Below, piece by piece: positions 1 through 64,000 of a stretch of 64,000 nt of DNA. Location of the stretch: positions 38,736,101-38,800,100 of the forward strand of contig CM069872.1 in assembly GCA_036172665.1 (NCBI GenBank), written 5' to 3'. Origin of the DNA: Prosopocoilus inquinatus. Taxonomy: Eukaryota > Arthropoda > Insecta > Coleoptera > Lucanidae. Positions within the stretch are counted from its first letter, which is position 1. Every line of letters begins with the position of its first letter. The notes beneath the pieces were generated by a model. That model did no database searches and was not told where the DNA came from. It was given only the letters and a program-made list of their open reading frames with translations. The position numbers were made by a program, and so were the translations under genes.

Positions 1-89
1 TCGTACCAAAGTTGGACGCCAACCTTTTCTTTCCACTCATTTCTAACGCTTATGGAATTCTTTCATATATCATTAAATTTTAATTTCAG

Positions 90-1338
90 TTTGGTTAGTG
101 AATATCGACAAAGTTATGGTAATTTACGATTGAGTGATTGGTTCAATAGGCCGTCTGTCTTGGAACAAGGAACCAATTTTGATGACCTAACTAGAGGCTT
201 GGGTTCACAACCGGAACTCAAATCAGATCGATTCCACGATAGCGAGGTAATCAATGAAGAATTGCTGAAAGCAAACGTTTAACCCAATCACACGCGTTCT
301 TGCAGATTACACAGTTCCTCTTCAGGATGGGACAGTTCGGGCAAGATCTGAAGGCCATCGACATTCACAGAAACAGAGATCACGGCTTGGCCACGTACAA
401 CAACATGAGGCAGTTCTGCGGCCTGCCGAAAGCGAGGAACTTCGAAGAGTTCTTGGATGTGATGGCAAAGAAGGTTTGTTTCTTACTTTTTTTTACATCA
501 AATATCTCTAAGGACCACTTGTTCAAACTTTTGAACAATAGGTCAGCGGTGAACTTGGTTAAGCATGTGTTGCAATAGTATTATGTAGAATCAAGGTCGG
601 GCTTCCGGTTGGAACCGCGTGCTTCGGATTTCTTCTGCTACCGACGTATTAGAACCAAGTTCACAGATGACCGATGTTTGAACAACTGCCCCTAATTGTG
701 TCGAAACAGTTAAGCAGATATGGGATATTATGTAAATAGGTCATACCATCTGTGTTTTTTTATCTTCAAAGTAAACAATTATGTAAACAATTCTTCTAGG
801 ATATAGAAAGGTTAGCAGCGCTATACGAAAGTCCCGATGATGTTGATTTGACAGTCGGGGGATCCCTGGAGCTGTTAGTACCCGGAACGCTAGCTGGCCC
901 AACTTTCCTGTGCATCCTCACCGAGCAATTTTACCGGACGCGAGTTGGAGATCGCTTTTGGTTTGAGCACGGTGATGGAACTGGTTTTACTCTGGGTTGG
1001 TTTGCACCGCATCAAAATAGGTCTCAAATTCAATAGGTTTATTTGTAGCTCAACTTAATGAAATTCGCAAGACCAGTATTTCAAGACTGTTCTGTGACAA
1101 CACCGACGTTCAATCCATGCAACCGCACGGTTTCGAAAAGATTTCTTCATCGTAAGTGCAGAAACAAGCAACAGTCCTTGAAGGTCATCGTTACTCACCC
1201 CATTGTTTTTTTTTATTTTGCAGAAATCCAGTGGTGCCCTGCAATAATCTTCAGTTTGTGGACCTTTCGCTGTGGAAAGAAGAATCATTGGGATTTCAAG
1301 AACCAGTTTTGGCAGCACCCCCACACGATTTTTATTAG
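90..1338 (+). CDS. Animal haem peroxidase, C-terminal part (5' end outside window)
   Basis: Five exons can be joined with GT-AG borders and consistent phases: 90-246, 306-473, 800-995, 1049-1151 and 1224-1338, giving about 245 C-terminal residues before a TAG stop. Bases 1-89 are the end of an intron, so the catalytic N-terminal half lies upstream. Family signatures are clear: a stretch read as IDIHRNRDHGLATYN matches the conserved RGRDHG block of animal peroxidases, followed by FCGLP, then LVPGTLAGPTF, RVGDRFWFEHG, QLNEIRKTS, LFCDNTD and a terminal NPVVPCNNLQFVDLSLW block. Such enzymes (chorion peroxidase, Pxt and peroxinectin types in insects) are secreted haem enzymes that oxidise substrates with hydrogen peroxide, for example crosslinking tyrosines in eggshell or cuticle. 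Which subfamily this is cannot be decided from the C-terminal half. The gene runs convergently into the GH35 gene, with about 250 bp between stop codons. Confidence 0.9.
601..655. repeat. Fragment of the TTCCGGTTGGAACCGCG foldback family in a peroxidase intron
   Basis: This stretch of intron 3 shares the blocks CCGGTTGGAACCGCGTG and CGGATTTCTTCTRCTRYCGAC with the repeats near 7.06-7.19 kb and 46.10-46.39 kb. It is a short, decayed piece of the same dispersed family. Confidence 0.7.
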
Positions 1339-1584
1339 GAAAATAGACGATTTTAACAAATGAATTAAATTTACCTGCTCAAGAAAAACAAAACGAAAAC
1401 AATAGTACATTTACAGTGAAGTTATTTAAGGATAAATTTAATTGTTATTTATGTACTTGTTAAATCATGTCCTGTAAAGTAATTATAGCCTTTAGGATAA
1501 ATTATGATTTTATACAAATTTTCGCTTTTCAATCCGTTTTAATTAATCAAAATTTAATTAAAACATAATTTACAAGCGAAGGTA

Positions 1585-3552
1585 CTACCCAAACATAAAT
1601 AAATCACAAATAAAACACTTTCCATTAAAGAAACTGCGCGGCAAGCTTTCAAAAATTATGTCCGTGCTAAACTTAACGAATTTAACAGGAGCGAAATGTT
1701 CGAATACGATGATTTCATTTTCGCCCTTCTTCAGAAAAGGCGCAGGCAAATAAGAACTTTGTTGAGGTCCGATGCGGAGGTACCTCGAAAGCACGAATCC
1801 GTTCACAATAACGACGCCCTTATTCCAACCCCTCATATCCACGTACGTGTCTTTCGGTTCTTCGATTGTGAATACGCCCCTGTAAAGGCTAGGCCCTACA
1901 CTGGAGTTCGATGGCTTGCGCCACCCCCTCAAATCTTTAATCCACGACTTCTTAAATTCCAAGGGGTAAATAAACCAGTCCAATAAGTTTTCACCACTGA
2001 TGGATACGTTTCCCTGCCAAATTCCTTTGAACTGGTTGAATTGGCTGAGCTTCCCAAAATTATTCCTGCCCCAATTTTCCACGACCAAATCAAGTGTGGC
2101 GTTGGTGTATTTATCGGGCCCGAGAAAAAGCGTCGAATCTTTTAGCCTCCAGTAACCGAAATCGTTAATGTCATCCGAGCTTTCCAAAACTTTAGATTTT
2201 AATTGGCCGTTAACAAGCACCATGACGCTATCGCAAACTCGCCCTTCGATTTTGAGGGTTGAATTTGGTGTTATACTTAAATTTCGTTTCTGATAAACGA
2301 TATACCCATGCCGTTGACCACTGTTATTGTTAATTGGAAGTAGCTCCATAGGTAAGAGTTGTCTACTTTGTATTGGACTTTCTTTGGCGAGAAACTCCGA
2401 CAGCGATAGCTGCTGGGAGATGGCCACCAAGGGATAGGCAATACGTGTAGTTAATGTTGGTAATTCTGGCAAAACAAGCGGGACTTTACTGTAATGTTTA
2501 ATTAAATCTCTAACGATGAAATACTTTCTTGTGTAATCACCAGCTTCCGTTAGAGGAGCGTCGTAATCATAACTGGTGGTATCATGCTGTATCTGCCCGT
2601 TATCCGTACTATCATCGTTCGCACCATTCATAAACCCCCAATTAGTACCCCCATGAAACATATACAAATTAACAGAAGCCGGGTACTTAATAATGCGTTC
2701 TAAGACGTCTTTAAAAACTACGCTGGAGCGAGTGTGATGCTCCTTCAGCCAGTGGTCAAACCAACCGGTCCAATACTCCATGACCATTAAAGGTCTTCCT
2801 GGTTGGTACTTCTCTATTAAAGACAACTTATATTCCGGTAGATCTTGAAAGTTCCCCGTGTACAAAATTCCGTTCATTTGCGATGCATTACCCAATGCAG
2901 GACCATCAGACGTGAAAAGCAACTCCACAACTCCGTTTGCAAGGTACAATTCTTTCAATCCCTCGAGGTAAGCCATGTCGAGTTTTTGGCCGGAACTGTA
3001 TGCGCTGCCATATTCGTTTTCGATCTGGAACGCTATGATGGGGCCGCCCCTTGTAAACTGTAGGGCCGTTAAAACTGCGAACAATACTTTGAGGTATCTC
3101 TCGACGTGTTTCATGAAGATCTCATCGGAAGTGCGCAGCCTAATCCCCTTTTCTCTTAACAACCAACTTGGCATTCCCCCAAAATCCCACTCGCCACAAA
3201 TGTACGGTCCAGGACGAACAATTGCAAGCAAGTCTTCCTCTTGAGCAATCGCCAAGAACTTTTCGATGTCCAAAAATTCCTGAAAGTCGCTGCCTCCTCG
3301 ACCAAAATCGAAAATCCCCGGTTCAGGTTCGTGCAGGTTCCAAGGCACGTACGTTTCGACAGTATTCAATCCAGCAGCCCTGAGTTTTTTCAGCCTGTCG
3401 CGCCAGTACTCCTGCGGAACCCTAAAGTAGTGCAGAGCACCGCTGAAAAGCGTTATGTTTTTGTCGTTTAAAGTAAAATAGGATTTATCAGCGGACAACC
3501 CCGCGGTAACGCTGCCACTGGTGTAATATTCGTATACGGTTTGCAAACTCAT
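1585..3552 (-). CDS. Beta-galactosidase, glycoside hydrolase family 35 (GLB1L2-like), intronless
   Basis: An uninterrupted 655-residue ORF covers a whole GH35 enzyme. The N-terminal TIM barrel starts near residue 25 (YFTLNDKNITLFSGALHYFR) and includes WNLHEPEPGIFDF and RPGPYICGEWDFGG. By family analogy, the acid/base is Glu180 in QIENEYG and the nucleophile is Glu259 in VMEYWTGWFDHW. C-terminal beta domains follow (GRVCDSVMVLVNGQ; WGRNNFG; the terminal KGVVIVNGFVLSRY block). GH35 enzymes remove terminal beta-galactose from glycans; in plant-feeding insects expanded GH35 genes are often gut enzymes. An in-frame stop about 30 nt upstream supports the chosen ATG. The N-terminus (MSLQTVYEYYTSGS) shows no signal peptide, which is odd because GLB1L2-type proteins are normally secreted or lysosomal. 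The absence of introns over almost 2 kb is also unusual and suggests a retroposed origin. About two thirds of residues match the paralogue at 9280-11235 by eye. Confidence 0.93.
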   Translation of the reverse strand: MSLQTVYEYYTSGSVTAGLSADKSYFTLNDKNITLFSGALHYFRVPQEYWRDRLKKLRAAGLNTVETYVPWNLHEPEPGIFDFGRGGSDFQEFLDIEKFLAIAQEEDLLAIVRPGPYICGEWDFGGMPSWLLREKGIRLRTSDEIFMKHVERYLKVLFAVLTALQFTRGGPIIAFQIENEYGSAYSSGQKLDMAYLEGLKELYLANGVVELLFTSDGPALGNASQMNGILYTGNFQDLPEYKLSLIEKYQPGRPLMVMEYWTGWFDHWLKEHHTRSSVVFKDVLERIIKYPASVNLYMFHGGTNWGFMNGANDDSTDNGQIQHDTTSYDYDAPLTEAGDYTRKYFIVRDLIKHYSKVPLVLPELPTLTTRIAYPLVAISQQLSLSEFLAKESPIQSRQLLPMELLPINNNSGQRHGYIVYQKRNLSITPNSTLKIEGRVCDSVMVLVNGQLKSKVLESSDDINDFGYWRLKDSTLFLGPDKYTNATLDLVVENWGRNNFGKLSQFNQFKGIWQGNVSISGENLLDWFIYPLEFKKSWIKDLRGWRKPSNSSVGPSLYRGVFTIEEPKDTYVDMRGWNKGVVIVNGFVLSRYLRIGPQQSSYLPAPFLKKGENEIIVFEHFAPVKFVKFSTDIIFESLPRSFFNGKCFICDLFMFG

Positions 3553-3943
3553 TTCTCGAAATTTTAAGCGAGCACTAGCTTATATTTTTTATCGTTTAAT
3601 TTATATGGCATACTTATCGGCGGATTTAGGATAAACTAACAATTCGCAATGGGTTTCCAAACGAGCTCGTTGATAAAAGCGACGGTTACATTATTTTTAA
3701 AATGGGTTAAGCCCGTGTGTGTTAGAAACAGAGTTTTATCTGTAATGATTACGTTCATTGTCGTATGATGAGAAACATAGTAGTTACGATTTATAATGTA
3801 TACTTCCATGTATTTTATCAAGTCGTGGTTTTACAATTTCGCGTTTCACAAAGTGGCAGCCATCAAAAATGTTTCCAACCTTTTTATGAATGCATTGTCG
3901 GCGTGCTCGTTTCAATTAATCCTAGTTAAAGACGGTTCTGGAA
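3553..3943. other. Upstream region of the minus-strand GH35 gene
   Basis: No gene is supported here. On the minus strand the sequence just upstream of the GH35 ATG contains an A/T-rich TATAAG-like stretch (about 3578-3590), which could be a core promoter, but no initiator could be assigned with confidence. Confidence 0.4.
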
Positions 3944-4279
3944 ATGATAATAATAATAATAATAATATTCTTTATTGCCTAACAGACAGTTCCAATTACA
4001 AGGCAAATGCTACTCCATAACAGAGGTTTATGCTTATCCGATTAACTTACAATAAGCTACGGCTAAACATTAATCAACTAATTAATGAACTAAGCTTAGC
4101 TAACTTAACTAAATCTTAACGCGCGATAACAATGAGCTACGTGTAATAGATTCGCAGATGATGTTGGAATTAACCTAATTAAAATAATAGCAAGAAGAAG
4201 AGAGAATAAATTGGAGAATGAAAAATAGAATGGAGAATGGAGAAAGAGGGCAATAAGGTTAAGAATAAGACTTTAGAAA

Positions 4280-5674
4280 TCAGTCATTATCTAGAAGCTT
4301 TACTATTGAGACAAGATTATCATTGAAAATGTCACATCTTAAACAGATGTTATTATAGATTGAACACATTACATGAACTGGAGATCTCAATAACATGTTG
4401 GTTCTTGCTATGGAAAGATAAAAAGTAGAAGATTCTCTTGCTTCGGGTCTTGGTACTAAAAAGTTTAATTTGTTTAATAGAAACGGGCAATCTACCTGAT
4501 TATGCACTAATTTATACAAAAGAGTAACAACAATACATTTTCTCCTGTGACTAAGTGATGAAACTTCGAATCTTGATAGTAACTGTTTCTGATCTAACCC
4601 TCTCTCAGGATATACACCATGTCTCTTGAACCACATATATTTGAAAAATTTTCTCTGAACATTTTCTAAGATAGAAGAATGCCATTTCAATATCGCTATC
4701 CAAGCAATCACTGAATATTCTAATCTGGACCGGATTAAAGAGAAATGAAGCATTTTTAAGGCTTTTTCATTGGTGAAAGATCTACAATTTCTAATAATAA
4801 AACCTATCATTTGATTTGATGATTTGACCAGTGACAGCACGTGTTGAGAGAAGGTAAGTTCAGAGTCAAAGATTATCCCGAGATCTCTTACAGTTGTAAC
4901 TCGAGCGAGAGGAGCCTGACCCACCTTATATTCAAATATCCACTTCTTTACGCACTTAGAGTACGTCATCACTTTACATTTATTAATATTAAGATGCAGA
5001 CTGTTTGCCGCACACCACTGATTAACTCTGTCAATGTTTAGCTGTAGAGTAACACAATCTTGAAAAGAGTTGATTGAATGGAAGAATTTGGCATCATCGG
5101 CAAACAGCTGAACTTCACAATCAACTGATTGGCATAGGTCGTTTATGTAGAGTGCAAAGAGGAGAGGACCCAAGTTCGATCCTTGAGGTACACCCGATGG
5201 CGCTGTGAAATAGTGGGATTTGAAGCCATTATGGTGGACGTATTGTCGTCTTTGGTCCAGATAAGATTTAAAAAATGTAATTAGGTTTTCAGTAAAACCA
5301 AAACCAGATAATTTATTTAACAGTATTGAGTGGCTAATGCTATCGAATGCTTTACTAATATCAGTGTAGATGACGTCAACTTGTCCTCGTTTGTCAAGTT
5401 TTTCAGTTATAAACTGTACAAAACTGGTTAGGTTAGTTACGGTAGATCGCCGTTCAGTAAAGCCATGTCGAGAAGGCGATATAAGATTTTTTACACTGGG
5501 GTAGATTTTGGCATAAATGACAATTTCAAAAATTTTAGCAAAGTTTGATAAGATCGAAATAGGCCTATAATTGGAGATAATTGTAGGATCCCCAGATTTG
5601 AGGACAGGAATAACTTTAGATAGCTTCCACTGGTGAGGAAAGCAAGCAGATCTAACAGACATCACATACATCAC
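4280..5674 (-). pseudogene. Reverse transcriptase ORF fragment of the LINE
   Basis: A 464-residue open segment with fingers and palm motifs of a non-LTR reverse transcriptase. It reads WKLSKVIPVLKSGD, then NYRPISILSNFAKIFE, HGFTERRSTVTNL, YTDISKAFDSISHSILLNKL, PSGVPQGSNLGPLLFALYIN and LFADDAKFF, followed by a thumb/connection region (VRDLGIIFDSELTFSQH, IRSRLEYSVIAW). The catalytic Asp pair is retained, but the segment lacks its own initiation context and is out of frame with the endonuclease part upstream, so it is a dead fragment of a former single ORF2. Confidence 0.87.
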
Positions 5675-5731
5675 AACAGTCTTTAATTAGAAAACTGGGC
5701 ACTTGATCATCTCCTGCAGTCATTTTGTTTT

Positions 5732-6787
5732 TCATTTTTTTATGGCACAGAGTATATCAGTTTCTTGTACCTGATTAATATTAATCGAAGTCATATTGAT
5801 TCCATTTATAGATGAGTTAACGATATCATCATGAGAGTAGACTGAGCTAAAGTAATTACCAAAGTTGTTTACAATGTCTTGGGGATTATCACTACTAACA
5901 TCATTATATTTAATAATGCCGGGGATTCGTGTACTACGATTTTTGGTTTGAATATATGACCAAAATGCGCGGGGCTCCTGTGAAAGAGATTGTTCGATGT
6001 TCAACAGATAATATTTGTGAGATTCTTTTATGCTTGCTCTTACTATCGCTCTAATACGTTTGAATTTATGATAGTAAGTGTCGAAGTTAGTACGTCTGTA
6101 TTTTTTATAATAATTATTTTTTAGTTTAATATTAGAGATAATATCTCTCGTAAACCATGGTGGGTAACTGGATTTTTTTGCTTTGAACAATGGAACATGT
6201 TCATCTAGAATCTTATATAGGATACTGTAGAATTCATTACAAGCAAGATTAATTTTAATACAGTGTTCTAGTGATAACCAATCACACTTGAGTAGAGCAT
6301 TATATAGACTCGGATAATTAGCTTTACGAAAATTATAGCATTTAAAATTTTCGTTGGCTTGAAAAATAACATTAGGTGCTGATTCCATGTCAAACTCGAT
6401 AGAGAGCGCAGGATAAAAGACATCTTCTTGGACATAAGACATAGAATCATGTCGAACATTACATTCAAAGTTAGCTAATACTAAATCTAGAAGTCGACCA
6501 AGTGAGTTATGAATATTGTTATACTGAGACATTCCCATTAGAGTTAAGAAATTTTTGAGTAACGTGCTTTGTGCATCGTTTATGGAATCTTTACAATAGT
6601 TAGGTAGATTGAAGTCACCTATGATAAATAACTTATTCATGTAGGTACAGTTCTGTTCAAAATAATCAAGTAATATCTGTAAATCGCTAACTGTTGGAGT
6701 ATGTGGTATGTACAATGTAAAAATATAAAAGTTAATGTAGCTTAACATACATTTACAACCGAGAATATCAACAGAGAATATCAACAT
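5732..6787 (-). pseudogene. Endonuclease C-terminal part and linker of the LINE
   Basis: A 351-residue open segment. The catalytic GDFN block of an EEP endonuclease is present (FIIGDFNLPN near residue 57), followed by LLDLVLAN. The usual SDH motif is degraded (the region reads DVFYPALSIEF), so catalysis is doubtful. The rest is the basic linker (RDIISNIKLKNNYYKKYRR, FWSYIQTKN) that precedes RT in Jockey/CR1-like elements. It ends at a TGA created in an A-tract next to the RT segment. Confidence 0.82.
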
Positions 6788-7054
6788 TTGGCATGATAAA
6801 AAAAGTTAGATCTCGGTTGAATACTATTGGTTATAATTTATAGATTTTACGTTACGTGAGTATAAATTAGCCCGCAAGGACTCGAAAATTTCTACAAATT
6901 GAATGTAGGCGTTTTTATTAGTTTAGGATTTCTTTGTAAAAATACCGTTAGGTATATTTTCTCACACTGCAATTTCCATGTGAAACTACGTCTTGATAAA
7001 GTAAAACTTACTATACATACATACAAAAAAAAACTAAAACATAAACAAACAAAA

Positions 7055-7190
7055 ATATTGGTTGAATTCTTGGTTTCCGGTTGGAACCGCGTGTCTCGGA
7101 TTTCTTCTACTGTCGACATTTCATTGCAGAAGAACTTCCTCAGGGATGCTGCTTCTTGGAAGTCGATGAGATCGTCTCAGTCTCTTCTTT
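7055..7190 (+). repeat. Single arm of the foldback family (GAATTCTTGGTTTCCGGTTGG)
   Basis: This matches the left arm of the 46.1-kb palindrome over most of its length: GTTGAATTC edge, GGTTGGAACCGCGT, CGGATTTCTTCTACTG, GACATTTCATTGCAGAAGAA and the TGCTGCTTCTTG segment. Here the second arm is missing. Confidence 0.75.
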
Positions 7191-7230
7191 TATTCGTCTA
7201 GCAACACTGACTACGACTCATCTATGACTC

Positions 7231-7843
7231 CGCTAGTACTTTATTGCGTTGCAAATCTAACTTTAAAAAAATTCTTAATAATGTTTCAAGAAGTCTGGAT
7301 TTCTTGTTCCGATTTTTCAAAGACTACGTCACGATATACGAAACTTAGAAGTCGGCAACCGCACCCGAAACATGCCAAGCTTGATTATATCTAAACACGC
7401 GTATCTTGATATGTGCCTTGGCCATGACATTGGAATCTTGAAAAGTACCTTGGTCACGACATTGAAATCTTGAAACGTACCTCAGCCACAGTATGAGCGC
7501 CTTACTAATGACGTTATCTGTTACTATTTTCAGGGAAGTGAAGTAATATTTGTAAGCGACCAGTTAATGGCAACGTTACCTTTCGAATTTTAATTAAATA
7601 TAAAACAATTTGACAGTTTGGAGCGGCAAGAAAACATTAAACTTATTGTTCGAATACTCATAGACTTTAGGAGTACAGCCTACAGTTGCTGACGCCTAGT
7701 ATTCTGTTTTAGTGGTTGGCGAGTAGTAAGTAGTAGTTATTGCGTTGTCGATCTAACTTTTTTTTTTATTAAAATTTTAAAAAGCCACGAGTTTCTGAAT
7801 TTCCAAGAACAATGTTCCGATTTACGAAACTTAGAAGTCGGCA
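7231..7843. repeat. Direct repeat pair about 508 bp apart
   Basis: The stretches at about 7231-7365 and 7739-7843 both begin TTATTGCGTTG, continue with GATCTAACTTT/AATCTAACTTT and end with ACGAAACTTAGAAGTCGGCAAC. The sequence between them shows no coding motif. They could be two partial copies of one repeat or the flanks of a decayed element. Confidence 0.6.
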
Positions 7844-8151
7844 ACTCTAAATGCTTAGTGAAAATGTGCATTCTGCAATTATACCGAAAATATTTAGAGG
7901 GCGGTCTCAAAATTGAATGCGCCTGGGGACTCTCAACTGCTAAATCCGCCACTGCAAAGTTCTCTCCACGTTTCCAAGTAAACCGCAATGGATCAAAAGC
8001 AAGCACTGGAAGAAAATTAATTATGCTGTTTGTAAAAAAGTTGAGATATTCCACACAATTTTTAGGACGAGAAAGAAATAAGAAGGGAAACGACCGTTTG
8101 CGTAAATTTTAATTTCTTTGTTTAAAGTAAAATTTTTTCTCTCTTGCGCAA

Positions 8152-8486
8152 CTATAGTCGGGCCGCCGAAGAAACGGAGTAATAAAACTGCGTGATATAC
8201 ACGTAATTGCTGTTTCTGTGAGCTAAGTACCGACAGATTTACACTAGCCTACAATGTCGGTCACTCTGCAGAGTAACAACGTGGTCATATTTCCAGTAGT
8301 TCATATTTTTCCTATTTTTAACAAATTGGTGTTATTATTAATCAGTCTTTCTTAAGACTTAATTTAATATTTGAATAAAATAGTGGTAAGTGGTAATTTC
8401 TGGTGTTTGATGTACATACGGCTTTCCGTGTCGGTGTCACAAGAGCAGCACGTGATCACTCCGTTTCTTCGGCGGCCCGACTATAG
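8152..8486. mobile_element. 335-bp non-autonomous DNA transposon with perfect 29-bp TIRs
   Basis: The 29 bases at 8152-8180 are repeated as an exact inverted complement at 8458-8486; the ends begin CTATAGTCGGGCCGCCG. The interior has no ORF. TA dinucleotides lie at both boundaries, compatible with a mariner-like TA target, but the palindromic CTATAG makes the exact edge ambiguous. Perfect termini suggest recent or still recognised mobility. Confidence 0.85.
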
Positions 8487-9279
8487 TTAGGCTGTCTTCA
8501 ATTAAGTTGCTGAAGTGACTGAAGTTGCCTATTTTCTAGTCAAGTATTGGTGATTAAGCCGCTCCCTCACCCACCGCTTGATATGTGAGTCTAGTTATTA
8601 CATTTTGTCCTAGAACAGAAACTTTTAAATTATTGATACCACTACGTACTAAATGAATACGAGTTTCAGATTTAAGTTTTTAGTTATTTAAAAGTTCATG
8701 ACTTATACAATAGGTAATTAATTTTTATGACAAACACGACGGAGATTCTGTATAACATCAAAACATCGTTTCACTCAATCATGACAATGAAATAATTTTA
8801 AAACTCGATTGAAGTGGGTCGAATTAATTAGTGACATGATCTCGTTGTGTAAGTTACAAAAATAAAACCGCAGAAATAATTTGACATTTAACCTTTTTAT
8901 GACTGCCTGACTGACACGTCCGAAGATAACTCCAAGTTAACGTCATACAAATCAGAATGTATTCGAATATTTTTTCAACGGCTGCTGTTAACGTCGTTAA
9001 TGCTAATAACATTCGAAGACGATTAATCTCGTAATCAATTTTAAATGGCCAGTAAGAGTAAGTAGCCCATGAACTAGAACTCGACAAGATAACAACACCT
9101 TTTGCCTCTCGCTCAAACCCGAACGTCCAAGGACGTCGTCTTTCCTCGTCGTGCTCAGGCTGCAATTTCTTCGAATGTTTTATGTATTCATGCAAGCCAA
9201 TAACTTTGTTTATTTACATTCCGAGTCCGTCAGTCAAAAGTTGAACAACTCTCTTTTGTTTGTGTGCTACAGTACAAAG
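8487..9279. other. Upstream region of the plus-strand GH35 gene
   Basis: No gene is supported. The frame of the GH35 gene stays open back to about 9151, with an earlier in-frame ATG at 9175. A pyrimidine-rich stretch ending CTACAG just before 9273 could be a splice acceptor, so an unseen 5' exon (possibly a signal peptide) cannot be excluded. Confidence 0.4.
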
Positions 9280-11235
9280 ATGGCTGTGATACCCACTTTG
9301 CCTTCTTTGTATGAGTATTACACGGCGGGTGGAATTACTTCCGGTTTGTCAGTGGAGCAGCCCTATTTCACCTTGAACGGGAGAAATATATCAGTGTACA
9401 GTGGCGCCACGCATTATTTCCGAGTGCCAAAAGCCTACTGGAGGGATAGGCTGAGGAAAATCAGAGCTGCAGGTTTGAACGCCATCGAAACGTACATCCC
9501 ATGGAATCTACACGAGCCTCAAGAAGGCGTCTACGACTTTGGGGACGGTGGTTCAGACATGCAAGATTTCCTGGACGTACAACATTTTCTGGAACTCGCC
9601 CAAGAAGAAGATCTCTTTGCAATAGTAAGACCAGGACCCTACATATGTTCAGAGTGGGAATTTGGGGGGTTACCAAGTTGGTTGCTGCGTGACAAAAACA
9701 TCAAAATCCGAACGTCCCAGCCAAATTTTATGAGGAAGGTCACCAACTACTTTAACATGCTCCTGCCGATTTTAGCGCTCTTCCAGTTCACTAGAGGAGG
9801 GCCCATTATAGGGTTCCAAATCGAAAACGAGTACGGCAGTATGACGGAAAAAGGCAAGTTCACTCCGGATAAATTATATCTTGAGGAACTGAGGCAATTA
9901 ATGTTGCGTAATGGGATCGTGGAACTGTTATTTACGGCGGATTCTCCGACGGGACACGGCACCGAAGGGACTTTACCGGGAGTGTTATTTCAGACTGCCA
10001 ATTTTGCTTCTAATCCAGAGGCGGAATTCAACAAGTTAAAGGAGCTCCAAAAGGACAAGCCTTCCATGGCGATGGAATTTTGGAGCGGTTGGTTCGACCA
10101 CTGGGGTGAGGCTCATAACACCAAGAACGACAACGATTTCTATAATATTTTAGATCGAATTTTGAAATATCCCGCCTCGGTAAACATGTACATGTTCCAC
10201 GGAGGAACAAGTTGGGGTTTCCTAAACGGGGCCAACATAGATTCCATCGGCTACCAACCGGACACCACCAGCTATGACTACGACGCTCCCCTAACGGAAA
10301 CCGGAGATTACACCATGAAATACGTCATGGTAAAAGAACTCATCCGAAAGTACAACCAAGTCCAAACTAGAATACCAGAAACGCCAGCAATTCAATTGCG
10401 ACGAGCTTTCCCCAACATTACAATACGCCAAGCACTAGCATTCAATGAAATCCTCGACCAAGCACCCATTAAAATCCAAAGCCAAGATGTTTTGCCCATG
10501 GAATTCTTACCCATAAATAACAATTCCGGGCAAAGTTATGGTTACATAGTTTATAGGAAAGAGGACTTAGATATTCCGGCGAATTCGACCCTCTTAATAG
10601 AAGGACGTGTTTGTGACACGGTCATGGTGCTTTTAAATGGAATGTTATTATCGAAGCCACTAACTAAAATCATAGATCTGAACGGTTTTGGATATTATCG
10701 ACTGAGAAACTCAACGTTAAATTTGGGATTGAGGCCAAATCGCGCTGCGACTTTAGAATTAGTTGTCGAGAATTGGGGGCGTAATAACTTCGGCCACCTT
10801 GACCAGTTCCGACAATTCAAAGGTCTGTGGCAGGGTGGAATTTACTTGAATAACGAGCAGTTATTCGATTGGGAAATCGTGCCCTTGGAATTCAAGAAAT
10901 CGTGGACGACCAATCTGGTAGGTTGGCACAAGCCTGTGAATCCCTGGATTCCGGCACCGTCGTTATACAAGGTTACTTTCGTAACGCAGCAAATTCAAGA
11001 TACCTATTTGAATATGCAACGGTGGACTAAAGGGGTGGTTATTGTGAACGGGTTCGTTTTGGGTAGGTACGCGTCGATCGGTCCACAGCAAACTCTCTTC
11101 TTGCCGGGGCCGCTTCTGCGCAACGGGGTTAATGAAATAGTCATATTTGAACATTTCTACCCCTCCGATAAAGTGATGTTTTCCGCGCATCCCATTTATC
11201 AGTTAGCGACCGATTATAGTTTACGTTTTATATAA
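9280..11235 (+). CDS. Beta-galactosidase, glycoside hydrolase family 35 (GLB1L2-like), intronless paralogue
   Basis: A single-exon ORF of 651 residues from the ATG at 9280 (context AAAGATGG), chosen because it aligns with the start of the paralogue at 1585-3552. Counting from that start, catalytic residues by family analogy are Glu184 (QIENEYG) and Glu266 (AMEFWSGWFDHW). TYIPWNLHEP, RPGPYICSEWEFGG and YMFHGGTSWGF mark the barrel; GRVCDTVMVLLNG and VVIVNGFVLGRY mark the C-terminal beta domains. Length is typical of GH35. The function is hydrolysis of terminal beta-galactosides. As in its partner, no signal peptide is visible in the single exon, although a spliced leader exon is possible. An AATAAA lies 44 nt after the stop. 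The head-to-head arrangement with the paralogue suggests a local inverted duplication, later split by transposon insertions. Confidence 0.93.
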   Translation: MAVIPTLPSLYEYYTAGGITSGLSVEQPYFTLNGRNISVYSGATHYFRVPKAYWRDRLRKIRAAGLNAIETYIPWNLHEPQEGVYDFGDGGSDMQDFLDVQHFLELAQEEDLFAIVRPGPYICSEWEFGGLPSWLLRDKNIKIRTSQPNFMRKVTNYFNMLLPILALFQFTRGGPIIGFQIENEYGSMTEKGKFTPDKLYLEELRQLMLRNGIVELLFTADSPTGHGTEGTLPGVLFQTANFASNPEAEFNKLKELQKDKPSMAMEFWSGWFDHWGEAHNTKNDNDFYNILDRILKYPASVNMYMFHGGTSWGFLNGANIDSIGYQPDTTSYDYDAPLTETGDYTMKYVMVKELIRKYNQVQTRIPETPAIQLRRAFPNITIRQALAFNEILDQAPIKIQSQDVLPMEFLPINNNSGQSYGYIVYRKEDLDIPANSTLLIEGRVCDTVMVLLNGMLLSKPLTKIIDLNGFGYYRLRNSTLNLGLRPNRAATLELVVENWGRNNFGHLDQFRQFKGLWQGGIYLNNEQLFDWEIVPLEFKKSWTTNLVGWHKPVNPWIPAPSLYKVTFVTQQIQDTYLNMQRWTKGVVIVNGFVLGRYASIGPQQTLFLPGPLLRNGVNEIVIFEHFYPSDKVMFSAHPIYQLATDYSLRFI

Positions 11236-11278
11236 CGTGCGATAATTAAAAACTGTAATTTGTTTAAGATTTTTTTTT

Positions 11279-11284
11279 AATAAA
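11279..11284 (+). terminator. Polyadenylation signal AATAAA of the second GH35 gene
   Basis: A canonical hexamer 44 nt downstream of the TAA stop, after a T-tract. The position fits a short 3' UTR. Confidence 0.65.
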
Positions 11285-11504
11285 TGATGTTAATAACTAT
11301 TGTAATTGTATAGGACGGAATTAGAAATTGATTTCCTTATTTCTGATGTTCTTATGTGTTGGTTAAGATAAAAACGATCGATTTCATTGTCTCAGATTAA
11401 AGAACAATTTATTAAGTATGAGTATAGCATAAAGTTTTATGTACTTACATACGTAATTTGTGTGCAGACAGTTACAGCTGTAGAAAATATTTTAGAACTC
11501 TGCA

Positions 11505-11750
11505 GGGGTGCATAAAACATTTAAGTTGGAATTAAATTTAAGCCCGAGTTAGAATGTAACATTCATTATGAGATACAGCATTATTACTGATAGTGAGTGT
11601 AATTAATTCGAGAGGATCACAGAAACATTCAGGCTACGTTGCTTCAAATTGGTTAAATTTAAGCATGAGTTAGAAAGTGACACACATATGATGTAGGTAC
11701 AGCATAAAATGTCACATTGTAACTTAGGCTTAAATGTTTTATGCAACCCA
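11505..11750. mobile_element. MITE A, ends GGGGTGCATAAAACATTTAAG
   Basis: The left end (11505-11525) is mirrored at the right end (about 11724-11750, ending ATGTTTTATGCAACCCA). The interior shows further imperfect inverted segments (AAGCCCGAGTTAGAATGT / ACATTGTAACTTAGGCTT). There is no ORF. It belongs with the adjacent MITE B by sequence of the ends. Confidence 0.75.
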
Positions 11751-11756
11751 GCCTTA

Positions 11757-12015
11757 GGGTTGGTTACATAAAAGATTTAAACCTGGATTAACTTTAAGCC
11801 TAACTTACAGAACTTACAGTGGGACATATAATATGCTCTAGGTCATCATATCTGTCACATTTAACTTAGGATTAACTTCAACTCTGGCTTTAAACCTGAA
11901 TTAACTTTAATCCTAACTTACAGGGCGACGTATAACATGCTCTCCGTCATTGTCTGTCACATTTAACTTAGGATTAAGTTTAACCCTGGCTTACATCTTT
12001 TACAAGCATAACCCA
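11757..12015. mobile_element. MITE B, PIF/Harbinger-like (TTA target duplication)
   Basis: The left end GGGTTGGTTACATAAAAGAT mirrors the right end, which reads ATCTTTTACAAGCATAACCC. The interior holds a tandem pair of about 120 bp units (each with TTAACTTTAA.CCTAACTTACAG and CTGTCACATTTAACTTAGGATTAA). The flanks read CCTTA on both sides, consistent with a 3-bp TTA duplication as in PIF/Harbinger elements. No coding capacity. Confidence 0.72.
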
Positions 12016-12020
12016 CCTTA

Positions 12021-12580
12021 AATAACAAAACTTTGTATGATGACATCGAAATTCTGGATTATTAATTCACTTGCAATAACCCTTTAAAAATGTAAGAAAA
12101 AAATCCTAAGTGAAAAATACACGAAGTATTCTCATTTTTTAATTACATAAGTTTTGTAATGTTCAATCTACTTTAATAGAAAGCTTGTTTTGCAAGTTTA
12201 ATATTGATCACTGATCATTAATAAAGTGACTCCATTGTAAAATCAGAATTGAAATAGAATTAAAGAAAATTATTTATCATTTTAAAAAGCTGTAACCATT
12301 AATGAAATACCTAGTGGTGTAGCTATGAGGATTGCAGGGATTGCAAAGCAACTCGGCGCTAAGATGCCATAGGTGCCTCTTCGAAGCCTAAAGTAAAAAA
12401 CCAAAATTGTTATTAGCAAGCATATTTACAGGCAATTTTATATTTTCTTGATTTCTAACAAATCACACAGACGTGGAAAAGTGAAAACTTATTTCCAAGT
12501 CACACTTCAGAGATTTTTGACAAGCGTATGTTTCCGAATACCGTCTAGAACAAGTAAGAAAAGAAAGAAAATTAAAAACA
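12021..12580. other. AT-rich intergenic stretch
   Basis: No gene, RNA or clear repeat structure recognised here. Confidence 0.4.
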
Positions 12581-13460
12581 AATTATTGAACCGACTTTAA
12601 ATTAAAACTTGGAGGATTAATATTTAAATTCAAAGCAACTGAAAAAGAACTCGAGGAATACGTTTCAAGCGTTAATTTCGAATTAATGACATTTCTGGTG
12701 CCATCTGGTAACCCGCGCCTTATGTTTCTAATTTGCCGGGAAGAAAAGATTTCCAAAAGCTGAAAAACGTTAGTGTTACGAACGTTCAAAAACAACGTTC
12801 CGAAAACAACTTCGAATTAATAAAATTTAAACGCAAAGCGAAAGAGATTATTATCGTTTGTGGCGCCATCTGTTACCCTTCGTTCTCTTTATTTGTGGGA
12901 AAGCAATTGAAAAACGCTAAGAAAAATTCAAGAAATAACATTACGAAAAAAAGATACAATTTGAACAGAAATGGGTAGAACATGGGATTTTTCAAATAAA
13001 AGTAGCGCCATCTATTAATCTGTAGTCGCAATTAATTTTGTTCCTTTTTTTAGGGGAAAGAGTTTCAAAACAATTGAGAACAAATTTCTTCTTCAAGAAA
13101 GCGCTTGAGAAACAGTTGAAGCGTGCTTCCTTTTGTCGGTAATTGTCCGGAGGCTTTCTAATAAATATTTTTCTTAAGGACCAGATTTATGGCGCCATCT
13201 GTGATCATGAGTCGTAACTTTATGCTCTTCATTTGTGAGGAAACAATTTCAAAGCAACTGAAAACTTAAAAAAAAATTAAATTTAAACGTAAAGAAAAAG
13301 AATTTATTAGCATCTGTAGCGCCATCTGTTACTACAGATCGTAACTTACAATATTCAAGAAATATAATGTTACGAAAAACAATATCGAATAAAGTTAAAC
13401 AGGAAGTAACAACTAAAAACAAATGTCTTCAAGAAAGTGATAGAGAAACAATTGAAGCCC
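12581..13460. repeat. Decayed tandem array around a GCGCCATCTGT block
   Basis: The block (G)CGCCATCTGTTA or close variants recurs with GCCATCT starting at 12700, 12865, 13007, 13194 and 13321, each time flanked by related sequence (AAAATTTAAACGCAAAG, TTTCAAAGCAACTGAAAA, TTCAAGAAATAACATTACGAAAA). Spacing is irregular (127-187 bp), so this is an old, eroded array. Short ORFs here look like by-products. Confidence 0.65.
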
Positions 13461-14081
13461 ACCCGGATTCGTGCTACAAGAACTTTTCTAACCTAAAATT
13501 TTGACAACTCTTGATACTTTTTAGGAATAGGATAATACAGAAGCAACCCTAGTAACAACGAATGTTTCTGAAACATTTCAATAACGTGACTTACAATGTA
13601 TATCACGTCATTGAAGACATGCATTGTTACTTGGGAATAAAGCAGATTTGTTTTTGAAAGTTTTAATGAAACAGTGAAATGATTTTGTCAGATTTGCTTT
13701 GATAATAATAAATAATTTTAAGGCACTGACAAAAATTTTGCAACCCTTGACTTCTAGCTACGCCACTCAATACAATGAAATTAATTTCAAATTAACGCTT
13801 TACAGTTCACATAAATAAAGATAATGAAGTTCTAGGAACAAAAATAATGATTTATAAATAGCCTCTTTAACTATTTGAAGAATGATTTCTCTTTCCCTCA
13901 TTCTTGGTAATTCTGCCATATTTCTGATTTTAATTTTTTCAAAGAAATGCATTCAGAATACCTGCTACTTAATGCAAGTAATAATTTTAAGTAAATAAAA
14001 ATGGCCACATAGTTTTAACTGGGTAGTAAAGATTGTCCTCATTAAGTATTGTTTAAAAAGTACATTTTAAAAAAATAAATA
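13461..14081. other. AT-rich intergenic stretch
   Basis: Nothing recognised apart from AT-rich, low-complexity sequence. Confidence 0.35.
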
Positions 14082-14087
14082 TTTATT
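14082..14087 (-). terminator. Polyadenylation signal of the LRR gene
   Basis: AATAAA on the minus strand, about 70 nt beyond the stop codon of the leucine-rich-repeat gene. Confidence 0.5.
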
Positions 14088-14155
14088 AACAACAATCCAT
14101 TCAAATCTTCATTACATTAAAAGTAATGAAAAATAAATATGCAACAAACTAGGAA

Positions 14156-15502
14156 CTAGACTATGGTGTTTTTCTGCTGAGTCCTTACAAATGAAGGGGT
14201 TGATGAAAACAAACTCGTGACCTTACATGTAACATTACGGACACAAATGGGGAAAGAGGTCGAAGACATGTTTGAAATCTTTTCCAAAAAAGGCCTCTTG
14301 TATAAGCGCTGTGCTTCCTTAACCTGACACTTAGTTATTGGCCTATCATCCAAATGTAACAGGCGAGGAAATAGAGATATCATAAACATTCTGTAAAACA
14401 ATCAGCAATTTAAAGTACACGTAATGTACCATTAAGGGCACAGAAAAGCAAACAACTTACAAATTGCTGCTGTTACTCAAGCTTTGATTTAGTTACAACG
14501 AAAAATGTTATACAATACACCACACGGATTATTGCAATGTTAAATGCAAAGTATATTAGTTCAATGAGGGAAAAAATTAATGTTTGTTGTTAAAACTGGC
14601 TTTACAAAACTAAAATATTAACAGCAACCATCCTATGAGTCGTTTACTTTTCTATGTATGCACCCAATGGTACACTCAAGTACCTACATACCTATATTGT
14701 AAATAGTCGTAGAAGTTTCCACCGTTGAGATACGAAGGTGCAGCAGGGTTGCCCATTAAGGAAAGATACTTCAAATTCGGACAGCTTAGTTTTAATTTAT
14801 TGGCCCACGGGTATAACTCTTTAATCTGCAAGTCGTCATTGCTTCAAATAAAATGTACAGAAATAAGCGATGACGAACCTTGCAATGATTCATCCAAAGC
14901 AATTCTAATTTAGGCATGAACGGAATCTCCGTTGAAGACGTTATGTTGTTGTGGTCGCAGATAAGCGTCGTCAGCTCCCGAAATTTGCAAAGGAAATTTA
15001 AGTTACTACAAGAAAGTACAAAGTAATCTTAATGTAAAGAAAATATAAAATGAAATTGCGGCGTACTCGAACTCATTGTTGCTGATGTCGAGGATTTTTA
15101 TGTGTGTTAGTTCCTCGAGAAGTATTTTAGGCATCGAATGCAATCTCTCGTAAGCCAGAGACAAGCGATAATGAGATGTTCCATCTGAATCGTAATCGGT
15201 TTTAGCTTTCGTCTCATCTACACAATGATGTAAGTAATGAAATGCAAGGCAAAACTAAATGTAAATTACTTACTTAGCAATAAGAGAGTACTGAGAGAGG
15301 TCATATTAACAGGACTTGCGTCTTCATTCAGTATTTCATCCACAACTAGTAATGACGGCAAGTCCTTGATGTTGTAAATTGCAACCGCATCTTCGGTATC
15401 ACTGCTGCAATTAAAAAAAAATTAATCCTCAAATGTGGCGCATTAAAAAAGCGTAATATTTTTTTTGCATTGAGCAACTCACTTTTCGCTCATGTAATCC
15501 AT
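14156..15502 (-). CDS. Leucine-rich-repeat protein, LRMDA (C10orf11)-like
   Basis: Six coding exons join with GT-AG borders and matching phases: 15483-15502, 15274-15404, 15067-15217, 14879-15005, 14692-14825 and 14156-14390. The product is about 265 residues, starting MDYMSEN at the first in-frame ATG after an upstream stop. Exons 3-5 encode consecutive leucine-rich repeats ([58 protein letters not shown]). The last exon begins with the LRR-cap-like [21 protein letters not shown]. This layout (a few LRRs, a GNPAxP turn, then an FPxLxxLDxxPIT cap) resembles leucine-rich melanocyte differentiation-associated proteins. The tail is basic and unremarkable. LRRs form a curved protein-binding surface; the molecular role of insect homologues is unclear. 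Family naming is by resemblance; the exon structure is better supported than the name. Confidence 0.85.
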
Positions 15503-15579
15503 GCTTGCCAACAAAACTTCTTGCTCTAGCGAAGCAAGTCGAATACGTATAATTTCAAATTCAATACGTGACAGAATAT

Positions 15580-16315
15580 CTTATCTTAGAGAAATTAAGA
15601 CAAATAAACTTCTGGAGGGGTGATTGAACCGAAATTATCGATTATTGGAACTGCTTGCGCCTACTTAACCTCACATTTGGATCAAACTGTGCCACTAGTT
15701 TCAAGCATTCGACTTATGTAAATACTCACGTATCATTAACGAGTAGTTTTAATAAAGATGCTTAACATTCCTTGCGGTTATAAAAAAAATGTTTACTAAC
15801 TTCGAAATTTACAAATATAACATAACCTACGCAGTTCAGGCGCAGTGCCAACCTCGTTTTTGCAACACTCCCTGATAAAGATTAACAGAAAATTAAATTT
15901 GTAATTTTTAATTGGGAATGTATTAACTGGAAATATTCCAATTACAAGCCATTTTATTCTTAGACGTCAAAGTTCATGAGACAACATATTATTTAGCTGT
16001 AACGTTATCGTTATCCGGGCTATCAGAGGCACGTACGCGTACGTGTTACGAGGCCGTGATAACAAGAAAATACGAAATTCTATTTAACTTTAAACTGCTA
16101 TCGCTTATCGTAGCTGAACTTGACCTAAAAATCATACGCTTCAGAAACGTTCATATAAACTAAACTACAATTGCAATATTTTTCCACCGATTTCATGCAT
16201 CGACAATTGTAGTATTATACTTTTATTTTGTTTGAAAATGTATTATTCTTAGGAATAATAAAAGAATTAAGTATGATATTGGTATAATCAAGTATAATTC
16301 AGTGAAAATTTTTAG
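15580..16315. promoter_or_regulatory. Intergenic region between divergent genes
   Basis: This separates the minus-strand LRR gene from the tentative plus-strand gene and may hold both promoters. A near-palindromic, CpG-containing segment, GCACGTACGCGTACGTG (about 16030-16046), with TTATC/GATAA motifs on either side, stands out. No defined core promoter could be assigned. Confidence 0.3.
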
Positions 16316-17335
16316 GTTGTCTACACTGACGACCATCTGAAAAAACAAATTGTTCGCGCATTAAAAAAGAATAAAATTGGAAATATACATACAATTACAG
16401 CAAGAAAATCAATTTATAACTGTTCTTAGTATTATATTGGCTAAAATGCACAAACAAAGAAATGTTTGGCATAGAAATAATTTATTTTTAATTTCAGTTA
16501 TGTTGGTTATTCTGTGGTGTCATTTGAATCTTGTTCGCTCTTGCTTCACAGCATCAACCTTTATTTAAAGAAACCGAAAGGAAAAACGTATTATGTGGTA
16601 CCAAAAGCTTGCAAAGGTAAAGTTGAAATACTATTTTATGTTAATATCCCAATTATTATCTTAGCGCACTAAGTTCTGAGATTATCTGACGATTATTCCT
16701 CGCATGTGTTTCTGAAATGTTTCTTTCTCTTTTTCAGAGATATAAAAGCGCAGTTTACCCTAAGAAATATAAATTCTGAAGAAATGTGGGGCGCTTGTGA
16801 GGTAAGTACTCATTTTAATAAATATTAGGCTTTCTAATCGCATCAGTGATAGTGGTTATTTGATGATATCTCAAAAACGTGACGTCACAATCAGCGGCCA
16901 TTATTTTTTAACGTCATCATGGAGTGACGTCATTATATAATTGTAATAATTTATTTATTTATTATTAGACGTAATTAATCAGTTATTAGTTGTAAGGACA
17001 AAGCAATTACAATCAAATTCACAATTAACAATTAATCAGTTGTAACTGCAACAATCACGATTGATTAATTGTTAATTGTGAATTTCTACGATTACAATTA
17101 ATTAATTGCTAATTGTAAGTTATTACAATTAATTAATTATTTGCGAATATAATTTAATTGTGCCCAACACTGAACTATCCTAAAGGTCACTAACTTCTTT
17201 TACAAGGCGCTTGCTTAATCATCAATTTTTTTTTGAAACATTTGATATCACTTTTTTTGAAATTAAATACTTTAAATACTTACAATTTTTCGTTGGTAGG
17301 AAATCGCAAGGAACCAATTTAAATCACGAATGTGA
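16316..17335 (+). CDS. Tentative small spliced gene, function unknown
   Basis: Four segments can be joined in one frame: 16316-16428, 16498-16616, 16740-16801 and 17300-17335 (TGA). The acceptors are plausible (TTTTTAG, TTAATTTCAG, TTTTTCAGAG, CGTTGGTAG). The donor after 16801 is a consensus GTAAGT; the one after 16428 (GTATTA) is weak. The translation starts VVYTDDHLKKQIVRALKKN, continues through YVGYSVVSFE and YYVVPKACKDIKAQF, and ends EEIARNQFKSRM. No start codon is visible in the first segment, so an upstream exon is required. The acceptor at 16740 must be used instead of one 2 nt earlier, which would give an early stop. I recognise no family. The codon pattern of 16498-16801 looks more like coding sequence than its surroundings, but the model is weak at both ends. 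Confidence 0.33.
17015..17085. repeat. Perfect 23-bp inverted repeat in an AATTAATT-rich tract
   Basis: The 23 bases at 17015-17037 are the exact reverse complement of 17063-17085. The surrounding 16.93-17.17 kb is built from repeated ACAATTAATTAA-like words, so this may be a decayed foldback element inside the intron of the tentative gene. Confidence 0.6.
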
Positions 17336-18587
17336 AACGTAACTGAAATCATTTCACCTATGCCTGATAAAAAGACAGGCCAGCAATTTGGAGTGGGGGA
17401 GTGTGCGACCGTTTTTATTCTCGAACCTGCAACTCCAAAATTGAGCTGCATCTTAAAAATTTATGCGCATCTTTTGCTAGCTCCTGTGTCTAGAATATAC
17501 AGGGAAATAGACGCGACGCCGACGTAGTGAAGTCAAACGATACCTACTTTCATTCATTTATTATTTTTTGTTCACATATTTTCCGGGTCTTCAAATCGCT
17601 TAACGTACATAAAGTAATACAGACGTTTAAACCTGCAACACTGCATGTCCAAATACATTTTTGATAAAGTTAGGCCTTGGAAGTGTAAACGTGTGTCATA
17701 ACTTACATCAAGCAGTTGTCAAGCAAATGAATAAATTGCTGTAGTAATTTCAGACAAACGTTTTGTCTTCCATGGCCTACCTTTATTAAAAATTTATCTG
17801 AACATAATATGGTATCTCACAGGGTTATCCATGACTGATTTTTAAGCTTGTAGTCAAAGTTTAAAATCCCATTAAAGACCGACTGTACAATACCAAATTA
17901 AATTTAAGTTGAAGCTTAAAGCATTAATAACAAATTACTATTTCTACAGATTAATTGTTGGCTCAAAGTTAATCTGAAGTTGTACATTTATTGTAAAAGG
18001 AGCAAGAAACAAAAAAAGGCTACCTATTGAAAGTTAAGTGATACTAACAGATTCTTTGTGTAAATAATGCAAATAAGCGACCTTGATATCGCGTTACCTT
18101 AACTTTGGCATCGTTTAGTGACAAAAACAGTAGATCTCCTTGTATATAACAGGTGCGCTTCTCACGTGCTAGTAGTAGTATAATATTTTTCCAGCAAGTC
18201 TTGATTTATCTTAAGTATTTATTTAATATCGACTTTTAATATTCCTAATTATTGAAGTACTGTAGTTTTGAATATAAATATCGACATTTTGTTTATTTTA
18301 TTTATTAAGGGGGTCATTCACGAAACAGGACTTGCAAGTCGTTAGCGATGCTGCAAATTGCAAATCTTTTGCAATGCAGTGACGTCGTCATGGTAACTAC
18401 ACGCTCAAAACAGTTTTTGCGCGATTTTTGCAAATCAGACTGAAAGGGAAGAGCTAAATATAATGGAACATCGACGTTAATAGGTTTCGGAAGTCTTGTT
18501 CTTCTTGTCACATCGTTTTCAATCAAACCTTTTACCATAAGATCGTAATTCTGTTTAATTTTCTTTAAACGAGGTGTTCTATTTTTG
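17336..18587. other. Intergenic stretch without recognised genes
   Basis: AT-rich sequence. The short minus-strand ORF near 18314-18538 shows no family motif. Nothing else supported. Confidence 0.35.
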
Positions 18588-18656
18588 TTATCCTACTGCA
18601 ATGTCAGGTCAAAAAGTGATCGTAGGATGTCGCTGTTTTATCTATTCATTATTAAT
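18588..18656 (+). repeat. Fragment of the hammerhead (retrozyme-like) repeat
   Basis: About 66 bp containing CCTACTGCAATGTCAGGTCA and GATGTCGCTGTTTTATCTATTCATTA, the same segment that opens the repeat unit at 26.3-27.2 kb. It lacks the ribozyme part. Confidence 0.75.
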
Positions 18657-19260
18657 ATTCAACCAATATTTAAAGTTGTAAATGTTTTGAAAATAGAGAT
18701 ACGAATTTAAGAATATTTCCTTCAAATTTACCTGGCACCATTTAAATTAATCTTCAGCTAGACGTTTGAATTTGAGTTGTTTCTTTCTAAATAGGAAATA
18801 CATAACTAATAAGTTAATTTGATCTGAAATCGTTTTCATCAGCTCTTGACCAAATAATAATGTAATTTATTTGAAGATAAGTTATTCTTTCTTAAATCTC
18901 TTAGGTAAATAAAGAAGTTATCTTAAACTGAATAATTTTAATACTTCAAATTAAAGACAGTAAATCCAGCCCAAAGATTTTATTAACATTATAGTAGATT
19001 TACACTGACAAATAAATCACAATTGACGTTTCATATTGCACCGTTAACACAATTGAATACAAACTTTACGATCAGCCTACATTAGTTGATTTTAGTAAGA
19101 TTAATTAAATATAGGTAACTCTCTATTGAAGTAAGTTTCTGATGGGTTGATTTGATTGGGAATGCGGTTGTAACAGTTCATTTGCGTTCGTTGTGCAGTT
19201 CCTGCGCATTCCTGTATGATCGTAGCTAGAGCACGAAAAGAAAAGTGGCAACAATAAGTA
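18657..19260. other. Sequence 3' of the CCHamide-like gene
   Basis: Probably includes the 3' UTR of the minus-strand neuropeptide gene. No canonical AATAAA close to the stop codon was found on that strand. Confidence 0.35.
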
Positions 19261-19502
19261 TTATCGATTGAAATATTCAGTGTTTGTTACCCATTGTCTG
19301 ATGAACGGAGAAAAGTTGTAGATTTCTTGGGGCGTGGGTCTTTGTTCATGCTGAATTCTGAAGTCATTGCGCGGCCCAGTGAATACAAACTCGGGATTAT
19401 CTTCTTGCTGTATGTCTTGTAAAAGTTCTTCGTTTGGGTTAACCGATTCTCCGCGTTTTCCCATGCCTCCGTAACAGGAATGACCAAAGTTTGCACAACC
19501 TC
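19261..19502 (-). CDS. CCHamide-like neuropeptide precursor, exon 2 (mature peptide)
   Basis: After an acceptor (a long T-run ending CTAG) the minus strand reads GCANFGHSCYGGM, then GKR, then a 63-residue acidic and polar tail ending EYFNR and TAA. The peptide has the CCHamide hallmark: two cysteines separated by six residues with GH before the second (C-x3-GH-x-C-[YW]-G), an amidation glycine and a Lys-Arg convertase site. CCHamides are disulphide-cyclised amidated peptides from gut endocrine cells and neurons that act on BRS3-like GPCRs in feeding and growth signalling. The residue to be amidated is Met, whereas known CCHamides end in His. The exon starts in phase 1 (leading GA), which pairs with the phase-1 donor at 43047 and creates an Arg codon, giving Lys-Arg immediately before the mature peptide. 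The full precursor is 108 residues. Confidence 0.88.
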
Positions 19503-19503
19503 C

Positions 19504-22500
19504 TAGAAAAAAATAATAATAATTTTATTATTTTTTTTTTGTCTTAAGTTTGCATTAAATTTTTCCAATGACAGGAGCCCACGGATAAGTATAGTTTAAT
19601 AAGTTCGTGTTTATTAAAAACAATGTTGACTTTTGATTACTTTTATTTATTTCATTATTTTTGATAGAAATAACTTTTATGATTTTGTGTTTATTTTTAA
19701 TATTTCTCTTTTGTTAAAATCTCTTTAAGCAACCGCAAGTTGTAGAATCTTGACATACTTAACATAAGGTACCTTATGAGTACATAAAACTTTATGAAAT
19801 CGTCTAACCTCTTTTTCATTAAATTTAGTTCCTACAAAGTGACGTAAATTTTATATTGTCGCATATTAGGTAGCCCAAGAACCTTCATAAATTTATCAGT
19901 GTTTGCACGTACGTATGTGCAAGTGCATTCAATTTTTTTTTGCCCTGGCACATGCAGTTCTAGTAACTTAGTTAAACTTAACTCATTAACTAAATAAGTA
20001 GGAGTATTAGTTTAAGTTCCAGTTACACGAACAGTAATCTTTTGTGTGTTTAGATCTGTCCTCTCTCTGTTGTATGCATTATTAAAGTGGCACAAACTCG
20101 CTTGTACATTACCAAATATTTATTTGTTAATTACACCGCTAATTTCCATTATTTTATAGCTGGCATTAATACCCGGGGATTTCAAATATTCCACTGTAGT
20201 ATTTATTTCGTGAAAGAAAGCAATTAGGGACCGACTAATTTAATTAGTTTCGAATCCACGTTTCTTTTAGAAGTGTAATTGCTATGAGTAATTCAGAAGT
20301 GATAATAATTTGAATCTAGTCGTGTACGTTTAATTGTCTTCATCTCTCCCGCTTCCACTTTTAAATAAGAAAGATGGGGCGAAAGAGGACGGCCTGAAAC
20401 ATTCCAGGATTTACGCGATAAACAAACTTTAAAACAGTCTTTATTTTCCATTTATATTCTTAGGCTTAATCATGCTTGGATCATTTTCGCAAACCGAAAT
20501 TTATTTTGGGATTTTCAGAAGTCTCAATTAAATGACGCGACGCCTTGGTGAAACATACACATGTAAAAGATTTAGACGTGGACGGAAATGTAAATATTTA
20601 CAGCGACGCTTTTCTTCTTTTCAAATTCCGACGCTGTGCGAAAACAACGACGCGGAAATGATTTTCTCGATTTGAACGTTTCCGGTCTGAAATTAATCGC
20701 CGCGGTTCCTGATTCCGTGAAGCCGCGCGGCCCGAACAAAATTACGACGGCGTCGCGACGCCGATTTCGACCAAACGTATAACGAAATTATTAAAAATGT
20801 GCGATGCGTCCGTGAAAATATGCTATTGTTCGGTTCGTTCTCAGTAAGATCGATTTTCTTACAACTTAGTCCTTAAAGCGGTTCGGTCGAATTGCAATTT
20901 ACCTGAAAGCTATTCATGGTATTCTGAAGAAATTTTTGATGCAAGTATTTACTTGATTACATCATAATGATTAGCTCGGCGGCTTCCTTTTTGTTGGAAT
21001 AACAGTAGGGGATTTAACTGTGGAGGTAAATCTTTTTTAAATTAAATAAAAATAGAGTTACGCTGAAAAAACAGCTTTCATCGTTGGGGTAAGCTTAGGC
21101 TTCCGAAAAATATATCTTTTGATCAAATGGAACAAGCCGACTTCCTTATAAGGTCAAAAGGTATTAATAAGTTCTTTCAGGATCAATTACTTTTTTCTTT
21201 GTTAAACAACAGGAAGCTGTTTGCTGTAACAGCAAAATCTTTCGAATAATGAATATAGGAAGATATCCGATTGATGTAGCCGAAATAAAGGACTGCAACT
21301 AATGCTTTTCTTTCTTTAATAGTATAGTTATTTTATCAGAATTTGTTTAAAAGTTAATTAAACATGCACCTTATATTCAGGTTTTCAAAATTGCTGAATT
21401 GTATAAAACGTTCTGTACCAATTTAATTAAATAATTAATTAATTATTCCAACAGCGATTCTCCGAGGTCTTATTTAATGCTGCAGGTCGACATTTTTAAT
21501 TAAGGTGATGGTTTGTAGAAAGAGATTCTTCGCATATTCAATTCGACAAATAACAGACACTGCTGACAAAAAAAAAGCTTCAAGTTATAGCTGTGTAACG
21601 TTTTTGAATGCAAACACGCAGTGCTTATTACATTTATGGCTGTAAAATTTGAAAGCTCAGAGGTCGACTGAAATTAGTCAAAGTCGTCGTTTTTACAGCA
21701 GAACGCGTTCGTTTTCGGCACGTAAATATTTTCCGGTAGGTCTTGTCAGGAAGAAATGCGGAATGTTCGCTGAATAGAGTAACGAACCGTTAACTATTTG
21801 CGGAAGCGGTTTCTGCTGTAATAACTTCCTGGACCGTTTTCGCCGAAATATTAAATGGGGATGATCTGCGATGACCATCGAATATATCATAATTTTCATA
21901 TGTTTCGCTTGTTAGAGATTCTTCATAGAAGTTTGAATTAGCTCCTTAACTCCGTGTTCTTTCTAAATTCATAATTTAATATTCTCCGAACATCTGCGCT
22001 TGAACTATCGAGGCAGATTAAAAATAAATCTTTGCTTTATGTTGGTATGAGAAAGTTTGCGGCAGCTCGTCTGCTGTATTTACAAAGTCTTACGTATTGT
22101 TCGCTTTTATTCAATGCGAAATATTACACGAACGAATAATAGAAAAGAAAACATTACAATACTATGCTACGCTGTAGTTTTGTCAAGATGAAACCTAAGG
22201 TATATTCATAATTAATTAAAATGTACCGAGAGTTAAATTTGGTATTGGATTAAATTGAGCGATGTTTTTGCAAGGCGGAGACCGAGTTGTAACTTAACTA
22301 AGTTATAGATATATTCAAATTAATAACAACTTGCACACTGATTGTTTTGTACTCGTAAGTCAGCGGAGGGTGTTGATTGGAATAGGGAAAAGTTAATCTG
22401 AGAAACCGCAGGGGTTTCGCAATTCTCGTCTTACCTACACTTTCCTTACGTGCTGGGCCGCCCGTTTGAATATTCGAATATCAATAAGAAAATAACTGAC

Positions 22501-25500
22501 ATTTATATTATACTTATTTGCAAAAATGCGAAGGAAGTAGATTTTAAAGGTGAATCCCCCAAATATCACGGATGTGCACCTAGTGTTTGTTAAATGAAAT
22601 ACGTAATCCCATTTGCAAACGGTTGACGTAGGTGCTAAGTCTTTAAGCTGTTTGAAACATATCCTACTGTTAATCTCTCTATGGCAGTGGAGCTTTAAGA
22701 TGGTGTACAAAAGCACATTTACCGAAAGCGTAATTATTTATACTTAAGCGCACAATTCGTATGGTTCGGCTGAAACTTTAGCGGTAACTCAAGCTCTAAT
22801 ATGCATCGAAAGTTCTAGGCTTCTACATCTGTTTATCAATTAATTTTTCTAAATAAAAATACAAAGGAAACTTTGACTGTTACCTAGTCCGTATAACTTT
22901 GCTTATTTTTATTTTGTGAAAACAGTTTTAATAACACTTCACGAGGTTTCAATATTTCTTACTTCTCGTACGAAAATTCTTCTATCACTTTTAAAGTTTT
23001 GATTAACTACAGTGTTACTGATAAAACTAGTAGTAAAATTACATCATCATTTTTACATGTTTAATGTTTTACTTACCATTAAGTAATAATTCATAGAATT
23101 GTTTGTGATATTAAAAATTTACTTTAAATATCATTAAATTTTAACGTAAGAGTGATGTAATTTTACCACCACTTTCGTCAGGGTATGACTGCGTAAACGT
23201 TGCGTTAAAATAAATGCAAGATAATGTCAGATTTAATAAAACGTTGATCTCCTTTTCATATAGCTCACAGCAACTTCAATAAAACGTGCGGCATCGATGA
23301 TACGAATGCAAGCGTCAACGTAATAACATGAAAAGTATCCAATATGGTTTGAAAAATGCATCTAAATTGAATAATACCACAGTATAAACAGCTTCTAAGC
23401 GTTTCTTCGGTGGCAAAATAACGAGTTTTATTTTTACGATAGACGGTATCTGGCGTTTGTCTTCCAATAATAACATCGGCACATTTTCATTTCGGATAGT
23501 CGAACAGAAATAAGTAATATGTTGCCGATTTTTTTTTTATGAGGAAATAAAATTTTTATAACTCTGTTTCACGCGTCGCGACGTTTGAATTCTGGCTGTG
23601 AGAAGAAGATTGGTTGGATGAAATTAATAAATTACCAATTAAAGATTGCGGCCTAAATTTACAGATCAACGAGGAAGTTTTAATTTGTTTTTAATTATAA
23701 AGCGTGGCTTCGGGGCAAAAAATTAGGATTTCGGCTCTGTAATCTGCGGTCGCCTTTGTTTCGGTGATAACCGATTATTGAAAAATTAAGAAACCGCAAG
23801 TTGGTGCTACAAAATCCGGGGTATCTGCATTTAACAGGCGGTTGTTAGGTGCAAAGTGAACAAAGCCAAAGGGCTTATATTGTGGTTTGCTTGTATAGAA
23901 TGTTGTACTTACCATGTACATAGAAAAGTAAAACACTCGTGTATTGGCAAGAGTTTAATTATCGATTCAACGCGACTTAATACCTAATGTGTTTGTGGAT
24001 TTAGTATTATGTATTTATGTAAGATAACCTAATAATAACTTATAAATTGAATTCTAACGATATCTAAAGCCTTTAACTTTTCTATGCACTCGATGGTTTG
24101 CATAAAAGTTAGGATTTTTGCGAAGAATTATCATCGATTGTTACAGTCATTAGAACAATACCTACTCTTTAATTGATTTAATTTTGATGGCCTAAATTCA
24201 TGAAACTTTCGGTTGAACTATTTGTAACAAATTCTTAATTATTAATACCTGGGAAAGTTTGATAATACTGCTTTAACCGAGTTATACTGTACCGTTCATC
24301 TTGAGAAAACTGTCAATCTACAGTGGAATTTGGTTAAAAAATCATTATAAAATTAAGTGCAGAATTTTAAACCTGTAATACAGCGTTTCTCAAAACTTTT
24401 AGATTTCGTGACTCCTTTTTGAGCTGTGTTATGATTACCCCTTAAGTTGTCGAGAGAAACAAAAAGGTAACATGGCTTCTTTAAAAGATTAGAAATACTC
24501 CTCACGAAGCTAGCAATCGATAGTGAAACGTTGAGTACTCTTTCCAATTTTAATAGTGTCCGTTTTAATTTAAAAAAATAATTTTTTTTGAGACTTAATT
24601 TATGACCATTACGTTTCATAAGAATAATATTTTCCTTTTTGAGACTAAATTTATGACCATTACGTTTCATAAGAATAATATTTTCTTTTTTGATACTTAA
24701 TTTATGACCATTACGTTTCATAAGTGACAGTAACACCATATTTATTTTATTGAAGCTTGTTTGCGTATCCTACAATAAACTGACACATTATTTTCTAAAA
24801 CTAAGACTAAACATGGGAATAATTATGTCGCAAGTTCAGATTTAAAAAAAAATTCACGGTATATGTACAGCCTTGAGAATTAAATTTTGATCGTCATTGT
24901 CAACGAAAACGTCGCGTCGGTTTTAAGCCAAGAAATTAGAAATGTTCATTTGCGTTTTACCAGGAAAATGTGAAGATAAATTAAGAGATTTTTCCTACGA
25001 TTCAAAATTAAGACACAAAAATTTATTGCTTGCGACTGTATAAACTGGTATATGCAATCTCTTGTGAAAAATAATATGGTAAATTAGTTGCGATTTTCTA
25101 AAATTTATTCTGCTGCGCTCTCTTTGAAGGTTTATGTGCCCCTCCAGGGGAGTACGCCCCACAGTTTGGGAAACGCCGCTGTGATGCATCACCATAAATG
25201 GGAACGATTAAACGTACAAGTCCTTAATAAAAATTTCTCACATTTAGAGAAAATCGCAGTTGAAGATCGGGCAAGAAATAATCGTACGTCTATGTCTTTG
25301 AGGTAGGTCAAGAAAAGAAAATTTGATTGGAACAATAAACAGAAATGCAATCGAGCGGTGATCTTTGCCGAAGTCGAGGGGCCAATAAAAGTGTTGTTTT
25401 TAATGTCAAAATAAGACATTTTACAGCTGAGCGAAAGAATTTGCTTCATTTTTTATGACTATGACACACAATTTACTGCTCCGTATTCTTTGGAATCAAC

Positions 25501-26102
25501 AGTTTAGTTTGTGAAAAGCGATTTAACGAGTTAAAGCTAAATATGATTACTATCTGCATAGTATTAATACTTATTAAAATGCCGCAATTTACGATCGGCG
25601 AGAGAACAGCACTTCAGAGGAGTGTTTTCATAGTACTTGCGCTACTCCTGACATGCACACGAACCCTAAAATCACTTTTCGCCGAGCTCGTTTGAGTGTC
25701 GCTAATGATGGACGCTACGTCGAACAAGTGTTATAAACATTTCTAAATGTATAATAGTAAACATTTGTTTGAATGTGATTATCCACACAGACAGATGATA
25801 TGCGGTGAGTGTGCCTTACGTATTAATCACTCCCGCGATGTTTACTGTGTACGATCAGAGAAGCAAGTTCCATTAGTTTTTTTTTTGTTATTTCATGAGC
25901 GCCAAATAAGGGACAGATTAAGGAAGTTTCCTTTTGCTACGCGAATTTTTTGCATTTTTTCGTGTTATTTGTGCTGTGGTTAAAAATTTTGCTGTATATT
26001 ATAATATTAAGAATTAGACATTTTTTCACAAAATTTGCAATATTAATTTGATCTATAACGCCTAGATATTTACAACTTGAATTTTTATATTTTATATAAA
26101 TT
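19504..26102. other. Intronic stretch: mostly unique AT-rich DNA with CpG-rich patches
   Basis: No repeat family dominates. The patch at about 20.52-20.83 kb is unusually rich in CG dinucleotides for this window. The minus-strand ORF at 21693-21899 is discussed as a finding. A 51-bp tandem repeat lies at 24.60-24.73 kb. Confidence 0.4.
24597..24725. repeat. Three-copy tandem repeat, 51-bp period
   Basis: TATGACCATTACGTTTCATA starts at 24601, 24652 and 24703. Because 51 is divisible by three, one minus-strand frame stays open through all copies and encodes a repeated 17-residue unit containing LMKRNGHKLS. There is no other sign of a gene. Confidence 0.85.
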
Positions 26103-26113
26103 AAGATATTACA
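26103..26113. repeat. 11-bp target-site duplication AAGATATTACA, copy 1
   Basis: Identical 11-mers lie at 26103-26113, 26342-26352 and 27180-27190. They bracket two consecutive insertions, which is hard to explain by chance. Confidence 0.75.
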
Positions 26114-26341
26114 TATAAATAGTGAGAAAACCCCTCGACCACATTAATTCACTGAAAGCGAATACGTATTTCGGTAACGAAGTTACCATCTTCAGCGCTA
26201 AACTGATATTGTTTAGCGCTGAAGATGGTAACTTCGTTACCGAAATACGTATTCGCTTTCAGTGAATTAATGTGGTCGAGGGGTTTTCTCACTATTTATT
26301 TGGATTACAGCCACAGGTTTTGTGTTGCTTTGTGATTATTG
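26114..26341. mobile_element. Short insertion carrying a perfect 89-bp-arm palindrome with hammerhead-like motif
   Basis: Bases 26115-26203 are the exact inverted complement of 26211-26299, with a 7-base spacer; about 40 bp of tail follow. The insertion is bounded by the same 11-bp sequence on both sides (26103-26113 and 26342-26352), consistent with a target-site duplication. Each arm contains a hammerhead-like motif (see separate entry). Perfect arms imply a very recent origin or gene conversion. Confidence 0.8.
26219..26245 (+). ncRNA. Hammerhead-like motif (non-canonical core), right arm of the palindrome
   Basis: Reads CTGAAGA at 26219-26225, one extra T, a stem II of GGTAAC/GTTACC around a TTC loop (26227-26241), then GAAA (26242-26245). 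The sequence before and after can form stem I (AGCG with CGCT at 26253-26256), and ATACGTAT can form stem III. A mirror copy lies in the left arm on the minus strand. The core has one nucleotide more than the hammerhead consensus between CTGANGA and stem II, so cleavage activity is uncertain. Confidence 0.45.
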
Positions 26342-26534
26342 AAGATATTACATAGATAAAATAGCGACATCTTACGATCGCTTTTTGACCTGACATTGCA
26401 GTAGGATAGACAAATTGAAGCGGGATTTGCTCCTAATAAGTCCCCCATGCAAGGCGGCCATGCTTGCTGTCAAAGCATAATGAAAGTTTTTTTAAAAAAA
26501 TTGTGCAAATCGTTCTTGATTGCAGTGAAAACCT

Positions 26535-26597
26535 CGAGCAGTCTCTGTACAGCTGTTTCAGCCCTGCTTGGGACTTCTTCAGCAGAGGCGTAGCTCG
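26535..26597 (-). ncRNA. Type I hammerhead self-cleaving ribozyme
   Basis: On the minus strand all consensus parts are present. CTGAAGA lies at 26582-26576. Stem II is AGTCC/GGGCT (one G-U pair) around CAAGCA, and GAAAC follows at 26559-26555. A short stem III (AC with GT, loop AGCT) precedes the cleavage trinucleotide GTA ending at 26548. Stem I is CTCTG/CAGAG followed by an internal loop and CGAGC/GCTCG. Predicted cleavage lies between 26548 and 26547. The internal loop in stem I and the six-base loop II are where stabilising tertiary contacts are expected. Confidence 0.85.
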
Positions 26598-27076
26598 ACA
26601 TTCCCACTGCAAACAAAAACGACTTGTCCAATTTATTCGCAATTGCGATGGATGTAAGAGTAATGAATAGATAAAATAGCGACATCTTACCATCGCTTTT
26701 TGACCTGACATTGCAGTAGGATAGAAGAATTGAAAATTGAAAATTTGTGCAAATCATTCTTAATCAAGAACGCCATGCTTGCTGTCAAAGCATAATGAAA
26801 GTTTAAAAAAAAAAATTGTGAAAATCGTTCTTGATCAAGAATAATGAGTTTTTAAAAAAACTTTCATTATTCTTGATCAAGAACGATTTGCACATTTTTT
26901 TTTAAACGTTCATTATGCTTTGACAGCAAGCATCGCCGCCTTGCATGGGGGACTTATTAGGAGCAAATCCCGCTTCAATTCGTCTATCCTACTGCAATGT
27001 CAGGTCAAAAAACATCTTACATCCATCGCAATTGCGAATAAATTGGACAAGTCGTTTTTGTTTGCAGTGGCAATGT

Positions 27077-27139
27077 CGAGCTACGCCTCTGCTGAAGAAG
27101 CCCCAAGCAGGGCTGAAACAGCTGTACAAAGGCTGCTCG
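27077..27139 (+). ncRNA. Type I hammerhead self-cleaving ribozyme
   Basis: CTGAAGA at 27092-27098; stem II AGCCC (27099-27103) with GGGCT (27110-27114) around CAAGCA; GAAAC at 27115-27119; stem III AC/GT with loop AGCT; cleavage triplet GTA ending at 27126. Stem I pairs CCTCTG (27086-27091) with CAAAGG (27127-27132, one C-A mismatch) and CGAGC (27077-27081) with GCTCG (27135-27139). All invariant core bases are intact. Predicted cleavage between 27126 and 27127. Confidence 0.86.
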
Positions 27140-27190
27140 AGGTTTTCACTGCAATCAAGAACGATTTGCACAATTTTTTAAGATATTACA

Positions 27191-30150
27191 GTATTTTCGT
27201 ATTTATAGTGTTATTTTATCCTTTAAATTAAACTCAATTTGATGTATTTCAAACAAAGATGTGATTCAAGCAAACAAAAATTTATTTAGGAAGTAAAAAT
27301 TGGCGGAGGCGTCGGTTATACGTTTTAGTACAATTAGTTAATTTAGCAAGTTACATTTATTTTTTCAAGCAAATATAAATGATCTTAAATTCTTAAATCT
27401 TGCGAGACTTTTGACTTGTGATGCATGCGTTCAATTCTTCAATTTGAGTTCATTGTCCTTTCGTAACTATTTGATTTGACGATGAAAGTTACGTATAATT
27501 TTGCGATAACAATTATCTCCCTAAACAACTTATGGTTAATTAAAGCTTGTCGTCCAGCTAACTGTAATACATGCCTGTGTGTTACGCACATCAAGAAATA
27601 ATCCGGTACGTATGTTATTAAAACCGAAATGTCAGCAGAGATTAAAATTGTCGTTTTGAGCTTACGTCTTCATTGAATATGCTGTGTATTATGTGGGCTT
27701 CTAATTTCCGGCGATTTAAAGCCACTGTTTGTTCTTTTAAATTATACTCGAATTTCACAAGGAAATTATGACTTCTGTTTTATGGGGTGTGTTAGCTGCA
27801 CATATGTGCTTGGAAGCATTATTATGTTTACTGTTATTTGCCGGTAAAGTTTTGAATCGGAACTTCGCAAGCAACACGTGCATTTGATATTTTTTCAAAA
27901 ATAAGCACCAAAAATAGTTTGACTTTAGTAGAAATAAAATATTTCTACCAATCCGAATTACGAACAGCATTGCTTGTGTAAGTTAATATTTTCTTACCAA
28001 CGGTAGTATCCGATAAATGTAAATTTCGATTTAAGTTTTTAAAAATTCAAAGGGGCTAAATTCTTTTGCGTGCTAATCTTTAAAGTTGTATAAAAAATTA
28101 AATTTGCAACTGCCTTATGTGTAGGCGATCTACATCAGTGATTTATTTCTCAGATTTTATCGAAGTGCGAAATGCGACTTGCGCTGCTTTCACCTATAAA
28201 TTCTCGTTTTATAAAACGAATTTTCTGTCCATTTGTAAATTCGTTTTTTTTGCAAGACTTAAAGAAATAATTTGAAAAGATTAGGATGATTAATTTACTG
28301 TAAAAGAAATCATTGAAAAATGGTATCGCTATAACGACAAAAATGTTTAATTCATTTTAAATTTTACTCTGTGCTTTATGTGCAGTCATGCTTTTTAATA
28401 ATGTCTCCCCTATAAATGTTAAATTGCAGCCACTGTAAGATGTAGTTGGACAAGCAAACGAGCAAACAGATAAATAAGCATAAACTAAAGACAAGAAATA
28501 AAATTTGACAGTGTTAAACGTAACTGTACTTTTAAATGCAACGAACTTTCGGTTGTTGGTAAGTTTGTAATTGCAGATTTTTGTAGAAAGTTTCTGAGTA
28601 TGCATGCCTCTTTGTTTAATGAGCATTAATAGAACAATTATTCCAAAGTGTATAGGACGTTGATGCTGTAGACTGTAGATGCATCACATGTAACTCAATT
28701 AGGTAGTGCACGCAAACTAACGAAGGATGCTTATCAGGACGCCAAAGAACAACTTGATAGTCTAATTACGTGAGAATTAATGCACATTAACGGTAATTCA
28801 ATCACGCATTTTACCACACATAAGGCAAAGCTTTCTAGTAAACTTTTGGAAATCTTTTTATATTACTTCTTCTTTTGTGATTTCTTTTAAAGCCTGCGAT
28901 TTAATACACGTCACGCAACACCTGATTTGTAAAATGCTTCATGTAATACTTCCTTAAAATGCTTGATCGATTACTGCAGCACACAGACGAATTCACGTGA
29001 AGAATATGTGACAAAAGTCTCCTTTTCCTGCCTGCGGAGTCAGTTTTAGGTAAAGCTGAATATTTTCGTCGACGAATGGAGATAGGGTCCAAATTTTATT
29101 GAATTTTATTTGCGACCGTATCGCAATATTTGAAAATGATATTTTTAAATTGATATAGCTTCATGAATTTAAATTACGCTAAAGAATTTGCAACACTTTA
29201 AAAATTTGGAATAAGTCTCAATTTTGACATAAATTTTTAATTTAATAAGACCTTATTATTTTGTTATAGTATGTTATTGAAATTTGATGAAATAAGTATA
29301 AATAATAAAATATTATATCGCATCATATAGCGAAACGTTGAAATATTTACTAATTTTATTAGCTGCCCGATAGACCATAATTACTTAGGTGTCTTGTTTT
29401 CAAGAGTTTCAGTTATTGAAATAGTTTTTCACAACTTTTCTGTAAAATGTTTTGAGAACACGAGACATAATTCAATAATGTGCAAATCTGGGGCAGGCCT
29501 TTTAGTTTTATGGCTTGAATTTTGGATGCAAATTTTCGGCCGGCTGCCATTTAACAGTTTCAAAGCATATCTCACACGTGTTTTAATACAAAATTTAAAA
29601 TGTAAATTCAACTACATATGAAAGAGCTTTGTTTGAAGTGGTCGGGAGCGTTTGCTTTTAATTGTGACGTTGCGTTTTTATAACACCGTCACCTGTGCAT
29701 ATAGTGAACGATTTTGTTAAAATTTATGCCAAAAATTCTTCAAGCTTTATTAATTATTTTATCACCAAAAGAATTTTCTAACAATAAATTCGTAGGCGCG
29801 CCACCGTGTTTTATCGCTTCGAATGATGCATTATTTATTTAAAGCCGTAATTGATATGTATTTAAACATATCCGGAATTTAGTGTTATACGCTAGAATGA
29901 TTCACATATTTCTATTTTACTCAATTATTCACTCACATTACAATAATACTGAAAAGATTTTTAAAATAGTACGTTATGTGTTTTGTACGTATTTCCTTTT
30001 CATATTAAATATTCATGTAATTTGCTCATGAATTTATTCAGGGGATGCAATTTGGAATGTGCTTTTCCAGCAGAATTCTGACAAATTAATTGTATTAAAA
30101 TCTACAGTTGCATATTCAAATTTCCCGCGTTTATGTGTTTATGATTTTAA
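27191..30150. other. Intronic stretch without recognised genes
   Basis: AT-rich. A GCGAAACGTTGA motif at about 29327-29340 resembles the 3' side of hammerhead-type repeats seen at 24.52 and 44.17 kb. Otherwise nothing recognised. Confidence 0.35.
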
Positions 30151-30156
30151 CTAGGT

Positions 30157-31150
30157 TATATTGGGTGTCCCATAAGGTACGGGCGAAATTAAAAAGGTAG
30201 TTAGAGAAGATCAAACAAAGCGTTTTTTCTTAATAAACTTTTGGTAAAAATCAATATTCAAAAGTAGTGGAGACTGTGGTTTGCAGTACAATATAAAACG
30301 GATTAAAACTCCTAGCTTCAATGTGTTTTTTGAGTCTATGTATGTATTTCGGCAGATGATTTCTTTGCTTCGTAATTACGAAGCAAAAAGGACATCTACT
30401 GAAGATGGAAGCATAGCTGTCGAAATACGTATATGGGCTCAAAAAAGCATACTGTGGCTAAAAGTCAATACAATATAAAAAGTTACAATACTTTAAAATG
30501 AAATTAATTAGCAAGCAAAAGTTACTATACCTGTAGTAATATTTTACGTTTTAAATTCAAATTTGCGGTGTTTAAAAGTTAGTTAAAAAGTAGTTTAAAA
30601 GAAACTATTTAAAAAAATGTAGACACGTAAAAGTTACGCCTATTTAATATTTTCTTTAAATATCCAAAGACATTCTGTGAATGGCAGTTTTGATAAATTT
30701 AGAGTTTATTTAATAATAAAACGTGAAATAAGTTTCATTAATTAAGAAGATACATCTGTAAAGAAGAAATTAAGGAACTTAAACTGCTGCAACTTTCTTT
30801 TTATTGGGGTTTGACAACGCCCACTTCATACAGGCCTGTTTCGTTAGGTGGGAAAATACCTCGACTTCAAAATTGATTCATCTGAAATGCGGTTCAGCAC
30901 AGAAATTCACCATTTTAATTTATCTTTCCGTCCTTATTAGTAATCGGAGCGCATAGATTTTCACGGCTCAGCAGCGAAACGCTTGCGTAGCAGGCTGAAA
31001 CTGGATAATACCCTAAGGTCTGATATTCCTACGCGGTGACTCAGGCTTGCTATTGAAGACGGTGTTGGTATTGTTGGTCAAGAGCGTATTAAGAAGATAT
31101 CCTGTAGCTGCCGTTTCAATCTCCTCCTACGTTTTCAGACACCCAGTATA
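30157..31150. repeat. Possible ~1-kb element with TATAYTGGGTGTC ends
   Basis: TATATTGGGTGTCCC at 30157-30171 faces GACACCCAGTATAGTATA at about 31138-31155 in inverted orientation. No coding region lies between. The same short end motif recurs elsewhere (35757, 53548, 54913, 57732), so pairing of these particular ends is tentative. Confidence 0.35.
30319..30450. repeat. Tail-to-tail repeat with hammerhead-like motif
   Basis: A left piece (TTTTTTGAGTCTATGTATGTATTTCGGCAGA) is the approximate inverse of the right piece around 30399-30450. The right piece reads CTGAAGATGGAAGCATAGCT then GTCGAAATACGTATATGG, the motif also found at 52878. The centre is a short palindrome (GCTTCGTAATTACGAAGC). Confidence 0.6.
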
Positions 31151-31225
31151 GTATAGGGCTAAGAATGGATTTATAGTACAAGTCACACTTACTAAAAAAG
31201 CGAGCGCTTCAACCCTTATGATGAT

Positions 31226-31400
31226 TTAATAATAATAATAATAATAATAATAAGAGAGTTTATTAAGCATGAATTATAACACAGACATTCAATAATTGTA
31301 ACAAATAAATTCCCATGCTTAAAAGGTCAAGGTTCAGACGAGCTGACAAAAGTCAGATCCCTGATCTACCACTAAGACCTTAAAAAAAAGAAAAGAAAAA
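31226..31400 (-). mobile_element. 3' tail of a non-LTR element, (TTA)n-terminated
   Basis: Read on the minus strand it ends TTCATGCTTAATAAACTCTC followed by about eight TTA units. The same TTCATGCTTAATAAA block precedes the TTA run at 47.9 kb, so both are ends of one LINE family distinct from the 3.9-kb copy. Confidence 0.6.
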
Positions 31401-31520
31401 AAAACAAGACAATTTATTAAATAGTTGTCGGGGAGAAGTGCTTCAACCGTGATAATATCAATGTACAGTAGATTTCGTTTAAATTAATATTATAGAATTG
31501 TCTGCAGGTATTTGTAACTT

Positions 31521-31673
31521 TAATTTCGTCATATAAAATAGCGACATCTTACTATCGCTTTTTGACCTAACATTGCAGTAGGATAGACAAACAAGCAGGG
31601 CTGAAACAGCTGTCCAGAGGCTGCTCGAGGTTCTCACTGCAATCAAAAACGATTTGCACAAAATTTTTTTTAA
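31521..31673. repeat. Rearranged fragment of the hammerhead repeat
   Basis: The first half (to about 31591) matches the minus-oriented unit start (AAAATAGCGACATCTTACTATCGC, CATTGCAGTAGGATAGACAAA). The second half (CAAGCAGGGCTGAAACAGCTGTCC onward) is in plus orientation and begins inside loop II of the ribozyme, so CTGAAGA is missing and no active hammerhead remains. Confidence 0.75.
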
Positions 31674-31884
31674 TTTCGTCGTTTACATAAATTAAAGTAG
31701 TCTTTTCATACTTATAATTTTGCTTAAGATTGCTTAAATTTCATGGAATAAATTATGACAATCAAATCATTCAAGTTTAATTTACTCTACTTGATTAATT
31801 AAATAAAATTACAAGACGCGTTTATAACAAATAAAAATTTAATTCTAAAATAAAAATTGGTGGAGGCGTCGGTTGTACGCTTTA

Positions 31885-32012
31885 GGCCCAGTTTTACAAT
31901 GACGGTTTAACTTTGAGCCAAAGCTTAAATCCTTCACGACAATTGTTGAAATAATCGTTGCTAAGGGTTTAAGCCTCAGCTCAAAGTTGAGCCGCATTTG
32001 TAAAACTGGACC
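31885..32012. mobile_element. 128-bp MITE with TTA target duplication
   Basis: Ends read GGCCCAGTTTTACAATGACG and, on the other strand at the right, GGTCCAGTTTTACAAATGCG. Sub-terminal GCTCAAAGTTGAG-like words are mirrored. TTA lies on both flanks, as for PIF/Harbinger-type elements. Confidence 0.78.
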
Positions 32013-34780
32013 TTAATCTCGTACTTTTGGGTTAATTTTATATGTTGTGTTTACTTTCTAAACAAATAGATATAAATTATCTTAAATTCCTGAATCGTGT
32101 GAGACTTTTGACTTCTTATCTGAATTTAATTGTTCTGTTATAATGTCTTGTTTGACAATAAAAGTTTCTAACAAGTAACATATAATTTTACGATAACAAT
32201 TATCTGCCAAAACAACTTATGGTTGATTAAATATTCGTCGGGGAAAAAAGAAACTTGTCAAATTAAACCACTGATTACAATACTTACAGTACTTACAATG
32301 GCAGTTAATTTGTCGTAACTTGCGGATTCTTTGAATTTTCATTTGCATTCACAGCCTCCATAGAGTTTCAACTTCTCAAATTACTTTGAAGGACCTACAT
32401 ATTTTTTTTAAATGTTAAGTAGTAACTGACTGCAAGTCTTTCTCTTTTGTATCTCCTCCGGAATATTTCTCGAATTATTCTGCAGTTGACTCGTATCTAA
32501 TTTAAAACGTCTGATAAGCTTTGCGAAGCTTAGTCGCCATAAATGAGCGTTCGAGCTTTCCATTTTCGAACCCGCAGGAAAAAACCGTTTCACGTATACT
32601 GTAATCTAAACAACCGGAAACTGCGCTGATTCAGATAGGAATCTAATGCTTTAAATTGCCATTTCGTGAGGATGCGATTATGGATGATTTGATGATGTCA
32701 GCCGGCATTGCAGGATTTGGATTATGGTGACGTTCTTTTCAGTTTTTTATTCACATGAATCAGAAATATGTATTGTTGCCTGCTGAAAAATAATTTCTTT
32801 ACAGTTTACTGATTGGGGCTGCTGCGAAATTGGGGTTACAGGAAAACCACAAATAAGATAATTTGATGTATCTCTTAGCAACAATTCGGTAATCTGCGGT
32901 TTTGATCGGATAAGCTATTGTTATACTGTGAATACGGAATTTGCGTTAAAATTAGTATAGCTACACGTAGAAGCAACGTCGATATTAATTCTTAGCTGGG
33001 GGTACTTTAACGTATTCGTAAGCTTCGTAAAAAATTCTAAACTGTAATACATTTAGACATATTTGCTCGGGGAGAATTTCATTCAAAGAGAGCTTTCACC
33101 GCCAGCTCTGCATAATAAATAATTTAAGTTACGTAGGGAACGGTTAAGCGAACAGGTAAGTTTATTTAAGGCATTGTAAATAATTGTTCGAAAATATTCA
33201 GAGGGTGCTGTTCACTGACGAAGTTTGCACGAGGCAAATGCATCCCGCACATTCGGGTAAATGTAATTTGCGAGGCAAAACGCGTCTGAACAAGCCAAAT
33301 TGTGACTGTCAGGTTTACAATAACGCGCGCGCTTAGAAATAAAATTAACGAATTAGAGACTCGGCTTCTATCGATTCTGTTATTTCGTAGAACAGTATTA
33401 AACGATTATCCGCATCAACTTTGACCCCAATTTGACGAGGCGGCCTTCGCCGTCTTCATTTCGTATTTTACACGGGGTTTCGAAATTTAACAAAAAGTTA
33501 AAAGTCAGCTATTTTATTTTTATCATCCCGGTATGTTACCGCAGCGAACTTTCAATATCCGTAACTCCGCGTTGTCTGTAAACATCAATAATAATGAAAG
33601 CGCGCACTTTTTAATTATCCGAAGGGGAGAGTTCTGTATAAAGTTATTGTTGGGTTGATATGAGCGGCAATGTCAAGGGATTAAAAAGCGAATTAATTTT
33701 CTCCGTACGAAATATCCCATTATTTCCCCGAAAAAAAATTGTTGAGTACGCTGATGACGGTAAAATTGACTTTGATTTTCGTTACTATTTAAACATATAA
33801 ATAAACCCTAAACAAGATGTTTGTTCACCGGCTAAATAATAAAATTTTCTTTATAATACTAAATTAGAAAAAGTAGTCGATAATGTTCTTTACAATTAAT
33901 CCTTTTGGAGTCCCAAAAATTAATTCTGTCAACTTTTGTTTACATTACATGCATACCTACATGTAGCGACTGTATAAAAGAATTAAATTGTAACACTAAC
34001 GTAAATCAATTTCAATTCAAAATGAACGACAAATGTGACAGATTTTTCCCGACAATTATGAATTTGACTGCGTCCATTGCAATTAACGAAATGTTTATGG
34101 ATTAATATTAATTGGTGCACGCCACAACGTTTGCCTTTTATTGATGCGATTCAACGGAATTTAATTTTTAATTTTTTTTTTATGAAGCAATAGATTACCT
34201 GCGTTTGGTGCGCGAATTGATTTTACTATTGTGCACCTTGTTATAATCTCTTGTAGGCTGCTATTAGATCTCGTTTTAAATCAAAAGACAGTTCGCCTCG
34301 TTATTTTAAGTATATACGTTTTGATTTCGAAGCGAAAGATAAACGGTGAAAGATTAATGACAATCTCTTTTCGTGTTTGCGTCTGCCGTTCCGGTCGGAA
34401 TAATTTCATTTTTGAATACTCGTGTTTCAATAAATTTTAATTTTAAATAAACAATAAACATAATTCATACTGTTTATGAATCCCTCAGCTTTTACGGTTC
34501 TGATATTATCTTGCTGGGGTTCCGTGTAGGCGACGCAAATTGCAAATAAAGGTTTCTCAGATACAGACACAAGAATCGAGGGAAAGCATCTGGAAAAAAG
34601 CATTCTCAAATTATTTTCCACAATAAAAAAAGGCTTACCGGATGGTTCCTAAAGCCAACTCTACACATGGAAACATGTTCATGTGAATGACTAGATGCAG
34701 ACCTGAATAATTGTTGAGAGTGATGCGTAAAAAACAGTGAAAGAATTTTTTCTTAATTTGTAACTTAATACGTAACAATT
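32013..34780. other. Intronic stretch without recognised genes
   Basis: Mostly unique AT-rich sequence, with a somewhat GC-richer patch near 33.2-33.5 kb. No splice-linked exon was found. Confidence 0.35.
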
Positions 34781-35400
34781 ATTGCTATGTTTCAAGTGGC
34801 CTTGCAAAATCAGTATTCTGTAAACAGTTTCGTAACAACTTGCAATCCATATCAAATGTCATATCGCGTTAATATGCATCTCTCTTCAATTGGCGGTCGG
34901 CAATCGACTTGAATTGTTATGAAATCGTATCAAGTTCTCTTGAATTATTGAAGAACATATCAATTAATATGCATGTCAATGTAACAGAATAGTCCTGAAT
35001 ATGCATCTCTCTTCAATTGGGGGTCGGCAATCGACTTGAATTGTTATGAAATCGTATCAGGTTCTCTTCAATTAATGAAGAATATATCAACTGATATTGA
35101 ATCAATTTTATAACTGCGCTGCAGTCAAAAAGGTTGATAATAAAACTCTTTTAAAGTTCAACCGAACTTTCGGAAAATTGAACTTTAAAAGAGTATTACT
35201 ATCAACCTTTTTGACTGCAGCCCAGTTATAGAATTGATTCCTTAATTGATCAGTCATACTTCTCAATTGATATGCATATTAATGTTATAGAATAGCCATG
35301 AATATGCATCTCTTTCAACTGGCGGATGGCAATTGACTTGCATTGTTATTAAATCGTATCAATTTCTCTTCAATGATTGAAGACCATACACAGAATAGCC
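34780..35400. repeat. Tandem repeat (~127-bp unit) interrupted by a foldback
   Basis: Units start AATATGCATCTCT at 34871, 34998 and 35301 and share TTGGCGGTCGGCAATCGACT and GAAATCGTATCAAGTTCTCT. The second-to-third interval is enlarged by the palindrome at 35098-35242. An inverted relative of the 34.78-34.92 kb part lies near 61.54-61.66 kb. Confidence 0.8.
35098..35242. repeat. Foldback insertion with CTGCAGTCAAAAAGG arms
   Basis: CTGCAGTCAAAAAGGTTGAT at 35119 is mirrored by ATCAACCTTTTTGACTGCAG ending at 35220. The pairing continues outward through TTATAACTG/CAGTTATA and GAATCAATT/AATTGATTC. Confidence 0.8.
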
Positions 35401-38400
35401 CTGAATTTTCAATAATTATTGTTGTAGTTAATCTAAAAGTCAAGTGAATTAACATTTACTTAAGAAAAGATGAATCGTATTACTTCCTTATCTGGTTTAA
35501 AAATAGTCATTATTGATTGCAGGAAAGGCCCTTACATTTCTGAAGTACATGTCGAATTTTGTTATATAAGATAATGTTTGCGTGGGAGTTCGTGTAAGCT
35601 ATGAAATCCTCAACCCTAAGAGAGACGTGCGGAATACAGTATTCAATGGCAAGACCTAAGCCGAACCCTTCTAAAATTATTCCAAGGAATTAAAAAATTC
35701 GATTGTTTTTCTTTGAATCTGTCGATCGTGTAATAATAAGAATTCGCTTTTAATATATTGGGTGTTCCGGTTTTCCTTGCAAAAGATTGATTGAATGGTT
35801 CTGTTTTAAATTTGTTTCCGTTAAAGATCTATTTACTCAGAGCGTTCCATTCTAATAGATTTCGATTCAGTCAATCCACTAAGAATTTGCAAAACGAATC
35901 TATCTCGACAAATTGCGTGTCAAGAGCAGTTGTTGCATTCATTGGCTGTGTAGAATTAACGTATGTGCATGCATAGAATTCTAGATGAAGTACGAGTACG
36001 CATAATAATCACTGGGAACAGTAATTTTAAATTCGAATAACCCTCGCAGAAGTCTCATAATTTATTTAAAACTCATTTACGCTTCAAATTTTGGTATGGT
36101 TCCAATTTTGAGGACTATCAAATTGAAAAGAGGAAAAGTTTTAATTTTTTTAATTTATTCTTACCTAAGAAGATTAGACTTTTGCTATTTATTATAAATA
36201 TGTAAATTTTGCATTTTAGAATATTTTTAAAAAAATAGGGCAGACATCTGTGTACTCCCATCATTTTTGGTCTTTGAACGCATAACGTGTATTCAAGAGT
36301 TTAGCGAATACCTCAAAGTAAGATTAGTGATTTTAGATTTTCGTAGTTTTGGCAAATCCATTACTGGCGTTAATTTATGCGATAGATCACATGCCTCGTG
36401 ACACCCAAACTTAATAAGCCCCCAATCAATGGGTCCAATTAAGTCCGCGCGTCTCTGAATTACGCGTCGTTGTTAAACACAGATGAGGCCCGACGTGTGT
36501 CTTATGCATGAGATGACTGGGTCATCCTGTATTTGCATACATCCGTCATCGATTTAAATAACAAATACCTTTCTGAGTCAATCAGTAATTGAGTACAAAT
36601 ACAAAGTGCGTGCACCTCTAAACAATGCATTGAACTTGCTGGGGTGAATTTAGTACATCGCAATTGTCTGGATGAAGCTATAGTTTACTTTTGTTGAAAA
36701 ATTAATCTTAACAATTTTTTAGTTTAATTTTAGTGCGTCTTAAATGCAATTTTTGGGAAAATGATGTAAATAAAGAATCTGCAATCTCGGAGTCCATAAG
36801 CCTCGTCTAGAATTGTTTCTGCAAAGTGCACATTGCATTCCTCCCTCTCCCACTCAATAATAAATCGATGCATCGGAGCAGCGAAAAGGTGACACTAAGT
36901 GGCTTGAATTCTTATCCCTGGTAATAAGTGACGCATAACGGATTATACTATGTTTTTTGAGACACCTGGTAGATTGTAATAACTTCAAAAAAAAAGATAT
37001 CAAAAGTCAATAAAGAGAAAACCAGACACTTGAAATGTACGCCAAGTAAGGGGAGGGCTGAGAGTGACCTCGTATATTGTTTCTGATTGTTACGGTTAAG
37101 GCAACTTATAAAATACAGTTTAAAGCTCGTTAATTTAAAATAAATTTTATTTAATTTAATTTAATATCTTTTGATGTGTTAAACGTATTAATACGAAATC
37201 TCGCTTTCTATTTACATTCTAAGCAGTAAACTGAAGAGTAATTAACAAAGCAAACTGATGTTAAACAACTCAAAACAAAATTTAGCATTTAAGCTTTATG
37301 AATATGAGACATGGTCTCTGGCGTCCCATAATTATTTGAACAAAGGTGAAGAGTCGTACATAGAATAGTTTCGCCCTTAAAAGGATAACATTATGCAACA
37401 ATGTTAAATAATTTAAAACGTTTAATAGATTAATCTGGAAAAGTAAGTCGTGAAAGATCTATTCTCAGTAATATTTTTTTAATCCAAATATTCTGTTGCT
37501 TTCTCATTTCACTCTCAAGCATAAAACGAAAGAAAACTTTTTCCTTTGACTGCTACTTCATTAAAATTGCAAATTAATGAAAAGATAACAACACAGTGTT
37601 AATAAATTTAAACACCAACAAAACAGAGACTTTAAAATTAACGTTAAATCGAGAGTTTCAACGAGAACAACATCAAAGTAAGCGTCGTCAGTTTTGTCCT
37701 AGGGAAAATAATAAGTACGTTTGACTTTTATTATAGTTTTGCGTTTTACTACCTACATTAAATTTCTGCGTTATATGATTCTCCTATTTTAGTGCTACCA
37801 ACTTGAATGTGATATGAAAAGTATGGGGTTGAGTTATTAATCCAAATAATCAATCAAGTGTGGTTTAATTTTTTTAGCTTTGAATCAAATTACGAATATT
37901 TGTGTTACAGGTGCATTCTAAAAAGTTATCTGACACGTATTATATGAGTTTCAAACTTTTATAGGCCGAACTCATTGTTAATTTTTTAGTGTTGAAAAGA
38001 AAGACTCTTTAGAAATATGATTTCAATAACGGTAATTCTTGCCTAGGACAATGAAAATTTAATTTGTCATAAAACTTAATAAAACTCTAAAACCATTAAA
38101 CATCTTAGAAGACGCGGGAAGTTTCGAGTCTAAGAAGATGAAGGCAAGTTTTAAAGTTCACCTGCATGCAAGAATAGGTAAATCTTTCCACCGGACTTTT
38201 CTTTCATAGCTGTTGTTGCCGTTACAACCGAAACATTTAATTGAAAACTTATTATTTATTGTTTTTAAATAGGAAGCTTAACGTGCATATTTTAAAAGTG
38301 CGATTCTAGAAAAGTTAAGCGCAGCTTTCATATGGTCGTGGAAATTTCGAACTGGAGGGAATAATACGAGGACGTTACATGAATGGAGTGCAAACAAATC

Positions 38401-39145
38401 GTGGCGAAAGAGAGTCGCTCGAGATTTTTGTCGGGGCGTTATCGGTAACGTGGTCGGTTTCCTTCCGTGCAAAACACTTCGTTTCAAAAGCAGAAATTGA
38501 CTGTGTTTGTTTGATTGTCTTATATTCACATATCAGCCAGAGTTTACTCATCTCCGTCATCTCATTCACCGCACACGCTTTGTGGTAATTAGATAAAAAT
38601 CTCTTTGGTTTTCGATTTGAGGCCTGAACTTATTTAGATGGAGTAATTTAAAGGGCGAACAGATTTTAGGATTAAGATAATTTTTCGGATTAATACTATT
38701 TGTCTTCTTCCAATTCTTTTATGTATGAGGATATATCATGTAAGTCCACGTCCCTAAAACCTAAATGAAGAATGGAGGAGAAATAGAGGAAGAATCCTTC
38801 AAAGATACGGGCCACAATGAATAATGGTTGTCCTCGACCAAATTCCATGGCCATTCAAAATTTCGTTGAAGAATATCATTTCTAACTGAGCATTTAGAAC
38901 GAAGCTCTTAAGGAGGTGCGTTCTAAAATCATTATGTTTGGTCTTTCTGAACCATTTTGATGAATACCTATCTTCCTTGCCAATTAAATATGAATCAGTG
39001 TGGGAGTGGATACCAAAAGCTTCGAGTGACCCAATTAAAGGTCAGTCAAAAAGTGAACAGTTTGGAAAAGTGAGCTTGTAATTTTGAGAACGAAAGAAAA
39101 CACTTATTGATGTGTAAGAGACGCAAGAGTTTTACAGAAACTTTA
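35401..39145. other. Intronic stretch without recognised genes
   Basis: AT-rich. At 38.28-38.59 kb three overlapping frames are open on both strands in a GC-richer patch. None shows a family motif or a supporting splice site, so none is called. Confidence 0.35.
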
Positions 39146-39269
39146 CCTCCCAGTTGCTCAATTGCAGTTTAACTTTGAGTTTCGCTTTATTTGCAAAGTG
39201 ACTATTGTAAGGACATTTGTCATCATAGAGAAAAAGCCAAAGCTTAAAGCTCAACTGAAAAACTGGGTA
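39146..39269. mobile_element. MITE of the CCCAGTTTT family
   Basis: Left end CCCAGTTGCTCAATTGCAGT; right end on the other strand CCCAGTTTTTCAGTTGAGCT. AACTTTGAG and AAGCTTAAAGCTC words occur inside, as in the element at 31885. Confidence 0.6.
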
Positions 39270-41080
39270 AATCATTTTAAATGATGGCTATGTGATAACT
39301 ACATTATGAAACCTAAACATAAATTTATCCGCTGCCCTCTGCAAGGAACTTAACGCCATTCACTAAATTAATGTAAATTCGAAAATCACGTTGTCTGAAT
39401 TTAGTTTAACCTCTGGTGTCGCAATCAAAAACAATCGGAGCTTTCCCTTCACAAGTACAAACTTTACGACCTGTTTTATCCTTCGTCTGCGAATGGAACG
39501 AAGTTAATTGGTTCAGGAAAGTGGGTTTAACAATGATAAATTGTCGTTTGAAGTATCAATGGCTTACGTGCGTACATGGTAAACTAACTTCACTGTAAAT
39601 ACAGTACTTAATCGGAAAATTGGGCCTTGCTCGTAAGTACGTGAAATTAATTTCGAATCAACTCGTTCGAGCAGTTAAATCTTAAATCTGAAGATAATTC
39701 CCCATTAACGTAACCGATTACACTCAGATTCTAATTGTACTTTAAGTTGTCGATGATTTCGCAAAAATTCAAATCAGTGCACTTGTTGAACGCAGAAAAG
39801 CGATGCTGCCTTTTGAAGTGCCTGCAGTTAAATTCTTTGTTAGTACAGTGGCTCAAAAATTTTAAAAAAATGCCGCTTATTGATAGTAGTTTCACTCGTC
39901 AAAATAACCTAAAAGTATGGAATCGCTATTCACAAACATCAACTGATTGATTTCTCATATACTGCAATTGCATCCGTGATAAGAAATATTTTGGCTTTCA
40001 AAATTTTGACAGCTTCAATAATGCACGAGATATACAAACGACTACCTCTTAAATTGACAAACAGATGACGGAAATTTATTGTTGTAATCTACTAACGTAA
40101 TTATTTATATTAATAAACTGTATTATTTTTAAGAAAATATTAATATAATATAACTGAGTTATCCTATAAAAATCATCGTGATTTGCATTTTGAGAGCAAA
40201 TCCTAAATTTATACATGAATAGTAATTTCCCATGATACAGTTTACTTTTGGTTTTCACTATATTACAGCATTATGAATACATTACACGGACGTATGAGCG
40301 GAAGCGAACAATAATATGGAATTCAGTCTGGTAATTAAAACTTTAAAAAGGATTATTGGCAATACGTATTTCGTTTAATTAATTATTGGTGTTTACTTGT
40401 TGCAGAATAATATTCGAAAAACTATTAAAATAACATGGTCTTCGATTACAATGTTTTGCAGAATTTATGAAATATTATGTTCATTTACGATAGACTTGCT
40501 TAATATAGGACGTGCTTTGTACGTGCACTTTAATAATTAATAAAACTTAACTTTTTAAAGAATACTTTATTTTTCATTTATCTGTCGCGAATTATTTTTC
40601 TTTAGAGTACGCAAGATGAAATTAAAGTGACAAAAGTAATTGCTATGCAGAATGTTCTTCTAAATTACGTAGTTTCTACGCTGAAACCTATTTTGAATTA
40701 TAATACAATTTTAAATAATAAATAATACTTTTTATAGATTTTTACAAGTCGGATATATTTTAGACTTAAATTGCATAAATCTGTGTAAAGTTAAAATTAT
40801 AAAGTTTTTAAAAGATCTAAAAGTGATCTTTTAAAAACTTTGAACAACATTTTTAGTTTGAAGGAAAACTTTCGGTTTATCTTATCAACATAAACAAAGC
40901 CCTGTATTTTTTACCTGCCTTTAAATTTATCTACCTCATAAAGTTCTTGGAGACAATTCTATTGACAATCGTTTTTAAGGATAAATTAACAGAGCCTTAT
41001 TAATTTCTTTGAAAGCAAGTGTTAAAAGGTATTTATTAGGAAAGAAAATTTATTGCCACGAGGAATTTTATTTGTCCGTA
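39270..41080. other. Intronic stretch without recognised genes
   Basis: Unique AT-rich sequence with a small inverted repeat near 40800-40840. Nothing coding recognised. Confidence 0.35.
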
Positions 41081-41099
41081 TTTTCAAAATATAATTTTA

Positions 41100-41240
41100 A
41101 TGCAAAAACAGTTGCAAGCTGATTTTGATGCAGTTTCAGGATTTTTCAAGCATCCCTTGAAAAGTTGTTTCAGCCATATCTTAGGACTCCTCAGTAAAGG
41201 TGATATAACCCCACCGATCCGGCCTAATTATCACGGAATC
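41100..41240 (-). repeat. Degenerate hammerhead-type repeat
   Basis: On the minus strand CTGAGGAGTCCTAAGATATG is followed by GCTGAAACAACTTTTCAAGG. The core words CTGAGGA and GAAAC are kept, but stem II is poorly paired and the cleavage triplet is not in place, so it reads as a decayed relative. Confidence 0.45.
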
Positions 41241-43046
41241 GAGCACACATGTGACAGCGATTTAGGTCGCGACATTGTGCAGCCAATTTTGACATAAAAA
41301 TAAATTGTATGAAAAGTGACAAATGACAACCAGTTTGTTGACTAAAATATCTTCCCATACAAAACAAAATTTGAAACTGGATACAACGACTTGCAACTAG
41401 TTTTTTGCGTTTTTTAGTTAGTAGTTTCCACACGATGACGCGACATAAACTTATAATTTTAATGATGTTGTCGACTTCAAAAATAACGTTTAATATACTA
41501 GTAAATGCAGACGTTGTTGAATAAAAATTCTCAAGTAAACTTTAGAAGGAAAATAAGAAAAAAATACTCTATTAATTAATAAATCCTTTAATTTATCGCA
41601 AAATTAAAATTAAATTTTAGTATTTTTTACAGTTCTAGTTTGGATCTGATTGTCCTTGCCTATTATCTACGTTTTATGGTTTTCATTTATTTAAAATTAT
41701 AATTAACGGTAATGGTAATATAAAAATATCAATAAACATACTTAAATCTGCGAAACTCAAAGCGATTGACTTCAGGCACACATATTTTATTTTATTTCTT
41801 CGTTTCCAAGGAAATGCTCCTTCTCTAATAAACCTTCAAATCCAAGAAATTCAACCTTTAAATATATTTTATCACGAAAATAGAAACGGCTATCCACACA
41901 TGTTATAATATTCGGAGCGGTTCTATTTGAAAAAATGACAAATTTTACATTATGCAAACTGACTCAAGGTGTTGTTAATAGTGGCTAGATTTTTGAAAAT
42001 GTTGAATATTCTGTAAGTAGTCTGTTCAGAAATATTTTGGTCTAAGGTTAATTGTCAGCCGACCAAATATGTCCAATTTTTTTGAATAAAATTAAAAATA
42101 ACTGCCTAAAAAAAACTGCAATAAAATATATAATGTTACGTTTAAAAAATAACCAGTTAAGTTTGTAACTTATTAAATGGATAACCCGTATGTTTGAAAA
42201 TAATTTTTAATTTAATTTAATTTAATGACGCGCAATGAAAACCTGCACAATTTTTGTTAAGACATTTTCTTGATAAAGTGAATTTAAAGGGTCATTTTCG
42301 CATTTCTTAAGAGGTTTGGGACATTGTCAATTGAAATTGTCAAGGGAAGCTAAAGAGAAAAAAGACAAAAGTATTTCTTTTTAATTGTTGTGTTGGCAAA
42401 ATGAATCTTTTATTTTAATATTTATGTTTTACAAATATCTTGTGGAAATCTTTTTATTGTATTATTCTGTGGAAAAATTTGTCTTGAAAAATGTTTACAT
42501 ATTTTTCCTTTGCTTGGCGTTTAAATTTAAATGTATTTAAATGAAAAAGAAGTGCAGCTGAAATAGTGAAAATTTTCGCCAAAAGCTTTTAAATTATTAT
42601 TTTTATTTAAAATAAAGTACAAAAATATCCAAAAAGTAAAATTATTTCTGTTGCATTTAAAATTCAATTAAATTTAATTTATAATCACCCAAAACAATGT
42701 CAAAAACGAACGTAAAATATATCCCCCAGCACGTTTGTGCATTCGAACATTAATTAATCCAAAAGATCACACGTTGCTCGCTTTCAAAAAGTGCCTGAAT
42801 TAATTGAATATTTTTTATGACTAGATGCTGATAGTGTAATTGATTTAATTTTCAGTAAGCGCAGCGCTAGAAACAAAATTAAATATGTTTTAAATAAAAA
42901 CACACATATAAGATTTAGAAATAAAATAGGTTATTAAATGAATAAATGTGCAGGAAAGTTAAAAATTTTCCAGTAAGGCAAACTCAAAGTAAAACTTTTA
43001 AAGTGGTTAAAGATTAGAAAAACAGATACAAAACAGTTTAACTTAC
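41241..43046. other. Intronic stretch next to the signal-peptide exon
   Basis: Very AT-rich; no exon or repeat recognised. Confidence 0.35.
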
Positions 43047-43131
43047 TTTTCGCCTCAGTTCCCTCGGCGCTGAGGATGAGGATGAGAGCTGCTGCTGCTA
43101 GCAGAAAGAAAATTGGGGACCAGCAACTCAT
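43047..43131 (-). CDS. CCHamide-like neuropeptide precursor, exon 1 (signal peptide)
   Basis: On the minus strand the ATG at 43131 opens MSCWSPIFFLLAAAALILIL, then SAEGTEAK plus one base, followed by a consensus donor GTAAGT. The hydrophobic core of about 14 residues and the small residues before the boundary (SAEGTEA) make a classic secretory signal peptide. The exon ends in phase 1 with A; joined to the GA that opens 19261-19502 it gives Arg, so the junction reads Ala-Lys-Arg-Gly-Cys. That places a dibasic convertase site directly before the CCHamide-like peptide. No other ORF in the window with a signal peptide and a phase-1 donor on this strand was found. The link across 23.5 kb is inferred from phase and content, not from a transcript. 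Confidence 0.8.
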
Positions 43132-44060
43132 TTTCGTGATGGTGACTAGCAGTTCAGGTGGCAGCTTGCAGTTTGGGCTATCGCGTTTTCAAATGTATGA
43201 GACAGTTTGGCGCTCGCCTTTTCATTCAAAGATGCGGCTTGCGCGTGTTAGCACATGATCACCCCTCTCCTGAGCTTTTCCGTAAAAGCTCCGCGTCCCT
43301 ACTACTCCGTAGGAGGGGTTTTGCTCTACTATGTTTCGTGTAGGTAGAATTCGGTAATGCACTTTGACTTCAATATGTTTACTTTGCTTATAATTGCACC
43401 CAATTAGAATGACCCTTGGCGAAAAGGGAAAATAGGGATCCATTTATAGATTACGTATTGAACAGGTTAATTCAAATTCAAAGAGCAAAAGCAGAAAATG
43501 AAATGGAAAAACTATTTTTTTTCTCAGTGCGAAGAAATAATTTTCTCTTTAACATTTTTTATTCCCTATTCTTTATTTAATATATTAATTGCGATTTGTC
43601 AAATAATATATGAGTTAATTAATTGTAACTATTTCGAATTGTAATATGCAATTTTCTGAAAATATATCGATAAAGGAATAATTTATATAAAAAAGTAGTT
43701 TTCAAATGATTTTAGTATGTGATTGTGATATAAAAAATAAAAAAATTTAACGTTTCCAATTTCAGAATCAATTTCTACGATTTCTTATTTACCTTGCAAC
43801 AAGATAATAGCTGTTCCTCACAAATTTAATTTAACATCAAAAACACTTTTTCTTTCACAATATTATTCTTTCATTGTATTTTTCTTACATCTGATTACCC
43901 TTCAACTTTACTTTTTTTTCGTTGTGATCACAGAACATGTTTATCTGCATTTTTTTTTCTCTTTTTCTTTTCTTTTTTCTTCTTTTATTTTCTAATTTTT
44001 TTTTGTCAATCTTTAAATTTAAGCCCTTAGTCTTAGGCGTTTATCTTATTACTTTGTCAT
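43132..44060. promoter_or_regulatory. 5' flank of the CCHamide-like gene
   Basis: Presumed promoter and 5' UTR region for the minus-strand gene. It is relatively GC-rich to about 43.35 kb, then AT-rich. A TATAAATG word lies on the minus strand at about 43445. Short ORFs in all frames here have no family motif. Confidence 0.35.
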
Positions 44061-44314
44061 TCTTATTCAAGGTTTGGGTGGAAGACCACATATGTGAACC
44101 CCACCTTTAGGTTTCCCCGCTTACATTACGTTATATTTATAAGTACTTCGTCGGGAGCTATAAATCTATAGCGAAACGTTGAGTGTGTTCTCTTCATTTT
44201 TCTGTCCGGTTTGAGATTAAAAAAACTTTGTACTTACAATTTTCATCGGACAAGAACAAACTTCAGTTATATTTATAAATGATGTTCTTGTGTTTACTGG
44301 GAAATAAAGATGTC

Positions 44315-44352
<38 letters not shown>
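44060..44352 (+). mobile_element. 3' tail of a non-LTR element ending in (ATT)n
   Basis: GGAAATAAAGATGTCT precedes about 13 ATT units (44314-44352), the usual end structure of Jockey/CR1-type LINEs and like the 3.9-kb copy. The upstream part contains GCGAAACGTTGAG (44170-44182). Confidence 0.55.
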
Positions 44353-44357
<5 letters not shown>

Positions 44358-44493
44358 CTAGCAATGAGTTAAAAAAACGTAACATTCATATTTGAGTACG
44401 GGTTAGGTTCACATTTCATACTGGTTTAAGTCTTCAGTTGTGAAAACTTACCATTTTACATTTTGCCGATATTTCCTTCTTCTTACAGTTAGA

Positions 44494-44943
44494 TCCGGTT
44501 TTCAGTTCATGGTTAATCAAGGTATTTCGGTTATGGTTTAAACTTATTAGATATTATAGTGATGGAAATACCGGGTGATCAACGGAATTCATAATTAGAG
44601 CAGACTGTGATTGATGCTATTTTATCTTGTGTGCTTGGATACACTGAGAAATAAATAAAAAAATGACAGTTGTCATATTTGAAGTTACGTACTTTGTACA
44701 ATCCTTATTATGTTATTTTATTTTGTATGGATGCTGATTTAAATCCTTTTTTATACCATTAGACAAATCCGTTTATTATCAATCATTGAAAAGAATAAAT
44801 GTCACAATTCTGACATTTCAAATTTTTTATTTCAAACTGCAAGCCTATGTTGCCAACTTTTTGGAAAATATTACAGCCTGCTCTAATTATAAATTCCATT
44901 GATAGCTTAGTATCTTGGTTAACCATGCACTGAAAAACTGGGT
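44494..44943. mobile_element. ~450-bp MITE with CCCAGTTTTTCAGT ends
   Basis: Left CCGGTTTTCAGTTCATGGTT mirrors right AACCATGCACTGAAAAACTG. The pairing resumes further in (ATCAACGGAATTCATAATTA against TAATTATAAATTCCATTGAT). No ORF. Confidence 0.68.
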
Positions 44944-46098
44944 CATAATCTGTTAAAAAAAATTTTCTATTTGTTCAATATTCGTTCGTCAGTTCTCTTT
45001 TTCCCCCAAAAATCTCATTGCTTCATTTTCTCACATTCTGACGATATTTCCATGGAATCTATTCGATTTCATCTTTTCTATATTCAATAATTCCATTTAT
45101 TTATTTATGTTATTCAATATCTTCTATCTTTTCCACCATGTAGGCTTCTTAGAATATTTTTATTTCTCTCATACACACATAAAAATGTTTGGGATTAATT
45201 GTAATCTGCCTAATCGGTGTTAAATGTGGAAAAAAAATTGCTTGAAAAATTGTTAATCTTTATCTAATTTGGCGTTATTGATATCTTTTCCCAACTAAAT
45301 TGTGTCTAAAAGTGAGTATTTACTCCAACAAGGATAAGCTCTACTCCTACTTTTGATTGGTAAACATTGTAACTCCAGGAAACACCGAAAAAGTGTTCCT
45401 TGGCGTCCGAAAAGTGTTAGAATTAACTCCAAATTTTTATCAGTGTACTGTTTCATTTATGAGCTAAATGGTCTACAAAATACGTTTTCATAATTTTGGC
45501 TTTAGAACTTTTAGAATGAATAGATGAAGTGTGCTATATCATCATTAATATTGAAATTAATTTTTTTATTGATTTTAAATTTACAAGAATTTGATTTTTC
45601 TTCTTATAGTCTTGATGGGCTTGTTACTTCTTTAGCATATTTATTCATTATTTCGCAGGCTAAATAAGTAGCAGATCTGTTGTAAATAAAGTTTATTATG
45701 TTAAAGTAAAGAATATAAAGCAAACTTATATTCAACTTTTTGAACCAAATGATTTTATCACTAAGCGGGTATTCTGCCAGTAGATTTTCAACCTTTTTAT
45801 ATGCTATGCATATTCCAACCTGTAATGATTTTTCTCTTTGCTTTTTAAATGCTAATCATTCGCGCCTGCTGAGCATTGATGTCTCCTATGGTATATTGCA
45901 TTCTGCTCGTATAAGTTAACTTCCTGGAGAATATTTTTAAACAGTCAGCGTTACTTCTGCCTTCAAATTTGGATTGTTGGCTTCAATTCGATTTCATTTG
46001 AGGGTCCTACTTCAGCAGCAACTGGTGAAGCACACGTATTCGCTATGCGCTAGCTTTGTCTAATAGCCATTTTACATTTATCAAAATTTGTGTAAAAT
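44944..46098. other. Intergenic stretch without recognised genes
   Basis: AT-rich; nothing recognised. Confidence 0.35.
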
Positions 46099-46395
46099 CG
46101 TTGAATTCCTGGCTTTCGGCTGGAACCGCGTCTCTCCTCGGATTTCTTCTACTGCCGACGTTTCATTCTCCATTGCAGAACAACGTCCTCGAGGCTTCTG
46201 CTGCTGGTTGTGGTGCTGCTGCTGCTGCTGGTGGTCTTGCTGCTGCTTCTTGTAAGTCGTTGAGACAAGAAGCAGCAGCAAGACCACCAGCAACAGCAGC
46301 CCTGAGGAAGTTCTTCTGCAATGGAGAACGAAACGTCGACAGTGCAAGAAAGTCGAGGAGAGACACCGTTCCAACCTAAAGCCAGGAATTCAACG
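46099..46395. mobile_element. 297-bp foldback element with CTG/CAG-rich arms and hammerhead-like motif
   Basis: CGTTGAATTCCTGGCTTTCG at the left is mirrored by AAAGCCAGGAATTCAACG at the right. The arms continue through GGAACCGCGTCTCTCCTCGG and a (CTG)n/(CAG)n tract around a short centre near 46258-46268. The right arm carries CTGAGGA, stem II GTTCTTC/GGAGAAC and GAAAC (46302-46334). Overlapping poly-Gln/poly-Leu ORFs are artefacts of the triplet tract. Single-arm relatives lie at 7055-7190 and 601-655. Confidence 0.78.
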
Positions 46396-47780
46396 ATGGA
46401 CGACGGCCGCGGCAGCCTTCAAGTTAAACTTTGTGTAACATCTTGTACAAAGTGAGAGAAACAGGCTACCATAGTTAACGTACATTGGTTGAATCCATAC
46501 TTCTTTGCACAAGAAATTATAACAAATTTTGATAGATGTAAAATAGAGAACAAACAATATGCAGCGTACATACACTGCCCCCTATCCCAAATTCGTATGC
46601 ATGAGCCGCTGCTGTCCTACTTCATTCCAAAAACCACTTACACCTCATCTAGTTAGTTAAGTCTATGAATTCTAGGTTGTACTCGTTGTTTACCATTATT
46701 TCAAAGACAGCGATGACGTGTCACCTATAGATCGGTTTTTCTTTGCGTGGTATTTTATAGTTTCCTATTTTTCTTTTTTATACTCGTTTATCTTCCTTTT
46801 AATATATTTGGAAAAATTCATGCGGGTTACATCATTTACCTTTGATTAAGGAATATATTAAAGAGCAACAAAGATAATTTTACTCTATCAGCAGCGAGCA
46901 CCTGCTATTGCACACATCGCGTCAATATTGCACGACGTTATATGATAAAAGAAGAAAGACACACACTTATTGCACGTACCAGTAATATGTGATACAACCT
47001 GTATATTAAATAATTAAATTGTGTCATATATTTGTTTTAATATGGTTGCATAGGTATTTTTATCCAAGATAATACTTAGTTTTGTTTGTGCAATCTTTAA
47101 CTTTTTACATTTCTATAACAGTATACCGTTTGAGCACATCAGCTAGGTTTGTCGCGTGGTAGCTTCTTGTGCGTTCGGGTCTAATGGGGAACGAAGGCAC
47201 ACCTGCACCATTGCGTAACAGCGTAATACATACTCTAAAAGACTCCTTTTCACACAATCTCGACCGACCTCTTGTGTACTCTCCTACCTGCCTCCCTTTC
47301 TTCATCTTATTAGCTCAGTGATCTAGTTTATTTTATTATTAATAATATTTGGAAATATCATTACCATTTCTTTCTTTAGTTTCTAGAAATTCATCTGTTA
47401 GTTTTTCGTTTTAGTTTCATACTTTTCTCTTAACATGTTGATATTTTTTTATTTTTACAGTTTTATTTTTAAGTTTTTAAGTTTGAATTCTATAAACGTT
47501 GTTTCAGTTACTAAATAATCTCTGTTTTAAATAATTTACCAAATGGCTTCCTAGATTTGTCTTCTTTTTCGTTACGAAACAAATTGAATCTAATACTATT
47601 TAATTCTCAGGTTTCAAATCTCTGATTTATTTTCATTTTTCTCTATCTACTTTATCTATATCTGCCTTATCTACTTTTTCCTATCTTCCTTAACTTTTTT
47701 GTCTTTATCTTCTTTCATAGAATACATTTACCTTCTTTATGTTTTGCGCACAGCACCATTTCTTATTTTGTAATTAGTGA
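46396..47780. other. Intergenic stretch without recognised genes
   Basis: No coding motif. Part of 46.9-47.78 kb may belong to the LINE 3' region that ends at 47930. Confidence 0.3.
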
Positions 47781-47930
47781 GTGTTAGGGGAAGAATTAAT
47801 TATTAATTTCTCTGACCTTGCACCATTTAAGCATGAATTGTACTGATTTTGGTTTTGTTATTTTTTTTCTTTTTTTCAATTTGTTTCATGCTTAATAAAA
47901 TTTTCATTATTATTATTATTATTATTATTT
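47781..47930 (+). mobile_element. 3' tail of a non-LTR element, (ATT)n-terminated
   Basis: TTTCATGCTTAATAAAATTTTC is followed by an ATT run (about 47908-47930). It shares TTCATGCTTAATAAA with the minus-strand tail at 31226-31400. Confidence 0.6.
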
Positions 47931-48678
47931 TAATTTTATTTAGCAACTGTTACTTGATGTATATACCCCAGTGTTGCCAATCAACTCAACCAAAAATTCC
48001 TTTTTCGGCATACAGTATTTCCCTACAATTTAAATAGGAAGTTAAAGTTAAAAAATATTATATAAAATTTAAATTTACTTTGTATGTTAATAATTATTTT
48101 TGAAATAATGTATGTTAATATTATTTTTTTAATATTTTTTATTTTAAAAATAATTACTAACATACATAAGTAAATTTATATGAGTATCATTTTTCTGCAA
48201 TTAACTGTTAAAACAAAAGAAAGAGAAATGTTAAAACAACCTAACCTTGCACTTTGATGCGCTTTGCCGCAATCAAATTTCGACGTCCTTATCTTATGGG
48301 GGCGTTTAATTATAATTAGAAAAATGAGAAAATAGGCCTGAAATAAAAGATTATCTTGATATTCAAAGTAAAAAGATAGTAGCGTTTTGGTTACATTTAT
48401 CAAAATTTGTTTGTAATTTTATTTTTCGACTTTTACGCGATCGTCTCTTATTTATGGATTATTGTTTTTAAGTTTGAAAGTCGTCCCTTTTTAATTTTTT
48501 TTGCAATCGTCATTTATTTCCATCTTCAAAAATTACTGTCGTTTTCTGATTCTTTCGTCATTGTCGTTTTGTTGTTTGAAAGATCATCGCGCAATAGTTT
48601 TGAATTAATACTTTGTTTTTCTTCTCTTTTTTTCTTTTCTCCTGAAATTATTTCTTTTCCTTTCGTAAACATTACGAC
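47931..48678. other. Low-complexity T-rich intergenic stretch
   Basis: T-rich sequence keeps one plus-strand frame open (48407-48730), but the product is a low-complexity Phe/Leu/Ser string with no family motif. A small palindrome lies near 48066-48177. Confidence 0.4.
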
Positions 48679-49050
48679 TAGCTTAAACAGCAACAACCTA
48701 CGATCGCTTTTTGACCCAACATTGCATTAGAATTGACAAATTGATGTCAGTTTGCTATGTAATAAGTTAACCCATGCAAGGCCATGCTTGCTGTCAAGGC
48801 ATAATGAAGTTTTAAAAAAAATTGTTGCAAATCGTTTTTAATTGCAGTGACTCCCTCGAGCAACCTCTGTACAGCTGTTTCAGCCCTATTTGGGGCTTCA
48901 TTAGCAGAAGCTTAGCTCGAGAGTTCCACTGCAAATCAAAACAACTTGACCAAGGATATTCGCAAATGCGATGTAATGAATAGCTTAAACAGCGACAAAC
49001 TACGATCACTTTTTGACACAACATTGCATTAGGATTGATAAATTGAAGCC
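48679..49050 (-). mobile_element. Retrozyme-like hammerhead repeat, decayed dimer (~302-bp period)
   Basis: TAGCTTAAACAGC-type unit starts occur at 48679 and 48981. The unit matches the 26.3-kb family: CAACATTGCATTAG, CCATGCAAGGCCATGCTTGC, the ribozyme region at 48857-48919 and the GATGTAATGAATAG end. Divergence from the 26-kb copies is substantial, so it is an older insertion. Confidence 0.78.
48857..48919 (-). ncRNA. Hammerhead ribozyme relic with mutated core
   Basis: Stem I (CGAGC/GCTCG and TTCTG/CAGAG), stem II (AGCCC/GGGCT), GAAAC and GTA are all kept. The core reads CTAATGA instead of CTGANGA. The lost G corresponds to invariant G5, so self-cleavage is not expected. Confidence 0.75.
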
Positions 49051-52000
49051 AGAAAAATAACGATTTGCAACAAAATTTTGTAAATATTATGATTGTCATT
49101 GCTTTTTTGTGGTTTCCCGTCGTGAAAGTTACAATCGTCATATTATGTCCTTTTCGTTCTGGAATTAATTAATCAAAAATTTTTTGCACTTCTTTCTGTT
49201 TCGCAAATAATTACACTCGTCATTTGTTTTCTCCTGCTTTCTGTTTTCAGAAATTTTCATTTTGTCAATAAGTATTATGATTTATTATAGTGATTTCTTT
49301 TATTGGCTTTTATTAAGTGCGAATTATTGTTAGCCTTGAATGTTCGTTATTATTATCTTTTTTTATTTTTAATTTTCTCGATTGTCAAAATCGTTTTTGT
49401 TACAATTTTTCAGAAATCAAACAATTACAATTTCTTTTGAAATTTTGATTTTTCCACTTACATCAAAAATATTCTTGTTTTTGTTTCTGATTGTTTACCA
49501 TTTTTCTGTCTTAATAAAAGAAGTTGAAAAATTCCCTAGATCTTAATGAGCTTTTGCAATTTTTACCTTTTCCCTTTTGTTTGAAATTATCCCAAGATTT
49601 AACGACTTTTTTCCTAAGTTAGCAACACTGATACACGCTCGCTTTTTTCCTGCATAAAATTCAACTTTTTTGCTAATATTTCTAAGTCTAAAAAAATGTA
49701 TCTGTAATTTTAATCCTCTGAATTCTAAAAGAAACACAGACAAAATAGCTTCTCTTTTTCACTTTTTTGCAATTTTCGTTATTAGTTTTGACAAAAAACG
49801 CAAACTAGATGAATTTTGGTCGGAATTAAAAAAAATTTATTGTATTTAATTTGTTCGTCGTTACAGACCTAACCTAATTAATTTAAAGTTTTGCTCCGGA
49901 AACAAACATGTATTAATTAAAATTTAACGAAAATGTACCTTTTCTTCTCGGTTGCAGTTCCAACGTTGGCATTACTACGCTACTACTATTCGCTTACTGT
50001 TGCGTCTGCCGTTGTTTTCATGTGAATGTTGCTTAATTTTTTGATTTATATTTATTTCAGTACATTTTATGTGTTACTATTTCCAAATGTAGAAAGTTAT
50101 TTTTGTTTAACCCCCAAAATAATTAAGTGAGCGTCAAGTAAGTATAAAATCTGGTGTCAGCCATTACCATATATTGATATTGTACTTTCTGTCATAAGTA
50201 AATTTGAATTCACATTCACGCAGTACAACCTATTATTCAAATGAAACGAAACTAATTAAACTTTTTTCGAGCGAGTGCGAAGTAAGGTTTATTAGTATTT
50301 TCGACAAACAGCGAACAAAAAAAAATGCCCACCTTCACGTTGACGCGTCCCTAATTTTTCATTTGGCTACACGCTAATAAAGACCCCAAAACTTTCATCC
50401 TAAAAAATTTTCAACTTTCATCCTAAAAAATTTTCAGTGCGGCTTACGCACTCCGGTTTTACGCAGAGAAACGTGAAGCGCGAGTGCTGAAAACGTTTTC
50501 ATGTGGCGGGGGAAATCCGTGCCGAGTTTAGTGCAAATAATATCTCGTGTCATATGCAGGGGGTAAAATAAAAATTGTCCGGGGAAGTTCATTAAAAGAA
50601 AAACTACTTTTCACAGCTTTACGTTTTGTTCGGTGCAATTTCGTTCGAATGAAAACTGAAGTGAATGCACTTCCTCTAAATATTGCTATGTGTTCCGTGG
50701 GCTGAGGCTTTAATAGTTTCACGCTTATTGCGTTTCAAATTAAAAAAATATAGAGTATTTGTGATGAATTTTTCGAGTGTTTGACAATACTGAGCTTAGT
50801 AGTTAATTTGCGAAAGTCTGGATTTTATTGTAGATCTGATTTCAAGAGGCAAGTTATTTCGGTAACTTAATTACATGGAGCACGATACGTTCGGAATTCT
50901 TCTATTATATCGATAATCCAATAAAATATTGTTGCTGCGTCAAAATCTTCACAGAGAAAATAACAATAATCAGATTAGTATTTTATCAGGTGGGAAATCA
51001 CAAATCACACTGATCCAATAAGACGTTCCGTATTCGTAAGATTTCACAAATCCCTAAATAAAGAACAGCTTCTCTGCGTTATAATGTAAAAAGCCGCTAA
51101 GCGAAGTCCGATTTTCTCATCAAAAAAAGCTTAGGCGAGTAAACTTTGATTTCACAGCGGCAATAAAAGATGGGACAAATCGATGTTGTTTAAGTTTCTG
51201 CCCCTAATATACATCACCTAGACGGTGTCAGGGAGGAAGATGAAGTTTAGACCGTTGATTGCAAGCACAAATTTCAGCTTAATTTATAAAACTGAGTTAC
51301 AAGAACGTGAACCATAAATAACAAACAGGAAGGGCCCTAGAATAATAGGGTACATTCGTTATGTTAAGATACTAAACTCACTTGGAGTTTCACGTGAGAT
51401 TGGTTTTCTCCATTTTGATCTGTTTGGGTAAGAATTGGGAGTTACATCAATAATTTATTTTTAAATATTTCCAATCTTTAAATGTTTGAGCAGCAAAATG
51501 TTGTAGTTTTCTTTTCTAAGTAAATGAATAAAGTAATGAAATTAAGATATGAACACGTATAGATATAATTTTTATAACTCTCATCTGTACAGACAACAAA
51601 GAATTAATTTCGTGCTTGTAACGTATCAAATTTAATCTCTCCCTTGGAAGTGTACAATTTTGTGCTTTGTAACAAAAAATAAAAAATGGAAAACAAAAAC
51701 AAACATTCGTGTGTGTACTTAATTTAGGAGAGTTGTATGAAATTTACGAAATGAATTAATAAAAAGCGTCGCTTTATGGCCCACAATTTAATAAATGACT
51801 GTCCGAGATGTAGTAGAAAATTAAATTCTATTTTTCGCATATTTCAGTTTAATAATAACACCACCTGAAGCTTGCTCACCTAGGTTCAACGCAAATATTT
51901 ATCCTCATCGTGGGAAATTCGCAGCGTGGTCTCACTTTATTATACAGAATTGAGTGTTAATAATTATCCATTATTTTTAGTGCTTGCGATCATGTATGTG

Positions 52001-52840
52001 AAGAGCAGTGATTCGACAGTATCGGAGATCCCTACACAAACACTTTAGTCGAGTAGAGTCTAGTTTTGAAGTGCCCTAGGAATGTACCAGGTGTACTTAG
52101 AATTTGGAACACCTGATGCAAATTGCCAGTAACATATTTAGAATATTGTTCACTGTTTAACTTCATGATCCTTAAATTAGAGATCTTTTTGGCGAACGGT
52201 ATTACGTCATTTCATATCTTTCACAAAATTGTTTACCAGCATGATTACATTTTTGTATATTCCATTCCAGTTAGCTAGTAGATATCAATTGATATCGAAA
52301 GAACGTGGATTAAATACGCGACTATGCAAAAGAAGAACGTAAACACAGATTGATTCAAGCAATCAGAGGCTTGCGTATCAAGTTTCTTTCGCCATTGTTA
52401 TCTCAGAATAAATAATACTTCAAGTCGGTGCGTTTTCCTCGGTAATCAGCAACAAAAGGAAATGCACAATAACATGTTGTGTGTTTGAAAGATTTTCATT
52501 ATTTGATAACTTTCTATGGTGGCTTCACTTTTGGACACTGATTGTAATGTAATTGCTTCGTTAGCACGCAAGAAATTTACAAAACCGAAACGAGGTTCAC
52601 TCTAGCGTTCACGTGTATTTGTTATTGGTAAATACATCATTAGGCGCAATAAAAGTCCTATTTTAAACTTTTTAATTTAAGTGCATTTACTTTTTTTCTA
52701 GTAAATCTAAGTAATAAAGGAACGGTTGCACTAGAAAGGTTTCTTTTTAAATAAAATTTAATACATTTTCAATATTAATTTGTGAATGTACCAGATTTAT
52801 TAGTTGCGTATAAGTTAACAAATATTATAATATTCATATT
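49051..52840. other. Intergenic stretch without recognised genes
   Basis: AT-rich. A GC-richer patch at about 50.43-50.53 kb has no open spliced model. Confidence 0.35.
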
Positions 52841-52869
52841 CACTTTTCTTGTGATTAAGAAGTAAAGAA

Positions 52870-52945
52870 GTCATATACTGAAGACGGCAACATAGCTGCC
52901 GAAATACGTATGTAGTATCAAAAAAGCACATTATGGTAGGAGATC
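52870..52945 (+). repeat. Hammerhead-like repeat fragment
   Basis: CTGAAGA (52878-52884), an extra C, stem GGCA/TGCC and GAAA (52901-52904) are followed by TACGTATGTAGTATC. It is a relative of the 30.4-kb and 26.2-kb motifs. Confidence 0.5.
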
Positions 52946-53062
52946 TAATTCAATTTTTATTGAAATATTATACTGCATCTGTATTTTTTGGTATAAATCT
53001 GCATTTGTCTTAATATGGAGTACATATGTTTTTTATATTTTGCACCCTACCTAGGTGCCTGT

Positions 53063-54869
53063 ATACAGGGAGATTCAGGCAACACATTCATTAGAAGTTT
53101 ACGGACTTCCTCTTTGAATTTCTATTTCATATTTTGAGGTTATAAGTTAGCGATAATGATCTATTAAAATATAATATTTCCAACTTTCGGACACATCCGT
53201 TTGTACCGGAAGTTGCTGTCAACTTTCTTATTTTAAATAGAATACCCCATTTTTTATTGCATTTCTGAAATCTTCATGAAATTCTAAAAAGATTTTATGT
53301 AACATGTGATACAAGAAAAATTAGCCGTTTCCATTTTTTAAAAAAAGTTCAAAATTGCAGTACCTTGTTTATGATGCTGCCATCTTTGTGTAACAAAAGC
53401 CATAATTTCAATTTTTGGCCTGTAGTAGGGTATGCTCATAAGCTTTCAGATCATACCTAATTTTACACAAAATCGTTTACGGGCTGGTTCAAAAGTAACT
53501 TCTGTTCGAACTGATTTCAACTGTCGTAAAGTCATGTTTTTTAAATAGAACACCCAGTACTTTTTTATACTATAAGAATCAGAATTAAATGTTCTTTCCA
53601 ACTGTATTCTATACCCTTCTGTTACCTTTCTCTTTCTATTCATGATTTTCTCTTTGACACATCATTTTTTTCACTTTTCAGTATTATTCCTGAATGGTGT
53701 GCTATGAAAATGTAACAAACTGTGGTTTTTTTAATTAATTTCTGACTGTAATTTCAATTTCATTTTAAAAACCGACAAATAATATTTAAATACACATCTA
53801 TCATCTGAATTTTTGTTTACATATGCCGCATGTATTAGAATTCTTGGTATGACTATTTACACATTTACAAGGAGAAATTTACACTTACAATACAACATTT
53901 TATGAAAGCTAATAAATAAATCAGAAATATTAAAAATAATACACAAATTGTTGGTCATAATATTGGCTCTAAGTTGTCCTCGGCTATTATTTATTAGTAA
54001 TAACTTTCTACTGTATCTAAGTAATATGGCATTTTCCTCGATATAACAATTTTTTTTATTAACTCCTTGAATTGTCGATTTTTTCATCATTAAATATCTT
54101 TAATATGTCTGTGTTTGATTATTCATTTTTTAGTTCTTCGTAGCGATTAAATTGTTTTTTTTTAATTCCTATTAGACCGATGATTTCAAAATTATAATTT
54201 CTCTAGTTTTCATAGCCCGCTATTTAAAAATAATACCGAAAAATGGAAAAAAATTACTTGTTAAAAAGAAATCATCGATAACGAGTGAACTATAAGAGAT
54301 AGGTATAGGGAATGCTAATACAGGACGAAAGAATATTTAATCCTGAGTGACATGGTATAAAAATATACTAGGCGTTCCATTTAAAAACATGACTTTTCGA
54401 CAGTTGAAGTTAGTTCGAATAGAAGTTACTTTTCAACCAGCCTGTAAGTAATCAAGTGCAAAACAGGACATGATCTGAAAGAATGTTACTGTAGCCTATT
54501 ACAGGCCAAAAATGGGCATTATGGTTTTTGTTGCACAAAGATGGCAGTATCATAACCAAGGTTCGCAAGTCTGAGTTATTTAAAAAAAATTAAAATATCT
54601 CGAACAGTTAATTTTTCTTGTATGACATGTAGCACAAAATATTTTTAGATTTTTATGAAGATTTCAAAAATGCATTAAAAATTGGGGTAATCCATTTAAA
54701 ATAAGAAAGTTGACAGCGACTTCCGGTATAAGCGGGAGTGTGCGAAATTTGAAAATATTATATTTTGATAGATCCATATCGTTAACTTATAACTACAAAA
54801 TATGAAACAGAAATTCAAAGGAAAAGTCCTAAAACTTTTACCGAAAGGGTTGCTTGAATCTCCCTGTAT
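53063..54869. mobile_element. ~1.8-kb element with ~510-bp long inverted repeats
   Basis: The left arm (about 53063-53571) is mirrored with moderate divergence by 54354-54869. Both outer ends read ATACAGGGAGATTCARGCAAC, and shared internal words include AAGTTGCTGTCAACTTTCTT-like, GCCATCTTTGTG.AACAAAA and AAAGTAACTTCTRTTCGAAC. The 780-bp centre has no coding motif. The layout resembles a non-autonomous element with long terminal inverted repeats, or two LINE/PLE pieces tail-to-tail. Confidence 0.75.
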
Positions 54870-57800
54870 TGTTTGCTATGATAAAAGATCATTGTTTCCT
54901 GACTCCAAAAATATACCGGGCGTCTCAACGAGAACGGCGACCGGCGTTATACTTTTACTGTATGCAAATAAAAAAAGCTCAGTGTAAGTACACGAAATGC
55001 TACCTTCTGCTGGTATTTTTTGGTGGGTACCGTATCATAGCCAAAAAATTTCGGATGGACCACTTGTTCGGAACCGCTGAAATGTGCGAGAAAGATAGGA
55101 AGGTCGTTCGTTTATTAATTATTTTATTTAAAATTTTAATTATTTTAATTCACTGAGCGAAGTAATATTACATTTATTTGTTTTACGATGTCAACTATGG
55201 ATGAAAATTTATGCACCAATTAGGCAAGCGCGTTAAAAATGTTAATAATAAACTTTTGCTGCAATCTCGCTGCTAGCTATGAAAGTATTACTACTTACGG
55301 TCCTTGGAAACAAAGTAAATAAAATTTTTATTTCCATTTAAAAATAATATGGAATGAGAAATTACAATTTGTTTGTACCTCGCTTTTAATTTGTTCGGCA
55401 ATTACGAACCGCAGCTTTTTAAATTGTACTAGATTTTAATTTATAATTACTTGCAGTGAAGTTAATTTAAATTGTAAACGTTTTTACGGATCAGCTGATC
55501 GGAGCGACGCTCTTTACGTCGTTCCTAGTCAAGATCCAGTAAGGCACTGACCTTGGCCTAAATCGGCTGCGGGTCGTAATTGAAGAGGCGCCCGGGATCC
55601 ACTTTTAGCTATGCCAGCAGTTCTCAAACAGTTTAGTGAAAATCTGCCACTGAATTTTTCTCGAAAACTATTACATTTAAGTTAAGAACATATGAGTTCA
55701 ATCGTTGCCATTTATGGTGATATATTGCAGGTTTAAATATTTGCACACAGTAAAAGAACAGCCTGTATATCAAACCGTAATACCTATAGCTTCAGCGGAA
55801 AAAAATCGAAAGAAAAGAAATTATAGTGAAAGTGATCAAGAGAAATTCAGACAAAACATTTTTAAGTATCTAAGTTGATAGCACGATAGCAAGTATCAGA
55901 ATAAACTGCAGCTTTGATAGCGTCATGGAAAGCTGAGTTGAACATATTTGATTTTAAACTTATTATCATATTGCCATTAATAAGAGTGGAGGTAATATTG
56001 CCATTAATAAGAGTGGAGGTAACAGTTGAATTACTATTATTTTTTTATATGTGGTGTTTGCCCAACGGGGTCCTAAGTCATAGACTTGTCAGGACCTGAG
56101 GAGCGGGATGTATTTTTGTGTGCGTAAAATGTTCCAAGATTTTGTTACTTCTAAACCTCCTCGCCATTGAAGGGCAAGCAGTGTCGAATTGTACCCCCAA
56201 CACTGAAGGGTACCTGAAGTGAGTAACGACCACCTCCGAGAAATATCTCGAGCGGGATACGAACTTGGGCCCGTTTAAAAGGAAATTTTCAGCTTATTTA
56301 AAGTTTTTTCGGCTGATTTGTTATAAAGTAGCTAGGGGGCGGGGGAGGCTATTTGCAAAAGTAATAGTTTTTACAGTTTTCTAAGAAAAACTTAAGGGAA
56401 AGATGTATTTCTTTTACAATAATTACAAAGCATCCAACCGGTAGAATATATTGATAAAAATCCTAAATTATTATCTTTTTTCATTTTCAAGTTATCATCA
56501 AATACTATGTTTATGTTTAAATGATGATATGATATGATTTTAGCGGAGGGAGAAAGTTCCAATAAATTTTATTGAGTAATACTTTTCATTTTAAGGTTAA
56601 ATAATGTACATATTTTTTTTTTCTGTTAATATTAGGACATTATTTGGAAGCATTTAATTGTTTTTTGGGGAAGAGAATATTTAAGCACAAGAACAAAACA
56701 TAAAAGAGATAAATAAGAATAACTCAAACACTAAATAAAAGCAATGAACAATAATTATTCAATGTGATTAACAAAGTTTTGGTGTGCCACTCTACTATAT
56801 ACTTGCCTATAATATATTTATTGTCCGCATAGAGTTCTGTAGAAGTTATTATTTATATCCTTACAAATAGTAAATGGGTATTTCGAAATGAAACATCAAT
56901 AATATTTTGAAAATATCTTAGGTGTAAAGGTTCAGTCATTGTAGAATTTTTTTTAAATTTATTTATCAAGAAGAAGATACCATGTATAAAACAAAAGAAT
57001 CAAATTTAACTGGAATTAGTTAAAAAAAAATCCAGAAAACAAACTAAGGTAAAAGAAAACAGAGTAAATAAAAACTTAAAAGAAAACAAAATTAACTTAG
57101 AAGTAAGTAATAAAGAACAAATTGATTATAATGTGTTTCATTAATGTTCAAAGTGCTTTCCGTCATGTAACATTTTATTCTTCATTATTTTTATTTAGTG
57201 TCTGTCTTTTTCTTAATTACGTGTTTGTTTGCTGGCTGGATCTTTTATTTAAATATTATGTTCCCAAGAATAATTACACGCATTTAAAGCATTTAAACAG
57301 ATTAATGTGACTAAACCGTAAGAAATATCAAGAGTTACAAAGTCACGAAAAACTTTCCTATGGAGTGCTTCTTTCTAAAAATTTGTTAACTAAACTTATC
57401 TTCCTAACCTCAAAAGTGTCATAGTAAGATATGTGTTGTGGCAACACTGTTTTTCACGTTAGCGGTTAACTGCAAGTAACTAAAAACCACCTTTAAATGT
57501 AACTTACCTTCTTGTAGGACAAACAAATATCATCTAAATCGGTTCAGGCGTTCCTTTGTTATAAGAAAAATTAACTTTCTCTTCAAGAACTTTGAAGAAG
57601 AATATCAGCTTACGAAGCAATGGATATAGATAAGTTTGTTTAAATCGTCTTATTTTGTGCTCAGGAATCTGTGGTTAAGCCATGTCCATCAAATTTAGAA
57701 CCGTCCTATTTCGCTGGTCGACGCCCTTATTGAGACACCCGGTATAATACGTGGATATTATTTTATTATTATTTTATATTTTTTAAATCAGGAAAAAATG

Positions 57801-60573
57801 ATCTTTCATCTTAGCAAACAATATACAATATACAGGCTGGACCTTTAAATAAACAAAAATTATAATTTTTTTTCTCCACTTTACAGTACTTTGTTTCTTG
57901 TGATAGTAGACACAATGTTCCACAACTTTTGAATTTAATTTTTTTCTCTAGCTCCTAAAATAAAGTCTACAGGTAGGGTGCTAAATATAAAAAAAAATCC
58001 TTAGGTATAACAATTTACTTCCAATGAAGATTTGTTTCAGGTAGACTTCATAAGTCATAGCATTACTTTGTTCTAACAGAGATATATTTAATTTTTTTTT
58101 AAATTACTGGTTTTTGTCCGTACAAGTCAATTATATTATTAATTACAATAGACTCGACGTTTGTGAAACTATTTTAAAAGTTTACGTTTCATCATTTTTG
58201 GGCATGTTAATTACATTAAATTCTCATTCTTTCTCATAAACTGCTCAAATATTCCAGAAAGGTACTATTTTATACATTTTCAGAATATCTTTTGACATTT
58301 CTAAAGTGTTTTCTAATGAGTTTAATTTAGGTTTATAAGAACTTGTACTAATACAGATATGTACACTCGTGAACAACAAAATCCGAACGAAAAGATTAAA
58401 AACTGTCTTTATTGGGTTTTGCTTGTCAATGATGGTATGTACTTCATTCCATCAATTCAAACAGAAGTTCTAAAAATGTACATATATTTGTTGATTGACT
58501 TACATTATAGATTTGAATTGCACTTTACCACTGATTAAAATACATAGCTTTTCTCAAGAAATTTTTAAAACAAAAGTGCTAGATTTAATAATAATAGTTC
58601 TTTTATAAAAATAAATTAAAAAAACTTATTTTCTTTTGTTTCAGAGCTGTATTAGTGATTATTAGGATATCTACATTTAATTTACTTCGATTTGTCTGAA
58701 AACTATTTTTTACACGCCCGCAGCGATTGATTTTGGACACCACTAAAACAGACTCGGACATCTTAGTGATTATATAAAATATTTTTTACAGCGGCCTGCC
58801 TGCGTCTTCTTGTCATAAGGTCAGTAAATTTCTTTTTAATTTCTTTTTATTAAAAAGAGCTTATAAATTAAATAAAGAACATAATTTTTTAACGAGAGTA
58901 ATTTTCTGGTTAAGAACAATGCTTCAGATGCAGTGTAATCGACAATCTAATTCTGTAAAATGCAGCGTAGAAAGTGTAATTAATTCACTTATTTTCTGCG
59001 GAAAGTGTTTCGGAACATATCGTTTTTATTAACGAATTTCTATTATCATGTTGAATAGGCCATTGTTCTGCGAAAACACTTAGCTCCTTTCTATTAGGCG
59101 TATATTGAGAAAATTGCGTTTATTTCAACTTTATACCTACCTAAATTTATTTATGTAAATTGTAATTTCATGTACTAACTCAGTTGTGTCGTTAAGTTTA
59201 AAGTCGTTTAAATTGTAACTTGAAAGTTCACCCTAAACATTGCAAACGAATGTGTTCTTTGTCGACTGCCAAAAATAATGTTTATTTTAATTTAAAGTTG
59301 AGCGGCGCAAATAAATTGTTTTCGCATTTAAATTTCTTTGATACTCCAAGTCTTTGTGATGGTATACAATTTTGTTTTAAATGTCATTGTTGTTTTTTGG
59401 GCTTGGTCTTCCGTTCTTGGTTTCAATTATTAATGAAATCATTTAGCTTAATTATTTAAGTCATGTCATCAAGAAATTGCGTTTTATTTTGGATTACATT
59501 GATCTTGACTGAACTTCCTAATAAGTACTTTAATTATCGCAAAATTGTATTTTTTTTTTTTTTTGCTTATGCATATCTTGAATTTATTTTTTTAAGGTAA
59601 GTAGTCCACTTGCCTAATATATAATGAACAATGATTTTGAAATTCTTACAACACATGTGAACTTTAGGATAATGATATTATTTTAATTTATGCAAACATT
59701 ACCTAACCGAACCGCTTTATCGCAACAAAAAAAAAATCGTTGGGCGTAATGTTCCATCGCAAAAGAAAGTGAAATTATGTTACACACGCAGTTGAATAAT
59801 ACTGACGGGAGATTGCTCTCGAAATACATAAACCAAAAGCAATCCTCAAACGAACCGCGTTAGTTTTCGCGATGTACCTTCGAACTTTGTGCGAAAATGT
59901 TGACCGTACAATAATGACGATAATTTATTGCTAGACTTACGCAAACCTGTAATGAGCGGTGATGGTTCTTGTTGTAATCGAGCCGCCTATTGCAAATTTT
60001 AAAAAAGTCGCGCTGTTTAAAAAAGCAGTTTGAATGAGTATGTGCTCCGTAACTCAGCGTAACAATTGTGTTTGGAAAAATAATGACAGTTAATGTCTTC
60101 TTCTTAACCGTTTTTATGGCAGGTAGGATAAGGAAGTGATTTAATTAAACCGCACATTAATATTTATAAAGCACCATCAAATTTATGATCTTAAATATTC
60201 AATGAACCATAGCGAACATTTTTCAAGGTTTATTGATTAGAAGTATAATTTGTTTTTTTTTTATTTATATCGGGCGATCAAAATTGATTGCCCCGATCCT
60301 ACACTGCTTTCTTCGAGCTAGATGTCGGTATTCATATCCATTAGATTCGTATGCATTATCAAAATAAAGTAACTCACGGAGATATGGGGAAGTCCCAAGA
60401 TTTTGACAGTTCACAAAGTTTCATTTGGTAGATTTACATATTGATATCCAGCTCATAGAAAATACTGTAGAATCAGAACAAACAAATTATGATAACCCTG
60501 TATATATTTTTAATATCACAATACAAACAATTTATTTAAGCTTACTGAAATTTTAGAATTTAGAATTTAGAGT
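54870..60573. other. Intergenic stretch without recognised genes
   Basis: A 27-bp direct duplication (ATTGCCATTAATAAGAGTGG...) lies at 55971-56024. The GC-richer patch at 55.49-55.64 kb and the segment 56.06-56.29 kb (containing GGGATACGAACTTGGGCCC, vaguely like a complemented tRNA T-arm) were examined but no tRNA or SINE could be built. Nothing else recognised. Confidence 0.35.
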
Positions 60574-60703
60574 CTTATAACAAGTGTACAAAAAGTTTAC
60601 CCATCTACTGTGATGCTATAATTTTCAAATACGTAATAAATCGTATACCAAAAAATAAGAGCAACGCACTAGATGGAAAATCTTTTTGTGCACTCGTTAT
60701 AAG
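60574..60703. mobile_element. 130-bp MITE with CTTATAAC ends
   Basis: Left CTTATAACAAGTGTACAAAA mirrors right TTTTGTGCACTCGTTATAAG, and pairing continues to CCATCTA/TAGATGG. No ORF. Confidence 0.75.
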
Positions 60704-61371
60704 CATTAACTAAATGTAGCCGGGTGTTATCTATCATTATCATTATAAAGAAATAAAGTAGTATAAGAAATGTTACTTCTGGGCCAGAACACTGGGTACT
60801 TCAAAAAAATGAAGTAAAAATCATGAAAAATATGTATTCTAATTCTTAAACGATGGCAAATGATTCTTCGAAGTTTTTATGGAGGTAAATGCTTACCTCC
60901 ATAAATTTCAGAATTCGTCAAGTTTTATTAATAACTTCAGTAAACCACGGAATTGACATGAAAAATCGTTCAAAAAAATCTGCTTTTTCTACAGGGTTAC
61001 AACTAATTAAAGCCCCACCATCAGAATCTTGTAAACTATAAGAGATACAAAGGCAGTTAAACTACAAAAATGTTGCGCTGTTTTGGAGTCTATAAAAATC
61101 TGTCTGTCTCCATTCATTTCTAAAATATCTTCAGAAAACTGAAAATTTCAATTTAGAAAATCTCAAATATCTTGGTTATTTATTATCATAGAATTATGAA
61201 CTTCAGGAATTTTATATTACCTAATACCGTCAGAAGATGTACGTTAGGGTTGACTATTTCGCAGATACGACTGTCAACTGTTTTTTTCTCTTATAGGCGC
61301 TAGCTTAGATATTCATTTCACGTGATAACAAAAATCAAATCTGAATACGAAAATAGACCTAACATACAATA

Positions 61372-62642
61372 CAACCTCTTTAATCCGAACTAATAATTGC
61401 ATTAGTTGATTCGGATTTTCGAAATGTTCGGATTATCGAACAAAAGACAGAAAGTACACATTCAGGGCTATTCTGGAACATTAATATGCATATCAATTGC
61501 TATATATATATATATATCAACAATTCACGTCGATTGCCGACCGCAAATTGAAGAGAGATGCATATTAACTCGATATCACACTTCAAACGGATTGCAAGTT
61601 GTTAAGAAACTATTTATAGAATACCAATTTTGCAAGGTCACTTGAAACATAGCAATATCAAGTCAATATCAATGTTACAGAATAGACCCCATTGTACCGC
61701 AAACTTAACTCACAGTCAGTATAGCTTTGACTTCCTAGGACAGCGGTACCGTAGTGTATCGGCCGTCATATGACGTTATGTAGCATTGAAAAATGGCGTC
61801 AAGTCGCACTGGGAAAATGATGTACATTGACGTAAAGTAAGCGAAAAGAAAACCAACTATCTATATTTATTTTACATATTTTATAATAGTCCAGTTTGAT
61901 TTGACATTACTAACATATTTGGATAATGAAGATTCATCAAAAAAAGGATTTCAAACGTTTAAAAGATATCTTTATGTTTGTGACATGTCCAACAAATCAT
62001 ATAGGTGTGCTTCATATCATTAGATCTTTTGTGTAATGAATAGATATTTGACTGCACATTTTTGGAATCCTGTGCAGTTGCTTACTTGGTGGACACCGAA
62101 CTTTTTTTAATAAATCAGTTCAAAATACAAAATTCTGCCTAATTTCCAAAATTGATTAAATTCCTCTGAGTATTTTAAGTAATAACATATCTTTCTTCAA
62201 ATTTGCATATTTCAACATTTAGGCCGGCGAGCACTAACCTGGAGAAATTCAAACTAATATAGTATATTACTAAAGAGTAGAAATTCATACTAAAAGTAAA
62301 AGAGTAGAAACTCTGTGATTTCGATAATATATTACATTAGCGTTAACTGTGATTGAAGTCACTAATTTTCTACTCTTTTAGTAAGTACTAAATTACTTTG
62401 AATTTCTCCTAGCCGGTGTTCACCGGCATTAATTTTTTATGACGTCATTCACCGGCAATTTACGACCGTTACTTTGTGATACCGCCTTGCCATGAATCCG
62501 AGGCTTAGCAGTTAACATTCTAATGAATAGTATAAATTGCTGTTCGGACTAAGGAGGCGTTGTTCGGATTATGACTTCGAATTTCCGCTGTTCGGATTAC
62601 TGAAGGTCCGGATTAGGGCAGGTTCTGATTATAGAGGTTCTA
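61372..62642. mobile_element. Nested insertion cluster within pogo/Tigger-like ends
   Basis: The left edge CAACCTCTTTAATCCGAACT with nearby TTCGGATTATCGAAC, and the right edge TTCGGATTA.../GATTATAGAGGTTCTATT, look like the ends of a pogo/Tigger-type non-autonomous transposon. Inside lie a copy of the 34.8-kb repeat (inverted, about 61.54-61.66 kb) and another MITE (62223-62427). Confidence 0.5.
62223..62427. mobile_element. ~205-bp MITE with GCCGGCGAGCAC ends
   Basis: Left GCCGGCGAGCACTAACCTGG then AGAAATTCAAA is mirrored at the right by TTTGAATTTCTCC and AGCCGGTGTTCACCGGC. CTACTCTTTTAGTA-like words are repeated in both halves. Confidence 0.72.
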
Positions 62643-64000
62643 TTATCAAAGTAATTGGGAACGCCATCAGAATCTTTTTTTTTCGTACAATCTAAAAGTA
62701 CCTTAATACCTGAAGTCAACAAAAAATTGAGGACATGAAAAATCTTTAAGAAATCAGCAAGAAAATTTTAAATTCGAATTTTTAGGCACTCGGAAAAGTT
62801 AGAGCAATTGGACATGAAAAAGTGGTCGAAAAGTTACAGAAAATAAAGTCTCAAAATGTAACAAAAATACCTCAATTCTAAGCTTTCTTTCGAAAATTCA
62901 CTATTTTCCAAAAACCAACTTTTCACAAACTGCAAAAATCTGTCCAGTGCATTAGTGGCAAAAATCAATTACATTTTTTTTTCACTTAAATTTAATGTAG
63001 TGAACCATAATTGCAAATTGTAAATTTAAAGCCCTGGACAGATTTTTGCAATTTCTGAGAAGCTGGTTTTTGGGATATAGTGAGTTTTGAAAAGAAAGTT
63101 CACAATTTTGAAACACCCCAAAAATGTTCCAAAAAACTGTACACTATTAAAAATTGGGCACGTGCAAAATTGTTAAAAGAGTCCCAAGAAAGCATTATTT
63201 CTCCGTTAATGATACTTCGTTTCCGGACCAATAAAAAATCAACCCATCACCGAAAGAAAAGCTAAAATAACATGTTCTTCTCTCTTTAGAACCTAAAATA
63301 AATTATTATTTCTAAACCAAGATGAATTTGGGTAATTAAAAAATCGATGATAAATTATCTGAGGCTGAAAATCTTAATTTTGAGACACCTTAAAATTAAG
63401 TTCCATTTCTGGTCCAACGTGATTTGGTCATGGAAAAACAGTTTAAAAAGATTTTAAAAAGATTTCACCACAAAGAATAGCTTATACTGTCGGATATGCC
63501 ACAAATACTAATATCTATTATGAACCAGATTAAATTGGATTAAATTTAGTCGCAGATCTATACAATAAATATAAAAAATAGCGTTGCAAAAAAAAAACAA
63601 CAAAAAACCTTTAAATTCTGAAGTTTCCTTTAATTTAAAAAGTTTCCTTCAAAGAAGAAAACTGAAAACTCTTGGAAATACATTTTGGCCTTTTCCCATT
63701 GGATCTTTTTGGATACTATTTGAAATACGAAAGGCATTATAGACACTTAGTAATGACAGCAACTTTCAATTTGATCGACCTTGTTAAGAGCTCCTTGCAC
63801 TTTCATTAAATGTTTAAACGATTTATCTGTATGTGTGTATCAAATGTGATGTAATAACAAAAAAGAAACCATTAAACAACTTGCTTTTAGCAACAACGTA
63901 ATACATTGCATTTATTACGCGGTTTGTTAAGAGAAACAGGGGCATTCCATCCTCGATACGGACCCTGTTTGGAATGTTAGGGTAAGTTCATAACGGAGCT
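62643..64000. other. Intergenic tail of the window
   Basis: Contains an imperfect inverted repeat: 62883-62947 against 63034-63098 (GCAAAAATCTGTCCAG / CTGGACAGATTTTTGC and CCAAAAACCA / TGGTTTTTGG). No coding region recognised. Confidence 0.4.

Follow-up and report, generated by a model that had tools for sequence, protein, structure and literature searches.

The two type I hammerhead motifs that lie in opposite orientation in this DNA are the two arms of a single head-to-head insertion of a non-coding retrozyme of ~310 nt, here called element B. Intact Penelope elements of the same architecture are present in the same genome, and one target was used by both a Penelope piece and a retrozyme. 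Judged from the sequence, retrozymes of this family are probably mobilised by Penelope-type machinery that primes synthesis on both target strands, a reading to which we give a probability of about three in four. The inverted hammerhead pair would then be best read as a mark of integration, not a device.

The inverted hammerheads belong to one insertion

The first-pass annotation had placed both hammerheads inside one repeat. They do belong to a single element, but this element is larger than was claimed, spanning 26353-27179 with a target-site duplication, and it consists of ~1.5 minus-strand units and one plus-strand unit. Its features are given below with those of the neighbouring element A and of two further retrozyme copies in the window (the whole 64-kb stretch of DNA that was analysed).

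26103..26113, AAGATATTACA, copy 1 of the target-site duplication, on the left border of element A
26114..26346, element A, a terminal Penelope piece in head-to-head form; its last 5 nt overlap the duplication
26195-26163 (minus strand) and 26219-26251 (plus strand), minimal hammerheads of element A, one per arm
26342..26352, duplication copy 2, AAGATATTACA, common to elements A and B
26353..26835, minus strand, minus arm of element B, ~1.5 retrozyme units with a period of 315
26353..26385, minus strand, outer terminus of the minus arm at start site 2 (~195 nt beyond the predicted hammerhead cleavage), shared with other loci of the family
26582-26548, minus strand, type I hammerhead core (with stem I 26532-26599), predicted cut 26548/26547
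26836..26875, palindrome at which the two arms of element B meet head to head
26876..27179, plus strand, plus arm of element B, one 278-nt unit and 26 nt
27092-27126, plus strand, type I hammerhead core (with stem I 27075-27142), predicted cut 27126/27127
27150..27179, plus strand, outer terminus of the plus arm at start site 1 (53 nt beyond the predicted hammerhead cleavage), likewise shared with other loci of the family
27180..27190, duplication copy 3, AAGATATTACA, right of element B
31533..31669, retrozyme copy C, short head-to-head remnant with duplication TTTAATTTCGTC and the same two end sites as element B
48678..49072, retrozyme copy D, older, ~76% like element B, with a broken hammerhead core and an imperfect duplication

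The 11-mer AAGATATTACA occurs three times on the plus strand of the window, all at element borders, with no fourth occurrence. Element A, which has inverted arms, a 'tail' on the right arm and outer ends at unit positions 84 and 128, is an insertion separate from element B and lies between duplication copies 1 and 2. The two units of element B have a GC content of 0.38 and 0.45, and a Pfam scan of the one open reading frame over the element revealed no domain, hence neither a reverse transcriptase nor a GIY-YIG domain; element B is a retrozyme inserted like a Penelope, not itself a Penelope. The two passes of its minus arm differ by a replaced block of ~30 nt, and different unit variants are joined in the element. 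The left end of copy D lies at site 2, and its short right arm was read by eye, the automatic scan having seen the minus arm alone. The retrozyme counts do not include a fragment at 18584-18651.

The hammerhead motifs and their conservation

The two type I hammerheads in opposite orientation claimed by the first-pass annotation were found at the positions listed above. Both strands carry the core, a stem II of AGCCC or AGTCC paired with GGGCT, the loop CAAGCA, GAAA, a C-AGCT-G stem III, a GTA triplet and a two-part stem I; an invariant core with an open-ended stem I, the mark of type I, is present in both motifs. A descriptor calling for an intact core, at least 4 pairs in stem II and at least 5 of 6 pairs in stem I matched exactly these two cores in the window, and produced no match in 200 dinucleotide shuffles of the window (both strands). 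With a stricter descriptor the minus copy was the sole match, because stem I of the plus copy contains a C.A mismatch. Variation between the copies had been said to keep pairing, and the stems do mostly pair; however, the inner stem I has one C.A mismatch in each copy, at the third pair from the core in the plus copy and at the sixth in the minus copy. Stem III of both hammerheads is a single base pair with a palindromic loop, as it is in the axolotl hammerhead HHR_Amex1, which is a poor self-cleaver in monomeric form and a better one when dimeric (PMC7229834). When the element B motifs were folded as monomers, the hammerhead fold lay 8.4 (plus) and 6.9 (minus) kcal/mol above the predicted minimum.

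Lack of a covariance-model match, together with lack of self-cleavage, had been named beforehand as evidence that would speak against the hammerheads, and the first half of this pair is what was found: Rfam models yielded no hammerhead match on either strand at the gathering cut-off nor up to E = 10, and the list up to E = 10 held mostly miRNA-type palindrome matches. The absent match may reflect a limit of the models for a one-pair stem III. Exact-pattern scans for the hammerhead in viral and prokaryote collections found nothing.

To this the family can be added. From 41 of the 42 family loci described below, 68 complete hammerhead segments were cut, matches of less than 80% identity or not spanning the motif being dropped, and the core was kept in 59 of the 68. 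Among the 52 distinct segments, position N7 is A in 44, T in 5 and C in 3, the cleavage-site base is A in 37 and C in 15 and never G, and all other core positions have at most 2 exceptions each; variation falls mainly at the two positions that a hammerhead leaves free. Furthermore, the stem cells of these 52 segments are paired in 96-98% of cases, compared with 36-50% when slid by 1-2 columns. The family alignment thereby supports the hammerhead motif despite the missing Rfam match.

A dispersed retrozyme family with two fixed ends

One genome of 649.6 Mb was searched, and the results concern its best-scoring copies. Weak matches that covered nothing beyond the palindromic hairpin of the hammerhead were discarded. 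The best 40 of 1661 first-look candidates were scored, and 39 loci outside the window together with elements B, C and D gave a set of 42. The minus arm lies left and the plus arm right in 27 of these, the reverse order was seen in 0 of 42, and the other 15 were not scored as two-armed. Three loci (L026, L036 and L046) contain a plus piece followed by a minus piece; L036, in which the middle flank copy is strongly eroded, was counted once and may represent two neighbouring head-to-head insertions near one target.

A duplication score of at least 10 was taken as a duplication, the 99th percentile of a null of 1500 random pairs being 9. Such a score was reached in 21 of the 27 head-to-head loci. 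Among these 21, both ends could be classified in 20, and in every one of them (20/20) one flank is at site 1 and the other at site 2; in the 21st, L017, one outer end is at neither site. The six two-armed loci below this score are L012, L020, L027, L032, L034 and L043. Of these, L032 ran beyond the fetched stretch, and its longer version, L085, has a 12/12 duplication and one end per site. Two of the 15 other loci carry a duplication, L038 and L046, and the ends of L046, read by eye, are site 2 on the left and site 1 on the right. The query itself ends at site 1, and site 1 ends are therefore favoured by selection; this does not explain site 2 on the opposite flank.

The arm junctions differ between loci, and so the insertions look independently formed. 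Arms ending at site 1 and at site 2 show no systematic difference in length (the site 2 arm is longer in 7 of 17) in a comparison that left out five two-armed loci with duplications. Tandem spacings near 310 occur in several loci, the period being 310 in L085. The term retrozyme, used in the first-pass annotation, is borne out by tandem units of ~310 nt, a GC content of 38-45%, type I hammerheads, many dispersed copies, the absence of any Pfam domain from the one reading frame over element B, and target duplications that are mostly 10-15 bp and in many cases perfect, thus longer than 4 bp. Metazoan non-LTR retrozymes are described in the same terms: dispersed, non-coding repeats in tandem, 170-400 nt long and low in GC, which have canonical type I hammerheads and duplications of more than 4 bp, insects being among the hosts (PMC7229834). 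Plant LTR retrozymes are non-autonomous like the element B family, and theirs is a hammerhead-processed circular RNA (PMC4918200); unlike element B, they have type III hammerheads, LTRs and 4-bp duplications (PMC7229834).

Two further claims concerned the host and the state of the family. An insect host agrees with the nearest named relatives of a beta-galactosidase gene in the window, which among the best 120 of 7987 matches are scarab beetles, Trypoxylus at 70% and Onthophagus at 68%. That the family is active or recently active is plausible from the sequence but unproven: the 59 kept cores, the many perfect duplications and an array of 6.7 units without differences speak for it.

Penelope elements of the same genome follow the same end rule

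The search with element A gave 817 candidates, of which the best 40 were scored and all 25 places outside the window were taken. The 40 scored copies are 98-100% identical over the matched part, and 13 of them lie within one array. In the window element A is a terminal piece alone; its sequence also occurs in loci with a reverse transcriptase and GIY-YIG reading frame, known from L081, L082 and L083, each of which carries a 788-aa frame with RVT_1 and GIY-YIG domains. Two of the three proteins share 781 and 784 of their 788 residues with the third, and the arms of L081 and L082 are 100% complementary. With this reading frame, head-to-head arms, a tail on one arm and a duplication, the element A family is a Penelope family.

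Two-armed structure was seen in 16 of 32 stretches of this family, always with the minus arm first and never in the reverse order. Eleven of the 16 have a duplication score of at least 10, and in all 11, which include L074 with its mixed internal order, site 1 (unit position 80-89) marks one end and site 2 (118-133) the opposite one; of the remaining five, four continue into the body of the Penelope and have a right end that is not that of an element. Published Penelope copies carry terminal repeats in inverted order, in most cases head to head, one of which bears a 31-bp tail (PMC3846280), and the purified anole Penelope protein extends both target strands and uses two adjacent internal RNA start sites that bound the tail (PMC11167929). 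Endonuclease-bearing Penelopes thus resemble the retrozyme and Penelope insertions described here in their head-to-head arms, duplications and junction palindrome, and likewise in the tail on one arm, the two internal reverse transcription starts and the extension of both strands (PMC3846280, PMC11167929). The genomic copies echo, in particular, the both-strand extension and the two start sites of the purified protein. Unlike these elements, element B has no Penelope protein, a fuller hammerhead and ~140 nt between its start sites. The terminal repeat of element A holds a minimal hammerhead of the sort found in Penelope-like elements, whereas element B has the full two-part stem I and loop II. 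Such minimal hammerheads, described for Penelope-like elements by Lunse 2017 and by Cervera and de la Pena 2014, reportedly cleave as dimers.

Target duplications of the retrozymes have a mode of 12 and are 86% AT (n = 23, comprising the 21 two-armed loci, L038 and L085), and those of the element A family have a mode of 13 and are 72% AT (n = 12, comprising the 11 stretches above and L083, read by eye); the fetched loci are 66% AT. The retrozyme duplications are shorter and more AT-rich, and therefore a different Penelope may act as the helper; pieces of other Penelope families are present in the window. Element A sequence was found in 1 of the 42 element B loci (that of the window), and element B sequence in 1 of the 25 element A regions (L069), where the two lie at different sites, 77 bp apart, and the retrozyme has its own duplication. 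Across these 42 loci and 25 regions, retrozymes showed no trend to insert beside element A Penelopes.

Other Penelope-type insertions were seen in the window. A head-to-head insertion at 46097-46425 has arms of 130 nt that are 85% complementary, the right arm being longer, a minimal hammerhead at 46302-46337 (plus strand) and an imperfect 17-nt duplication. Another, at 30299-30465, has a minimal hammerhead at 30399-30431 (plus strand) and a 15-nt duplication with one mismatch. Single-orientation pieces lie at 52832-52962, with a minimal hammerhead-like core at 52878 (plus strand) and a 10-bp duplication, and at ~7060-7200, with such a core at 7143 (minus strand), where no duplication was found. 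The sequence before retrozyme start site 2 (26353-26385) is GTCGCTATTTTAT and that before Penelope start site 1 (L056, unit 70-84) is CTCACTATTTAT; their likeness, seen by eye, could be a shared start signal.

A Penelope-type insertion route and its alternatives

In the route that we favour, the family RNA of ~310 nt would be released by its own type I hammerhead, as predicted from the motif, then presumably circularised, and would serve as template for a Penelope-type reverse transcriptase/GIY-YIG protein. This protein would cut both strands of an AT-rich target ~10-15 bp apart, and each freed 3' end would act as a primer; synthesis on one target strand would begin at start site 1 and on the other at start site 2, which lie 53 and ~195 nt, respectively, beyond the hammerhead cut. 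Both cDNAs would then meet head to head, leaving inverted arms with sense 3' ends outward and a target duplication. The architecture, the fixed end sites, the rule of one site per flank and the duplications can be read directly from the genomic copies; we infer from them a Penelope protein acting in trans, a helper family, a circular template and self-cleavage in the animal. In favour of this route, elements A and B share the 11-bp duplication, a single case of a shared target. Against it stand the ~140 nt between the retrozyme start sites, as opposed to 30-40 bp in Penelope, and the joining of different unit variants in element B, which is unlike a simple walk round one circle.

Two arrays bear on circular RNA as the template. 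L085, a single retrozyme insertion flanked by the 12/12 duplication, holds 3.74 + 2.98 units of 310 nt (6.7 in total) with 0 differences in 2083 bases, a count that omits 41 junction bases and 8 outermost bases of the minus arm. L056, a single Penelope-type insertion with a 13/13 duplication, holds 9.35 minus and 5.45 plus units of 248 nt (14.8 in total) with one difference in 3669 bases. Its 248-nt unit is a stretch of the terminal repeat of L081-L083 (251 nt, with a 3-nt overlap) closed on itself, and it therefore looks like a non-coding Penelope deletion derivative that spreads as retrozyme-like arrays. Several rounds of copying round a circle from both target strands would explain both arrays simply; linear multimers or later amplification could also have produced them.

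The template on this insertion route might instead be a linear RNA multimer, or a series of RNAs linked by template jumping, and we regard this as a serious competitor that falls a little short of an even chance. The replaced ~30-nt block between the minus-arm passes of element B fits such a template, as does the insertion in vitro of hammerhead mutants of the anole Penelope RNA, from which it follows that cleavage was not needed there (PMC11167929). However, the near-identical units on both arms of L056 and L085 are simply explained by one circle, and would otherwise call for a multimer with uncut hammerheads in every unit. In its broadest form, the route would make animal retrozymes satellites of Penelope, whose protein, perhaps as a predicted dimer, copies a ~310-nt circle from two fixed start sites, one per cut strand and for several rounds if needed; the odds for and against this form seem to us evenly balanced. 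Were it true, each genomic insertion would be a head-to-head record of two opposed rolling-circle cDNAs.

Movement of the retrozyme by a LINE, with inversion by twin priming, is unlikely. A LINE-like reverse transcriptase frame is present in the window, and twin priming likewise leaves 3' ends outward; however, the start points of twin priming should lie scattered through the interior, and the retrozymes end at the same two sites in 20 of 20 loci, have no A-rich tail and share their end rule with Penelopes of the same genome.

A functional two-ribozyme unit is another candidate, with transcription of both strands and RNA processing by each hammerhead, on the model of viroid-like RNAs that carry ribozymes in both polarities. 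Both cores are intact, but the inverted arms belong to a general insertion pattern with variable lengths and junctions, and in a transcript of the whole insert 34/35 (plus) and 35/35 (minus) hammerhead bases are predicted to pair with the antisense copy, which makes this possibility very improbable. Because of this antisense pairing, and with one complete hammerhead per strand, element B is no obvious source of unit-length circles. The opposite orientation of the hammerheads follows from the mode of insertion of the element, and the idea of two hammerheads working together was set aside as superfluous.

Long inverted arms and a duplication would also fit a DNA transposon, of the foldback or another type, with hammerheads in it by coincidence, but this is hardly tenable: the two outer ends of element B do not match as inverted copies, an arm may contain several tandem units, the junction of the arms varies from locus to locus, and no transposase domain was found in the four window reading frames scanned; this candidate was rejected on the mismatched outer ends and the differing junctions. 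Chance hammerhead-like sequence, which the missing Rfam match might suggest, is scarcely credible given the empty shuffles and the constraint pattern in 52 copies.

Relation to known elements and other features of the window

Retrozymes and head-to-head Penelopes are both already known, and their shared signature on retrozymes is provisionally new. Metazoan retrozymes are described as tandem repeats (PMC7229834), and head-to-head arms with two fixed ends would set the element B family apart; a literature search, with subscription literature largely outside it, found among the matches listed no paper joining retrozyme with head-to-head. Penelope has been named a strong candidate for the autonomous element that moves animal retrozymes (PMC7229834). 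This genome makes that candidacy directly testable, because its intact Penelopes and its retrozyme have in common the head-to-head arrangement with one site per flank and, in one case, the target as well.

Apart from these elements, the window contains a LINE-like remnant at 4280-6805 (minus strand), with an RVT_1 reading frame and a neighbouring frame that has a below-cut-off endonuclease match. Beta-galactosidase-like genes lie at 1585-3579 (minus strand) and 9073-11235 (plus strand), the second with a glycosyl hydrolase family 35 domain, and a tandem repeat of 2.7 copies of a 51-bp unit lies at 24585-24724.
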